Source: Trissonchulus latispiculum (taxonomy: Eukaryota; Nematoda; Enoplea; Enoplida; Ironidae). Taken from it: 64,000 nucleotides of DNA. Shown here one piece after another: positions 1 to 64,000 of this stretch (the stretch's first letter is position 1; the number at the start of each line of letters is the position of its first letter). The DNA is taken from contig JASAND010006604.1 in assembly GCA_030248195.1 (NCBI GenBank), positions 1-64,000 on the forward strand. The letters run 5' to 3'. The notes below the pieces were generated by a model. It was not told the origin of the DNA. It ran no database searches and saw nothing but the letters and a program-made list of their open reading frames with translations. Position numbers and translations under genes: made by a program.

Positions 1-295
1 TAAAAGCAAACTTTAGTACCCGAACAGCCTGAGCACACTTATACGTCACAAAAGTGGAGCATCTTTCGTTTCAGCAAGGCAGTCGCCTAACTTAAAGCGG
101 TCAGTATGATTGCCGACAACTGTATTTCCGGAGCTGACGTCACCAAGGGGAATCGAGAGGCGGAGCTCGCAACTGCTTGATCTTTTGTTGTATCGGCAGG
201 TCTTTTGCAGTCTAGAGCAGTATAGGATTGATGTAGCGGAACAATTGTGTATACCACCTTTCAGACGAATTCAAACTTAGGCTTGGTTCGAGTGT

Positions 296-382
296 GCCTG
301 GGTGGTTCAATCGGAAGAGCATTAGCCTGCACCGTTGGCCTACATTGGCCCAAAGGTTGTGGGTTGGATTCCCACCTCAGGC
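296..382 (+). repeat. tRNA-derived SINE-like head (copy A)
   Basis: A polymerase III A-box-like TGGTTCAATCGG lies at 303-314 and a B-box-like GGTTGGATTCC at 362-372. The flanks GCCTGGG and CCTCAGGC are roughly complementary, as in an acceptor stem. The A-to-B spacing is longer than in a normal tRNA and no proper anticodon arm is seen, so this is read as a SINE head or tRNA relic, not a working tRNA. Confidence 0.55.
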
Positions 383-778
383 CAGGACTCTTTGGGTCGG
401 AAGTGCTGCAGTGATACCCATTTTTCTTTTGTCTACTATTCTTTGTATTTTCTTTTCTATTTCTCTATTGATTATGTCGTTCCGACAGCATCTGTGGGGG
501 AGCTGTGCTGAGATAAAGTCAGGAATCGACGATCACATTATATTTTGCGGTGTCTGTTCCATCGACTCAACTCTGTTCTATTCTATTCTGCTGTACCAAT
601 TCTAACTTTGCTATTATAGATTTAGTTGTCGGGAAGAATAAGTCATCGCAAAACACTAATCTAATTGAAGCTAAACCACAAAATATATGTATTGAACCTG
701 TCTTATATAATATATTTACGTTGTCCCGAACATTTTTTATCAAAAGGCCAAAGCTGTAACCGTTATTATTTTTAACAG

Positions 779-908
779 CCACGTCTACTATCTTGATGGA
801 CAACGGCATACAGTCCACCCAAAACGTTCTGGACCGGCTCCACATCATCGCCAACTGTCACCGTCTGTCCTCACAAATAGTGTTGATGATTGGCCGGACT
901 TTCAGCAG
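779..908 (+). other. Conserved exon-like block (copy A)
   Basis: A 130-nt block preceded by TTTTAACAG and followed by GTACCC, as expected for a splice acceptor and donor. One frame is open throughout (peptide begins TSTILMDNGIQSTQNVLDRL). The few differences among the three copies in the window are all third-position synonymous changes in that frame. The protein family is not recognised. Splicing straight onto the AG|GAATG site at 1085 would not continue this frame into the Cys-rich protein, so the block is either a coding exon of something else or a leader exon. Confidence 0.5.
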
Positions 909-1087
909 GTACCCATTCATCATTTCGGATTTTCATACTTTTTAGCCTTAAAACGGCAGCTGTTTCCAGTAATAAAATCAGGGGTCTATACAGCTCAAAA
1001 TTATAGTATCATCATATTATCATCATAAATTTGTGCTTAACACTCAATGCATCAGATGTGATCCAGTACTGATACTGTTTCACAGGA

Positions 1088-1873
1088 ATGAATCGTATAA
1101 AATTAGTGGTTGTGTTTTCATTATCCTTTTGCTTTCAGATATGCAGTACGAAAGATTGTCATTTTTTCAAAGAATTTTACTCAAAGCAAGAGTGTTCGGA
1201 CAGTGGATGCGACAAGAGCATATGCTTAGAAAGGCTTGGATGCTACGTATGCTCAACATGCTTTCAAGGCATAACGATAGAGGAATGCCGTCGTCAAGGA
1301 TGCATTAACTGTCAAAAGGAACGTTTTGGTTGCAGAATCTGCGCTGACCCTCCAAAGCCCCCTAAAAAGCCAACTATCATTGACACTACGGACAGTCGAC
1401 AGAAACATGACGAATCCAAACAAAACTCCAGTAATAAAAAGATAGTAATCATTGTGGTAAGCGTGGTTGGTGGTGTGATTTTTCTTGTTTTGGCAAGTTT
1501 CCTAATACTCTATTTCTGTGGCATTGGCAGAAATAAGCCTATGACAGATGATTGGAGAAAAAAGCAGAAAGAGTTGAATGTGGTTGCAGGTGGTCCTCGA
1601 CCACCACCGGCCTCCACAACACCTGTTGGTCCAGCCGTACCACCTGGTTACATCGGCAATCAACCTTATAGACCTGGCTACCCAGCTCACCTTATATGCC
1701 TCAACCGCCTCCTGGATACGGCTACTAAATGCAGCCAAACTGCCCTCCCCATTTACGCCTTCGTTGAACGCTATTATGTATTCTTGGTTGAACTGACGAT
1801 TTGTCGGACAAATAAAATCGTAGAAATTAGGCAACCGGACAGTTACTATTTGCACAAACCTATTAAAAGCTGA
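1088..1873 (+). pseudogene. Cys-rich single-pass membrane protein, paralogue 1, frameshifted tail
   Basis: The ATG lies 2 nt after a good acceptor (GTTTCACAG|GA), as in the other paralogues, which implies a 5' UTR intron. The 261-residue frame has a signal peptide (about 1-21), a 12-cysteine ectodomain (about 24-90), a Lys/Ser/Thr stalk and one membrane segment (about 118-142, IVIIVVSVVGGVIFLVLAS). A cytoplasmic DWRKKQKELN box and a Pro-rich stretch follow. Near 1691-1697 a small indel throws the frame: the family tail ending PPPGYGY plus stop is still present in another frame and ends at 1728, whereas the open frame runs on to an unrelated C-terminus at 1873. This copy is either a recent pseudogene or makes a protein without the PPGY motif. 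The family architecture resembles Shisa/CYYR1-type proteins, but homology is not claimed. Confidence 0.7.
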
Positions 1874-2088
1874 AATAAATAGACTATAAGCTAAAGTAAC
1901 AGATGAAACAAACTACATATAGAGTTCAAATAAACAGACCAGAAACTAACCTGTAATTTTGAATATGCGATGGTGAGCAAAGCATCTGGTCACATCTCTT
2001 TCTCTCCTCGGATTTCATCCCTGGAGTGCATATCACATAAACGTAAGATAGGTTGAGATTTCCAAAGGTATACATGTACATATATATA

Positions 2089-2141
<53 letters not shown>
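2089..2141. repeat. (TA)n microsatellite
   Basis: An almost pure run of about 25 TA dinucleotides in the AT-rich spacer between paralogue 1 and the transposon nest. Confidence 0.95.
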
Positions 2142-2142
<1 letters not shown>

Positions 2143-2510
2143 TGAAATTTACACTTACAGTTGATACTACTCGAGAACGGCTCTGAACTTTTATCGACAG
2201 TGCAATGCCGGCGTCAAGGTTGCAAGGTATTTCCTCATGATCAAATTCTACGGTAGACCAGAGTTGTATGCGGGCCGCGGGTACCCGCGGGTACCCGCGG
2301 GTACCCGCGGGGCGGGGCGGGGCGGGCCGAATTTTACTACCCGCGCGGGCCGCGCGGGCCGATGCGGGCCGATTTCTGGCTACTTTCCTGGGCTACTTTT
2401 GCTTTCTAGAAATTTCATACATTCCAAATCATATGCAAAAGGAGGCAATATTTCCGATTTTTAAAGACTATTTGACTTCGTTATTACCATTCGATACGTT
2501 CAGTATGCAC

Positions 2511-3582
2511 CAGAGATGGACGCGGGACGAAATTTTTCGTCCCGTCCCGTCCCGTCCCGCAATCAATTTGTTTGTCCCGTCCCGCGGGATCCCGCAAATT
2601 TGATAATGCCCGTCCCGCAAAATCCCGCATAATTTCTTAATTGTCTCATTAGCTAAAATTAATGGTAATTAACACTAATTTAATATGAAAATTTAAAATA
2701 AGTTTGTTATGTAAACTTTACGCTATTTATTTTTCTTTGCTAAGATGCACAATATTGGCCAAATTGGCCAAATAAAATCAAATTTAGCGGAATCAGAAAA
2801 TTACTGCCATACACAAACGATGGAACCGGGTCACCGTGTCAATTTGGGCCACTTTTCGGATCGGGTCACTGGGTCACCTGGTCAAGAGCTTAGATCCGGC
2901 CTTGTTCCGGTTTTCTTAATTTCCAACAGATTATTTCTCAGAAATTTTTGGTTTAAAACTAAAACCTTTAGGCCTAGTTTCAATGTGATGCTGATCCATG
3001 ATTTGCATGTTTTAAAATTTAACTTGCTCATAATTTCCGCAGCTTGAGATTTGTTCAATATGGTTTCTAGCAGAATAGTGTTTGTTCTTATCGGTTCCAT
3101 TATTGCATTGCATAGATCTGTTAGAACTAGCTGCTTTGCAAGTTATAACTGATTAAATTAAGCAATGCAAATAAAGCCAAGTTTCAAAAGTCTGTAGCCT
3201 TGTCCAGTCCTTAAGTTAAAAATCAAAACCTTGACTGGTTATATATACATGATGAACACTTTATACAACTTTGAAAATCATTTACATTACCTGCATATAC
3301 TCAAAATTAAACAATAAACTGTCAATCAGAAAATATACGCAAACCAGCACAGCGAATGAAACTTAGATTACCTTAAAACTAAATTTTATAGAATAAATTT
3401 GAAGTGTGACTGTAATGTTTTGAAAACTGTTATCTAGGTTTCTTAAAAACTTCCCTAATTTTGAAGTAAATATATATATAAGAAATTTTTGTCCCGCGGG
3501 ATTCCGCGGGACGAAGGTTGTCGTCCCATTCCGTCCCGTCCCGCGGGATCCCGCGGGCTCCCGCGGCCCGCGTCCATCTCTG
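2511..3582. mobile_element. hAT-like non-autonomous element nested in the 2259-4837 element
   Basis: The ends CAGAGATGGACGCGGG and its complement are flanked by a perfect 8-bp duplication GTATGCAC (2503-2510 and 3583-3590). The subterminal regions are inverted GTCCC/GGGAC and CCGCGGGA tracts. A partial copy of the ACCGGGTCACC-type element (complete at 41036-41805) starts inside near 2819. No transposase frame. Confidence 0.9.
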
Positions 3583-3726
3583 GTATGCACTATATATATA
3601 TATACATACTCAGTTGGCATTATCAGCGGATCGAGTATTAACCTTATGTGTATGACTTAAGTATTATTGTTTTTGCACATAAATATAAATCCATGATAAC
3701 GTCTTACTGAAGTTCCACAGCAAAAT

Positions 3727-4356
3727 GGGTCTTATCTCGATTACCCCCTCCCCACTACCACTCAAAATCCTTAAAGCTTGACCAAATCAGCTAAAATTTG
3801 TTAGGGATATGTTTTCGACTACGCAGTTTAAATATCGCAAAATTTTTCGATTTCGTGAAATTAGTTTTTTCGATTTCTAAGGGGGGACCAAGGTAAACCG
3901 AAAAATTTTTGTCTTCGACTTTGCTGAAAAGTTGTATTGGCGTTTTCGTGGTCGTAGCACAAGAACCTGAAGTCCGTTTTTCGATTCAGCTTTTCGTTAG
4001 CTTAATATAAGTTTTCGTTTTAAGCTTAAGTTGCAGGCTTATGCTGAGCTAACGAAAAGCTGAATCGAAAAAACAGACTTCAGATTCGAGTTCTATAAAC
4101 CCTATATACCCTAGAAAACCCCTATATACAACTTTTCAGCAAAATCGAAGACACAAAGTTTTTCGGTTTTCCTTGGTCCCCCTTTGAAATCGAAAAATTT
4201 GTATTTCGCGAAATCGAAAAAATTGTATTTCGCGATATCGAAACATTTTGCAATATTTGAACTCATCATAGTTGAAAACATGCCTATACCAAATATTATT
4301 TCATTTGCTTAAGTTTTAAGGATTTTGAGTGGTGGAGGGTAATCGAGACAAGACCC
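3727..4356. mobile_element. Fold-back element, long inverted arms (family F1)
   Basis: Two arms of about 280-300 bp, inverted, start with GGGTCTTATCTCGATTACC and meet at a centre rich in AGCTTTTCGTTAGCT and its complement. It shares the motifs TATCGCAAAATTTTTCGATT and AGCTAACGAAAAGCTGAATC with the element at 35128-35713, so it belongs to the same family. No clear target duplication remains and there is no open frame. Confidence 0.75.
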
Positions 4357-4910
4357 CAGGGCGTTATGGAGAAAACTGTCTGTGTTTGCTACGGCGCCGC
4401 CGCTTTCAAAACCAATTTTCATTTTTCATACAATTAACAGGTGGTTAGTTAAGCTCGTTAAGTGCTGATACTCACTGTCAAGGATATATGCGACAAACAT
4501 TTGAAGAAATGAGCTAAATCCCTGCCCAAAAAAATTTCATGGTGTACCCTTTAGTTAAGGGAATAAGCTTTTGTTACCACTTTAAGAACAGTAAATTGGT
4601 AGACAACTAAGTTCAAATCAGACGCACAGAAAAATTTGCGGGATCCGGAAATCTTTCAAAATATATACATCAGTTTTGATGCTCAGGAACTAGATAGGTA
4701 GCAATTTTTACGTGCGGGTACCTGCGGGCCGGTTTACGGGTGTGCGGGCCGCGGGCCGGCGTGTTGCGGGCCGCGGTCATGAGGTGCGGGCTGCGGGCCG
4801 GGCGCGGGCCGGAAAAACCGGCCCGCATACAACTCTGCGGTAGACTACTGTGTGGACAGACCTGGATTCGGAAGGGGGTAACCAAATCCGTCTGGCCCTC
4901 GACTGGTTCT

Positions 4911-5343
4911 GAGCTTTGCAATTTGAGATTTCATGGGCTATTATCTCAGCATTCGGTTGGTCCGGAAGTCAAATAATTTTTATTAAAATAATTTTTGGTC
5001 TATTCCTAACATGCATCAACCTCAAATTACTTCATGCCTGTTGTAATTTTTGAAGGATAGCGTTTTAAAAATGGGCTAATTTTGCTTTTTTAGCTTTGCT
5101 TTTGCTTGCTAATTGTTAAACCGGATATGAGATTTGATCCCATACGCTTAGCTTTGTCGCACGCAATATAGCCTATTTATGAAACATTTTTAAACCGCTA
5201 TCATTCAAACATTACAGCAAACATGAAGTAACTTGAGGTTGATTCTTTTTAGGGGTAGACAAAATATAATTTTAATGAAATAATCTGACTTCCGGACTAA
5301 CCGGATACTGAGATAATAGCCCATGAAATTTCAAATTTCAAAG
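4911..5343. mobile_element. Fold-back repeat, about 430 bp
   Basis: The left arm (TTTCATGGGCTATTATCTCA, TTGGTCCGGAAGTC, AACCTCAA) recurs in inverted order at the right (AACTTGAGGTTGATTC, GACTTCCGGACTAACC, TGAGATAATAGCCCATGAAA). The arms are moderately diverged. No coding capacity is seen. Confidence 0.65.
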
Positions 5344-5452
5344 CCAAGGACCGGAAATCGACCGGATATTTGATTACTTTGACACCATTAAAATGAAAGT
5401 TGCATTCCAAATATGCATTGTGCCAAAAACGAACATTTTTGATCAGCTATTC

Positions 5453-6150
5453 CGCGCACCAGACCGGAAAACCGATTTTCCGGTTTTTTCGAACCGGATA
5501 TGACCATAGATCACACAATTTTGATCCGAATCGGACAAAATTTCCTATTCAGTCTAATTTCGACCTGAGGAATCCAAAAATTCAATCAGCGAAACTGTAC
5601 GACCTACCCATCTTGCTGTACAAATTTTGTGACCTAGACATCCGGCTACCGGACATGGACCGGACGTGACCGAATTTTCGGAATTGTCTTGGGCCAAGGA
5701 CCAATATACTAGAGCATTCTCTTTCTGAATCTGAAGCGTTTTTATCGATTTGGTATGCGGTAACCGGATATAGACCGGATATGATAGTTTTACCGGATTC
5801 TCCTCCTCCTCCTGAGGTTTCTAAAAATATATACTTTATACAGTTAACTTCAGGACAAGCGCTCACAGTTCTGTTCCAAGATTTTTTGATCAGACTTTAG
5901 TATGTTGGTCCTTGGTCCAAAGCATTTTCGAAATCGGATCACATCCGGTTCACGTTCGATAACCGGGTGTCTAAGTTACAAAAACCGCACAGTCGCACAT
6001 ATTCGGGATTCGATTCAACGGGTTGAGTTCAACGGGTCGAAATTCTGTATACAAAATTTCGTCTGATTTGGGCCAATACAGCATGTTCCATGGTCGTATC
6101 CGGTTCGAAAAAACCGGAAAAAATGGTTTGTTCGAGTTGTGGTGAGGTGA
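5453..6150. repeat. Diverged inverted repeat rich in ACCGGATA
   Basis: GGTTTTTTCGAACCGGATATG near 5484 is mirrored by TCCGGTTCGAAAAAACCGG near 6100, and neighbouring blocks (CGGACAAAATTT and ACGAAATTTTG) are also mirrored. The interior repeats ACCGGATA many times. It is probably another non-autonomous fold-back element; the exact ends were not fixed. No gene is seen. Confidence 0.5.
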
Positions 6151-6353
6151 GTTATTAGTTTTCGAGTTGTTTCGGGTGTGGTGAGTTATTCTATTCTGAC
6201 AAAATTTTAGTCTGAGCACACTTCAGCGTCACAGAAATGGCGCATCTTTCGTTTCATCAAGGCAGTCGCCTAACTTAAAGCGGTCACTATGATTGCCGAC
6301 AACTGTATTTCCGGAGCTGACGTCACGAAGGAAAATAGAGAGGCGGAGCTTGC

Positions 6354-7569
6354 TTAAGGGGGGGGGGCGACCAAACTTTTGCCCCGACTTTGTCCGATTG
6401 GCCTATTTTTTGGAGAAGTTATAGAGCATGGGTGCGGTCAAGAAAATACTTGGTCGTTGGTTCTTAGCTGCCTTCCAGCCATGCGCAGCCGTCGGGCTTT
6501 TGTGCCCGACCCCCCGTTTTTCACAACTACCAACATAATTAATTAATAATTTCTGCTGGATGCAAGACCCTAGCTTCAAGCTTGCCATTGCCAAATATGA
6601 TTTCGCACATGTGCCCCTATCTGCTGAAAAATACTAGACGTCTGTATCTTATCTGCATCTCTGGGAATTACTCTTCAAAGTTGAAGTTTCGGCCAAAATT
6701 TTAAAATTTTTGGATAACGAAAGGAATATTTTATAACTGGTGCTAGCTATAAGGCTGTAATTTTGCATAAAAGGAGGCCCTATAGGAGTCCTCATTTGTG
6801 CCAAATGGCAAGAAATTCTGCAGCGTGAAAAAGTTTTATGCCAGCTTTAATCTTCAAAAATTGCCAAAATCGCCTTTTTTGGGCAATGTTACCCCAGAAA
6901 TCGAAAAATTCAAATTTTTCGAAATTAAAATTTTTGAAATATTTGAACTCAGCTGGTCGAAAACACACCCACAAACGATTTCAGCTCGATTAGTGAAGGT
7001 TTGAGACTTCTATGGCTGCAGAAAGCCTCTACACAGGATCCAACAGACTGAAAATGGCAATTTTTGAAGATTAATGTTGACATAAAAAATTTTTCACGCG
7101 GCAGAATTTCTTGCTATTTGGCACAAATGAGTACTCCTATAGGACCTTCTTTTATGCCAAATTACAGGTTTATAGCTCGCGCCTGTAATAAAATATTCCT
7201 TTCGTTAGACAGAAATTTTTAAATTTTTGCCGAAACTTCAACGTTGAAGAGTAATTCCCTTAGATGCAGATAAGATACAGACCTCTAGTATTTTTCTGCG
7301 GATAGGGGCACATGTGCCAAATCACATTGGTGAATGGCAACCTTGCAGCTAGGGGTTTGCAGTCAGCAGAAATTTTTAATTAATTATGTTGGTAGTTGTG
7401 AAAAAGTGGGGGTCGGGCACATAAACGCGACGGCAGCACATTGCTGGAAGGCAGCTAAGATCTGAGTACCCGGTACTTTTTTGACCCCACCCATGCTCTA
7501 AGTCTTCGCCAACAATTAGGCCAATCGGACAAATTCGGGGCACCCCCATTTTAGTCGCCCCCCCCTTAA
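6354..7569. mobile_element. TTAA-flanked fold-back element (family T)
   Basis: It begins TTAAGGGGGGGGGGCGACC and ends in the inverted counterpart GTCGCCCCCCCCTTAA. The arms (TTTGTCCGATTGGCCTA / TAGGCCAATCGGACAAA; GGGTGCGGTCAAG / TTTTTTGACCCCACCC; CTTCAAAAATTGCC / GGCAATTTTTGAAG) make almost the whole 1.2 kb an imperfect palindrome. Copies A and C read CTGCTTGATCTTTTG at the same place, an unoccupied site. TTAA duplication with a G-run end suggests piggyBac-type mobilisation (inference). No transposase frame. Confidence 0.85.
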
Positions 7570-7684
7570 TCTTTTGTATCGACAGGTCTTTTGCAGTCTT
7601 GAGCGATATCGGGTTGATCTACTTGAGGAACAACCGTACATACAGACCTTCAGATGATTTCAAACTTAGGCTTGGTTCGAGTGT

Positions 7685-7772
7685 GCCAGGGTGGTTCAAT
7701 CGGAAGAGCATTAGCCTGCATCTTTGGCCTACTTTGGCCTAAAGGTTGTGGGTTGGATTCCCACCTCAGGCC
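7685..7772 (+). repeat. tRNA-derived SINE-like head (copy B)
   Basis: Same A-box-like TGGTTCAATCGG and B-box-like GGTTGGATTCC as at 296-382, in the same relative position within the duplication. Confidence 0.55.
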
Positions 7773-8119
7773 ACGACTCTTTGGGAAGGAAGTGCTGCAG
7801 TGACACTCTTTTTTCTTTTGTCTACTATTCCGTAATTTTTTATTTCTCTATTGGTTTTGTCGTTCCGACAGCATCTGTGTGGGAGCTGTACTGGGACCGT
7901 CGATCACATTATATTTTGCGGTGTCTGTTTCATCGACTCAACTCTGCTCTATTCTATTCTGCTTTGCTATTACAGAATGCAGATCATCGCAAAACACTAA
8001 TCTAATAGAAGCTAAACCACAAAATATATGTATTGAACCTGTCTTAAATAATGTATTTACGTTGTCCCGAACATTTTTTATCAAAAGGCCAAAGCTGTAA
8101 CCGTTATTATTTTTAACAG

Positions 8120-8249
8120 CCACGTCTACTATCTTGATGGACAACGGCATACAGTCCACCCAAAACGTTCTGGACCGGCTCCACATCATCGCCAACTGTC
8201 ACCGTCTGTCCTCACAAATAGTGTTGATGATTGGTCGGACTTTCAGCAG
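8120..8249 (+). other. Conserved exon-like block (copy B)
   Basis: Counterpart of 779-908 with the same acceptor (TTTTAACAG) and donor (GTACCC). It differs from copy A by one third-position change (GGC to GGT). Confidence 0.5.
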
Positions 8250-8428
8250 GTACCCATTCAACATTCCGGGTTTTCAAACTTTTTAGCCTCAAAACGGCAG
8301 CTGTTTCCAGTAATAAAATCAGGGGTCTATACAGCTCAAAATTATAGTATCATCATATTATCATCATAAATTTGTGCTTAACACTCAATGCATCAGATGT
8401 GATCCAGTACTGATACTGTTTCACAGGA

Positions 8429-9079
8429 ATGAATCGTATAAAATTAGCAGTTGTGTTTTCATTATTTTATTGCTTTCAAATATGCAGTACGAAAGATTGT
8501 CATTTTTTCAAAGAATTTTACTCAAAGCAGGAGTGTGTTGATAGTGGATGCGACGGGTCCATATGCTTAAAACAGTTTGGATGCTACAGATGCTCAACAT
8601 GTGTTCAAGGCATAACGATAGAGGAATGCCGTCGTCAAGGATGCATTGACTGTCAAAAGGAACGTTTTGGTTGCAGAGTGTGCGCTGACCCCCCAAAGCC
8701 CCCTAAAAAGCCAAATATTACCGACACTACGGCCAGTCCACACACTACGGACAGTCCACAGAAACTTGAAGAATCCAAACAAAAATCTATTAATAAAAAG
8801 ATAGCAATCATTGTGGTAGGCGCGATTGGTGGTCTGATTTTTCTTGTTATGGCAATTTTCCTGATACTCTACCTTTGTGGTATTGGAAGAAGTGAGAGAG
8901 TATCCTATGACTGGAGAGAAAAACAGGAGTATCTGAGTGTGGTTGCCGGTGGTCCTCGACCCCCAGCAACCTCCATAGCATCTGTTACTCCAGCCGTACC
9001 ACCTGGAATGGACAGTGGTCAGCCTTATCCGTCTGAGGCTACTTCTATGCCACAACTGCCACCCGGATACGGCTACTAA
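8429..9079 (+). CDS. Cys-rich single-pass membrane protein, paralogue 2
   Basis: A 216-residue intact member of the window's tandem family; the ATG follows the acceptor TTTCACAG|GA by 2 nt. Signal peptide about 1-21. The ectodomain has 12 cysteines with spacing C-x11-C-x4-C-x4-C-x5-C-x2-C-x2-C-x8-C-x4-C-x2-C-x6-C-x2-C. A Pro/Lys/Ser/Thr stalk with a short repeated TTDSP-like segment follows, then one membrane helix (about 130-153), a cytoplasmic YDWREKQEYLSVVAGG box and a Pro-rich tail ending LPPGYGY. PPGY is a PPxY-type WW-ligand motif (known motif class), which suggests coupling to trafficking or ubiquitin-ligase adaptors (inference). Probably a cell-surface protein; ligand and role are not known. 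It differs from paralogue 4 mainly in the stalk and around the membrane segment. Confidence 0.8.
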   Translation: MNRIKLAVVFSLFYCFQICSTKDCHFFKEFYSKQECVDSGCDGSICLKQFGCYRCSTCVQGITIEECRRQGCIDCQKERFGCRVCADPPKPPKKPNITDTTASPHTTDSPQKLEESKQKSINKKIAIIVVGAIGGLIFLVMAIFLILYLCGIGRSERVSYDWREKQEYLSVVAGGPRPPATSIASVTPAVPPGMDSGQPYPSEATSMPQLPPGYGY

Positions 9080-9555
9080 AGATCAGATTAAGGATTGTTC
9101 GCAGTTCGATGGATTTTGGGCTGAACCTTATCTACGCGATTGATAGATCAGGCGAAACTGCATTGAAACTACATAGCTCAAATTACATACTGTATACTAA
9201 AAGAATGAATATTAGTTTAGAGTACATGGTTAATTGTTGTGCTGTGCACAATAATAATTCTCGATGTCGTTTCTTATGGTATGAAAATTTGCCGTTGCTA
9301 AAGATCAGAAATAGGTTAAATTGGTCAACTGGTTAAATTTAATTAATGTTTTGCAAAGTAAACATGTATGAATTGAAGCTGGCCTACTAGCATAGAATTC
9401 CAAAACTCAGAGCAGGCTGAGGACAAAAGCGGCAACTCCAGAAATCTGCAGTACTTTGATAGGAAGCTGAGTAGAACCTCAAAATATTTCCAATATTGTA
9501 ATCCATTCTGTAACGGTTAAGTCGTATTCCATTTAATCAGGAACCCTAATAACCG

Positions 9556-9873
9556 TAGAGTTGTACCGTTATGAAATTTTCCGAGCCGGGCCCGAAGCCG
9601 GACCTGCTGAACCCGGTCGGCCCGGTAAAAGCGCGGCACGCAAAATCTGTGTCAAACAATAGTCAGTGCTAATTATTCCAACTTAGACAACTCCTGGAGA
9701 CTTAAATTCGTCTTTCTATTGCAAAGATTTGAAAAAATTTAAAACTTTAGACAACAAACATTTGGCCGGGCTTCACCGTTCCCGACCCTGACGGGACGGT
9801 CCTACCGATCCAACCACCGAATTCGGGCAGGCCCGGGACCTGTGGCCCGATTCAAGCCCCAGGCACAACTCTA
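9556..9873. mobile_element. Short hAT-like element (copy B)
   Basis: The ends TAGAGTTGTACC and GGCACAACTCTA form an inverted repeat. The flanks AATAACCG/AATAATAG look like a decayed 8-bp duplication. The interior is rich in GGCCCG/CGGGCC. The same element sits at the same place in copy C (29602-29939), so it inserted before the duplication. Confidence 0.75.
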
Positions 9874-10091
9874 AATAATAGTAGATACAATTCCGAAGAG
9901 AAGTGAGTAGTATAAAAACCCAGGTTCCAGGACACTTAGCTAATAGTTCTGGCTTCTACTGGCCATGCGCTTTTACACACTAGTAGCTACAATGAAGTTC
10001 TATACCCTTAGCCTTAAATTGAATTAGCTTTTTACGACCTAAGGATTGTAACAACTATGACCTTGAAATTGTAACTAGCCTTAAAATCCGT

Positions 10092-10120
10092 AGTAGTATA
10101 GGAGAGGACAAATGACCACT
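10092..10120. repeat. Internal copy of the Polinton terminus
   Basis: AGTAGTATAGGAGAG here matches the inverted right end of the element (15 of 15 bases) better than the outermost left end does, which matches for only 9. The 186 bp outside it (9906-10091) may be an added or duplicated terminus. Confidence 0.6.
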
Positions 10121-10203
10121 CAGTAACACAACATAACTTTATTTATTTAACAAGCATATGCATACAATACTTCATCAATACAAGTGTAATTTAATTCAAT
10201 TAG

Positions 10204-12039
10204 TTATTCAATCAATACATGCCCATATGCAAATGAATGGATGCCATCGTCAAGTATATAACGTTTGTCATCATAGGCGCTTAATCCTACCTTACACCGC
10301 TGCACTGTAGTCAGTTGATGACCTCTTCTATCGATACTGCTCATGATATGCCGGGTTCTACCTCCATGCATTAATATTCGCTTATAATCTTCGTGCCTTA
10401 GTCTAACTGACCTATTAAGTCCCTTTGCCGCTGTCTTATCATCACCTTCGCACTTGATGCTATACATCTTTGCCCTTAATCCGACAAACTCGCTTATTGG
10501 CTTACCCTTAACTTCATCCTTCATCTTACCTATCACCTTCTTGTTAGCACTGCTATAAAGTGGGTGGTCCTTAGGGTAGTTACTGGTGTCAAATAGGTTA
10601 ATGTCCTCTCTCATATCCTGGTAAATATCAGGGGTTGTCACGTGGTAGCAAAAGCTGTCTGTGTCTGTGTACAGTAAGCTAACCCTGTCACCATACTTCT
10701 GCCTCATGTAGTTATAGTGAAAGTTGTACATGAGGTATTTTGATAGTTCAAGTACAGTGAATCCTACATATACGGGTTTACATAGCTTGACTGTACGTTT
10801 CTGCATCTGCACTGCTACCAGGTCTTCTGAAAATGCCTCACATGCCTTGTACCTAGGGTTTGCAACTAACTTCTCAAACTTATCTGGGCATGTAACTAGT
10901 CTAACATCTACATGGTTGCGGACGTTCTCCATCGTTTTCCCGAATACCGCATTATTCATCAGTTTGTAAAGATCTTCTTCAAACTTACTTTTCGCCGCTG
11001 CCCTCTTAACCATATTCAACTCAATGTAAGGCTTCATCCAGGCATCCTCCTCAAAGGTCACCCCTCTATGTATCTTCCTAATCACTAACCCTTGATCTAT
11101 GTATTGCTGCAGGGTATGCTTGTGCACGATGTAATGAGTCTTATTACGTAAGTTAGGTATTAACTTCTCACACCGCATGTACCCTCCTTGCTCGTTACTG
11201 TATGGCGATATCATCTGCTCAGTAATGGTAATTCTCTCAGGTGCAAGTGGGTAGTCATTATGAGCGTTGTGTAGATGCTGTGGGTAGTCAAGGTCAACCT
11301 CAAGGATACATGGAACTTCTCTCCATTGCTCCAAGTTGACCATCCACCTAAAGTTGCGCACGGGGAGTTTCTGGACCATTGACCAACCATATAGATTGTT
11401 CATGTCCACATATGTGATGTAAGAGGTTGGCTGCTTAGGGTCATACCCATCGAGCAGTGGGTTATTGGCCTTTGCGTACCGTTGGGCAACCATTGCCACC
11501 CCACCTCTTATACCATCTTCAAAAAACTTGTACATATCTGGATCCGTCAAAAGGTCTAACTCCTGTCCAGTATACTTGAGGCAGGCATCCCAGGCAAATG
11601 AAGGTAGAGTACAGTAGTGGCAAGGATCTAAGCCATACGTTTTCAGGCTAGTCTTGCGAAAGTTCTCTACCACATCTGCCAATAATAGGACATCTGTTCT
11701 CAAGTATTCATCATGATACTGTCCCATATTCTCTATACCTAGCTCACTCCACACAGTCTTTGCATGCTCATAGTCTCGGATGTCAATATCACTATCAGTT
11801 AGTGTGCTGTGGAAGGCTTCAATGGGTGGTAACTGAGCCTCACTAAATCTATCCCACGAGTCCATGTACTCATATGGGTAAACTCCCTTTCTTCTCATCA
11901 GTGAAAGCTTATCTCCGTAGATACTAGATGTAAATGTAAAGTCTTCATCAGTCAGTCCGTCTGCCAGTGTATCCAACGATCTATTCAGAAACTGGTAACT
12001 ATCGATTAGGTTCATCGATGCGCCACTCCTGTTCGACAT
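10204..12039 (-). CDS. Protein-primed-type DNA polymerase B, C-terminal part
   Basis: A 611-residue frame holding the end of the exonuclease domain and the polymerase domain. Visible motifs are Exo III YLRTDVLLLADV (about 112-123), PolA YVDMNNLYGW (about 210-219), PolB MNNAVFGKTMENV (about 361-373) and PolC YTDTDS (457-462), with both catalytic aspartates present. This is the replicative polymerase of Maverick/Polinton-type elements (family knowledge). The N-terminal half lies in the overlapping frame 11999-13531, so a frame change is needed in the region of overlap. The ATG at 12039 is probably not a natural start. An AATAAA on the minus strand lies shortly after the stop. Confidence 0.88.
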   Translation of the reverse strand: MSNRSGASMNLIDSYQFLNRSLDTLADGLTDEDFTFTSSIYGDKLSLMRRKGVYPYEYMDSWDRFSEAQLPPIEAFHSTLTDSDIDIRDYEHAKTVWSELGIENMGQYHDEYLRTDVLLLADVVENFRKTSLKTYGLDPCHYCTLPSFAWDACLKYTGQELDLLTDPDMYKFFEDGIRGGVAMVAQRYAKANNPLLDGYDPKQPTSYITYVDMNNLYGWSMVQKLPVRNFRWMVNLEQWREVPCILEVDLDYPQHLHNAHNDYPLAPERITITEQMISPYSNEQGGYMRCEKLIPNLRNKTHYIVHKHTLQQYIDQGLVIRKIHRGVTFEEDAWMKPYIELNMVKRAAAKSKFEEDLYKLMNNAVFGKTMENVRNHVDVRLVTCPDKFEKLVANPRYKACEAFSEDLVAVQMQKRTVKLCKPVYVGFTVLELSKYLMYNFHYNYMRQKYGDRVSLLYTDTDSFCYHVTTPDIYQDMREDINLFDTSNYPKDHPLYSSANKKVIGKMKDEVKGKPISEFVGLRAKMYSIKCEGDDKTAAKGLNRSVRLRHEDYKRILMHGGRTRHIMSSIDRRGHQLTTVQRCKVGLSAYDDKRYILDDGIHSFAYGHVLIE

Positions 12040-13531
12040 TCAGTTCAAAGCAAAGGTAGTCTTCTAATCCCTTCGGTACACAGGTGATGTCTAACTTAAA
12101 TTCCTTGCTAATCTTCCCAATCTCTTGCATAATTAGGTGCCCGTCATATCGTCTTAGGTTATGGAACATTACAGTTACCGACCGACCCAGTTTATACTTA
12201 AGGTTACACCGCCTATGGGCATACCCCCTGAAGGTGCCACAAATATGACAGTGGTCCCGTGTTGATTCCCCATCTGCAATCGTGCCATGACACAGGTGAC
12301 ATTCACTACCATGCTGAAGGAGTCGCTTGGGTAAACGCGGGTATTTATTCAATCGTTCCTGGTACTGTTGGCCTTTCAGTAGGATGGCTCTAAGGAATTG
12401 CTGCACTGCGTCCTCCCCACGGTAAATCAATGGTTCACCTCGGACAACAGGCATCCCCTCACAACACTGGAGCACATCTACTAACCCAAATGCACATGGC
12501 CTATGACTCTCATACCTATTCGTGTAAGAGGAGTATGGATTAGGTTGACAAGTATCTATCTTCTCCAGTAAACACTCAAAATCTGCATAAATCACATAAG
12601 GTCGCATTAAACGTCTATGATCATTCTGAAATTTTAGTTTAGTTGACGATGGCATTACTGTTATCTGTAAGTTATCAGTACTACAAAGTTTCTGGTGATT
12701 GTTACACTTTTCTTCTGTTGGAAATGGAAACAGGCAATGATTACAAAAGTATTTTCTGTGTCTGTCCTTCCGTTGGTCATGCAGGAGTCTTCCAAGGTTC
12801 TTGATTAGGCAATAGTGCTGATTATCCAGAAGGAGGAGATGAAGATGCTTCTCTCGTTTGGTCCTGGATAGGTATAGGATGTGGACTGATCTGTCGTATC
12901 CATAGACATTGACGGAGACATCATTCTGTCGTTCAAACTTCGGGATATCAGTCAGTTTCATAGGGAACTCCAATCCTGCAAAGTTCAGTTCATCCACAAA
13001 TTGTTGATACTTGGCCACTCGTTCGGCATGATCTTTCGTCGGATGGAGACCTGCCAAGATACTCCACATGAAGCATCTATTGTCAGTATTCTTGGGATTG
13101 ATGATTGCTGTTTTGTTCAGGAGGCTCTTCGGTAGAGGTACGTATGTTGATCCATATAGTGGGCGGTATTTGGCCAGGTGAATATCCAGGTATCGCACAT
13201 GATCGATCACCCATCCTGATCCATTGCGTTGAAATTCTTCGATATTTGTGAGGATGCGGTTAATCATAGAGTTCATAGGCACATCTTCACCAGGAATAAT
13301 GATAGTCTGTTTGCTGGCAAAATAGCTGCTCATCGTTTCATTTGTAATCTCGTTGATGAATAAAATGTGCAGTCTCAATTGCATCTTCAAGGCTCGGTCA
13401 CCAATGAGGCTCTGAATAGCTTCGGTGCAGTCCAATAGGAATTCTTTAGGATCATTGGTTGACTCATCGGGTGTTATGCGGTACCACCGATAGTACCCAC
13501 GTAAAGACGCCGCTTGACGCTGCAAAGTCAT
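11999..13531 (-). CDS. Protein-primed-type DNA polymerase B, N-terminal and exonuclease part
   Basis: 510 residues from the first ATG. Order: an N-terminal region typical of animal Polinton polymerases with a GSGWVID segment (about 104-110), a C2H2-like zinc motif beginning CNHC (263-283), Exo I YADFECLLEKID (about 315-326), an endonuclease-VII-like Cys/His cluster CHLCHGT...DHCHICG (411-432) and Exo II MFHNLRRYDGHLI (about 455-467). The frame stops 41 bp into the overlap with the C-terminal part. Either one recent indel broke the gene or a frameshift is used in expression; the sequence alone does not decide. Confidence 0.85.
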   Translation of the reverse strand: MTLQRQAASLRGYYRWYRITPDESTNDPKEFLLDCTEAIQSLIGDRALKMQLRLHILFINEITNETMSSYFASKQTIIIPGEDVPMNSMINRILTNIEEFQRNGSGWVIDHVRYLDIHLAKYRPLYGSTYVPLPKSLLNKTAIINPKNTDNRCFMWSILAGLHPTKDHAERVAKYQQFVDELNFAGLEFPMKLTDIPKFERQNDVSVNVYGYDRSVHILYLSRTKREKHLHLLLLDNQHYCLIKNLGRLLHDQRKDRHRKYFCNHCLFPFPTEEKCNNHQKLCSTDNLQITVMPSSTKLKFQNDHRRLMRPYVIYADFECLLEKIDTCQPNPYSSYTNRYESHRPCAFGLVDVLQCCEGMPVVRGEPLIYRGEDAVQQFLRAILLKGQQYQERLNKYPRLPKRLLQHGSECHLCHGTIADGESTRDHCHICGTFRGYAHRRCNLKYKLGRSVTVMFHNLRRYDGHLIMQEIGKISKEFKLDITCVPKGLEDYLCFELNVEQEWRIDEPNR

Positions 13532-13777
13532 TATCAATACTGAATAACGGAACTGAATAACATATGTGATACCCTTCTTATTACCACGAAAATTTGAATT
13601 TCATGAAGCAACAAACCATGAAGCAACAAACAACATTTACCCGTAATCATGAAGTTAGCAGTACATTTTAAAAAGCTGACATTTAAAAATTGTGATAATA
13701 CAAAAGGCTGCTTTTATAAATTTAGATTTTTCATAAAGTTACACGAAATGTACAAGACATTACATTAACCAAAATAC

Positions 13778-14116
13778 TTAGTAGTAGTATTCACTTAGGG
13801 CACCACGTAGGTATTCAAGTTCTGTGGTGTTGGCAATCTTAAAGCCAGTCATTTTATCGTGGATAGACTGAAGGCGTCTGTCAGTGTCATAACAGTACTC
13901 CCAACACTGATCCCATTCAATGTAGTGACAGGCACTGGATCTATGACTTAGATCACCCTCGCGACACAGGTGTAGACTGCAGTCCTCTAGTCGGCGGTAC
14001 AGGTGATCACCTTCTACTACGGTGGTAACATTGCCATGAGATAGTTGAATACCATTATCGGTCTCTGTAATGTCTACAGAAGACACTATAGCGATTAGGC
14101 TCAGTAGTAGTAACAT
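13778..14116 (-). CDS. Small secreted Cys-containing protein of the Polinton
   Basis: 112 residues with a clear signal peptide (MLLLLSLIAIVSSVD) and no later membrane segment. Five cysteines are visible (C..SLHLC..., ACHYIEWDQCWEYC), and NVT and NTT are possible N-glycosylation sites. It lies between the protease and the polymerase on the same strand, 36 bp downstream of the protease stop. A TATA-like run (AAAATATATAC on the minus strand) sits just before the ATG. I do not recognise the family; a secreted or envelope-associated accessory protein is an inference. Confidence 0.6.
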   Translation of the reverse strand: MLLLLSLIAIVSSVDITETDNGIQLSHGNVTTVVEGDHLYRRLEDCSLHLCREGDLSHRSSACHYIEWDQCWEYCYDTDRRLQSIHDKMTGFKIANTTELEYLRGALSEYYY

Positions 14117-14152
14117 AGTTCTCTATGTATATATTTTATCCCCTTGAAAACT

Positions 14153-14617
14153 TCACCTTGACTTTTTATGGGATTTCTGGCAATAAGGTGTGGGTTCTAG
14201 TGTCACCCGATCAACAAAGGTCTTGACAATGTTATCGTTAGTGTCACTTCTTCGCCTCAGATAGTTGACAATTGAGTCCATTGATCTTCCTCGGGACCTG
14301 TGGTGAAGGAAGTAAATGCAGTACTCCCCACATACATCAGTAGTGAAATCTTGCAACTGAATGCGATTATACTGTAATTCCCTCTTGCCAATGAATGACA
14401 TGAAGAGGATAGGTGGTAGGCCATAGCTGTCAAAATATTCTACCCTGTTATCCTCTAGCCACATTGCAACCCAGTGTTCACCAGCCTCACCGGATGCCTT
14501 AGTGTTAGCAACAAGACAGCCTGGGCGGTACCGTGGTAGCTTATCACTGGGAAATACTCCTAGGAGAGGAACTTTGCAGTCTTTCCTTAAAGTCTCAAGG
14601 ATCTCGCGGGTGTTCAT
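14153..14617 (-). CDS. Adenain-like cysteine protease
   Basis: 154 residues. The catalytic set of the adenovirus-type (C5/Ulp1-fold) maturation protease can be read: His48 in GEHWVAMWL, Asp63 in YFDSYG, Gln89 in QLQDF and Cys96 in DVCGEYC. Gln and Cys are 7 residues apart, as in adenain. Such enzymes process capsid and core proteins during virion maturation. Shorter than adenain (about 200 residues) but in the range of Polinton proteases. Its ATG overlaps the capsid stop codon as ATGA, so the two genes are tightly coupled. C-terminus basic (KSHKKSR). Confidence 0.85.
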   Translation of the reverse strand: MNTREILETLRKDCKVPLLGVFPSDKLPRYRPGCLVANTKASGEAGEHWVAMWLEDNRVEYFDSYGLPPILFMSFIGKRELQYNRIQLQDFTTDVCGEYCIYFLHHRSRGRSMDSIVNYLRRRSDTNDNIVKTFVDRVTLEPTPYCQKSHKKSR

Positions 14618-15933
14618 AGTGCGTAGTCAAAGAATGGTGTTCGATTATAGTCTATTGATATGAGATTATCAAATTCTCCGTATATAATGATTTCAACACC
14701 CTGAGGATAAGTGGCGGCTGGTAGGGCCTTCTCTAGTTGCATCCTGAGTGATACGTCACCTTCCTTGATCAGTTGCATTGCCCCAGTGTCAATATTGTCT
14801 GGTGTCAGGTCAAATGCAAATATAGTGTATCCCTTGGCAAAGTCTTCGTAGGAAATGTCTGCTCCCTTCGTGGATCCTGCCATGTCATTGCCTTCGTAGA
14901 GGTATATGAAGGGCATCGTATACTGGAACTTATCCCATGCCATCTTCATTGGCTGCTTTGGTACAAACTCATCACCATACTTTAGGGCAATCTCGCTGAC
15001 ATTACAGTGTTGGAACTCGAGGGGATTATGCTTCTGACTTCCATTGAATGCCTCTGACTTGACCATTGCCACCAGGACTCTACGAGGAAGTTGACCGGTG
15101 AATATGGAATTCTCTACAACCGTCTGCACACCAGGAGCGATATGCCTGGTGACCAGTTTAGTCCTCCTGATTGGATACTTGGCTGTCTCATGGTCTCTTA
15201 GTACACCCTCAATTGCCATGGTGAGAGAGTCTTGTGGTCTGACTTTCCACACATACCAACGTATATCGTCAACTAATAGTTTGTATCCACTGGTTGCTGA
15301 CTGGAGGAGGATGTCGTCACTGTTACGGTGTAATTCCAGACTCAACTGGCATTCACTCAGAAGGTATCGGTCTTGCTTGAATAGGTCACAATGAAGGGGT
15401 CCTGCCACCACGACATACCGACCATCTGTAAATGGTATACCCCGATGCTTAGCTGCCGTAGTGGAGATATCGTTGAAATCACTGTCCTTTGCAAATAGGT
15501 TGCTCTGTAGATGAGACGTCTTTGCTTCTTTCCCAAAGTTGGCGATAGTCTCCAGGTAGGCTCCATAGTGATAAAGGTCGCCACTGTTGTAAATTTCCTT
15601 GTCGGATAGTTTGACCACTAATCGTCTAATGAATGACTTTGCTAGCATATTGATGGGTGCCACTGAGATACTACCATCTGCTGCCTTTGCTACTGCCTTT
15701 CCATCGCTGTCAGTTATCCGTAGCTTTAGATAAAGGTAGTTCCGGTTCAGGTCAAGCATGTAAGAATCCTTTGGTACAAGGAATAGGTATGGACCATTAC
15801 TGGTTACAGGATTTAGGGGATAAATTTCTGCCATGTAGCCACTCTCCACACTGACCTGAGTTGGAGGTAGCGAGAAGAGATCCATTTCGGACTTAAAGCC
15901 CGGCATAGACCGTTCATCTACTTGCTTAGCCAT
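14614..15933 (-). CDS. Polinton major capsid protein (double jelly-roll, hexon-like)
   Basis: 439 residues. The N-terminal region reads DLFSLPPTQVSVESGYMAEI, then YLFLVPKDSYMLDLNRNYLY and YLKLRI, and the C-terminus GVEIIIYGEFDNLISID. This pattern matches the animal Polinton capsid family (the nematode F54H12.2-like group), which is predicted to form the trimeric capsomer. No signal peptide or membrane segment. It lies between the pX-like protein upstream and the protease downstream, the usual morphogenesis cluster. The frame is intact. Assignment rests on family resemblance and gene order. Confidence 0.82.
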   Translation of the reverse strand: MAKQVDERSMPGFKSEMDLFSLPPTQVSVESGYMAEIYPLNPVTSNGPYLFLVPKDSYMLDLNRNYLYLKLRITDSDGKAVAKAADGSISVAPINMLAKSFIRRLVVKLSDKEIYNSGDLYHYGAYLETIANFGKEAKTSHLQSNLFAKDSDFNDISTTAAKHRGIPFTDGRYVVVAGPLHCDLFKQDRYLLSECQLSLELHRNSDDILLQSATSGYKLLVDDIRWYVWKVRPQDSLTMAIEGVLRDHETAKYPIRRTKLVTRHIAPGVQTVVENSIFTGQLPRRVLVAMVKSEAFNGSQKHNPLEFQHCNVSEIALKYGDEFVPKQPMKMAWDKFQYTMPFIYLYEGNDMAGSTKGADISYEDFAKGYTIFAFDLTPDNIDTGAMQLIKEGDVSLRMQLEKALPAATYPQGVEIIIYGEFDNLISIDYNRTPFFDYAL

Positions 15934-15978
15934 TGAAATAATTATTAGTAAATAATTGGTATTACATAGAGTGGGTTT

Positions 15979-16365
15979 TTATGGGCTGTAAATGTCACGC
16001 TTCAATCTCTTAACTTTGCGTCTATGTGGTCTGCTTCCAATGCCTTCCCCTTGCTGTATTACCTTTCCACTGTTCTCCAGCAGGCGTCCAATGGCTGCCT
16101 TCCCATGTCGTTTGAGTGCTTCCTTTGGATCTTCACCTCTATTCAAGTAATCACGAGCCACATCTCCGGCTGTCTGAAACGCTTGCCTGCCTGCCTCTAG
16201 ACCTACACGACGTACTACTGGCCAAATAAAGCGTCCGATGCCTCTTAAGAGACTGCCGAGGCCATCTCCTCGCTGATACCTTTGGCCGGCGTAGAAACCA
16301 GACCCTCTCTGTATCAGGTGCAGTTGCCAGTCTTCAACGGTTTCTGGATGATATCTGGTCCTCAT
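15979..16365 (-). CDS. pX/pVI-like basic core protein
   Basis: 128 residues, strongly basic. It begins with a YHPETVEDW segment and a Gly-rich stretch GSGFYAGQRYQRGDGLGSLL, followed by an amphipathic helix-prone region RFIWPVVRRVGLEAGRQAF and a basic tail (RRKVKRLKRD). Short proteins of this design, next to penton and capsid genes, are the adenovirus core pX/pVI-like proteins of Polintons and adintoviruses. The likely role is genome condensation or capsid-core linkage, and it is a probable protease substrate (GSGF and GLGS sites are candidates only). Its start overlaps the penton-like gene's end by 32 bp in another frame. Confidence 0.75.
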   Translation of the reverse strand: MRTRYHPETVEDWQLHLIQRGSGFYAGQRYQRGDGLGSLLRGIGRFIWPVVRRVGLEAGRQAFQTAGDVARDYLNRGEDPKEALKRHGKAAIGRLLENSGKVIQQGEGIGSRPHRRKVKRLKRDIYSP

Positions 16366-17125
16366 CTTTCTTGAAGTGTAACTTGATAACTATACTACCA
16401 TACTCAAAATGTACACTCCTGCCAATGTGATTGTTTATATGGACTTTAATGCTATTGACCACATGCTTATTCACGGGGACGTAGTGAGGTTCAGGACAGT
16501 ACTGAATGGTATCTCCATACTCTTCACCCGCCTTTACTACTGCCAGCAGGTTGCCGGTAGTTGTGCCCACCAGCTGTTCTTTCACGATATCACAATGGAC
16601 TTGAAGATAATGAAAGTTAAGGCTGGGTGGACGTTGTGCGTAGAATTTCTTTGTCCTCAGGGCATCTCTGCCATCGGAGGGATCAACGCTGAATTTCTGA
16701 GAGTCAAAGCCAAGCATGCGCACAATGGTAGGAGCAAATTGGATAAACCCGAAGTTGGGTCTTTCAAGGTGTTCTAGATTTTCGTATAAGTCTAGGTAGA
16801 CTCGATCCTTTTCCTGATCATAGACGAAACGTATAGGAGGTGATTCCTGACGTTCATTAAGAATTGACTGAATGGTAAGGTTGATGGTATTTATCAGATC
16901 GTGAAGGTTATAGTACCGCCGCCTGGGTATATTACTAACTGCTCTCTCGTCTGCCTCAAATAGGACTATGATGAATGTGTCTGCATTAGAATTAATTGCT
17001 TTCCAAGTGTGCGGATAGATAAAGTCAACCATTGCAACGGACCACCTGCCATGTAGATGCAGAGGGTGAGCTAGCTGGTTCTCAAAGGTTCCGTCCTTTC
17101 CGGTCACATACAGGTAGAAACTCAT
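16334..17125 (-). CDS. Penton-like minor capsid protein
   Basis: 263 residues, N-terminus SFYLYVTGKDGTFENQ, then LHGRWSVAMVDFIYPHTW and ADTFIIVLFE. Beta-rich with no signal peptide. The N-terminal pattern and its position upstream of pX, major capsid and protease fit the single-jelly-roll penton of Polintons. The C-terminal part contains HVVNSIKVHINNHIGRSVHF, also typical of this family as I know it. Intact frame. Confidence 0.72.
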   Translation of the reverse strand: MSFYLYVTGKDGTFENQLAHPLHLHGRWSVAMVDFIYPHTWKAINSNADTFIIVLFEADERAVSNIPRRRYYNLHDLINTINLTIQSILNERQESPPIRFVYDQEKDRVYLDLYENLEHLERPNFGFIQFAPTIVRMLGFDSQKFSVDPSDGRDALRTKKFYAQRPPSLNFHYLQVHCDIVKEQLVGTTTGNLLAVVKAGEEYGDTIQYCPEPHYVPVNKHVVNSIKVHINNHIGRSVHFEYGSIVIKLHFKKDEDQISSRNR

Positions 17126-17295
17126 CTTCGCTTCCGGAAGTCACGGTCATATTTCTTCATACAGTGCAAAACACAATACATATATACATACACAATAGTC
17201 ATCATAGTGTCAAATTTGTTCTTCGTTGTATGTCTTCATATTATTCTTCGTGATATTTGTATCATCATCATTTCGTAGTATCCATCATATCATCA

Positions 17296-17511
17296 TCATT
17301 TCGTAGTATCCATCATATCTTCATCATCGAGAATAAGTTCTTCGACTACTTCATCTTCATTGAATAGTTGCTTCATATCGACATGTAGGATTCGTCGCCA
17401 TCCAATACCAGGAATAGAAATGATTATCTTTTGCCTCGGATATCGTCTGCATTTATTCTTGTGATAGCGGCTGAGGCGGATCAGGCTCTGGAGTGCCTTA
17501 TAGATACCCAT
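17296..17511 (-). CDS. Small charged protein, unknown (Polinton)
   Basis: 71 residues. The N-terminal half is basic (RYHKNKCRRYPRQK); the C-terminal third is strongly acidic (NEDEVVEELILDDEDMMD). No signal or membrane segment. On the same strand as the capsid block and upstream of the penton-like gene. A 33-bp imperfect direct repeat (ATCATCATTTCGTAGTATCC) overlaps its 3' end region. Not recognised. Confidence 0.5.
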   Translation of the reverse strand: MGIYKALQSLIRLSRYHKNKCRRYPRQKIIISIPGIGWRRILHVDMKQLFNEDEVVEELILDDEDMMDTTK

Positions 17512-17559
17512 GGTGCAATATATGGAATAGAGGTATTTACACCAGTATCGTAGGCCTAC

Positions 17560-18009
17560 TTATTGACTATAGAGTTGGTATATCTGGTCTGCTGTAAAAC
17601 TGACAGGACCAACAAAGCCACAAAGGACACGCTTATCTTGATCCAGGCAAAGAGTTGTCTCGTTATATATGGACGTGTAGGGACATGGAATAGATCCGTT
17701 AATATAGACCGGACACTGGAAGTTTAGACAATTGTATATGAATTGGCGGATCTCGTGAAAACTATCAAGTGATACAAGGTGCTCAGTCCAACCATTATGA
17801 ATAAAGATGGCATTGTCTATCGTAACGGAGTCCTTCAGTGGTGGTAGTTTACACTGGGTATGCTGTGACAACAAAATCGCTAATACAATCGTAGACAATA
17901 AAAATTTTATGAGAAGGCTTGTGATTATACAGGGAACTCCTTTGACCAATTGGAGTTTCGTAAAGTTTAAAAAGGAATGCCCTTCTTGGGAATTTGCACC
18001 AGTAGCCAT
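17560..18009 (-). CDS. Single-pass membrane or secreted protein, unknown (Polinton)
   Basis: 149 residues. A hydrophobic segment (about 29-47, LLIKFLLSTIVLAILLS) is followed by an outer region with several cysteines (CLNFQCPVY, IPCPYTS, LCLDQDKRVLCG) and possible N-glycosylation sites (NGS, NET). The 28 residues before the hydrophobic segment would make it a type II protein; if the true start is elsewhere (spliced leader exon), the segment would serve as a signal peptide. Family unknown. Confidence 0.55.
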   Translation of the reverse strand: MATGANSQEGHSFLNFTKLQLVKGVPCIITSLLIKFLLSTIVLAILLSQHTQCKLPPLKDSVTIDNAIFIHNGWTEHLVSLDSFHEIRQFIYNCLNFQCPVYINGSIPCPYTSIYNETTLCLDQDKRVLCGFVGPVSFTADQIYQLYSQ

Positions 18010-18145
18010 AGTCAGGATCTTGTACGGCGCACTTTAACAGTACCTCTATTCGCTTCTTATTACCATAGAATTTAGATGCCGTCTTTGTATTAGCCCTACT
18101 ACCATGCTTTTTATAGACGTGGGGTGATACCTTAGTGTTCCACAT
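17849..18145 (-). CDS. Alternative overlapping basic frame (Polinton)
   Basis: A 98-residue frame starting MWNTKVSPHVYKKHG, rich in Lys/Arg for its first 60 residues, then running antiphase through the start of the 149-residue gene. The portion upstream of 18009 (KHGSRANTKTASKFYGNKKR) has coding character and could be a short core-like protein or a 5' exon. Weak evidence. Confidence 0.3.
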   Translation of the reverse strand: MWNTKVSPHVYKKHGSRANTKTASKFYGNKKRIEVLLKCAVQDPDYGYWCKFPRRAFLFKLYETPIGQRSSLYNHKPSHKIFIVYDCISDFVVTAYPV

Positions 18146-18182
18146 TAATAAGTGAGGGTGATGTGATACCAAGGGAGTAACA

Positions 18183-18677
18183 ATGATTGTTAATGTTGTT
18201 CTCAGTGGACGCTTTGACAGGGAACTTCACCTAACGAACATTCCTAACATTAGACTCTATCGTGGATTTATTGGCGGTAGTCTGAAACACGAGGAGGCAA
18301 CTTTCCAATTATTCACCAGTGGTAGTTTTGTTTGCCTCGGATGTAAATCAATCGAACGAGCTAATCAGTGTATTCGCCAACTTGCAGGCGCTCTTAATGT
18401 CGGTATTCTTCGCGAAGGCGAAGTGGTGAACCTGGTGGGATCCTTCTCAGTTGGCAGGTATATAGACCTAAGGAATTTATATGAAGGTATCCGGCATACC
18501 CATCAAGTTTGCTATGAACCAGAGCTATTTAATGGTCTCACGTGTAAGATTGCCAAAGTTACTGCACTCATCTTCCACACTGGCAAGGTCATATTAACTG
18601 GCGCTCGAAGTGAGTCTGCCCTATCACATGCAAGGTCTTTAGTTAATAAGAAGGTGATAAGGTTTAAAGTTCATTAG
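18183..18677 (+). CDS. TATA-binding-protein-like protein carried by the Polinton
   Basis: 164 residues, almost exactly one TBP core made of two direct repeats (about 1-72 and 82-156). Repeat 2 carries YEPELFNGL (111-119) and ALIFHTGKVILTGA (128-141), which match the TBP signature. Repeat 1 carries the parallel FQLFTSGSFVCLGCKS (41-56). Of the four DNA-kinking phenylalanines of TBP, Phe116, Phe131 and Phe44 have counterparts; the fourth, in repeat 1, looks substituted or shifted (RLYRGF). TBP nucleates transcription initiation by all three RNA polymerases, so this protein may direct element promoters or redirect host initiation (inference). It is transcribed away from the capsid block; the 173 bp between it and the 149-residue gene is a candidate bidirectional promoter. 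Confidence 0.85.
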   Translation: MIVNVVLSGRFDRELHLTNIPNIRLYRGFIGGSLKHEEATFQLFTSGSFVCLGCKSIERANQCIRQLAGALNVGILREGEVVNLVGSFSVGRYIDLRNLYEGIRHTHQVCYEPELFNGLTCKIAKVTALIFHTGKVILTGARSESALSHARSLVNKKVIRFKVH

Positions 18678-18683
18678 TGCATC

Positions 18684-18842
18684 ATGTCTGCCCGAAGCCT
18701 GTTGAACGAACTGTTGCAAAAGGCCCTGCGACAAAGTCCACCTATTTGCATTGAGATTACCGGTCATTATGTTGCAGTCATGACTATAGGCAGTAAGTCC
18801 TGGACAAGCTCACAATGTCCTGATCCACGTACTGCCCATTGA
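18684..18842 (+). CDS. Short protein after the TBP-like gene, frame disrupted
   Basis: 52 residues starting MSARSLLNELLQKALRQSPP, 6 bp after the TBP-like stop on the same strand. The coding character appears to continue in another frame from 18790, so this and the next entry may be two halves of one gene separated by a frame change near 18790. Not recognised. Confidence 0.4.
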   Translation: MSARSLLNELLQKALRQSPPICIEITGHYVAVMTIGSKSWTSSQCPDPRTAH

Positions 18843-19071
18843 GGAGGTGTCTCGTAAAGCCTACGGTACGTTATGTCACAGCGACGAACATCTCATCAGA
18901 CGTGAATGCGGATTACCTCCAAGACCTCATATCTACGAAATTGATGCAGTCAGGGATAAGATGAGGGACCTACGTGAGTACAAAAGATATCGCAGAAGTA
19001 TTCAACCTATCTACAATATGCTAGACAGGCTAGAAGCAGAAATGCTCAAAAATCCGTGTTTTCATGGCTAA
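18790..19071 (+). CDS. Basic protein frame, probable continuation of the preceding gene
   Basis: Open from 18790 to the stop at 19071 (about 93 residues). The only bacterial-type start is GTG at 18847, so a eukaryotic start is missing and this is best read as the distal part of the 18684 frame. It contains CGLPPRPHIYEID and a charged helix (RDKMRDLREYKRYRR). No known family. The break could be an indel or a short unrecognised intron (a GTAAGT donor-like site is at 18794). Confidence 0.4.
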   Translation, partial: AVSPGQAHNVLIHVLPIEEVSRKAYGTLCHSDEHLIRRECGLPPRPHIYEIDAVRDKMRDLREYKRYRRSIQPIYNMLDRLEAEMLKNPCFHG

Positions 19072-19185
19072 CTGCCTACCTACCAACTAATGTTATCCGT
19101 AACATTTCGTTTACTGTATGCAATAGTGATTATGCAATACAATACTGTTATTCAATGGTTTACAGTAGTGTTATCTAATACCATA

Positions 19186-19258
19186 TAATAATAATAATAA
19201 TAATAGTCAATGATATTATGCATTGTTTACTGTACATTAGTAATGCCATGTAATAGTC

Positions 19259-19294
<36 letters not shown>
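19186..19294. repeat. AAT-type microsatellites (two runs)
   Basis: Two TAA/AAT trinucleotide runs (about 19186-19205 and 19260-19294) separated by a TAGTCAATGATATTATGCA-type sequence that itself recurs as TAGTCAATGGTGTTACGCA. They lie between the two accessory genes of the Polinton. Confidence 0.9.
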
Positions 19295-19295
<1 letters not shown>

Positions 19296-19329
19296 GTCAA
19301 TGGTGTTACGCAATATTAGTCCATAATTG

Positions 19330-20028
19330 TTAGTGTTCTTTACAGTCCTGGTGATTCCATGGGGATACGAACCATTCCGGCACATTCCATTGTTTCACCA
19401 TAGAATTTCCAATCCACTCGATGAATACGACGGCACGGTTGTCGCATCCCAAGGGCCCAAGGGCCACCGCTGCGTCCAGTCTCGCTGCTTGTACCGTAGG
19501 GAAGGTGTCCTGGCTTTCTCTTAGCAAATATTTGCTCTTTGTGTAAATCTTCCATGTGACTCCTTTCTCCTTGGTTCCTCCTTCGAACAGTTTGGCCAAG
19601 TTGTACTGCTTCGACTTCACCAAGGCCTCGTGGAGCAGGGGCACGATATCTTTGCTCCGCTTCAGTCGCAGTAGGAGATCAAACACTCCATCATATCTTG
19701 TTTCGGATTTGATGATATCTCGATAATCCGGGGTTATGCGCCGATGTTCAACCATGTAGTCTGCCACTGGAGCGGGATCCACTTCATCACAAAGAATAAC
19801 CAAATTGTCTATGATTTTCTCCACAGATGGTGAACCTGAAACATTTCACACAACAAATAATGCTAATCTAAAAACTATGAAATGTTCAAACTGTAAAATG
19901 TAATGTTTAAAATTGTAATATACAAGAATTCAAAAATTTGAACGACTAAAAAATGCAATCATTAAAAATACAATCATTAGAAATACAACGGATAAAAATG
20001 CTACAATTAAAATCTTACCGGAATTCAT
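19330..20028 (-). CDS. CARD-like death-fold protein, two exons (Polinton accessory gene)
   Basis: Exon 1 is 10 nt (20028-20019, ATG at 20028) and ends in a strong donor GTAAG. The intron 20018-19836 (183 nt) ends in TTTCAG. Exon 2 runs 19835-19330. The frame is continuous across the junction, giving 171 residues. The first ~85 residues of exon 2 form a CARD-like helical pattern: VADYMVEHRRITPDYRDIIK, then YDGVFDLLLRLKR and IVPLLHEALVKSKQYNLAKL. CARDs mediate homotypic assembly in caspase and innate-immune signalling, so interference with host cell death is a natural hypothesis. The C-terminal half (VTWKIYTKSKYLL..., VPEWFVSPW) is not recognised. The intron suggests capture from, or adaptation to, a spliceosomal host. 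Confidence 0.7.
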
Positions 20029-20249
20029 TGTTGTTGATGATGTAAAGTACTGGTGATTCAAATGTCAGTAAGGTTAATAAACCTGCCAAACTTGCAATAT
20101 ATGTCTAAACTTTGCAGCATTCTTGTGCTAGGTTTCATAAAATAGGCTGTACACATATATCAATTTTGTATTGCCTTGTTCATTTGCTAGTTAATTATTG
20201 AACAAATGTTGTATACTCTTTTTCTTTTAACTTTTAGCCTATTCCCAGT

Positions 20250-20800
20250 TTCACGTAATTGTTGTCATATTCATTACACATAAATTTTCATAGTCAACTT
20301 TAATTATTATTAACTAATTAGTTAACCTATAATTATCAACAGGTGACCGAAGTTAGTTCATTATTACTTTATTACACAGGCACCATAATTAACCCAACAT
20401 GTGTCAACAATCTTACGTAATTGGAGACATAAAATTATAATCACCCATTTTCAACCATAGTTAACTTTAATAAATTATTACTAACTAATTAGCTAACTAC
20501 TAAACAAAATTAGTTGACCGAAGTTAGTTCACAGTTTGCTCTTTACGTTGACATAAAACTTTTCACATAAAGTTTTCCCAATCTTGCGTAATTGGAGACA
20601 TAAAATTAAAATCACCCATTTTCAGCCAATTTTCATAGTCAACTTTAACCAATTATTACTAACTAATTAGTCAACAAATAATTACCAACAGGTGACCGAA
20701 GTTAGTTCAACATATGCTCTTTAAGTTGACACCAAAATTAGTGTGATAAGTGTTGTCAATATTACGTAATTGGAGACATAAAATTTTAAACCAATGTTTC
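20250..20800. repeat. Tandem repeat, about 175-bp unit, in the Polinton right end
   Basis: CGTAATTGGAGACATAAAATT recurs near 20414, 20587 and 20764, and GACCGAAGTTAGTTCA, AACTTTAATTATTA and ACTAATTAG blocks recur between them, giving units of about 173-177 bp. AT-rich with no open frame. Confidence 0.8.
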
Positions 20801-20859
20801 TACCCCTTTCCTTGTTTACGTCTTTAATTTCATTGAGACAGGTGCAATCAAGACAGCTT

Positions 20860-21290
20860 ACAGGGAAGAAAATTTTAAGCAAGCAGGGAGAAAGACTTTT
20901 GACAGGTTTGAGTCCTCAGTATGCTAAAGATATGCTAACACTAGAAGGCAGCTAGCAGGGAAAGAAAAGTAGTGACAGGTTTGAGTCCTCAGTATGCTAA
21001 AGATATGCTAACACTAGAAGGCTGCTAGCAGGGAGAAAATTTTAAACAAGCAGGGAGAAAATTTTTTGACAGGTTTAAGTCCTCAGTGTGTTGAAGATAT
21101 GCTAACACTAAAAGGCAGCTAATAGGGAAAGAAAATTTTAAACAAGCAGGGAGAAAGACTTTTGACAGTTTTGAGTCCTCAGTATGCTAAAGATATGCTA
21201 ACACTATCAGGCAGCTAGCAGGGTGAAAAGTAGTGACAGGTTTGAGTCCTCAGTATGCTAAAGATATGCTAACACTAGCAGGCATCTAAC
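20860..21290. repeat. Tandem minisatellite, 71-96-bp units, in the Polinton right end
   Basis: GACAGGTTTGAGTCCTCAGT followed by ATGCTAAAGATATGCTAACA starts near 20901, 20974, 21068, 21164 and 21235. The variable spacer contains AGCAGGGAGAAA. The unit length alternates between about 72 and 95 bp by loss or gain of the AATTTTAAACAAGCAGGG segment. No gene. Confidence 0.85.
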
Positions 21291-21870
21291 ATCAGTATAT
21301 TCTGAAGTACGTAACTAACAATCTTGTCTTCTTTAAGTGTTTGGTACATGTCTTCCGTTTCAAGGTTAATACAAAGGTCCAGATGTCATATATAAGGAAA
21401 TGCAGGAAAAGAAAATTATAGTTGTTAAGGGAAGAAGTGGAAAATTTTAGTTGATAAGGGAAGAAAATTTTGCAATAATATTTTTGGTCTATACGATGCT
21501 GAGATAGATAGGTAAGAATCTATTGGCAAACAGTCAGGTAAATAAAAAAGTTTGAAAAAAGTTTGAAAAATGTTACTTCATATTTACTTAATTAGACCAT
21601 TAATTAATGAACACTAATTAGGCAGGTAATCTAACTATAGTCTAGCAAACTTAAAGTTAAATACGTAGGCAATATAGTCCAATAACACTATTACAAATTT
21701 TAATACACTGTTACAAACAAGCTTAAATCCAAGCTAAGAAAATTGGCCAACAATGACCTTGAGAACATCTGCCTCCATGATTAATGACCTTACCTGTATG
21801 ATTAATTAGCTCCCATTTGACTCCAGCACACCTGTACAAACCGGTCCCATTTCATCTCTCCTATACTACT

Positions 21871-22212
21871 GAAGTGTCCTTAATAAAATGACTCCTTCTG
21901 CAAAATTAAATACCTATTTGATCCACAAATTAATCAATAATTCATAAAAAAGTCTCAATCACGCACAAACTCAACCAGGTATTTGCTGTGTACGCTGCTC
22001 CTGTTTTCGATCAGTATCTTAGTGCCTGCGGTTTGAAATAGGTGAGAATTCGCTGTTTGGAGCAAGTCAGACTGGCTCTGGGCTGACGCTTTTGTCTAGG
22101 TTTCGACGGATGTTGTGATATGCTACTCTTCGCTTTAGTTTTTCTAGCTGTTTGAGCAAAATCGATCGATATGTTTATTTTCGAATTTATATCGAGACAG
22201 TAATGGCCATAA
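21871..22212. repeat. Segmental duplication copy B, right part
   Basis: After the second GAAGTG the sequence resumes the copy C alignment (TCCTTAATAA, CACGCACAAACTCA, GCCTGCGGTTTGAAATAGGT) until GGCCATAATAA, where the two copies part. This is the evidence that the 12-kb element interrupts the duplication. Confidence 0.85.
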
Positions 22213-25140
22213 TAACATGTAGTGAAAAGGTCAAAAGAGTCCACCAAAGATTATCTTAAACTTATGGGTTACTGTAGCTGAGACTGAGAGGTACTATGAA
22301 ACACTACAGCCAGGTGAACACGAGATGTCAAGGCAACTCTTACATCCGTCGAATCAAGCAGCCTGGTCAAAGAAATTTAGAAAAGACACAGGTAGAATTT
22401 ATGAGAAATGATGAAAGAGATATGGATAATCAATTGCAAGTGATTAAGATAGAAACACAAATGTAACAGTGAAAAATAGTCACGACAAATTCAAAGACAG
22501 ACAAAGAAACAAGCAAAACAATTCAATTCACACTCTTACAAATTATTCAGGGCCCGTACTATTGCCAGAGAGAGAAGAGAGAAGGTTAAGTTATATTTTC
22601 TAATCAGCAGTCTTTCATAAACCCAAATTTATCAGTAAGTTAAGTTTAAGTTAACATGATGCATACAAAATTTCGAATGAATTAATAATGTATCGCAGAA
22701 TATGATGCAGTCTCTAGTCTATATAATCACTATATTCTGTATACCGAACCTAAGAATCGAGGGGGTCTGCCTATATGCGAGCTGTGTCCTATATGATGTT
22801 CAAAGTTATAAAACAGTCAATATCGCACAGATTTCCACGCTTCCCAGGGCTCTAGATAAAATAGTTAGTTAGTTCCAACTGCCCACTCGGCAGACAGAAA
22901 GAAGCTAATATCCTACTTCCTGCCTAAGGAAGCGGCCGAAGGCTGAAACGCAGTTTTTAAAGGCTAAACGGTCTTCTAGACTTCCCCAGGAATTTCAGTC
23001 AAGATAGTTTTGTACCCTCAGAGGCACGATTTACAGAAGACAGACAATTTTACGGAAAAAGGAAACATAATTTTTAATAGAATAAAAATAGTTAGATAAT
23101 GTCAGAAAAGATCGTCTTCGGAATGGTCCCAACTCCGAACCCACAATCCTAAATTTTGGCAGCCTTGAAATAGGCTCTTAGGGCTGAGAGGCCGCGGAAG
23201 TTTGAGAAGAAGCAGCAGTCGTCAGTGGATTAAGGGAGCAAGCCTCAACCAGGAGGATAGCAGTTGACGGCAAGAATCCAAGTCAGCTGAGTCAAATGGG
23301 TGTCCGATAAATCACCCGAAACAAATAGTGAACTGACTAGGAGTGTCGGACAAATCACCCTGAATGATGGCAGGTCTTGTGCACGCTATCCAGCCCTGGC
23401 AGACCGTCGTTTTTCCCTGTTAAAGTCTGAGAAAGTAGAAAGTTCTACTGTTTCAAAACACCTTTACCATCCAGGAAGAAGATCCTGAGAGATCGGGAGA
23501 GGGCGAGAGAGAGAGAGCAGGAATCAGCTTCAAGTTCTGGATGGCCAGGAGAGCAGGGAATCCACTGAATTGATCAGAGCAGCAGGGGAACGGCAGGGTT
23601 CCTCACACCGACAAATCACATGGCTCCGAGATCAATTCCAGGCAAGGGTCCTAAGGATCAGGGCCAGCCGAATCCTGGGACTGAGCCGCAAGAATCCACG
23701 ACAGGAAGGGCAGCGGGACCCAAAGGGAGCAGCGCAAGGTAACAGGACCCAGGTAGGTAGCAGGAAATCACGGGCAGGCAATGGTTAGAACCTGAATCAA
23801 ATGGGTTAAAACCTTAGTTAAAAGGTCTTAACCGTTTGATATTTCCTGGGTCCAGGAAATCATCCCTAGGAAGCTGAATTGAAAGTTTGAGAAATTTAGA
23901 AGGTGTGGTGAAAGTTTGATGGTGCATTCTGTGTTTTAAAATTGCGGAAACTTGAATTTGAACGTGAAATTTGGGACTTTTGGGAGGGTTCCCAAAAGTC
24001 CAAGCTTCTCAGCGAATTTCCTTCGGAAACCACGCGACCCAGGTAATATCACAAGGATATTACAAACATCAGAATCATTTACAGCAATAATCAAATAATT
24101 AGATTAACGAGTAATTCCAAAGGGAATATTTTGATAGAGGAACTCTGGGTCCTATTAATATCTCAGAAGCGATTCCCAGAAAAGGAGAGAGATCGCTTAA
24201 AAACTAGTATAAGAAAAGAGAAAAATTGGGGAAAGAGACCTAAGGTGAGATATATTCCTAACCCCCCTAAAACTATAAACCCCAGAGGGCACTAGCTCCT
24301 CCAAGGCCAAGGGAAATGAGGGAATTTTGGACACAGTAACGCTAACGCTCTATATTTGAGAAAAACGGGGAAGGGAGAGAGGAGGCCAAAAAGCGGCCGT
24401 ACAAGTCGGAAGAACAGGTAAGACTGAGGTAGTAAGTCGGTCTACCTGTTAATCACGGTAATTTCAGCAATCATTTTTCTGATTGGCCGAAATTTCCTTT
24501 GCGCAAACAGGGCGCGCACTAAATGATTCAGATTGGGTCAAACTTGCAAGTAATCATAACGTGACTTTTGGTGGGATCTCAAGTGTTTACACTAACGGGG
24601 AAAGGGCAATTAAACTAATTCCTTTCCCCAATTGTTAGGAAAAAGGAGAAATAACAGCAAATAGCAGAAATAGCAGAAAAATAAATGCACCTTAATTCCC
24701 CGTTTTTGGAAAAACAATTATAGACCTGTCCCAGTGGGGACACAATATGATAGACTGCTATTAGGTAGGTATATTTAAATAATTAAATTAATTAAGTATA
24801 CAATTAGCAAAAACAACAATAATCCATTTAGGTACTGTCGTAGCTAAGACATGAACCAACAACAAAAACTAATTAATTAAAACCTCAACTTTAACCAATT
24901 ACCTTCCTTTAATTGATATAGCTAGATTATATTTTCGATTTATTAATCATTAACTATATTTTCAATTTATTATTATTTATTATTACCATTTATTATATTT
25001 TATAGTGCAAATCTAATTTGCTTACTGTACGAAATATAGCTTTTTGCATAGCTAATTTTGGAAGCCATAAATTCTACCCAAGAGAAACATAGCTAACTCG
25101 AAAGCCAGACTGTTTACACAGAACTTATGGTGATTTCATA
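22213..25140. other. Non-coding stretch, no gene recognised
   Basis: Absent from the aligned position in copy C, so part or all of it may be a later insertion. Purine-rich and comparatively G-rich from 23150 to 24430 (repeated CAGGAA, GGAGAGA, AACAGG), then AT-rich with repeated AATTAATTAA. A pair-able TGGCAGCC follows CCCACAATCC near 23155 and could be a primer-binding site of a gene-less LTR element, but no LTR pair was found. Short open frames here have no recognisable domain. Confidence 0.4.
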
Positions 25141-25145
25141 GTCCC

Positions 25146-25450
25146 AGTCGCCTCTAGACGCGCGCCGACGCACGTCGACGTGCGTAGATGCGCGTCGAAG
25201 CGCGTCAACGCGCTACACTACCATGTTACATTTGGAGGCGTCGACGCGCGTTGACGCACGTCGACGCCTCCAAACGTGACATCACGCCCTGGCGCTATGA
25301 TACCACTGAAAGCGTCGACGCGTGTCAACGCGCCTATTTGTAGCATGCCAGTTTACGCGCACGTCGACGCGCGTTCATGCGCGCAAAATGATATTGACGC
25401 TTGTAGACGCGCGTAGGCGCGCGTCGACGCGCGTACGCTTGCGTTCGCGC
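25146..25450. repeat. CpG-rich GACGCGCGTCGACGC degenerate repeat block
   Basis: About 300 bp built from variants of GACGCGCGTCGACGCGCGT with many GTCGAC palindromes and alternating purine-pyrimidine CGCGCG runs, in an otherwise AT-rich region. Near 25230-25275 the segment between GGAGGCGTCGACGC and GCGTCGACGCCTCC is a near-perfect palindrome. No open frame of interest. Confidence 0.85.
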
Positions 25451-25469
25451 CTATGAAGGCACCTTTAGA

Positions 25470-25803
25470 AAACATTCAATTTTTGCAAATATTTTGACTG
25501 AATTTAAGATGAGCCGTTGCGCATATTCCCACGACTGTGCTCACCTCCGGGCTGTTAGGATGATGTATGTCGATAATAGCTAACATCATGGCCGTACATT
25601 GATTGTAAAATGTATCATAATGTCTATTTAGTAGTTGTTTGGCTTTCGGAGAGTGGTTAGAAAAAGTAATAAAAATTATGGTGTCTCTTTCAATAAAGTT
25701 GCGGATATTTTTGTGACAACACACATGATCTAGATTGGTGCGAAAAAGGTAGCCCAATCGGGCACAGTTGGGGCAAGCCAGTTTTTGCAGCACCCCCCCT
25801 TAA
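25470..25803. mobile_element. Right-end fragment of a TTAA family T element
   Basis: It ends AGCACCCCCCCTTAA. Read inward on the minus strand it shows TTGCCCCAACTGTGCCCGAT, close to the arm TTGCCCCGACTTTGTCCGAT of the 6354-7569 element. No left end is found nearby. A minus-strand frame of 105 residues (25476-25793) includes CPNCARLGYLF and HVCCHKN; it has Cys/His pairs but is not recognised and may be chance. Confidence 0.55.
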
Positions 25804-26431
25804 TTTGTTGGTTACAGATCTTGCACTGACAGACACGCAGCCATGTCTGATCAAGATTTGTCATTTTTCCATTGTAACTTTAATTTATAATTAGATGCCA
25901 ACATACATGCTACAGGTTAAAACCAAAGTTGAGTCATGCCACTAGCACTGGTGTTCAGAGGTTTTCTGAATCTTCTGCTATTCAAATTGTTTTTGCTTTG
26001 TTTGTCGGGCACCGGCGATTGTGAAGTTTTTTTCCTATTCTCACTTTTCCTTCTCCAGTTCCTTAGCTTAGTTCCGTCGTGCTTAAGATAAAAGTGTTAA
26101 ATATTGTTTGTACAAAAACGTTTCCATCAAATTTAGTTATGTTGGTTGTCTCCAGCTACCACTTTGACGTTTGGCTGGACTGGTCGAATGATAATCATCA
26201 TCACCATCATCAATAACCGCTATCTTAATCAACAACTCCAACTCAGATTAACCTCTCTGCAATCAGCACTCCCTCGAAAACTGCCAGTAACTATCTCAGT
26301 TATTGTGACTATGTACCTGCCATGAAACGCTTTCACTGATTACGTTCCACGAATACTTATCTTGCGTTGGAATGCGTCATCTGGAACTACTGCAGATGCA
26401 ATCCAGTGCTCGATCAACCTGTTTTGCAAGA

Positions 26432-27109
26432 ATGAACTATTTAATTGCATCTGTTGTTCTATTATTGTTTTACATTCACAAATGCGCATTGCATTCTGTC
26501 TGCCATTCAAGGCAGAACTGCATAGACACAGGATGCGACGAAAGTCGATGTAAGAAACAAATTGGCTATATGTCCACTTGCTTCGTGTGTATTCCATGCT
26601 CTAAAGGTCTATCAAAAGAGCAATGCTATCGTCAAAATTGCACAAAGTGTGAACGGTGGGATTTTTACAATAATTATGAGTGCTTTCGGTGCATAGAGCC
26701 GACTACAACATCACCTTCCACAACAACAGCAACGTCCACAGTACCAACCGAAAACCCAAAACCCAATGCTGAAACAACCGTGAAAACTGAAAATGATAAA
26801 GGCAACATAAAGGCATACAATAAAAAGATAGCAATCGGTGTGGTAGGCTCACTAGGTGGTGTGATTTTTCTGACTATCGCTATTTTTCTGGTACTTTACT
26901 TTTGCGGTATTGGAAGAAGCAAGAGGACGACTTTTGACTGGAGAGAAAGGGAGGCCTACATGAATATGGTTACAGATGGTCCTGGACCCCCACCACCCAC
27001 AACAACACCTGTTACTCCTGACAAAACACCTGGAGACCTTGGAGGTCAATCTTATCCGTCTAGTTCCCCACCCGCTATGCCTCAACCGCCGCCCTGCTAC
27101 AACCGCTGA
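26432..27109 (+). CDS. Cys-rich single-pass membrane protein, paralogue 3 (most diverged)
   Basis: 225 residues from the ATG that follows TTTTGCAAG|A, equivalent to the acceptor-ATG arrangement of the other copies; a longer upstream frame exists but lacks family support. Signal peptide MNYLIASVVLLLFYIHKCA, then a Cys-rich ectodomain with altered spacing (CIDTGCDESRC, CFVCIPCSKGLSKEQC, CTKC, CFRC). A Thr/Ser/Pro-rich stalk (TTTSPSTTTATSTVPT, mucin-like) follows, then one membrane helix (IAIGVVGSLGGVIFLTIAIF), a FDWREREAYMNMV box and a Pro-rich tail ending PQPPPCYNR. It lacks the PPGYGY end. It is not in the near-identical duplication block, so it is an older paralogue. Confidence 0.78.
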   Translation: MNYLIASVVLLLFYIHKCALHSVCHSRQNCIDTGCDESRCKKQIGYMSTCFVCIPCSKGLSKEQCYRQNCTKCERWDFYNNYECFRCIEPTTTSPSTTTATSTVPTENPKPNAETTVKTENDKGNIKAYNKKIAIGVVGSLGGVIFLTIAIFLVLYFCGIGRSKRTTFDWREREAYMNMVTDGPGPPPPTTTPVTPDKTPGDLGGQSYPSSSPPAMPQPPPCYNR

Positions 27110-27708
27110 AGACTAAACTTACAAATGTATAATGAGTTTAAGATTGCTAGACAAATTTCAGCATACGGTAATTGTGCCAATGTTTTGTGCTGGTCGATCA
27201 AATGTATTTATCATTTACCAAAAGTTTGTGTGCATGTTTGCATGTCGGTCTGTAATATTGTCAATAATAGTTTCATTGGATCTTGCTGCCCACCAGATCT
27301 TGGTTGATAAATTTGGTTAAAATTTGGCATAGGAATAGAAGTGGGTATGGTGAGTTCGAATCTCTGAATCGCACTCGGGCGGGTTATTCTATGCGCTATG
27401 GAGCTCAAATGACTAAAAGCAAACTTTAGTACCCGAACAGCCTGAGCACACTTATGCGTCACAAAAGTGGAGCATCTTTCGTTTCAGCAAGGCAGTCGCC
27501 TAACTTAAAGCGGTCAGTATGATTGCCGACAACTGTATTTCCGGAGCTGACGTCACCAAGGGGAATCGAGAGGCGGAGCTCGCAACTGCTTGATCTTTTG
27601 TTGTATCGGCAGATCTTTTGCAGTCAAGAGCAGTATAGGATTGATCTAGGGGAACAATTGTGAATACCACCTTTCAGACGAATTCAAACTTAGGCTTGGT
27701 TCGAGTGT

Positions 27709-27794
27709 GCCTGGGTGGTTCAATCGGAAGAGCATTAGCCTGCATCGTTGGCCTACATTGGCCCAAAGGTTGTGGGTTGGATTCCCACCTCAGG
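27709..27794 (+). repeat. tRNA-derived SINE-like head (copy C)
   Basis: Same A-box-like and B-box-like boxes as copies A and B; a few bases shorter at the 3' side. Confidence 0.55.
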
Positions 27795-28179
27795 ACTCTT
27801 TGGGTCGGAAGTGCTGCAGTGATACCCATTTTTCTTTTGTCTACTATTCTTTGTATTTTCTTTTCTATTTCTCTATTGATTATGTCGTTCCGACAGCACC
27901 TGTGGGGGAGCTGTACTGAGATAAAGTCAGGAATCGACGATCATATTATATTTTGCGGTGTCTGTTCCATCGACTCAACTCTGTTCTATTCTATTCTGCT
28001 GTACCAATTCTAACTTTGCTATCATAGCTTGCTTGTCGGGAAGAATAAATTATCGCAAAACACTAATCTAATAGAAGCTAAACCACAAAATATACTTATT
28101 GAACCGGTCTTAAATAATGTATTTACGTTGTCCCGAACATTTCTTATCAAAAGGCCAAAGGTGTCATTATTTTTAACAG

Positions 28180-28309
28180 CCACGTCTACTATCTTGATGG
28201 ACAACGGCATACAGTCCACCCAAAACGTTCTGGACCGGCTCCACATCATCGCCAACTGTCACCGTCTGTCCTCACAAATCGTGTTGATGATTGGCCGGAC
28301 ATTTAGCAG
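28180..28309 (+). other. Conserved exon-like block (copy C)
   Basis: Same acceptor and donor as copies A and B. Relative to copy A it has ATA to ATC, ACT to ACA and TTC to TTT, all synonymous in the frame DNGIQSTQNVLDRL. In this copy the frame stays open beyond the donor for a further 12 residues. Confidence 0.5.
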
Positions 28310-28491
28310 GTACCCATTCAACATTCCGGGTTTTCAAACTTTTTAGCCTCAAAACCGGTGTTTCCAGTAATGAAATCAGGGGTCTGCTCAGCTCAAAATT
28401 ATAATATCATCATATTATCATCATAACTTTGTGCTTAACACTACTACTCAATGCATCAGATGTGATCCAGTACTGATACTGTTTCACAGGA

Positions 28492-29124
28492 ATGAAGCGT
28501 ATAAAATTAGCAGCTGTGTTATCATTATTTTATTGCTTTCAAATATGCAGTACGAAAGATTGTCATTTTTTCAAAGAATTTTACTCAAAGCAAGAGTGTT
28601 CGGACAGTGGATGCGACAAGAGCATATGCTTAAAACAGTTTGGATGCTACATATGCTCAACATGCGTTCAAGGCATAACGATAGAGGAATGCCGTCGTCA
28701 AGGATGCATCAACTGTCAAAAGGAACGTTTTGGTTGCAGAGTCTGCGCTGACCCCCCAAAGCCCCCTAAAAAGCCAGATATCATTGACACTACGGACAAT
28801 CGACAGAAACATGAAGAATCCAAACGAAACTCCAGTAATAAAAAGATAGTAATCATTGTGGTAAGCGTGATGGGTGGTGTGATTTTCATAACTCTGGCAA
28901 TTTTTCTGATACTCTACCTCTGCGGTATTGGAAGAGCTAAGACGATCACTGGTGATTGGAGAGAAAAGCAGAAGGAGTTGAATGTGGTTGCAGGTGGACC
29001 TCGTGCGCCACCGGCTCCCACAACACCTGTTGGTCCAGCCGTGCCACCTGAAATGTACAGTGGTCAGCCTTATCCGTCTGGAGCTACTTCTATGCCACAA
29101 CTGCCACCCGGATACGGCTACTAA
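28492..29124 (+). CDS. Cys-rich single-pass membrane protein, paralogue 4
   Basis: 210 residues, intact, with the ATG 2 nt after GTTTCACAG. Signal peptide about 1-21, the 12-Cys ectodomain as in paralogue 2 (here SDSGCDKSIC, GCYICSTC, ITIEECRRQGC, ERFGCRVC), a short charged stalk, a membrane helix (IVIIVVSVMGGVIFITLAIF), then ITGDWREKQKELNVVAGG and a Pro-rich tail ending PQLPPGYGY. The membrane-to-tail half is almost identical in DNA to paralogue 5 although the ectodomains differ. AAAAATAAAT near 29296 is a possible polyadenylation signal. Extracellular partner unknown. Confidence 0.8.
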   Translation: MKRIKLAAVLSLFYCFQICSTKDCHFFKEFYSKQECSDSGCDKSICLKQFGCYICSTCVQGITIEECRRQGCINCQKERFGCRVCADPPKPPKKPDIIDTTDNRQKHEESKRNSSNKKIVIIVVSVMGGVIFITLAIFLILYLCGIGRAKTITGDWREKQKELNVVAGGPRAPPAPTTPVGPAVPPEMYSGQPYPSGATSMPQLPPGYGY

Positions 29125-29601
29125 AGATCAGATTCAGGATTGTTCGCATTTTGACGGAGTTTGCTGAGCCTTATCTAGTGCGTATTGTTAGATCAGACAA
29201 ACTGCATTGAAACTACATAGCTCAAATTACATACTATGCACTGTAGGAATGAATAGTAGTTTAGAGTACATGGTAGATTGTTGTGCTGAGCACAAAAATA
29301 AATCTCAATGTCGTTTCTTATGGTATGAAAATTTGCTGTAGTTAAAGATCAGAAATCGGTTAAATTGGTCAACTGGTTAAATTTAATTAATGTTCTGCAA
29401 AGTAAACATGTATGAATTGATGCTGGCCTAGTAGCATAGAAATTCCAAAACTCAGAGCAGGTTGCGGACTAAAGCGCCAACTCCAGAAATTTACAGTACA
29501 TGATAGGAAGCTGAGTGAACACCAAAATTCTTCCAATATTGTCATCCCTTCTGTTGTAAAGGTAAAGTGGTAGTCCATTTAATCAGGAACCCTAATAACC
29601 G

Positions 29602-29939
29602 TAGAGTAGTGCCGTTATAAAATTTCCGGGGCTGGGCCCGGAGCCAGGCCTGCTGAACTGACCGGCCGGGCCCCCGGTCCCGGTGTGCCCGGCATATGTA
29701 GACCCGGTCGGCCCGGTGAAGGCCCGGCATGCAAAAACAGTGTCAAACAATAGTCAGTGCTATTTATTCCAGCTTAGACAACTCCTGAGAGCTTAAAATG
29801 CAAAGAATTTGAAAGAATGTAAAAATTTGCACAAAAATTGCTCATTGTTCCCGACTCTAACCTCAGCCGCTAGTGACCCCCGGCCCAGGCCCGAGACCAG
29901 ATCAACAACCGAATTCGGGCTGGCTCGGGCACAACTCTA
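29602..29939. mobile_element. Short hAT-like element (copy C)
   Basis: TAGAGTAGTGCC and GGGCACAACTCTA ends, with interior CCGGCCCGG-type tracts; same site as 9556-9873 in copy B. Confidence 0.75.
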
Positions 29940-30610
29940 AATAATGGTAGGTACAATTCCGAAGAGAAGTGTCCTTAATAAGATGATACCTTATTCAAAA
30001 TTAAATATGATCCACAAATTAATTGATAGGTCATAAAAAAGTCTCATCACGCACAAACTCAGCCAGGTATTTGCTGTGCACGCTGCTCTCGTTTTCGATT
30101 AGTATCTTAGTGCCTGCGGTTTGAAATAGGTGAGAATTCGCTGCTTGGAGCAGTTCAGACTGGCTCTGAGCTGGCTGACGCTTCTGTCTAGGTTTTTGTG
30201 AAATGCTACTCTTCGCTTTACAGTTTTTCTAGCTTTTTGAGCAAAATCGGTCAATATATTTTATTTTCGAATTCATATTGAAACAGTAATGGCCATAATA
30301 ATAGTAATAATTATCAAGTTAAAACTTAGGCAGCTACTGTTCAGTGAACTTTTCAATTAAAGAGTGAAAGAATTTTGTACTACAAATTAGCACGATTGTA
30401 GCCTTAAGGTGGCCAAAAGCAGAATATGAAATTCAACAAATTTATATGCTTTAACAGCAAAGCTTTCCTAGAAATTCAGTGTCCAGACCACTTGACAACG
30501 TAGGTGCAATTTTTAATAATTAGCTTAATTTTAGATTCTTATGCTTGACTCGAAGACACGGTAACACGGTAACACGGTTTCATCTCTAATCTACAGCTTC
30601 TAGATCAAGC

Positions 30611-31768
30611 TGTCACGGTGTGATTTTCCCCCTTGAAAATTTTCCCTCCGGAAAAACTACACCGGTGTGAATTCCCCCCCCCCCGAAAAATTACACCGAT
30701 GTGAGTTTTCTGGGGGGAAATTTTGCACCAATGCAAGAAATAATGCTTATTTCAGTTTCTAGGTTGAGTTTGGCTCATAATCGAAGCAACTAATTATGCT
30801 TTGAAGATGGAATATTATTAGTGTAATCCGCCAAAATTCATTCATTACTTGCATTTGATAAATCTTAATAAGGGAAAAATTCTTAAATAAATGATAACCT
30901 CTAATCATTTTTAGAGTTCTAATATATTGTGTTTCCAAATTCTAAGTAAAAACAAATAATTTAAAACATTGGAGATTTAATGTCCGAGTCAGAGCTCAAA
31001 TCTTTAAAGTAGAGCAAAGGTATAAAATCAGTTTAATTAAAATTTATTTTTACGTTCAGTTTAGAAATTTTGTTGCAAATTTTCCCTAGGGAAAGATTTC
31101 ACTATTAACTTGTGGTTGAGTTGAACTCTGAGACTATGTAAAGTAGTAAAAATTTCAATCATGTATGTTTTCAGTTTTTTATTTTCTACTTAGGGCCTTT
31201 TCAGAAAAGGATAGAGTAGATTTAAAATTAGCTCGATCACTTTCGAGAAAGAGTTAAAAGAGGTAAACTCAAGCTTGAGTGGAGTTAAAACAGGAAGTTT
31301 AAGCTCTACTCTACTCTACTTTACCCTTTAGTGAAAAGGCCCTTGGAAATAAGACATAAGATACCAGAAACCAAATAAGATTAGAAGTTTTGCACTGACT
31401 TAATTGAACTTAAATTCTTTATTAGCCTTTACCGAATGCATTGATGACTGCATATGACTATATATCTATGATATAAAGTAAAAATAAATTTCATTTGACC
31501 TTGTACCTCTTTCTGCTAAACGATTTGGTCTCGGAGATAAAAGATTCCATGCTTTAATATATGCTTGTTTTTTACTTAGGAATAAAACCATAAATATTAA
31601 AAACCAAAGAAACATTAGAGTTGACATTTATTAAAAATTCTTCTGAAATGGTGTAATATTTCCCCCCAGAAAATTCACACCGGTGTAATTTTTCCAAGGG
31701 GAAAATCCACACCGGTGCAGTTTTTCCGGGAGGAAATTTTACACCGGGGGAAAAACTGCACCGTGACA
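30611..31768. mobile_element. Non-autonomous element with ACACCGGTGT subterminal repeats
   Basis: The inverted ends TGTCACGGTG and CACCGTGACA are flanked by CAAGC on both sides. Both subterminal regions repeat ACACCGGTGT palindromes spaced by G/C-run and TTTTTCC-like segments; the middle is AT-rich and non-coding. Transposon class uncertain. Confidence 0.7.
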
Positions 31769-31899
31769 CAAGCATGTATCAAGAGTGTAATGCTCAAAAT
31801 TATACTAAAATCACATTATCATTAGTTTTCGTATAAAATAAAACCTATTCTTTATTGAACCCCTCAGATGCTATCCAACACTTAGTCTGTTTCACAGCA

Positions 31900-32487
31900 A
31901 TGAGCAAAATAGCATCTGAATATTTATCATTATTAATATTCCTTCACTGTCACCGATCCAATTGCAATCAATGTTCTTTTCACGGCACATACAGCTCAAT
32001 ACAAGGGTGTTTGGACGGTGGATGCGATGCCAGCATGTGCATAAATGTCATGATAGACTGCTACACGTGTCAGGCGTGCGCTGGAGGTATAACAATAGAG
32101 GAATGTCGTCGTCAAGGCTGCCGCAACTGTCAAAAAGAATTTTTCGGCTGCTATGAATGCAAAGACCCTGACTATACTGCTGAGGCTAAAACAACTGCGA
32201 ACAAAAAGATAGTAATCATTGTGGTAAGCGTGATGGGTGGTGTGATTTTTCTAACTCTGGCAATTTTCCTGATACTCTACCTCTGCGGTATTGGAAGAGC
32301 TAAGACGATCACTGGTGATTGGAGAGAAAAGCAGAAGGAGTTGAATGTGGTTGCAGGTGGACCTCGACCGACACCGGCTCCCACAACACCTGTTGGTCCA
32401 ACAGCACCACCTGGAATGGGTAGCGGTCAGCCATATCCTTGTGGAGCTACTCTTATGCCACAACCACCATCCGGTTATGGTTTCTGA
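31900..32487 (+). CDS. Cys-rich single-pass membrane protein, paralogue 5
   Basis: 195 residues from the ATG 2 nt after TGTTTCACAG (an in-frame upstream TTG extension is ignored). Signal peptide MSKIASEYLSLLIFLHC..., then a 12-Cys ectodomain with the family spacing but clearly diverged residues (SFHGTYSSIQG, LDGGCDASMC, DCYTCQAC) apart from the ITIEECRRQGC core. Short stalk, membrane helix IVIIVVSVMGGVIFLTLAIF, ITGDWREKQKELNVVAGG and a Pro-rich tail ending PPSGYGF, so the PPGY motif is altered. From about 32200 to 32400 the DNA is almost identical to paralogue 4, which points to gene conversion or unequal exchange. Confidence 0.8.
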   Translation: MSKIASEYLSLLIFLHCHRSNCNQCSFHGTYSSIQGCLDGGCDASMCINVMIDCYTCQACAGGITIEECRRQGCRNCQKEFFGCYECKDPDYTAEAKTTANKKIVIIVVSVMGGVIFLTLAIFLILYLCGIGRAKTITGDWREKQKELNVVAGGPRPTPAPTTPVGPTAPPGMGSGQPYPCGATLMPQPPSGYGF

Positions 32488-32741
32488 ATCGCTTGAAATA
32501 GCGTATTTGCTGAAATCGTGAACATTGTCCAAGTTACAGGCGTTTGCTTTCGTAACGATTGCTAAACAAAAAATCTATGTCAAAATTCTCGTTTTACAGT
32601 TTTGTGTTACCTTTCCAAGTGCTAGTTTCGACAGGTGCTGAAGTGACACTCTCCGGTTCGCTTCATCCATTTCAATCTCAAATATCGGTGGGCATCTCAG
32701 GTGACGCTTTCTAAAAATTTCAATGTCCTAAAGGAATGGGA

Positions 32742-34169
32742 TTAAGGGGGGGGGGGTTGGCTACGAACGGGTTGGCACGACATCGTCGGAGAGAGCTACT
32801 CCCCCCCAACGTTAGCCAACATATCAAAGAAAAAACGTTTAGGGTGGGCAATAATATATCTCACATACTCTGTTTTTGGCAGGACGCCAAATTACAAATT
32901 TTGGTGCGAAAATGGGATTTTTAAAAAAGGGTTTTCCAGCTCTGGTGGATTAGCGGCTTGACCAATTCTGAAACTTTCAACCATAAATGCTAACTGTTAC
33001 TAGTGCTATAGATTTAAAGTATTCCGGCTTTCGAGCGTTGCTTCCTTCTTCAGCTATAGAAGCTCAAAATTTGAAATTTGGCAAAAAATTCGCGATGTGA
33101 CCGTGCGCCGTTTTCGATCTAATAAAATTGACAGCCCCTAGCCTACCCCAGCTTTTTACCAAATATTAGGTTCTAATAGGGGCAAGCTATGTGTCAGTTT
33201 CGATGGCTTTGGTTTTCTGGTTAATCTGCTAGCATTTGTTAAGCTAGCTATTTTTGTTAAGAAATAACCTATATTTTTAGGCCTGAAAAGCTAGCTAAGC
33301 GCAGTAGAAATAGGGTTCAAAAATTTTTGTCTCCGATTTTGCCGAAAATGGCTTATAGGGTTTATTTGTCCTGCAGAATCCGAATATTAAATCCGTTGTT
33401 CGATTTGACGCTTCCTTCGTTCAGTATGCGCTTACAACTGTCTTAGAGCTTTTTGGAGCGATCGCCATCCATACTTCGAAAAATCAATCTAGCATTTCTA
33501 AACATTGGAGCGAGGTTTAGTGACCTAGCCTTCTGCAAATCTTGGTACACTCACTGGCCTGTAATGCGAGAAGCTTCAGCCGATTCTGCCACAGAAATTT
33601 GGCGTAATTGACTCACATCTTCGCAATGACCAAATGACAGCGACATTATCGATAAGGTAATCTAGCGCTGCAAACGCAGGGATTAACGAAATCATGTCAT
33701 TTTTACAAAAGTTAAGACAGATACTTGGAGCATTAATTAGAGCAAAGTTGGGTTCATTTAGTAAACCACAGCACATTAGACGTTAGTTAACACCCACCCG
33801 TATAGACCTACAACACCCAATTTTTCGCACTTTGATTGTATTGCACAGAAAAGTATACACTGATCTAAGGATTATTTTACACGATATCAAAGCGCTATGT
33901 GTCAGTACTATTTCTGGAAAATTTGGGTACCGTACCCTGCCCATAGCGATCAGGGTGAGGCGAAGTTTGTGTACGTGTCATGTCGAGCTTTGGACCGACA
34001 ACACCAACTTCTGATGGTTTCACAGGACGCTACGCTGCATGGAATTCTTTCAAACTTTAAACTATTTTACACTAAACCTAATAGGCGCTATTATGTGGCT
34101 ATTACTAAATTACTAGCTAGCTTTTCCAACATCTAACTTTTCGTGAAATTCGTCGCCCCCCCCCCTTAA
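32742..34169. mobile_element. TTAA element with G-run ends (family T-like)
   Basis: It opens TTAAGGGGGGGGGGG and closes CCCCCCCCCCTTAA, like 6354-7569, but the arms beyond the G-run are not clearly complementary. The interior holds several CTAGCTA motifs and no recognisable transposase; short frames (for example 33576-33776 on minus) look like chance. Confidence 0.6.
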
Positions 34170-34230
34170 GATGATACATATTCTACCTAACTTTGGGACG
34201 CCCTTCAAGAAGAATTAATATCCTATATAG

Positions 34231-35006
34231 TAGAGACCTGCACGGGCCGAATTTTTGCGGCCGGCCCGTGAAATATTTTTCTCGGGCCGCCCGGCCCGGC
34301 CCGTGATAGGATTCGGCCCGCTCGGCCCGGCCCGTCAAATTTTTGGGCCCCGCCCGGCCCATCAAATTTTTTGGCCCGCCCGGCCCGGCCTGCTAAATTT
34401 TTGGTTTTTGCAGAAAGTGCAAAATTTCAAAAAATTCCGAAATTTTTTATTGAAATTTAGTTTGAAGTTTCTGTATTGTAGTCGGAAAAATTGCATCGAT
34501 AAATTGAGAGATTTGACACTAATTTTGAGCACCAACGTTTGCAATTAATTGTTTAAATTGATCGTTCCGAGTTTTAACAGTTTGAAGTGCTTTTGAACCG
34601 TTGAACGTTTTGAACCACAGGGTTGTGATGGACAACATTTGAAATGTTACTTTTTTTGACTAAGCCTTTCGTGAATCAAGAAATGAGCATAAGCAAACTG
34701 ATTATACCGATAACATTAAAATTTGAAGGATATCCAGCATTTATTTAACAATTGAATCGACTGTTTAATTTAAGCAGATTACACAGTAACATTTATGATA
34801 CGAAAATACTGAAATTAGTTCCAGAAAAGTAAGAAACATGATGCACAAAATTCTTTCAAGCTAAACATTTTAGTTATTTTTCTTCAGTAAAATCTGGCAA
34901 AAATAATTGGGGAAGACCGAAAATCCTGCCCGTGGCCCGGCCCGACCCGTGAACTTTGGCTGTCGGCCCGCTCGGCCCGGGCCGAGGGTCGTAATGCAGG
35001 CCTCTA
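34231..35006. mobile_element. hAT-like non-autonomous element with GGCCCG-rich ends
   Basis: The ends TAGAGACCTGCA and TGCAGGCCTCTA are flanked by CTATATAG/CCATATAG, an 8-bp duplication with one change. Both subterminal zones are tandem CGGCCCGGCCCG tracts. The same host sequence without the element is preserved near 36245. Confidence 0.85.
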
Positions 35007-35127
35007 CCATATAGCAATGCAGACAGCTTATCCCAAAAGGGTGGCAAAAGGTGAGACAGTCACCAAAATTTCGACTGTATTAAGAAATATTTCAAAACAC
35101 TATCTTAGCTTCCCAGCTGCTTAGTTT

Positions 35128-35713
35128 AGACCTTTTCAGGATAACCCCCCCAGGCCCAGATTCCGCAAAACGTGGCCAAATAAGCTGAAATTTGGTATGG
35201 GTATGTTTTCGACCAGGCTGAGTTCATATATCGCAAAATTTTTCGATTTCGTGAAATTAGATTTTTTCGATTCGTAAGGGGGGGGGGGGTGTTCGATTTT
35301 TTGTCTTCGATTTTGCTGAAAAGTTGTATTCAGGGGTTTTCGAGGTCGCCGAACACGAATCTGAAATCTGTTTTTCGATTCAGCTTTTCGTTAGCTCAGT
35401 ATAAGCTTACATCTTAAGCTTAAAACTTTAGCTTATACTCAGCTAACGAAAAGCTGAATCGAAAAACGGACTTCAGATTCGTGTTCTGCGACCTCGAAAA
35501 CCCCTGAATACAACTTTTCAGCAAAATCAAAGACAAAAAGTTTTTCGGTCCCCTTGGCCCCCCCTTACGAATCGAAAAAATCGAATTTCGCCAAATCGAA
35601 AAATTTTGCGATATTTGAACTCAGCTTGGTCGAAAACATACCCATTCCAAATTTCAGGCCATTCGGTCAAGTTTTGCGGAATCTGGGCCTGGGGGGTTAT
35701 CCTGAAAAGATCC
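35128..35713. mobile_element. Fold-back element (family F1) with 8-bp target duplication
   Basis: Long inverted arms (CTTTTCAGGATAACCCCCC, CCAGATTCCGCAAAAC, TATCGCAAAATTTTTCGATT) meet at a centre with AGCTTTTCGTTAGCT. CTTAGTTT flanks both sides (35120-35127 and 35714-35721). The paralogous host copy near 36380 lacks the element. Confidence 0.85.
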
Positions 35714-36221
35714 CTTAGTTTGATTATTAACTTTGCTTTATGTCCTGCAAATACATGCATATCATTAACCGTACGGATGCCTGGAATCCATGTTTTCTAA
35801 GCTAGAAAACTAACCACTCACTAAATTAAGCTAATTAGAGGGATATTGCTGTTATGGCCAAAACAACCCAACACGGCCACGAAAAGAGGCCTATATTCGA
35901 ATATGCAAAATTAAAGTTTAATCAAAATTTGTTATATTTGAATAGATTAGGACCTGCTCTTGCGATCTAGCTAAAATTTACAACCTGTTCTGTGGTTCGT
36001 TTTAATTGTGTAATGTTTAATTAATTTTTCAAGCACGGACGAAGATTTCGAGTGAACGTTCAAGTTTCGTAAGCATTCGTAGTTTTTGGTTAATCACTCA
36101 CAAATTCACAGTATTAATTAGTATGAATTTTATATCATTAAAATCAGCAAGCTTTGCTCTTTCCAAATATCCAAAAATATTCACCCCTTCTGTGATTTGT
36201 TTTCATTTTTCATTTCAAGTT

Positions 36222-36468
36222 TGGGACCCTTTTCAAGAAGAATTAACATCCTATATAGCATATACAGACAGCTTATCCCGAAAGGGTGGCAAAACGTGTT
36301 AGCGTTAGATGAGACAGTCACCCAAATATCGATTGTATTAAGAAACTGTTTCGAAACATCATCTTAGCTTCCCAGCTGCTTAGATTATTAACTTTGCTTT
36401 ATGTTCTGCAAATACATGAATATCATTAACCGTACGGATGCTTGGAGTACGTGTTTTCTAAACTCGAA
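36222..36468. repeat. Duplicate of the host flanks around 34.2-35.8 kb, without the two transposons
   Basis: It reads continuously through GAAGAATTAACATCCTATAT, GACAGCTTATCCC, CTTCCCAGCTGCTTAG and ATTATTAACTTTGC. These segments at 34.2-35.8 kb are split by the hAT-like and fold-back insertions. Confidence 0.85.
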
Positions 36469-36891
36469 TGGTTAAAATTGCACCGGACACGGACCACCAG
36501 ATTCACTCTTGGCCGCACAGTTTGCTAGCTTTTTCAGCAAGAGCTGGACTAACCATAATGTAACACACTATTCCGCAGGGAATATTATCGCTCGGGTGCA
36601 CTAGGCCGTAATAAGGCGCACTAGGCCGTAATACCACAAGCAATACCGCTTTTTGGAATTGAGTTTTTTTAATTTATCACGTAAACTCTTTACCGTACCA
36701 GGTTCTGGAGGAGGCTGGGCTGATGGGTGCACTGGAACTTAGCAGTAACTGTCTGTCTGTTATCTACTAAGTTACACTTGGCAGTTCGATCGGTAAAACA
36801 ATACAGTTCTTAGAGTAACTAAGCCGGAAAGAAGTAATGTAGGCCCTAGATACTGGCAGCACTGTTTTTAAGTGCAGGCTGTGGGTGGTCT
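36469..36891. other. Non-coding stretch, nothing recognised
   Basis: Contains a short tandem GCGCACTAGGCCGTAATA repeat near 36598-36630 and otherwise no gene or element that I can support. Confidence 0.4.
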
Positions 36892-37186
36892 GGGCCGCGT
36901 TGCAAAAGATTCTCCCAAGACTAGGAGCGCTCACCTAAATTCAGTTTAGGTGCTCACTTAGCAGAATCGGGTTTCAGAAGTTCCTCCTATGCTAAGAGTG
37001 CTATCCCCCACTCCTTAAACTTATCTCCTAAGTTGCCTAAGTTTAGGAGCAGTGCCAGCTAAACTAAGGAGAAATCTGTTGAAACGGGTTTAGAAAGTCT
37101 TCTAACTCCCTCCTGGAAAGCTCCTGCACATACTCCTAAGTACTCTCCGAGGAGGGCACTTAGGAGAATCTGTTGCAACGTGGCCC
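36892..37186. mobile_element. MITE-like element with GGGCCRCGTTGCA ends
   Basis: GGGCCGCGTTGCAAAAGATT at the left is mirrored by CTGTTGCAACGTGGCCC at the right. The interior repeats CTCCTAAG/CTTAGGAG in both orientations. About 295 bp, no frame, no clear target duplication. Confidence 0.6.
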
Positions 37187-37789
37187 ATGTTTTCTGTTTT
37201 TCTACAGGCAACCTCATTAACTTTCAAAGAGTTCGCCTGTCGTGCAGCATGTGCGCAGCTGTAGCAATCTACTAATTAATCAATGATTCTAAAATGTGAA
37301 TACATCTACTTCAAGAAATTCAGGATTGGGTCTATTTAATTTCGTTTCTATTTGAAACCCTACACCATGTTCCCTCCACAACATGCTAAATAAATGAGCC
37401 TATACTTTTCTCACATTGTAAGTTCAAGAATACGTATAGTCTCCAGCAACGTGATCCATGTTCGGGACAGTTTTACTGTGTTTTCTCTCATAGCTCATGT
37501 TCTCTGCGTCCATTAGCAGAACTGGGAGGCACTCACGGATAAGTCAGTTCGGGAGGGATTCCAGGAGAATCCTCATGAATGTGAGTGTACCCTTCGACAT
37601 CAGGGTGATTCCATTAGTGTGATTCAGACGAGGTTTGAAGTTGTCCAAATTGTGGAGTTTCACCACTGTGGCGTGTGTGCATCGTTGGCTAATTGTTCGG
37701 AGCTTGGGTCGTAGACCAAGGACATGGGTTGAATAAAACGACGTGGTGCCTCCAGCAGAAACAAGGAGATTCTATAACCGCGTACTAGA

Positions 37790-38130
37790 AATGGTCAGCA
37801 TCCGCTCGTATCGGCTTTTCAGCCCATCATCAGCGCAGTGTGTGAAGTCGTTTACTCCCACTAAGAGAATAATAACGTCAAACAAGTTGGGATTGGGTAG
37901 TCACTGCAGAGCGGAACGTTGGACGTTATGTCCACCAAACTCCAGCCTGAGAATCCTGATGACGGTTGCCCCGGTATTCAAAATGCGAAAGATTCTACAG
38001 AGAGCGGAATCGCACAGAATCAAAAAGCGGTCACCAACGTGGCCCTTCCGTGGCAAGGACGAGAAGATCTGACTGGTCTCTCTCGGTGGCGTACCATGGC
38101 GATCGTAGAAATTTCATAGGCCTGCTCCAG
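37790..38130 (-). pseudogene. Possible decayed SGNH/GDSL-hydrolase-like fragment
   Basis: On the minus strand a short stretch encodes FDVIILLVGVNDFTHC (37838-37885), resembling block III (GxND) of SGNH hydrolases. A region upstream in other frames gives RFLILCDSA-like and VIRILRLEFGGHNV-like peptides, resembling the block I area. Stops and frame changes separate them. A speculative call resting on short motifs only. Confidence 0.25.
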
Positions 38131-38279
38131 GAAGCATAGTACCTGACCAAAAGGTGTGTCTTCCACCTCTTTCTCGTGGTGGTGGTAGTAGCATCTTCGG
38201 TTTCTCTGGGTAGGCAGACCACAGTTCCAGGACTACAAGTTCGATGCTGGGCCTCATAATATATCACTCGGTCAAAAGC

Positions 38280-41027
38280 TATATATCAATTCAAACATGA
38301 AAAGAAAATGTCATTGACAAAACTTTTATAACTAGAAAAACAAAAATAGTATATTATTCTTATAATAATCCGCGTATTCTAACGTTTACCATGCTTATGA
38401 CCACTGTTGATTAAATTCAGTTCCACAACTTGTAATATCGCCCCAGGTAATATCTAAACCTGGAAAACAAGTACCCTGCTATTTATAAAGCAATGAGATG
38501 TAAAAGGACTATGATCAATTCTGGTATTCTTGGTGGCTAAAATTGAAACTCGTAAATTGAAGTCAATCTTAATTTTTGACCACACAGCAAACATAAATGT
38601 GTCTTTGACAATGAGTCTTAAGACAACGTATTGTGGTTTCTATAAAATTGCAATACGACGTCTATATACGAGCGCATTCTATCTGCTTTAGTCAGACTCC
38701 AACAGCACACAGGACACTAACAGTGACAGTATAGAAATAGCAGGTGACGACATTGATTAAAGTAGTGAGCGAATGAAAATGTTACTGTTTGTTAGCATAT
38801 AAGTGAATGTATATGAGTTGGATTTACCTGCTGTCAATTGATATTGTATGCAAAGTGCTGATATTATTGCAAGCTGTTGTATTAAAGTCTAATGTCACAT
38901 TCCTACAGTGAATTTGACTTGGATAATTATTCGGATATGGAAAGTAAAGACTTAACCGGCTGAGTTTTTGTTTAGTTGAACTCAGACATGAGAATGCAAA
39001 ACTGACCTAAGCAAAAGTCGCAAACTAAACTGACAAAAATTGGACTACATGAAAAGTTCCAAAACGTTAATGTTCCGAATTCTAATACGCGAAGGACAAT
39101 AGTCATTAGACAATTTATCAAAATTGACAGCATATATCTACACTTAATTTGAAGCACACATATTCAAAAATATTACTGGAGACATTTCCATGTCGGCATA
39201 CACTATTTATTTTGTTGGCGTCAAACAAAAACGGGGGTTATTTGGACCAATAAGTCGCTCAGGCGTACTCCAGGTTGACCCCCAGGGCAGCTACCTAGAA
39301 ATTAAAATTAGCTCAGATAGTTGGTTAACTAATTAAAAGAATAAACTGACAATTGACGATTTAATAGAAAACGCTGTTAGACTTCGGACAGAGTAAGAAG
39401 TCTTGACAAACCAAGATTTGACTTACTGGCTACCGGTAAGGACATTGGGGGTGGGTGACAGAAATGTGGGAAAGAAAGGATGGACTGAAATCGGGCAACC
39501 CCAAAGAAAACACCAACTTTGAATCCCAATCTTAAATTAGATAGATAGAAAATTTTCAACTGAAAATGCTGTGACTAAGAGTGTGACTAGTCAACTTTTA
39601 GGCAGTTGTGGGAGCCTGGAGGAAATAAAAAGTAAAACAGTAAAAATTAAAAAGGTGGCGTAAAGCTTTTAAAATTGGCACTAATTGAAAACTAAAAGAC
39701 TGTTGTCCTTTAGGAAAAAAAGAAAATTGATTTGTTTCGAAGTGAAATTTCTTGAAAGCCCACAGGCTAAGCAGAGAAGCAAATGATGAACCAAATTCTG
39801 AGAAATACATTTCTTCTCTTTTGAATATATTGAGTCAAAATTGGCATAAATCAATTACGCACATATAGTCGGCGGTAGTTTGGTTTAGTTTAGGTTTGGT
39901 TTAGTTTAGGTTTAGTTTCTAGTTTCCTAGATACCACAATGCTGGAATTGCTAATATTCAGATGGGATCAAAGATCCACAGAATCTGCATATGACACCAG
40001 TACCTATATCTCTAATGTAAGAAACGTATACAGGAATGTTCGCTGAATACAATAAAAGATTCCCCAGAAATTTCACAGATCAATACTTAATCTCTATCAA
40101 GAAAATTTGTGTTACCACTTGCTCAATTGACCATGCAAATTCAAGCAAATTGACTCTTTGAGTTGCTTGAAGTGGATACTGTGGTCACCAACAACAAAAA
40201 GGATTATTTTTCTGAGGTAACCTCTGTTTTCGAAATTGTAGAAATCACTAGGAAAGATATGGAAAATCACATGAAGAAGTTTTGTACGTTTAATGATTTA
40301 ATTAACCAAGTTCATAGATCATTAAAGACAATAGTATAAATCAACCAAAAACTAACATTAAATGATATATAGGCATCTTCTTTTACATTAATAAAAACTA
40401 TTGTGTACTCCACACATCTACCTTTTCAGACACTATTGCTATTTTTAATCTCATTTGTGCATCATTTTGATTTATTGTAAATTCGGAAAAGTTTAAAACA
40501 TTACTGTCTGAGCTTTTGACTAATTCACGTAAACTGAATACACTCTGACTTGGTTGCCCTTTTTAAAATTTCATTGCTTCAGCTTAGCCAATTTATCATA
40601 AAAATAAAAATTTAATTTATTATTTTCTTACTTTGATTCCAAAATTCTAAAACCAGACTTGCTGATAGAAATTGTCAGTTCCACAATTCCTGATGTTCTG
40701 AGTCGGCTAGCTTTTATAAATAATTTTCCCCTTAATTTGCCTCAGTTCTTCTACCGCTGCATCCCTGTACTCTGTTAACGTATGCCATTTTTCAATGACA
40801 CACTCATAGCAGCTAAGGGTTCTAAATTTAGTAAGATAGGCTTCAAGTTTTCAAATAACATATATATTGACTTAACAGAATCCCCAACATTTTCAGGAAT
40901 ATTTTGAAACTTATGTTGAAACTTGTTTATGTCATAGTTTTCCTGAATGGTTAAGTAATTCCATTGGCACCCGTGTCACCTTCAGGGAAACTGTGAAATA
41001 GTTGATTTTCTTTAAGTTTCATCAATC
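38280..41027. other. Non-coding AT-rich stretch
   Basis: No gene supported. The only distinct structure is a GGTTTAGTTTAGGTTT simple repeat at about 39879-39925. Small frames lack start context, domains and conservation evidence. Confidence 0.5.
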
Positions 41028-41035
41028 ATTTGCTG

Positions 41036-41805
41036 CAGCGATGGAACCGGGTCACCGGGTCAGTTCGGGTCACTTTTTGGACCGGGTCAGTTCGGGTCAC
41101 TTTTTGGAGCTTCGAGCTTCGAGCTTCGACCCGGTCTTGACCCGGTTTTCTGAATTTACCTCAAATTTTAGAAATTGTTGGCTTACCAAGCTGAAATTTT
41201 AGCTTAAATTTTTGTTCGATGTCCAGTATTAATAATTTTTTCTATATTTAAGTCTTGAGCATTTACGCAGCTTGAGGTTATTTGAATCTGTCAGTCTCTG
41301 GCAAATTATTGTTTAGCTTTTTAGTTTTAGCTTTTTAAGATCCATGATTATTGTATAACTCTATTTAGTGGTTTGCAGTTTATTTTTGCGACCAAGGTAA
41401 ACGGTAAAGGTAAGTGAACAATTAAATTTAATTTAACACACTACGCAACGAAAACCTAATTCTTAAAGTACTCCGTATTTTTGGACAAGCACTCATATTA
41501 GACCTTGCAAAATTTCACAGACGCATAAATTATTGGTTTTGCAACTAATTTCTGCATAAATTTAGAAAATCCTGCAGCTATACTATTAAACGCATTTCAA
41601 GAAAACCTAGAGCAAAATACATATGTCATAGTTATTCTTTTCAAAGTGGTTATGGAACATGGACGCCAAGAATTTAGCGTTCGTAGGCAAAATCGAAAAT
41701 TTTTTGCAACATTTGAAATTTTCTGGAAAACCGGGTCACCGGGTCAGGGCTCAACCGGGTCACCGGGTCACCGGATCAGGCCTAAGTGACCCGGTTCCAT
41801 CACTG
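41036..41805. mobile_element. hAT-like element with ACCGGGTCACC subterminal repeats
   Basis: The ends CAGCGATGGAACCGGG and (inverted) CAGTGATGGAACCGGG differ by one base. A perfect 8-bp duplication ATTTGCTG lies at 41028-41035 and 41806-41813. CCGGGTCA repeats flank an AT-rich middle. A partial relative lies at 2819-2905. Confidence 0.9.
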
Positions 41806-41813
41806 ATTTGCTG

Positions 41814-43559
41814 CATATCTGTTGTAATTCTTGTTAAAATACATCAGAAGCAAATATAATATTTCGTTTTGTAGGGCTGTTTTATTCGCTTATACTTATA
41901 CTAAATTCAAAATCAAAGAATTTACAGTGCAATTATAAACGTCTTCATTTTGATAAACTTAGATAAATTGCATGTATATCAAGATATATTGAGGTTATAT
42001 TTAGACACTCGATTTCACAAACATAAATAGGCAAACACTACTTCACAGCTGTAGAATACATTATTACAAATACAGTCATGACAGAATAGAGCATAGCTAT
42101 AAATTGTTTTCACAAAGCTTAAAATAGTATGAGAATCCTTATTAGATCAGTCAGCCCTCAAAGAAACTGTACATTATCATTCATTAGAAATTTGAACTTA
42201 GAAAAACTATTGCTGCATAGAATTACAAAATATTGTATCCTATTGTGAAATTGATTAATATTTTTGATATCTGTACTGGGATCGGTCCACAGTGATTGAG
42301 AGTAATTTCAGCCGGTTGTAATAAATTACACAAACTTGATGAACCCCTATTGACATCTAGGCCATTTCGGGTGCCTCAGACCTGGTGTCAGCGGCACACT
42401 CGCGCATTGCCTATTCAGACCTATACATGAATTCTAGGGCATCGCGTTGTAGCCAACACTTCTTGTTTAAGCCATTGCAAAATCCTTTGTCCCCGCCTTA
42501 ACTCGTGGGCGTGATAATGGCTTCAAATGGTACATGTTCGCTATAATTCTGATTTGATTTCTCCAGTAGTCAGTCAACTTCGGTGAACTTTGATTGAGAC
42601 CAGTTCGAGTACTCATGGTGACTCCGTCGGCGACTGTCTGTAATTTCCAAACGACCTTGAATAAGGTTCCATATGGATAAAATAACTTGCAAAGTGCTTT
42701 TTAAGACAATAATGTTGGTAATGTTAATTTAATTTCGATATGATATTAAGCTTATGTTAACATAAAACAAGGTTACTGGTTCAGGATAAGTTTTTGATCT
42801 ATTAAACCATTTGATAAATTTCAGCCCTACTATCTGTGACCTAGCTTCTTATTATTCTCCCATTTTCAATACTAAAAACACAGCAGGGTTAATTTAAGGC
42901 GATAATGCTTTCTAGAGTTGTAACAGTTCACAGCAATTAGTCAGTGGTTAGTCTTAAACGTAGAGACTTTCTACAACAGAAATTTCATGTGGGTCATTTC
43001 AGAAAACTGTTACACCACATCAGCCTTCAGCAAATACAATACAACTTTAGTGTGCAGTTATTTTAGGAAGGAATTATATACTTTTAATTAGCTTTGAAGA
43101 TGATATTGCGATAAAACATTTGAATAGTTATAGCTGTATATTTTTAGACCTAAATCAGTTGTAAGGTAAATAACTATAACGCAAAACTGTAGTTTAAATC
43201 ATTTCAACAATTAAGAAGAAACGTATGGGTAACAAAAAGATTGTCTAATTAGATGATAGAATGTGGCACACATGGTTTGACAAATTCACAAAATTCCATG
43301 AGTGCCACTGTCCTTCAATTCCAATTTTAGACGACTGCTAGCGACAGAGTGGATCACGTTTGGGACTATGTATCCATATACTGGCGGTCTAAGAGGTGGT
43401 CAAGTTGTTTCCCCTCTGTTTAGTGCATTTGAGAAATTTTTATTGAGCTGTTACAGACAGTAATTTAACGTTATGAGCCACCATTCAGAACATTGGTGTT
43501 TCTGATTTTGGAATTGCCATAAACGATATACACTAGCAAACATATATGCGCAATATCTG
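41814..43559. other. Non-coding AT-rich stretch, nothing recognised
   Basis: No frame with recognisable content on either strand, and no clear repeat boundary. Confidence 0.4.
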
Positions 43560-43950
43560 CATGAATCGGAAACAGAATTTTTTGGAATGATACACATCAT
43601 TCCACATACAAATCATACTTGCCCTATCTTAAACCATTGTTTGCACGCATTTACGTGAAGTATATGCTAATGTGCAGTAAAATTTTTTCAAGCAAAAGTT
43701 GTGTGACGGCCAGGGTTGAACAAACATAAGAGACCTGCAGTGTTAAGGCGCAGCAGAAAAATTATGTATTTCTACAGTTGGGTTTTCTTTCTTTTGCCCA
43801 CCTCCAGCTTTACGAAATAAAAAAAATTGTGTGGCGGCCAGGGTTGAACAAACATAAGAGACCTGCAGTGTTAAGGCGCAGTAGAAAAATTATGTATTTC
43901 TACAGTTGGGTTTTCTTTCTTTTGCCCTCCTCCAGCTTTACGAAATAAAA
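43560..43950. repeat. Dispersed repeat with a local tandem duplication
   Basis: GGCCAGGGTTGAACAAACAT...TTTACGAAATAAA (about 132 bp) occurs twice in a row (from about 43696 and 43828). The preceding 120 bp (CACATACAAATCATACTTG, TGTTTGCACGCATTTACG) is repeated in diverged form at 45800-45930, followed there by an ACATAAGAGGCCAGCTGTG counterpart. This indicates an interspersed element with one internally duplicated copy. Confidence 0.7.
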
Positions 43951-44139
43951 TATAAATTTGGTATGGGCGGTTGTGGACCACACTGAATAATACGGTTCAC
44001 AACTTTTCACTTTTCACAAAATTTCACTAGACATATGGTTCTCAAGGAAAGCCAAATGAATCGAAAACCTTTTCTATCGATTTTACTGCATGACATGGGG
44101 TTGCATAACAGCAGCAATAAGCCATATACAAACGGTAGG

Positions 44140-44329
44140 CAGGCCCGCACCCAGGATTTTGAAAAGGGGGGGGTCCAAGGTAAAACGCAACGGGGGGTCT
44201 GGGGGGCGGAGCCCCCCAGAAGTTGAAGAATTTTTGCATTTTTGCCAAAAAAACAGTACATTGGACGTTTATTTCTTGCAAAAAGTAAATTGAGACCCCT
44301 TGAACCCCCCCCCCCTGGGTGCGGCCTTG
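44140..44329. mobile_element. 190-bp hAT-like MITE
   Basis: The ends CAGGCCCGCACCCAGG and (inverted) CAAGGCCGCACCCAGG are flanked by a perfect 8-bp duplication ACGGTAGG (44132-44139 and 44330-44337). It contains G- and C-runs and an internal GGGGGGCGGAGCCCCCC hairpin. Confidence 0.9.
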
Positions 44330-44337
44330 ACGGTAGG

Positions 44338-45799
44338 GTATCTAAAATCTGTAGATATGGGTTATAGAGCTACTTGAAAATGCACCCATGAGCCATGAGA
44401 CCAAGCTTTTTCCATTAATACTTACGGACTTACGTAATGCCACTTCTTGATGACCGCCGATTCAAGACGATCGGCAAATATCATACTGAGACACCGGATG
44501 GGGAATTTTCCAACTATTACACTCACCCGCCATCCCCAAAGATGTCCTTTCGACCATTTTCATCATTGTGGATTACTATAACCAGCAACAGTCGTCATTA
44601 TTAGTAATTAGTATTTATTATGATTATAATTGTGTATAATTATGTCTTCTGCTGCTTTGTTCATTTAAATTTGTGTTTTTGCTATTCTTTGTATCTACTA
44701 ATTGATTGATGAATGTACTTCATAGCGTAATTTCACTGTTCTTTTTATCGGTTAAAGTTTTGCTTTGTGAAGGTATCTTCTAATGTATGATACAGTAATG
44801 TATAATCTTCTAATCTTTATTCTAATGGATACTTTTTGTTGCAGTCTTAAGTTTCTGGCCCAACTAATGAAAGATACGTACAGATGAAGTGATAAGTGGT
44901 ATGTGAAAAGTAAGCATGATGTCAAGCACTGAATTAAGTTTTAGTGTTAAATACAATGGCGTCATTTTTGATTAATGATGAATGATTTTATAAAACGGAA
45001 ACGAATACTGTTGGTTGTGATGAATAGTGCGATTATGTTGATTATCTGGTAGGCACTAATGTGAAAACGTCTGAAGTGGTTACTCCAACAATAGTGAAAA
45101 GTATCATTGACAGTTCCTTGAATGTTTTCTTCCGGAACAAAGCAATATCTTAAGAGTGACTTCTTGTGGTGACTGACAACATAGGAAACCAGATCTGATC
45201 AATCTGTGAACTAGTCATTGAACAGATTACACATACACATATTGACGATTACTTTCAATTCCAAGATAGCTCTGTTCAGATTAATTATGATCACTGATCA
45301 CTGATTAAAAGTTGGTGCAACAGGGCCCAGAACAACTAATCGTCTGATAAGTATGGTTAAATAGCAATAAAAATCTTGCCATACATGTGCTACACAGCCA
45401 TAATTCTTACATAAATCGTGCCTTGACAAGCAGGATTTTGTGTAAAAGGTTCAGTTTCTGCTTCACCTTAAGTTATTGTAAACCTGCTGCGCAGCTAATT
45501 GTTTTTACAAGAGAGCTCTTACGTGTTGACCCAAAGAAAATATCCGTGAAAAACATTGTTGAAAATTGTTTATAAAGCTTGAGGAATTTACCTTTATCGA
45601 AAATAAATTTTAAACTATTCAGCATTTGTATGTATATGCATACATGCTTCTGTAAGTTCCATGTATTTAAGAAATCTTCGCTGAGATATTAATGACAACA
45701 GTTTAACTTTGATGATGAGTCATCAATCTAAACACAGAACAGAAGTTTCCAATTTTGGAATTGAAAGTAATCGCCACACAATCTCCGTAATATGTACAT
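44338..45799. other. Non-coding AT-rich stretch, nothing recognised
   Basis: No supported gene, RNA or bounded repeat. Confidence 0.4.
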
Positions 45800-46005
45800 A
45801 AATCTCAAACAGAAGTTCTTTCGAATGAAATACAAGATTCCACACAAATCATACTGGTCCTATTTTAAATCACTGTTTACACGCATTTACGGTGAAGAGT
45901 ATGTTTATCAAGCAGTATGTATGTGAGAGCCCGGCACCGAGAAAACATAAGAGGCCAGCTGTGCTAAGCGGCAGCAGGAGAAGGAGGCACTGGTTCCAAA
46001 TCCCA
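45800..46005. repeat. Second, diverged copy of the 43560 dispersed repeat
   Basis: CACACAAATCATACTGGTCC, TTTACACGCATTTACGG and AACATAAGAGGCCAGCTGTG parallel the 43.6-kb copy in the same order. Confidence 0.6.
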
Positions 46006-47629
46006 ACCCACCTCCCCTATGTGATTTGAACTTAGCCTAATTTCAATTCCATTTCAACTTCAAGTTTCAATCCGAATTCAATGATAAGACTCTACTGGGA
46101 TCGAGTTTCAACCTGTATTAAATCCCCATTCAAAAACTTGGATTAAATCATCCCCGTAATGATAGGACTGGTGTTGAGCATTCATTCCCGTTCTGAATCC
46201 GGATTCAAGTTTCCACCGGGATTGAAGCGCTTGATAGGATCGGCGAAGAAGATGAGTACACCTAAGCCCGTTTACACCGCAAAGGTGCAGGAGGGAAACA
46301 ATGCGAGCCAAGCGTTAATCTTAAGCCAAGCTAAGCTCATCAATCAAGTAGAGCCAAGCTAATCTCAGGATTATGTCAATGATGCAGATGCGGAGGGTAA
46401 CCAATTGTTTTATCACGAATCTTAGTTTGGACTTTTGCCTAAACCTAAATTTATTGTTACGTTTACCGGAACTGGAATTAGGTCAAACTTTACCACTTTA
46501 TATCTATCAGGTTTACGAAATTTATTGGTAGGATTAATTTGTTGCCGTCTTATGAGAGTAATAAGAAACTATTTTAAAGAATTATTTGGATCAAACTCAT
46601 AGTTTATATGTATTATTTTAGATTTTTATTTCCCAATAAGATCCCAACGTTTTATAAGGCTATAGTACTCCCCAAAACCTCGTCAACCGAAGAAACATCA
46701 TTCAATCAGCTAAGTCAACTGAAAACGAGAAGGCGGTGTTGGGCGCCATTGGATGAACACAATGTCTTCCCAAACCCCCTTCAAAGCCAGTGGGAAGCAA
46801 ATGCGGGTTCTGCCACAAAATATGTCACTCCAATCGTATATATAAGAAGCCCAGTCGTCAGCCCGAAGCACAAGGAAGTTGAAACGGTAAGTGCATGCAT
46901 AACATTTAATTTTAACGTTATATTATATTAACTGCCAACGTTACCATATTCGTAAGCATTGAAAACATGTAAGAACATTTAAACTGAAGTAAAGGTCAAA
47001 AGGTCATTTGACCTTTTCTCCCAGGAGTACAGGCCGAAACGTGTCGGGTGTACTGCCATTCCTAAAACTAATAGTATAGCTCTAAATAGAGTACCTAGAA
47101 GAGGTACTACCTTCCTGAGTGACATACCCAACAGAGCCATTTTTTCATTCCAGATTTCCTGCTCTGGCAGGGCGAGCGCTCTCTGGAAAACAGAGGATTG
47201 ATCAGCACAAACCTCTTCAGCATGAGAGGAAAACAAAACGGTAATGCACTGTCACGTATCTCAAATCAGAATATCGCGTGTCTTTTGACCGCTAGGTATG
47301 CTATTGTATCAAAACAGCGGTCGCCTAAGACTGTGTGAAGAAACGTCACAAAAGACTGTGTCGGAAAAAAACATTTCCCTCCTTTACGTTTCAATCTACC
47401 GTATGCGCAAAAATTCTGGGTGGAACTACCGTCTTCATTTTGATTGGCAGTAACAATAAGTTTCAACTTCTGGACTGGTACGCCATGCAGCTTTTGTGAC
47501 AATCATAAAACATGGCATGGCAGGACATGACAATCATAAAAACAATTAATTTCTTTTATCTTTGTCTGTATTCTTAATATCTTTTCATTTCTTGTCCATT
47601 TCTGGGAGTGTAATTAATTATTGTCAGAG
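46006..47629. other. Mostly non-coding; one weak exon-like block
   Basis: From about 46620 to 46890 one + frame is open between TATTATTTTAG and a strong donor GTAAGTGC (peptide contains RRRCWAPLDEHNVFPNPLQ). Another frame reads SKCGFCHKICHS over the same bases. Neither is recognised and no partner exon is evident. Minus-strand frames at 46979-47236 and 47266-47502 are also unrecognised. Confidence 0.25.
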
Positions 47630-49350
47630 CGAGGACGCTCTGTTTTGCAAGGGGGGAGCAATGAAATAATGTGCTTTTCTTAGTGAATTTTTCATCCTGT
47701 GGGTGCCCCAATTACTTTGTTAAACTGTTAAAATAACATTCTCCTACCACAAAAACTGGGTCTAATTCTAACTCTTTTCTGGCGGTTTAGTTATTGTTTA
47801 CGGCCCACTTAATTCAAATCCGGGTTTTTGCACTTAGTTTTTAACGTCCTTAAACGTCATTCTTTCACCAACACATTATAAAAGTAGATTATTTTTACAT
47901 GAAAGTCAATTGTCTGTTCGCGTACTTTTAGCAAATGCCTGCTGTATTATTTGTATTGTATTCTGCATTTCCCTACAGTTGGGGTTTCGTAGTAGTAGTA
48001 GTAGTAGAATTTCCGTTTTTTTTCATTCAAATTTCAGTATGTTCTGTTTTCTGATTGAGTCTTCACGATGCCGCAACGCTAAATCTACCTCCCCCCCAAT
48101 AGAGCTGCAAAAACGTACTTTAAAAAGAAGAAACTTTGAAACTACTGCAATGTGGATAAGGTTATTTACTGTTTCTTGAACTGTACATTTGCTTAGATTT
48201 TCTTTTCTTTCTTCTGTCATAGTTAACCGTTAGGATCTATTCTGTTATGCATACTTTGTTTAGTTTAGGTATTTCTTTAGATTCTGTCAGTACGTATACA
48301 TATCATTTTGATTTTTGGATTTCTTTATGGTTTTTCGTAGGAGCTAAAAATTTGTTCGCAGGGAAAAGAGAGAGTTAGTGATTTAGATGTAAGCTTTATT
48401 GTTGGGATTTTGTTCGTTAGCTGAGCTAGGATTTCAAAGTTATATAGTTTAGAGCAAAGAAAATTATTACTTTTTGTCATTTCGATCAAATTTTAATTGA
48501 GGTATACTTAGTTTGTTAACTACTGCTTATAAAATTTTATATGTTTCGATGAAAAATTATTCTTGATTCAAGCTTAAAATTCTTTGGATTTTTCTTTAAA
48601 AATATATGGCATTATAGCTTGTTCTTGAGTTCCAAATTTATCTCAGTTATTTTATATACCTCTAAATGTTTGGTAACTTGTAGTTTGTACTTGCATTTGG
48701 GATGTAAAGAGTGCGTAAGCAGTTGGATTTGAATATCTGCAGTATTATTTTGCTTAGTGATTGTTCTTAGCTAGGATATATTGAGTCTTGTATAGTACAT
48801 AGTTTATAGTAGAATTTGAATTTGTCGTATATACTAGTTATATGTTATTCTCTGTACTAATTTGATTGTCTGTGCGCGCTGTCACTGTAAATTTGTATGT
48901 GTGTTTGGGAATGTGTATATTTGTGGTTTTGTTTGTGAATGTGATTAGTGGTTTTATATTCATAGATGCTAAACGCTGACATCTTCTTTCAATATGGGAG
49001 TTTTTCGATTATTCTGAGCTTTCAAGTTTTTCTTTGTTATTTGCAGTAAATTTGCCAATCGAATTAACATTAATATGCTAACAAGTTTGATGCTAACCCT
49101 AGAAACTTAAACCCTCAGTTTCGTTAAGTCCTGCAATTTCCGACTTCCAATTGCTAATACCATCTATTTTTGTAGTTTTATGTTCTCTTATGTGGGGATC
49201 TAGATGGCGTTCAGCTTAGGTCCGTTCATAAGGAGAACTTTATTGAATTGAGTGTTAAATGATTACTGTAGCTTCTCTCTAGCAGGCGCAAAATTCTATT
49301 CGTAGGGGAAGATGTTAAATACCAGCTACTTTGTGACTTTCGACTTTGGT
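47630..49350 (+). mobile_element. Possible relic of an LTR retrotransposon 3' end
   Basis: GAGCGAGGACGCTCTGTTTT followed by TGCAAGGGGGGAGCAATG resembles the end of a Ty3/gypsy pol frame with its polypurine tract just before a 3' LTR. The following 1.6 kb is T-rich, has no gene, and ends near a second purine tract (TAGGGGAAGATG at about 49300). No matching 5' LTR was found. Confidence 0.25.
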
Positions 49351-49497
49351 AAACATTGACTAATTTCGTTACTCTTGTGTAGATCCATTAGTTAAAAAGA
49401 AATCAGCTAATTAAGCAAATGTTAGCTAGTTAGTATAGGTCTGGATTCGATTGATGTAGTAACTTATACATTATTGCCAATGCGAGTTATATATTCA

Positions 49498-49545
49498 ACA
49501 TTGCGTATGGATATATATTGGATATATATACGCAATGTTCAACAT
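49498..49545. repeat. Short palindrome around ATATATAT
   Basis: ACATTGCGTATGGATATATA is mirrored by TATATATACGCAATGT, forming a near-perfect hairpin of about 40 bp followed by a partial repeat AACATTGC. Confidence 0.7.
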
Positions 49546-50262
49546 TGCATTAAGGTGCATATGCGAGGTAAATTTTTTCAACTCCTAATCAGCTTAATTA
49601 ATTAGCCTGATTCATTATGCTTAAAGAATGGCTTGGGGTAGACGTGTAAAAGCACGCTCTCAGTAAGCTTTTTCGCTGCTACGGAGGAACGCGTTATATA
49701 GGCGTCCTTGCGTAGGCATGATCATACACATATAAGCATATCATAGCCTTTGTGGCGCAAATATATATGAATATCTTTATCTATATGAGTCGATTTCTGG
49801 GTAGGTCAGATAACGTTTGGACAACCTCAAAAATCGAATTTCATCAAACCTACATATTTTTTCGCACGTATGAAAGAAGCACAACCTCCAAATATTAGAG
49901 CTCAAAGCCCAAAATTAAGCTTGTTTTGCTCAATTTTGTGATTTGGTGTCATTGAGCCGTAATACCGAACTGAGTATAACAAAAAATGCTGTAGTGCACA
50001 CACTACATGCAGGCTTCCTGGCTCATACCGGCTTGATTTATTGGGCTAGCTGGTCGCTCTATCATGTGTAAGAAAACAGCGCCTTTGCATCTCTCCTTTC
50101 TGAGATAATCTGCAATGAATTCCATTTCGGCCGTCACCCAACGTAGGGGTCGTTGCCAGTTTTCTGCTTCTACAGAGCTTAATCCTTTGATACAGGACGC
50201 CAAATTTTAATATGTTGTTGCCTTCGCTTCGTAGTAGTAAATACCATAATAAAATGCATGAT

Positions 50263-51525
50263 AGTTTCCGACAGTGTCCCACCGGACCACTAGCACTTTG
50301 TCCGCCAAAACTCAAACTCTGCCCACTGGCGGGAGCTGGTTCTTTTACACAATAACTGTGTCAGATAGCTTTTTGTGTGCAGAGTTATACAGAGATTCAA
50401 GTACCATTTTTTGGTTTTGGCAGGTTAAAGTTACTTGAGGCAGTTTTCGACAGTGTCACGCCGGATCACCAGCACTTTGTCCGCCAAAACTCAAACTCTG
50501 CTAACAGGTTTGAACTGGTTCTTTTACACATAGTAACACTACCAGACAGCTTTTAGCGTGCAGAGTTATACAGAGATTCAAGGACCATTTTTTGGTTTTG
50601 GCAGGTTAATGTTTCTTGAGGCAGTTTCCGACAGTGTCACACCGGATCACCAGCACTTTGTCCGCCAAAACTCAAACTGCCAACAGGCGGGAACTGGTAC
50701 TTTTACACATAGTAACACTGCCAGACAGCTTTTAGTGTGCAGAATTTAACAGAGATCCAAAGACCATTTTTTGGTTCTAGCAGGTTAAAGTTACTTGAGG
50801 CCGTTTCCGACAGTGTCACACCGGATCACCAGCACTTTGTCCGCCAAAACTCAAACTCTGCCAACGGGCGGTAACTGGATCTTTTACACACAGTAACCCT
50901 ACCAGACAGCTTTTAGTGTGCAGAATTTAACAGAGATCCAAAGACCATTTTTTGGTTCTAGCAGGTTAAAGTTACTTGAGGCAGTTTCCGACAGTGTCAC
51001 ACCGGATCACCAGCACTTTGTCCGCCAAAACTCAAACTCTGCCAACGGGCGGTAACTGGATCTTTTACACACAGTAACCCTACCAGACAGCTTTTAGTGT
51101 GCAGAATTTAACAGAGATCCAAAGACCATTTTTTGGTTCTAGCAGGTTAAAGTTACTTGAGGCAGTTTCCAACAGTGTCACACCGGATCACCAGCACTTT
51201 GTCCGCCAAAACTCAAACTCTGCCAACGGGCGGTAACTGGATCTTTTACACACAGTAACCCTACCAGACAGCTTTTAGTGTGCAGAATTTAACAGAGATC
51301 CAAAGACCATTTTTTGGTTCTAGCAGGTTAAAGTTACTTGAGGCAGTTTCCGACAGTGTCACACCGGATCACCAGCACTTTGTCCGCCAAAACTCAAACT
51401 CTGCCAACGGGCGGGAACTGGATCTTTTACACACAGTAACACTACCAGACAGCTTTTAGTGTGCAGAATTATACAGAGATCCAAAGACCATTTTGTTGGT
51501 TCTGGCAGGTTAAAGTTACCTGAAG
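50263..51525. repeat. Satellite array, seven units of about 181 bp
   Basis: The CCGGATCACCAGCACTTTGT block recurs at about 50282 (variant), 50461, 50642, 50821, 51002, 51183 and 51364, spacing 179-181 bp. Each unit has TCCGACAGTGTCACACCGGA, CCGCCAAAACTCAAACT and CCATTTTTTGGTT. The outer units are more diverged and the three central units are almost identical, a sign of recent unequal exchange. No coding frame. Confidence 0.95.
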
Positions 51526-52018
51526 CGAGTACTAGGTTCATTTCCTTGAACAAAGCAAGAATTTATAACTTTTGATCATAGTCTATAGCTACCGTGTTGT
51601 TGGAGTTGTTGTTTGTGTGCTCCGGTTTTGCTCAGTAAAACTGTTCTTTAATGCAGTTTTGTAAAAAGTTTCAGCGCATCAACTTGCGCACTTAGATCGT
51701 CGCTTAGAGCAATTATTTTGCCATTCTTACTGCTTTCAAAAACTAAGACAAACTGTTCAAACTGTGACAAACTGGATTACCGTTTTAAATAAATTGTCTG
51801 TTTAAGCGACGTTTAAAAACCGTTGTGATGATTTTTGGAGACTAGTATATAATATTTGATGATGTCACTTAGTTTTCTGTTGACTACCGAATAATTCGGT
51901 ATACAAAAGATATGCGCAGTTTGGTATAGCTTATTGATTGTTTCAGTTGTTACACGTAAGTTTAATGTGTATTCGTCTGAGTTCTAGTAACATAAAATAT
52001 GAACGATAAAAGTGAGAC
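51526..52018. other. Non-coding stretch, nothing recognised
   Basis: No frame or bounded repeat supported. Confidence 0.4.
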
Positions 52019-52355
52019 TTAAAGCCAGTTCACACTAGTCTACTTTGGAGCAATTTCATTGCCGCAACTTCAGCTACCCCACGACAAAGCTGCAGTAGCT
52101 TGCTTAAACAGTTGATTCAACTCGTTGAAGCAACAACCAATAAAATGGAGGAATCTAGCAATCTGAAACAATTTGAAACGACCGACCAGCGTGTTAGTTG
52201 CAGCTATAAATCGTCCTAAGCTACTGCGGCAACATGGTTGCTTCAACTTTTGATCAATTCCCTCCCAGTACATTCGCACTTGGCAATTTTCGAGCAACTT
52301 ATGTAGTTGCTGCAACCGAGTTGCTCCAAAGTTGCCTAGTGTGAACAGGCCTTTA
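52019..52355. mobile_element. MITE with GTTCACACTAG ends and TTAA-like flank
   Basis: TTAAAGCCAGTTCACACTAG at the left is mirrored by CTAGTGTGAACAGGCCTTTA at the right. Inner blocks (CTTTGGAGCAA / TTGCTCCAAAG, GTTGCTGCAAC) also pair. 337 bp, no frame. Confidence 0.75.
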
Positions 52356-53126
52356 TGTGTTTCTTCCTGTTAGAGCAGGAATATGAAAAATAGTATATAT
52401 GCCCATGGTGTTGTGGTCATTTCTTCATTCTGAAGCACTATCTTCAACACAGGGCTATGTAGCTGGAACTGACAGCCTTCACGCAGTCTTCGACTGTCAG
52501 CAACAAACTAACACTTGAAGACTTTTAAGCACCAGTGTAGCTTTGGAGTTATACAAAGGTGCATTTTGGTAAAATCAGGTTTTAGTATAAAATTTCAGAG
52601 AATATGTATAGGTAATTGTTTTGTGAAACCGAAACAAATAAAGTTGATTCAAGTGCAATTGTACGTCTAAGCTGGAACTTCTATCGTTTAATAGAATTTG
52701 GAACTGACACATTTTTCTCAATTGGATAATAACAGGTATACAAAGGAATATTGCCCCCATACATACTTGTTAATATTGTGTGCAGAAATGTTATGTCAAG
52801 ATATGTGGATTCGACAAATGTGCCATATAGTGAACAGGAACTTTTTGAGCATTTTCGCTATGCTTGTCTATTGCTTGTCTAGGCTATTGAAAATGAGTTT
52901 ACTCCAATCCATAATCGCAAACTTTGACTTAATTTTTAAATATCTTATATTACACAGTTGTAGTAAAAAGCTAAGTTTTCATTACATATTCAGATGCGGT
53001 GGTTCTCAGTTTCTCTTTTTGTTGTGTCGTCAAACGTTAGCGTATGTTTCACGCATGAATGTTTCTGCAATCTACAAGGTTAACTAACCACATTACAAGC
53101 TTCGATTGACCGATTTGGTGTCTCAG

Positions 53127-53466
53127 TCTCCTTTAACTACAACAATAGCTCCGGGTGTGACAAATTTGGCTGACCTTCTGTTAGCACGGGTGGACTGGAG
53201 ACTTGATACTAGCGCTGCAGTTCTGTCAGTGCTATTTGTGTGCACGAAACATTACAAAGAATTTATAAAAGACTGGGAACGAGATCATATCCATTTTACG
53301 AAGATAATTCGAAATGGCGTCAGGAGAAACCGCTGTGGAATGCCAACAGTTGGCGATGTAAATGGACACGCCAAACCAGTTGCTGCCGACAATTATATGT
53401 ATCTCAGTCTTGAAATATCCAAGTTTCTCATGGCTGAGCTTTCACTAATTGTATCAGTAGGCACGG
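53127..53466 (+). other. Candidate host exon with Cys/His module
   Basis: A 340-nt frame between GTGTCTCAG and the donor GTAGGT encodes VLFVCTKHYKEFIKDWERDH, RRNRCGMPTVGD and SLIVSVGTG. C-x2-H followed by R-x-x-C-x-x-P and a VPVGT-like end is a pattern I associate with an uncharacterised Cys/His module frequent in marine invertebrate predicted proteins. No neighbouring exon was identified. Confidence 0.4.
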
Positions 53467-53984
53467 GTAGGTTTAAAGGATTTTTCTTGGCATAAAATGA
53501 CTCCAATATGACCAATGTGTTATTGAATGTTTCCATGCACCCTTGCAATCGTCACAGCCACGTGAAATGATCTGGTTAGAACAATTTTTCCGACCACCCA
53601 ACCCCAGCAGGTATTTCGGTTCGGGATAGTCTCAGCTCAAATTTTTCACACTTTTGGGGGAGGAACTCGTATGCTGCAAATAGGTATATACCATTTGCGA
53701 TTATGAATTCTGTTGTAATTTGAACATTGATTCAAATTACCATTTAGAGGCACAGCAAAAGACTGTCGGTCATTTCTATACCACTGAATACCTGTACCGG
53801 GCAACCGGTTAGTACAAGGATCATTGTTCCAACAATTTTGGCTGGGGGAGGGGGCGCCAACTCTGGTTGAGACGCCAATTATTGGCAGAATAATTCTCAC
53901 GTGGAGTAAAACGTAGTATTACAATAATTTATTCGACCACTAGAGCGGTTGAAGAAATTATTTCTACCGTTATACGTATTACCA

Positions 53985-54420
53985 AGAGTACATAAGATAA
54001 GATAAGAAGAGATAAGATAAGAGTATGGCAAGCGTCACACTCTATGCAGGGAAGGGCAAAACTATGCGCGCTATCGGCTGACCAACCCACGAATTTACCC
54101 CCTCTCACACCGCCCCTATACGGGTACATAGTTCCAAACGGGGGTCGCTCACTCGCTTAGCATGTTTTCTATATACGAGTGTTAAACATACACGCTTAAA
54201 CCCCCTCCCCAAACTGGGCCCCTGTTAATTTCAGCGTGTAATTATGCAAAGCAGTGAGGACGCATGTTTGCACCACGTGCCCGTATAGGGGCGGTGTGAG
54301 AGGGGTCAATTCGTAGGGGGGTTAGCCGATAGCGCGCATAGCATAGTTTTGCCCTTCACTTTTTCAGAGTATGACGCTTGTCATACTCTTATCATTACGT
54401 ACTCTTGATATTACGAAACT
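53985..54420. mobile_element. Fold-back MITE with about 140-bp terminal inverted repeats
   Basis: Left arm: AGAGTACATAAGATAAGA, ATGGCAAGCGTCACACTC, GCGCGCTATCGGCTGACC, CACACCGCCCCTATACGGGT. The right arm has the inverted forms CCGTATAGGGGCGGTGTG, GTTAGCCGATAGCGCGC, GACGCTTGTCATACTCT and GTACTCTT. A GC-richer loop of about 140 bp lies between them. It sits directly next to the broken gag element. Confidence 0.85.
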
Positions 54421-54477
54421 TTCGCGAAAAAGACGGTTGAGATCGAAAATTGCTCGAATTTGGATAATTCAGCGGTA

Positions 54478-56170
54478 TTAACGGAATAATACGTGGATTT
54501 TCAACTTCCGTAGTTCTGGTGGAGTGATAGGTTCCAAAAATGTCACATTCTGAGGAGATCGAGGAACCAAGGGAAGCGGGCGGGCTTTTGTCGCATGAAT
54601 GTACGCATCAACATTTTGCAAAAATTGTTGCAACTGAGACTGAGGTAAATTTCGTGGGTTTTCAGGAGAATTTTGAGCTCGTTCACCCCAAGTTACATCT
54701 GCATAGATAGGAGTAAATACCGCACAAATTTGGTTTGCATGAAGCACTTTTTCATCCGGAAAAAGCTTCAAAAGCCCCTCTAAAAAATTTGGGGTTTTTC
54801 CCGATATAGAATTTACCTGTGGTTTTTCCATCTCAGTATACGAACATTCGGTTTTTCCGGGAGGAGGGTTAATGCGGAGGAGCTGCCCCGGAACTTGCCT
54901 GGCTCCCCGATTGATGAAAATTCTGCAAGGCTTGGACCAACTGTGAAGCATGGTCAATCTGTTGTTCAATGGGAGTCAAAAAATTTACACCTGACTTATT
55001 TTGACCATTCCCTCGAAAAACCTGCCCATTGGGAGCCACAAAAATACTAGGTTCCTGATTTATTTCCGAAATTTGCTCCCCGACGGCCTCCTCGACCGCC
55101 GCCTCTTCCTCGATTTCCTCTACTCCAATTTCGATTATTGGAATAGCCGTCATTATCATAATTTGACTGGTTGTTGTAATAATCCCGGTTTCCGGGAAAA
55201 TTACGACGATCACCAAACTTTCTACGATTGTGGCTTCCTCTGCCACGAAAATTCTGATTGTTTCGTTGATTCATGGCACATTGCGGTGATATATGCCCTG
55301 GATTACCGCATGTATAACAGGTCCTTTGCTCCGTTGGAGCCTTTTCTGGCGATTTTCCTTCTTTTCCGTTGATGCCTGAACGGCATTCACCTCGCAGAAG
55401 TTGCACCCGTAGATGGTTGAGCGTTTCCTGAGTCCACTGACTCACCCTTAGGACCAAATCCCTTTGAGCATTTCAAATTTTCACCTTTTTTATTTCGTCC
55501 TCCAAGGACTGCAGCCTTTTGTCCAAATCACCCGAACTTTCAGAACTATCGGTAGAAACAGAACAAGCTTTCGCTTTGGATTTGGCATTTTTATCCCTTT
55601 TATGAGATTTTTCAGGCTTTTCTGAAGCTTCCGACTCAGCGAAATTCGTCTCACACTCCTCTTCGAGTCGTGAGAGTTGTATGTAATTTCGTCATAGACT
55701 GTCTCCAACTATCCAAATCCGTCAAAACCGAAACTTCAAGTTTCCGTAAATCGGGTTTTACACTTTTTCGCAATTGCTCGAAAATTTTATCGGCTCTGTC
55801 ATCCTCACTCTCGCATGGAAAAGCATTTTTCGCAAGCATTTCCAGTTCAGACTAAAATCTTGAACATTTTCCTCCTTTTTCTGAGTACGTACGTAAAATT
55901 TTCGAGAGTGTTCCACCGCAGTTTTCTGGACCGGCTCGTATAGGGTCTTCAAGAGTTTGGCCGTTTCGTCATGCGAAACTGGCATACCCAACAAAGACAA
56001 ACGTTTTATGACAAATTCACGCAACTTTGCCAATAAAATTTGCAGAAAAGTTCCCTCTTTCGATGTTATTAGCCGTAGCAATGGCTTCCAAACTCGAAAT
56101 CCAATCCTCCGGTGTGAGTCAACCGTTATAATTACTCAGCCCTTTAAAAAGAGTAATAGAATTTTAAAGT
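54478..56170 (-). pseudogene. LTR-retrotransposon gag relic with CCHC zinc knuckle
   Basis: Several overlapping minus-strand frames together carry gag features: a matrix/capsid-like helical region (56081-55651, containing QILLAKLREFVIKRLSLLG and EHSRKFYVRTQKKEENVQDF), then a zinc knuckle CYTCGNPGHISPQC (C-x2-C-x4-H-x4-C, in frame 55457-55047). A long Arg/Gly/Asn-rich tail follows, and then a Pro-rich region (54969-54478). At least three frame changes separate the pieces, so the copy is dead. No protease, reverse transcriptase or integrase follows; the fold-back MITE lies immediately downstream. Ty3/gypsy-like placement is an inference from the single CCHC knuckle and gag layout. Confidence 0.7.
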
Positions 56171-56389
56171 TCCGCCATTTTTTGTTCTTTCCAAACGTAA
56201 ACGAGCAGCTTGGCGTGTCTCGGGAGCGCTTTAAGTTCGTCAATTTACGTATATTTTCGTCAATTTGGCCAAAAATTTGCCAAATTCTTTCTCAATTATT
56301 TAAAGGGAGTAAATCGTTAAAAGGTAAGTCAATGATTATACGTGGAAACAAAAACTCTGTGTAAAATTAACCAAAATTCGTCAAAATCG

Positions 56390-57030
56390 CAGAAAAAACA
56401 CACTCAAAGTTATATACGTATAGCAAAAATTTTGGCGAAAATGACATCTAGGTGTCACTAATATAACACAAAACTATATATTATGATGCAAAAACGTAAT
56501 ACTAGCCTACACCGAACTATAAAAATACCAAAAAACACAAAATTCAAAAATTTTGTGAAAATTGGGGGGGGGGGTGATTTTCCAAAAATTTGAAAACATT
56601 GCATAAAATCGCCTAAAATACCCCAAATATGCCTAGAATCGCATTTTGCGTCCAGGCGAAATCCCACCAAAATACTCAGAAAATAAATTTGGGGGTATCT
56701 TGGGGGGAGTCAAAATTGGCAAAAATCTGCCTAAATTGCAAAATTTTGAACATATTTTACACGTTTGGGGGAAGTCCCAACGAGTAATTTATGCCTTATT
56801 TGACCAAATTTGAGCAAAAATTAATCTTAGGGGGTCAATTGGGGGGGTCAAAAAACCAAAAACTCAAACTAAAAAACCTCAAACAGCTCCGCGAGCTTCA
56901 GAGAGTGTCCTGATGTTCAACCCAATGGGTGAAGGAAAACCACACAGAAAAAATATTTCGTAAAAATAGAAAAAACACACTCTATTAATCGCTCAAAGTT
57001 ATACTACGTATAGCAAAAATTTTGGCAATT
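56390..57030. repeat. Direct repeat pair flanking a G-run-rich spacer
   Basis: CACTCAAAGTTATA..ACGTATAGCAAAAATTTTGG occurs near 56400 and again near 56995 (with a small insertion). The spacer holds several GGGGGG runs and TTTTGGCAAAAAT-type repeats. It may be an LTR fragment pair related to the adjacent gag relic, or a local duplication. Confidence 0.45.
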
Positions 57031-57239
57031 GTTATTAAGACATTGGAGACATGTAAGTTAGCAGTTTGGACCTCTGTTGCCCAAGACGACTCTTGTCAAT
57101 CAGCAGTCTTGATTTGATAGTCAGAACCCAGCAATCAGAAGTCACTGTTGTGATCTGAACATCAACGTAACAGCAAGTGTATACCCCACTTGCAGACGAC
57201 ATCAATTGAATCAATACTCAACGGACTCACGACAAAAAC

Positions 57240-57440
57240 ACCTACACGAGGCTGCCAGGAGGACCCGGATTGGACTCCTGTCTCCGGTCCCCCAGTAGTT
57301 GCTTCTGTTTGGTTGGATCAAAAGGGGTCTGGAACGTGTGTCGGGGAAACACGGATCCCTTGGGCTCAGAATGCCCTGCACTGGATGCGCTCTCGGTTCG
57401 ATTCCGAGTTGAGTAAGCCGCGGGACGCGTCTTAAAAAAA
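57240..57440 (+). repeat. tRNA-like SINE head 1
   Basis: GGTTCGATTCC within CTCGGTTCGATTCCGAG (about 57391-57407) is a perfect B-box in a T-arm-like hairpin. Upstream GGATTGGACTCC (about 57268) is a weaker, B-box-like site. No full cloverleaf is visible, so this is read as SINE material. Confidence 0.4.
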
Positions 57441-57504
57441 CCCGGGGGAGATGTAAGGGAAGCAGGCATAGGAAAGATTGATAAGCTTGTTACGGGAGTT
57501 CAGC

Positions 57505-57581
57505 TGCTGGCCCTGTGGTGTAGTGGTAGCATGTCTGCTCCAGAGTCAGAGGGGCCGTGGTTCGATCCCCGGCTGGACCAA
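57505..57581 (+). repeat. tRNA-like SINE head 2 or tRNA pseudogene
   Basis: TGGTGTAGTGG is an A-box and GGTTCGATCCC a B-box at tRNA spacing. The CTCCAGA loop between TCTG and CAGA arms recalls tRNA-Trp(CCA). The acceptor stem (GGCCCTG / CTGGACC) has two mismatches and the anticodon loop is enlarged by two bases, so a working tRNA is doubtful. Confidence 0.5.
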
Positions 57582-58508
57582 TTCTTTACTTTCTATGGTG
57601 AGTGAAAAGCTGAACCTCCCTCTTCCCTTCTCTCTTCTAGGTTCTGGCTCCGTGGGTACAAGGGTACTTGACGCCTCCCGTTCGGGCTTGTCCTTGGTTT
57701 CTTCCTGGTCCACCAGCCCTGGTAGAAGCGCTACAAGGATACTCAATTTTGAATACACCGCATTTTGAGAGCCTGGTGTCTAGGTTTATTGTTCACAGTA
57801 AGCGCGCTGACTTTCCGTGTAATCGAAGAGGTAGTTACATTAGTGGGTCAAATCTCAAGAATTTTAACTCACACCGCAGCAGTTTCTCTACTTGTGGTCC
57901 TGTATTTTTCCGATTTCACTTAAGAGAACACGTTCACTTAAGAGAACATGTTCTCTTAAGTGGGTGTTCCTTTAAGCGCGAGAATACGCTACCTTAAAAT
58001 CTACGGTGAGCAAGGCGTGACAGTTGATCATTCTAGAGATCTCATTTCTACCAGCATACATTTTGTCGGTGCAGCGGGTAATTGCTTGCCCCCAGGCTGC
58101 TAGCTGCCCTAGTGTACTACCTGCTGGGGAAAAGCAGGGTATTTTCTATGCAGCGCAGGTGAGGTTGAGATTACATTAAACGGGCTTTTCTAACTACACA
58201 GGGTGAAGAAGACTTTTACAATTTTAATATTTTAATAGCGTCAAATACAATCGACTGCTTCTTCAGCGGCACTGTGTAAAGCATTGTATCTACTTCAGTT
58301 CAATCAAATCAGCATTGCTATAAATTTCCGGAACTCAGAAAAATGTGTTTATTCCTTGGTTCATTGCACACCAACATTTTCCTGTTCTGCATTCAAGTGA
58401 TCTATACTGTAGAATCTATACTATACTGGGATAAAGAAGAAAATGTTGGTACTCCAGTTGGCAGAGCCAGATTTACAGATTGTGAACACATATATGTGTT
58501 TAATGTGT
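57582..58508. other. Non-coding stretch after the SINE heads
   Basis: Contains a small direct repeat and palindrome around CACTTAAGAGAACA(T/C)GTT at about 57920-57960 (TTAAGAGAACATGTTCTCTT). No gene is supported. Confidence 0.4.
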
Positions 58509-58509
58509 G

Positions 58510-58590
<81 letters not shown>
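58509..58590. repeat. (TA)n microsatellite
   Basis: About 40 uninterrupted TA dinucleotides. Confidence 0.95.
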
Positions 58591-58593
<3 letters not shown>

Positions 58594-58778
58594 TGGAGTA
58601 TTTTCTACGGCGTAACTACTCTATAGAGTTCATAATCCATTTAATCCGGTCACTGAATTTATCTTATATTTAGAAATAGTTAGGCAGTTGACCAGCGACC
58701 ATCGTTGGGCGCTAATCATATCGACTATGTTAGCATAATAACAAAATCTTATATTAACAGGACACATGTGCACTTTAC

Positions 58779-60815
58779 CTGACTAAAAACCACGACGTTC
58801 CCTTTCGGACGACCACGCACCAATGTTGATGTGCGGTCGCGCTCTTGCTCAATTGACGTTGGACAGATAAAAAGTTGTTTGTTTCCAACTCCCGTTACGT
58901 ATGGCATATTCTTTAGAAGTTGTTTAACTCTATGAACTGTGCTAGACTCCTGCTGCAGGCGCGAATAAAGTGCGAATCCGGCATTTTCCATACGGTCAGC
59001 TATTTCCTTTGCGCTTTTTGCGGATTCTTTGCTGTTGGATCTCCGAAGCATTAGTTTTAGGATCTTTCTAAGCGCAGGATCCTGCAGGGCCATTCTGATA
59101 CTTATGGATCCAATAAACCCGGGCAAAGCAACCATAGTCTGGGCTTACACCAATTCTACAATTATCTAAAAATACAAATCTGCAAATGGAATTCATGAGC
59201 TCAAATACGTAGTTTAACCTATAAATGCTTTCACAGAGCAAAGCTTCCGCTTCCCCGTGTAACTCTTCACTGAAGAATAGCAACATTTGCCTTTAAAGGT
59301 CCTAATGTGAAAGTTGCAATGTTTGCATCTACACATCAACATAGGTTCCTATCCATGCCGTTTGTTCCAAAACATTTTGGTGGGTATTGTACCCTTAGCA
59401 TAAGTTAATAGTAGTTATTATTTGCAAAAATCAACGTTATTAGGAATTCAATTAGCGACTTTTAAAAAGTAACTTCTCAGTTGGCACAGTGGGAATAGTA
59501 AAATCCTGAAATAAGGAACGCGTCCATTTTATCAACTAAGCTTTTAAACGGACTACGGTTCATATTCGTTGAAATGAGCTATGTTTGTAGCTAGGCTGTA
59601 AGATTTCATTTAAAAAAAGTGGTAGTCTTTGTGTAAACTGCTGGTCCTGGGGAGTGGTTAGATCCTTGGTCCTGGTGCTGATGCTGATTAGGTTCCACCA
59701 CGCTAAAATTCTAGACGACACGCATGCAACCTGAAATTTCGAATCTGCACGCGTGACGACTTAGAATGTTTGTTGCCAGTGACATAAAAATTATATTTTA
59801 GTACTATGCTGCTACGATTTGTTCCTAAATTTATTCAAGGAGCTCTCCAGTGTGTATATAAAATGAGAAGTAGTTGGCGTTCTGTAGAACATTATTATTA
59901 GAAATGTATTATACAATCCATACATATTTTATCCAAATAATTTCATTCGGATGGAACATCTTTGAGATAAAAATATGTTGCTTTACCTTGAAGTCATCCA
60001 ATGACACCACTTTCAAAAATGTTTTCTGAAATGGTTCTTTCGAAGTTGTCAATTTCCTGTTGAGTTTTGTTAGCGTATACAATAAGTCAAGTTTATTCTT
60101 TACAAGCAATGGTTACGTTATCTTCATTTGATAACTGACAGGAGATATCCTGGAATGAATTCTGACAGTAGTCTCTGTTGGCTTCCGTGCCATGTGGCAA
60201 CCTCACAAAAATCTTTGTTCCAGGGTCATAGAATTCGCTCAGCTTTTGAGGTTCTTGAAAGTCAATAACTTCATCAAGCTTATCATATCCCATTTCGCAG
60301 TCGAAAATTGCTTTCGTAAGGTCCTTATGAAATTTCGTAGTTTGGCTTTTGCTATGACTTGAACGGTTCGTTGAATATCCTTTAAATCGAACTCCTCGAG
60401 GTGCCAGTACAGGTGATCGAAGAGATCGTCATCGACAGGCTCATCCTCTGTCAGAACCTGCCTTGCAAATTCTTGCAAATGGCTTTCAAGTGGTTGCCAG
60501 ACCATTAACTTTACCGCCAGAGCCTGGCAAAGTACAACAATCTCCCTCTATTGACCACTTTTCACTAGTCCTTGTATAGTAACCATAAAGACTTTTACAG
60601 TTACCTTTGTGGGTTTGTCTGCTGTGGACAATAAATTCAAGTACGAGTCTACCATAGCTGCATAGAGGCTTTAAACGGACTTGTGATACTAGCCCTATGT
60701 CAACCTCGTAAAATCAAGCTTCAACCTTCAGAAAAGTGAGTATGAAATTGCGTATTTGAATTTGTGCTTGCTTTTTCTTCGAGCTGCATAAGTAGTAATT
60801 CGTAGACGTCGTCTG
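58779..60815 (-). pseudogene. Exon-like blocks of an unrecognised minus-strand gene
   Basis: Three blocks with splice-like edges. The first, 60815-60726 (acceptor AAGCAG, donor GTTGAAG), encodes ADDVYELLLMQLEEKAS. The second, 60523-60104 (acceptor TTTGCCAG, donor GTAAAG), contains QPLESHLQEFARQVLTEDEP and then, after a one-base frame change near 60310, GYDKLDEVIDFQEPQKLSEF. The third, 59179-58779 (acceptor TTTGCAG, donor GTAAAG), contains ALRKILKLMLRR and TVHRVKQLLKNMPYVTGVG and also changes frame near its start. The helical, charged peptides look protein-coding, but the family is unknown. Two frame breaks make this a pseudogene or a stretch with sequencing indels. Confidence 0.4.
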
Positions 60816-61385
60816 CTGCTTGAAATGAAAGAACCATGTAAGCATGAAATATTACACATATGAAAGAATAGGAGTGCATATCAAGCGTAGGAACATCAGA
60901 GTGTATATCTTGCATAGGAACATCAGCTTATTCAAAGATAATTCAGGGTGATCGCTTTGCTCTAGAACAGAACAGCACAGAACAGAAACTTGAATTAGTA
61001 GGTTCCTTTCTAGCAATGTACTAGCTTGTTGCAAAAGCAATGCAATTGAGACTTGCAAAAGCAATGCAATTGAGACCCTTGCAGCTAAACAGCAGATTGT
61101 AATCAATAAAAGTAACAACTATAAGGTAGTGGTACAAAACTCTAAAGTCAATTGCTTTCTATATAGTGGTCTAACGTTTGTTCTTAAATAGCTTCATAAA
61201 GTTAATAACGTAATTGTCTTTCCAACATAAACTTATACTACTTGTGAAGTGACCAGAAACTGAAACTGAAACTGAAATTTGCTACTGAAACAACAGTACT
61301 TAGAGACGTTTACTGGCCGACAATTTCAGGACCCGCCCGGCCCGTAAAAATTTAGGACGTCCCTGCCCGGCCCGGCCGCGTATTT

Positions 61386-61705
61386 AGAAAGTGTACGTGC
61401 ATGTCGCGCAATGAGAAAGTGTACGTGAGCCACGCGCAAATCTTCAAAGTGTACGCGCATGTCGCGCAAGAGGTAAGTGTACGTGAGCTACGCGCAATAT
61501 TTCAAAGTGTACGTTCGTGTCGCGCAATGGTCTTCTAAATACAGAGCGAGCATATCCTGTATCCAGTTAAAATTTTCCCATAACGTTAAGCATGTCGTTG
61601 CTTATTTTGTCGATGACCTTTTCACTTGTTCAGTCTTGTGTCGTTTTCAGCGACATGCGACATTGCGACATGGCTCATTGCGCGACATGCACGTACACTT
61701 TCTAA
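61386..61705. repeat. Dimeric 29-30-bp tandem repeat with inverted partner
   Basis: AAAGTGTACGTGCATGTCGCGCAA alternates with AAAGTGTACGTGAGCYACGCGCAA for five units (61386-61530). An inverted unit (TTGCGCGACATGCACGTACA) lies at about 61678-61700. GGCCCG-rich stretches precede it, so it may be the subterminal repeat zone of another non-autonomous element. Confidence 0.7.
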
Positions 61706-61759
61706 ATAAAGTTATAAACTTTCTAATAAAGCCCGGCTCCGCCCATAAATCAAAAAGTT

Positions 61760-62178
61760 CAATTTTCCTACCAGATCGATAAAACTAGTGCAAACACTGG
61801 ATTTTCATCTGTATTGTATATTAGAGGATTTTCTTCAAACACTTTGGCTATAATTTGTAACAAACTTTCTCGCACAAGAAACGAAGTATTTACATTCATT
61901 CGAGTACCAAATTTGAAGTTAGGCCAACTCAAATTTTTCATTTTTGGCCAGTCTTTGTTTAAACTTCCTTCCCTTTCTTACCTGTGTGCATTTGTTGCAC
62001 ATAAAGCTTCTGCTTAAATGCATCAGCCATCAATCAAAATTTGACTTTTGCTTTAATGAGTCCATTTTCAAAGTAGAGCGGAATAAATTTTATTAGCAAT
62101 AATGTTCCAACATACTGACATCTGACAGGCTGAATATCGACCGAAAATTTTTGAACATCCATTTCTCAAAAGTTCTTT
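61760..62178. other. Non-coding AT-rich stretch before the LINE fragment
   Basis: No gene or bounded repeat recognised. Confidence 0.35.
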
Positions 62179-63915
62179 TTGTGCCACTATATGAAGGACA
62201 TTTTGTCTCCTCATAGTAGTTTGTCTTTGCTGGTTGATGGTGACCGCCAGGTGTCTGAAAATTTAGATATGTCGAATGTGTTTGCTAAGCAGTTTTCTTC
62301 TGTCGATGTTACTGATGATAATACTCTGCCAACTGTTCCGGAATATGATGTCGATGAGGATATAGCCCAATCACTTTCTAGCTTCCGAATCACCCGAAAA
62401 TATATAGAAAGTGCCATCGCGAAACTGAAGCCAAGTTCTAGCCCTGGGGCTGATGCCCTTCCAGCTGTTTTCTTTAAAAGGTTTAGCCTCCTTCTGTCTG
62501 TTCCTCTCCAATTAATTTTTCATGAATCCTTTGTAACGGGAACGGTGCCCTTTGACTGGAAGCAAGACATAGTTGTTCCCATGTATAAGGGCAAAGGTTG
62601 TAAGGCGGGGGCGGTTAACTATAGGCCAGTTAGTCTGACGTGTATTTGCTGTAAACTTATGGAAAGAATACTGAAGGATGAACTCTTTGATTTCTTTAAT
62701 AAATCCGGCTTAATATCTTGTCACCAGCATGGTTTTGTCTCTGGTAGGTCAACTCAAACACAACTTTTGCATTGTGTAAGGGATTGGGTCACATTTATTG
62801 ACAAAAACACTCCGGTAGATGTAGTTTATATCGATATTAGTAAAGCCTTTGATACGGTTAGTCACTTGAAGCTGCTTTACAAGTTGAAACGCTATAAAGT
62901 TCCTGATATATTTTGTAAATGGATTGAAGATTTTCTAAGCGATCGCTATCAGGTGGTAAGGGTGAACGGGGTGTATTCATACCGGTGTCAGGTTCTGAGT
63001 GGGGTGCCTCAAGGAAGTGTGTTAGGTCCACTTTTATTCTTGGTGTATATTAATGATGTAATTAGTAGAGTTGAACATAGCTATGTAAAAATATATGCGG
63101 ATGACATTAAATATATTACACATGTGTAGTGATGCTGACTCTGACTGTGTAGTGTAGTGTACTCTTAAATGATATCAATAACGTTTTTGGGTGGGCGAAC
63201 GAGAACCAATTGAAAATTGCTTTGGAAAAGTGTGTTTTAATGCATTTCGGTGGGAACAACAATAAATTTGATTATACAGTGAGCAATGTTCAGATACCAG
63301 CTGTAAACTTAATTAACTTAATGTAAAAATCCATGAAGGATCTAGGAGTAATCGTGATGATAAATTAAAATTTTCTCAACACTGTTCGTCAATAAGTGTT
63401 AAAGCTTTGACTCGTATGAACATTATTTTTAAGTCATTTCGATCACGAGACCGGGATTTTCTGTGTGCAATGTACACTACTCATATACGACCTATTGGGG
63501 AGTACGACTCGCCGGTGTGGTCTCCGTATTTAAAAAGGACATTGAGAGAGTAGAAAATGTACAAAGGCGGTTTTCAAAGCGGATTCCAGGTTTGCGCAAC
63601 AAAACATATTCTGAGCGTTTGGCAATTTTGGGATTAGTAAGTTTGGAATTGCGCAGAATCAAAGCAGATCTCAATCAGTGCTTTCGCATAGTAAAGAATC
63701 TCGACAACGTTGATTTTTCCGACTATTTTGCCTACCGTCAGGATGCGGGACTAAGGGGTCATAATTTAATGTTAGATTCTGTACATTGCCGAAGAAAGGA
63801 GAAATTAAACTTTTTCAGTAGCAGAGTAGTTAAATTGTGGAATAGCCTTCCCTTTGAAGTTGTCAATGTTGATTCACTTGGTATTTTAAAATCTAAACTG
63901 CACTGCGGGATATAG
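62179..63915 (+). pseudogene. 5'-truncated LINE (CR1/Jockey-like) reverse transcriptase, frame-broken
   Basis: The first frame (62179-63129) has non-LTR reverse transcriptase blocks: KPSSSPGADALPAVFFK, WKQDIVVPMYKGKG, NYRPVSLTCICCKLMERIL, HGFVSGRSTQTQL, VYIDISKAFDTVSH, LSGVPQGSVLGPLLFLVYIN and the catalytic YADD. It stops soon after YADD. The continuation VFGWANENQLKIALEKC is in another frame (about 63160-63333), and the C-terminal part (VENVQRRFSKRIPGL, LGLVSLELRRIKADL, SSRVVKLWNSLPFEVV) is in a third (63463-63915). No endonuclease domain is present. A dead copy of a non-LTR retrotransposon. Confidence 0.88.
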
Positions 63916-64000
63916 ATTTGTCGATTCATACAAAGCTCTTCTAACATTTTCTGTGGCTATTTTACTGCACATGTTTATATAGTTTCACGATTTTGCACGT

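Follow-up and report, generated by a model that had tools for sequence, protein, structure and literature searches.

Results

A Polinton with a TBP gene in the window

The window, i.e., the whole 64,000-nucleotide stretch of Trissonchulus latispiculum DNA that was analysed, contains an inserted element in which a gene for a TATA-binding protein (TBP) lies together with polymerase, protease, and capsid genes (Table 1). The boundaries of the element can be read from the host locus, which is present twice in the window (~7.6–9.9 and 21.9–22.2 kb versus 27.6–30.3 kb): the second copy has a single GAAGTG (29966–29971) and no insertion, whereas in the first copy GAAGTG flanks the element on both sides. 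The element thus has the terminal inverted repeats and the 6-bp target-site duplication of Polintons, with short AGTAGTATA ends and an empty site for comparison. The terminal motif occurs once more at 10092–10114, 186 bp inward from the left end, and this inner copy matches the right end over 23 nt (87%), which is longer than the match of the outer copy. Repeat arrays with spacings of 171–178 bp and 71–96 bp are found at 20302–21294 in the right part of the element. In or beside the duplicated host segment, 8429–9079, 26372–27109, and 28492–29124 encode a cysteine-rich, apparently single-pass membrane protein family, and the segment also has tRNA-Cys-like sequences at 7685 and 27709.

The DNA polymerase (PolB), putatively protein-primed, is present here in two overlapping frames. 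The capsid genes comprise a double-jelly-roll major capsid protein (MCP), which has 222 homologues at E≤1e-3, several of them with PF21738, its own PF21738 score being below the cut-off, and a minor capsid protein (mCP) that was assigned by position and by homology to the related contig L001 (see below). The Ulp1/adenain-like protease was recognized through its homology to the L001 protease, whose own match to Peptidase_C5 (8e-4) falls short of the Pfam threshold. Many of the 222 MCP relatives lie on short contigs, and the best is 62% identical. The CARD-like gene was matched, mostly in part and with 48–99% identity, in 12 of 20 related stretches that were fetched from the genome.

For ATPase and integrase, the window gave no match at E≤0.1. 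A blastn comparison with the full copy L045 breaks between window positions 17141 and 17195, which correspond to L045 positions 5882 and 2386. Because ATPase and integrase are absent and about 3.5 kb is missing relative to L045, the window copy is, judged from its sequence, an internally deleted Polinton. The Polinton context that the earlier note had claimed holds, as evidenced by PolB, the terminal repeats and target-site duplication, the capsid genes, and the related copies.

Table 1. Features of the element and its insertion site (window coordinates).
Feature	Position	Strand	Remarks
Target-site duplication GAAGTG, left	9900..9905	.	
Whole inserted element, 11,965 bp	9906..21870	.	Empty paralogous site aligned across the insertion
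Terminal inverted repeat AGTAGTATA, left	9906..9914	+	Runs on into TATAAAAAC
PolB, C-terminal open frame	10204..12039	-	PF03175 2.1e-12; PHROG DNA polymerase 7e-11
Frame upstream of/overlapping PolB, read as PolB N-terminal part	11999..13537	-	Weak endonuclease VII match
'sec', short ORF	13778..14116	-	Signal-peptide-like start (by eye); present in other copies
Adenain/Ulp1-like cysteine protease	14153..14617	-	35% identical to L001 protease
Late-directed box CATAAAAAG	14162..14170	-	Before 'sec', inside protease frame; 9/9 copies examined
MCP, double jelly roll	14614..15933	-	33% identical to L001 MCP
Late-directed box CATAAAAAC	15975..15983	-	50 nt before MCP ATG; same in 7/7 copies examined
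Basic protein, 'pX'-like	15979..16365	-	41% identical to L001
mCP	16334..17125	-	Position and L001 homology (30% over 80 aa); no family match
Internal deletion site	17141..17195	.	~3.5 kb (ATPase, further genes, integrase) missing versus full copies
g17299, short ORF	17296..17559	-	Conserved in other copies
Membrane-protein-like ORF (TM, by eye)	17560..18009	-	Near head of minus-strand block; no Pfam match
'bas', overlapping basic frame	17849..18172	-	Start adjoins TBP start
Late-directed box TATAAAAAG	18107..18115	-	Near TBP, inside 'bas' frame
TBP gene, lineage A	18183..18677	+	164 aa plus stop
CARD-like gene, apparently two exons	19330..20030	-	PF00619 E 0.13, below cut-off; splice-like signals by eye
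Terminal inverted repeat, right (reverse complement of AGTAGTATA)	21862..21870	-	
Target-site duplication GAAGTG, right	21871..21876	.	

The TBP core and its contact residues

The TBP reading frame is intronless and agrees exactly with the one that the earlier note had described. PF00352 matches the product in two stretches (3.3e-29, 101 bits, family cut-off 22.9), and an archaeal TBP model spans residues 2–158 (2.3e-18). This homology is far beyond chance; the length of the frame is the lesser evidence, since two out of 200 mononucleotide-shuffled versions of the element had a longest ATG frame of at least 164 codons. The motifs that had been pointed out, YEPELF (residues 111–116) and LIFHTGKVILTGA, are present, and the signature of repeat 1 is real though weaker. 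Three of the four intercalating phenylalanines (99, 116, 190, and 207) are found, as had been claimed, in the form of F44, F116, and F131, and the fourth is a tyrosine, yeast F99 being aligned to Y26. Repeat 1 is the more degraded half, with several DNA contacts lost; its identity to a metazoan TBP is 26%, compared to 34% for repeat 2.

A PDB fold search with a model of the protein, a check that the earlier note had proposed, returned 44 matches at E≤1e-3, all of which were TBPs or TBP fusions, and the model has the predicted saddle fold. As a single-sequence AF2 prediction reached a pLDDT of only 34, the model leans on TBP relatives. Among the BFVD fold matches of the model are the herpesvirus proteins U58 and ORF75 and several iridovirus and ascovirus proteins that do not bear the name TBP. 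As a TBP, the protein would be predicted to bind and bend TATA DNA. In a single-sequence search of 5.8 billion proteins, the window TBP gave 52 candidates, none of them at E≤1e-3; scans of IMG/VR with the window TBP, the MCP, a PolB piece, an MCP alignment, the L001 TBP, and a TBP alignment resulted in no confirmed relative, and PADLOC gave no match.

Fifteen element TBPs, comprising the four lineages A–D of this genome and L001, were aligned for a comparison of contact residues, whose roles we presume as generally assigned, except for those taken from PMC12529657. Asn69, Asn159, Phe116, and Phe207 are kept in 15/15, and position 188 is acidic in all of them. Glu186 is kept in lineage A, in three of four lineage C proteins, and in L001, and is replaced by Asp in D and by Thr in B. 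Phe190 is retained in 12/15, and Phe99 is Tyr in lineage A and Phe in all other element TBPs. Thr124 has been lost in all 15 proteins, and so have Lys138 and Tyr139. Archaeal TBPs, which function without TFIIA, likewise have no Tyr139. At position 191, the proline has been replaced by Asn in A, by Ala in C, and by Cys in D, whereas B, L001, the host protein, and 11 cellular TBPs have Pro. The proline that matches Pro191 favours T at the first TATA position, according to the available part of PMC12529657.

Recurrence of the gene

The genome to which the window belongs (734 Mb) was searched with PF00352, and the best 150 of 1271 first-look candidates were scored. All 150 were above the cut-off, three with an internal stop, and they collapse to at least 140 places, two of them on contig C14517 and at least 138 at distinct non-host places. 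We interpret the two C14517 places as exons of an ordinary TBP gene of the host: one match runs over a stop, probably at an exon edge, and the other groups with a metazoan TBP at 89%. Membership in elements was checked on 20 fetched stretches, not place by place for the 138 non-host places; these stretches cover the divergent side and were chosen by hand in descending PF00352 rank, with places close to a contig end passed over. At E≤1e-3, all 20 have TBP and 18 have integrase, which is partial in some; ATPase was seen in 12, the window MCP in nine, and PolB in eight. The rve integrase of related copies matches at 4e-15, and the ATPase count refers to matches with ATPase-like frames of L001, whose own Pfam matches are weak. 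In two stretches, L044 and L051, only accessory element genes were seen. In L044, element genes oppose each other at close distance (927–1418 on the minus and 2799–3131 on the plus strand), and the same is seen on C18705, C3106, and C4808, which would fit insertion of elements into or next to each other.

Eight full lineage-A copies share one gene order, in which the CARD-like gene and TBP are followed by the divergent genes TM, g17299, ATPase, two further genes, and integrase, and then by mCP, the basic protein, MCP, protease, and 'sec'. PolB comes after 'sec' in both stretches that reach that far, L045 and L049. In a count from the MCP side, 96 of 1650 matches were scored, and a TBP lies within 12 kb in at least 46 of these 96 and in at least 27 of the best 30, which are lower bounds because the TBPs were taken from the matches listed; among these listed matches, MCP and TBP are on opposite strands in 46/46 pairs. 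The 23 top MCPs, including that of the window, are 100% identical in protein, and therefore the Polinton family has probably been active recently.

An MCP-alignment search of bacterial and archaeal assemblies gave two loci, L001 and L002, which we read as foreign contigs: they are apparently eukaryotic virus-like contigs that were binned into bacterial MAGs (Planctomycetota, Breoghania). L001 (11.6 kb) has homologues of mCP, the basic protein, MCP, and protease and an ATPase-like frame, and its TBP (1.8e-45) points away from the structural genes. The same contig also has an rve integrase, whose match (3.7e-7) narrowly misses the Pfam cut-off. The window and L001 have mCP, pX, MCP, protease, and TBP in common. 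A PolB fragment in L001 had been suspected by eye, and tblastn against the window gave no confirmation. L002 has capsid genes, but the contig ends before the TBP position, and no TBP was found in L002 or its genome. The search for the gene in other elements, as suggested by the earlier note, thus found it at no fewer than 138 non-host places, in 20/20 stretches of which 18 have integrase, and in L001. The divergent placement that had been described stands for the window and L001 and does not extend to lineage C, in which TBP follows integrase on the same strand.

Lineages and selection

The element TBPs fall into lineage A (the window type), B (L019, L052, L053, and L015, the last being the same locus as L040), C (L008, L009, L011, and L014), and D (L050), plus L001. 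In L052, where the TBP has Polinton genes next to it, a 328-residue ORF on the minus strand around 985–1464 has an N-terminal NADAR domain (PF08719, 4.3e-30) fused to TBP (PF00352, 8e-34). In the tree, whose long branches may mislead, A–D are separated (84%) from L001 and from all cellular TBPs, and L001 falls with eukaryotic TBPs (69%). Given this split, the trees are compatible with several captures as well as with one. The TBPs of the window and L001 have six residues and a two-residue deletion in common that are absent from 11 cellular TBPs. As the best rival pairing, that of the window TBP with Methanocaldococcus jannaschii (M. jannaschii), already has five residues, though no gap, this agreement is only suggestive of a common origin.

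For 20 lineage-A TBPs, the median dN/dS was 0.097 (range 0.04–0.54; 149 of 190 pairs with dS>0.05), and pairs with the window TBP gave 0.07–0.16; the set consists of intact matching frames, without shorter or divergent copies such as L024, L032, and L054, and the pairs are non-independent. These ratios indicate that selection preserves the protein among the lineage-A copies compared. For a useless passenger, dN/dS would be expected near 1.

Strand-specific boxes at the structural genes

A motif, YATAAAAAS, was picked after the sequences had been inspected, and the lineage-A copies in which it was counted are non-independent. Each of the eight full lineage-A copies has four to five such boxes on the structural-gene strand and none on the opposite strand. 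In all eight, the boxes lie near TM and before g3828, MCP, and 'sec', and in four there is one after integrase. L001 has three boxes on the same relative strand and none on the other, 36, 34, and 97 nt before the starts of ATPase, g3828, and MCP, as these starts were chosen by us. Shuffled sequences reached the box count in 0/200 cases each for L041, L045, L048, and L049, and in 1/200 for L001. A box lies at most 120 nt upstream of 3/11 gene starts in the window and of 3/10 in L001, which was reached in 0/300 shuffles each.

In 7/7 copies examined, the CCCATAAAAACCC stretch before MCP is constant, in contrast to the remainder of the leader, which has diverged; L042 and L049, in which the MCP match does not start at the first codon, were left out of this comparison. 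The MCP box takes in the pX stop codon. None of 20 lineage-A TBP genes has an own-strand box within 260 nt, and 19/20 have a late-directed box within that distance. The position of this TBP-proximal box differs between two sublineages, and one of the 20 copies is without it; in the sublineage other than that of the window, CATAAAAAG occupies another TBP-proximal position. TATAAAAAG near TBP was considered as a conserved divergent promoter and rejected, since 10/20 copies do not have it there and it lies inside an overlapping frame.

Outside lineage A, L040 has two T-first boxes opposite to TBP, L038 two C-first boxes on the TBP strand, and L050 one C-first box. No box was found in L036, L037, L039, L052, and L053, the other members of lineages B, C, and D examined, or in L054, a diverged A-like copy. 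The late-box pattern is thus not shared by lineages B, C, and D. Ordinary TATAAAT or TATATAA sequences are present at −35 to −62 upstream of TBP in 4/4 lineage B and 4/5 lineage C copies, and the fifth C copy has CATATAT. Where Pro191 is kept, the boxes start with T (L001 3/3, L040 2/2); where it is lost, C prevails (3/5 or 4/4 in lineage A, 2/2 in L038, 1/1 in L050). Pro191 loss may hypothetically be paired with C-first boxes, the numbers being small and some of the boxes being on other strands. The idea of an own promoter specificity, as proposed in the earlier note, appears to gain support from the strand-specific boxes of lineage A.

Discussion

Our analysis identifies 18183–18677 as a Polinton TBP gene, and we consider it probable that its product is the element's own promoter-selecting initiation factor, which uses YATAAAAAS late boxes and recruits host TFIIB and Pol II. 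The element TBP is likely to direct the RNA polymerase of the host towards the structural genes that the element encodes. TBP would be made early, ahead of the late genes, because no lineage-A copy out of 20 has a box that points at TBP. It would then bind the YATAAAAAS boxes before the late (structural) genes and, once bound, recruit host TFIIB and Pol II with loss of the TFIIA-side control, as the YEPELF TFIIB face is kept and Lys138 and Tyr139 are gone. In lineage A, the Asn in place of Pro191 may go along with boxes that mostly start with C. What speaks against this reading is the choice of the motif after inspection, the overlap of some boxes with coding sequence, the irregular occurrence of boxes in B, C, and D, the ordinary TATA sequences of the B and C TBP genes, and the DNA contacts lost from repeat 1 of the window TBP. 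More tentatively, and with somewhat less confidence than doubt, we suggest that several lineages run a Polinton initiation programme in which the element TBP takes the place of host TBP at late promoters. Recruitment of TFIIB and Pol II would be retained and TFIIA-type control given up, and one lineage would follow a shifted DNA code (Pro191 to Asn, C-first CATAAAAA).

Other functions would have to account for the same boxes and residues. A decoy that occupies TFIIB or host TATA boxes and so lowers host transcription would be in line with the TFIIB face kept in lineage A, with the loss of TFIIA-side and several DNA-contact residues, and with the stronger degradation of repeat 1. Such a host shut-off is nevertheless unlikely, as Asn69, Asn159, Phe116, and Phe207 are kept in all 15 aligned proteins and strand-specific boxes near late genes are unexpected for a decoy. 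The element ends could also be the target: the left end reads AGTAGTATAAAAAC, with a box-like TATAAAAAC in the terminus and AGTAGTATA in the inverted repeat itself, so that TBP could be a DNA-bending accessory factor in replication, integration, or packaging. We regard this as improbable, because the right end continues differently from the left and has no full box there, and because the boxes of full copies are inside the element, on the structural-gene strand.

Just as improbable in our view is that one or more captures from hosts have brought in a TBP of the ordinary kind, which serves ordinary TATA boxes without a special late programme. The grouping of L001 with eukaryotic TBPs, apart from A–D, would agree with several captures, the TBP genes of B and C have ordinary TATA boxes, and B, C, and D do not have the late-box pattern, but the loss of Thr124 in all 15 proteins speaks against it, as do the residues and the deletion that the window and L001 share to the exclusion of the 11 cellular TBPs. 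The intronless frame would agree with a pseudogene or a recent retrocopy of host TBP that the element picked up by chance, and a recent host retrocopy was among the findings by which the earlier note would have been overturned. This possibility is negligible, being ruled out by the low identity to metazoan TBP in both repeats, a dN/dS of ~0.1, the occurrence of the gene in numerous elements as well as on a foreign contig, and the ordinary appearance of the host's own TBP (L005).

That a TBP gene recurs among the elements and is under selection suggests that eukaryotic DNA viruses of very small size have an element-specific core-promoter system. To our knowledge, how Polintons order early and late expression is an open question. 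The element TBPs are a natural set with changed contacts (Thr124, Pro191, Lys138/Tyr139) in which DNA reading and partner choice can be studied, and the many copies, some with an identical capsid protein, make the system approachable in the host.

Comparison with known systems

With cellular TBPs (PF00352, eukaryotic and archaeal), the element proteins have in common the two repeats, the predicted saddle fold, the DNA-facing Asn residues, most of the intercalating Phe residues, and the acidic TFIIB-contact site. They differ in that the N-terminal tail is absent, the stretch from the first strand to the stirrup of repeat 1 is shorter in lineage A, Thr124, Lys138, and Tyr139 have been lost, and Pro191 is replaced in A, C, and D. 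The element itself resembles Polintons/Mavericks in PolB, rve integrase (in full copies), protease, double-jelly-roll MCP, mCP, terminal inverted repeats, and 6-bp target-site duplication, and differs from them in its TBP, which is missing from the Polinton gene list in the available part of PMC11071308, which contains none of the words TATA, TBP, and TFIID. A limited literature search found no published description of a TBP in Polintons or adintoviruses; both words occur in PMC4602308, PMC12085832, and PMC5469831.

In herpesviruses, the KSHV protein ORF24 mimics TBP and drives late-gene expression (PMC12529657). It is similar in being viral and TBP-like, in its link to late promoters, and in its use of host Pol II, the latter two being predictions for the element protein. 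ORF24 is, however, of much greater size, no longer has the TFIIB acids, and acts together with viral partners according to that source, whereas the element protein is a bare TBP core and keeps the acids in lineage A. The 164-residue window protein has no large C-terminal DNA-binding domain as in the vTBPs of the UL87/ORF24 type, and thus the herpesvirus late-gene mimics may be taken as a functional precedent that is differently built. Giant viruses and mirusviruses are eukaryotic DNA viruses that likewise encode TBPs, as seen in the BFVD matches and in the available part of PMC10132985, which reports TBP in 59% of mirusvirus genomes. In size, these viruses far exceed the element, and RNA polymerase genes are found in mirusviruses (PMC10132985), whereas none was seen in the 12-kb element, a deleted copy. 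TBPs in giant viruses and mirusviruses were thus known already, and what appears to be new is a Polinton group with its own TBP. Should the element TBP replace the host TBP at late promoters, it would follow that even elements of ~15 kb carry a promoter switch that is otherwise seen in herpesviruses and giant viruses.
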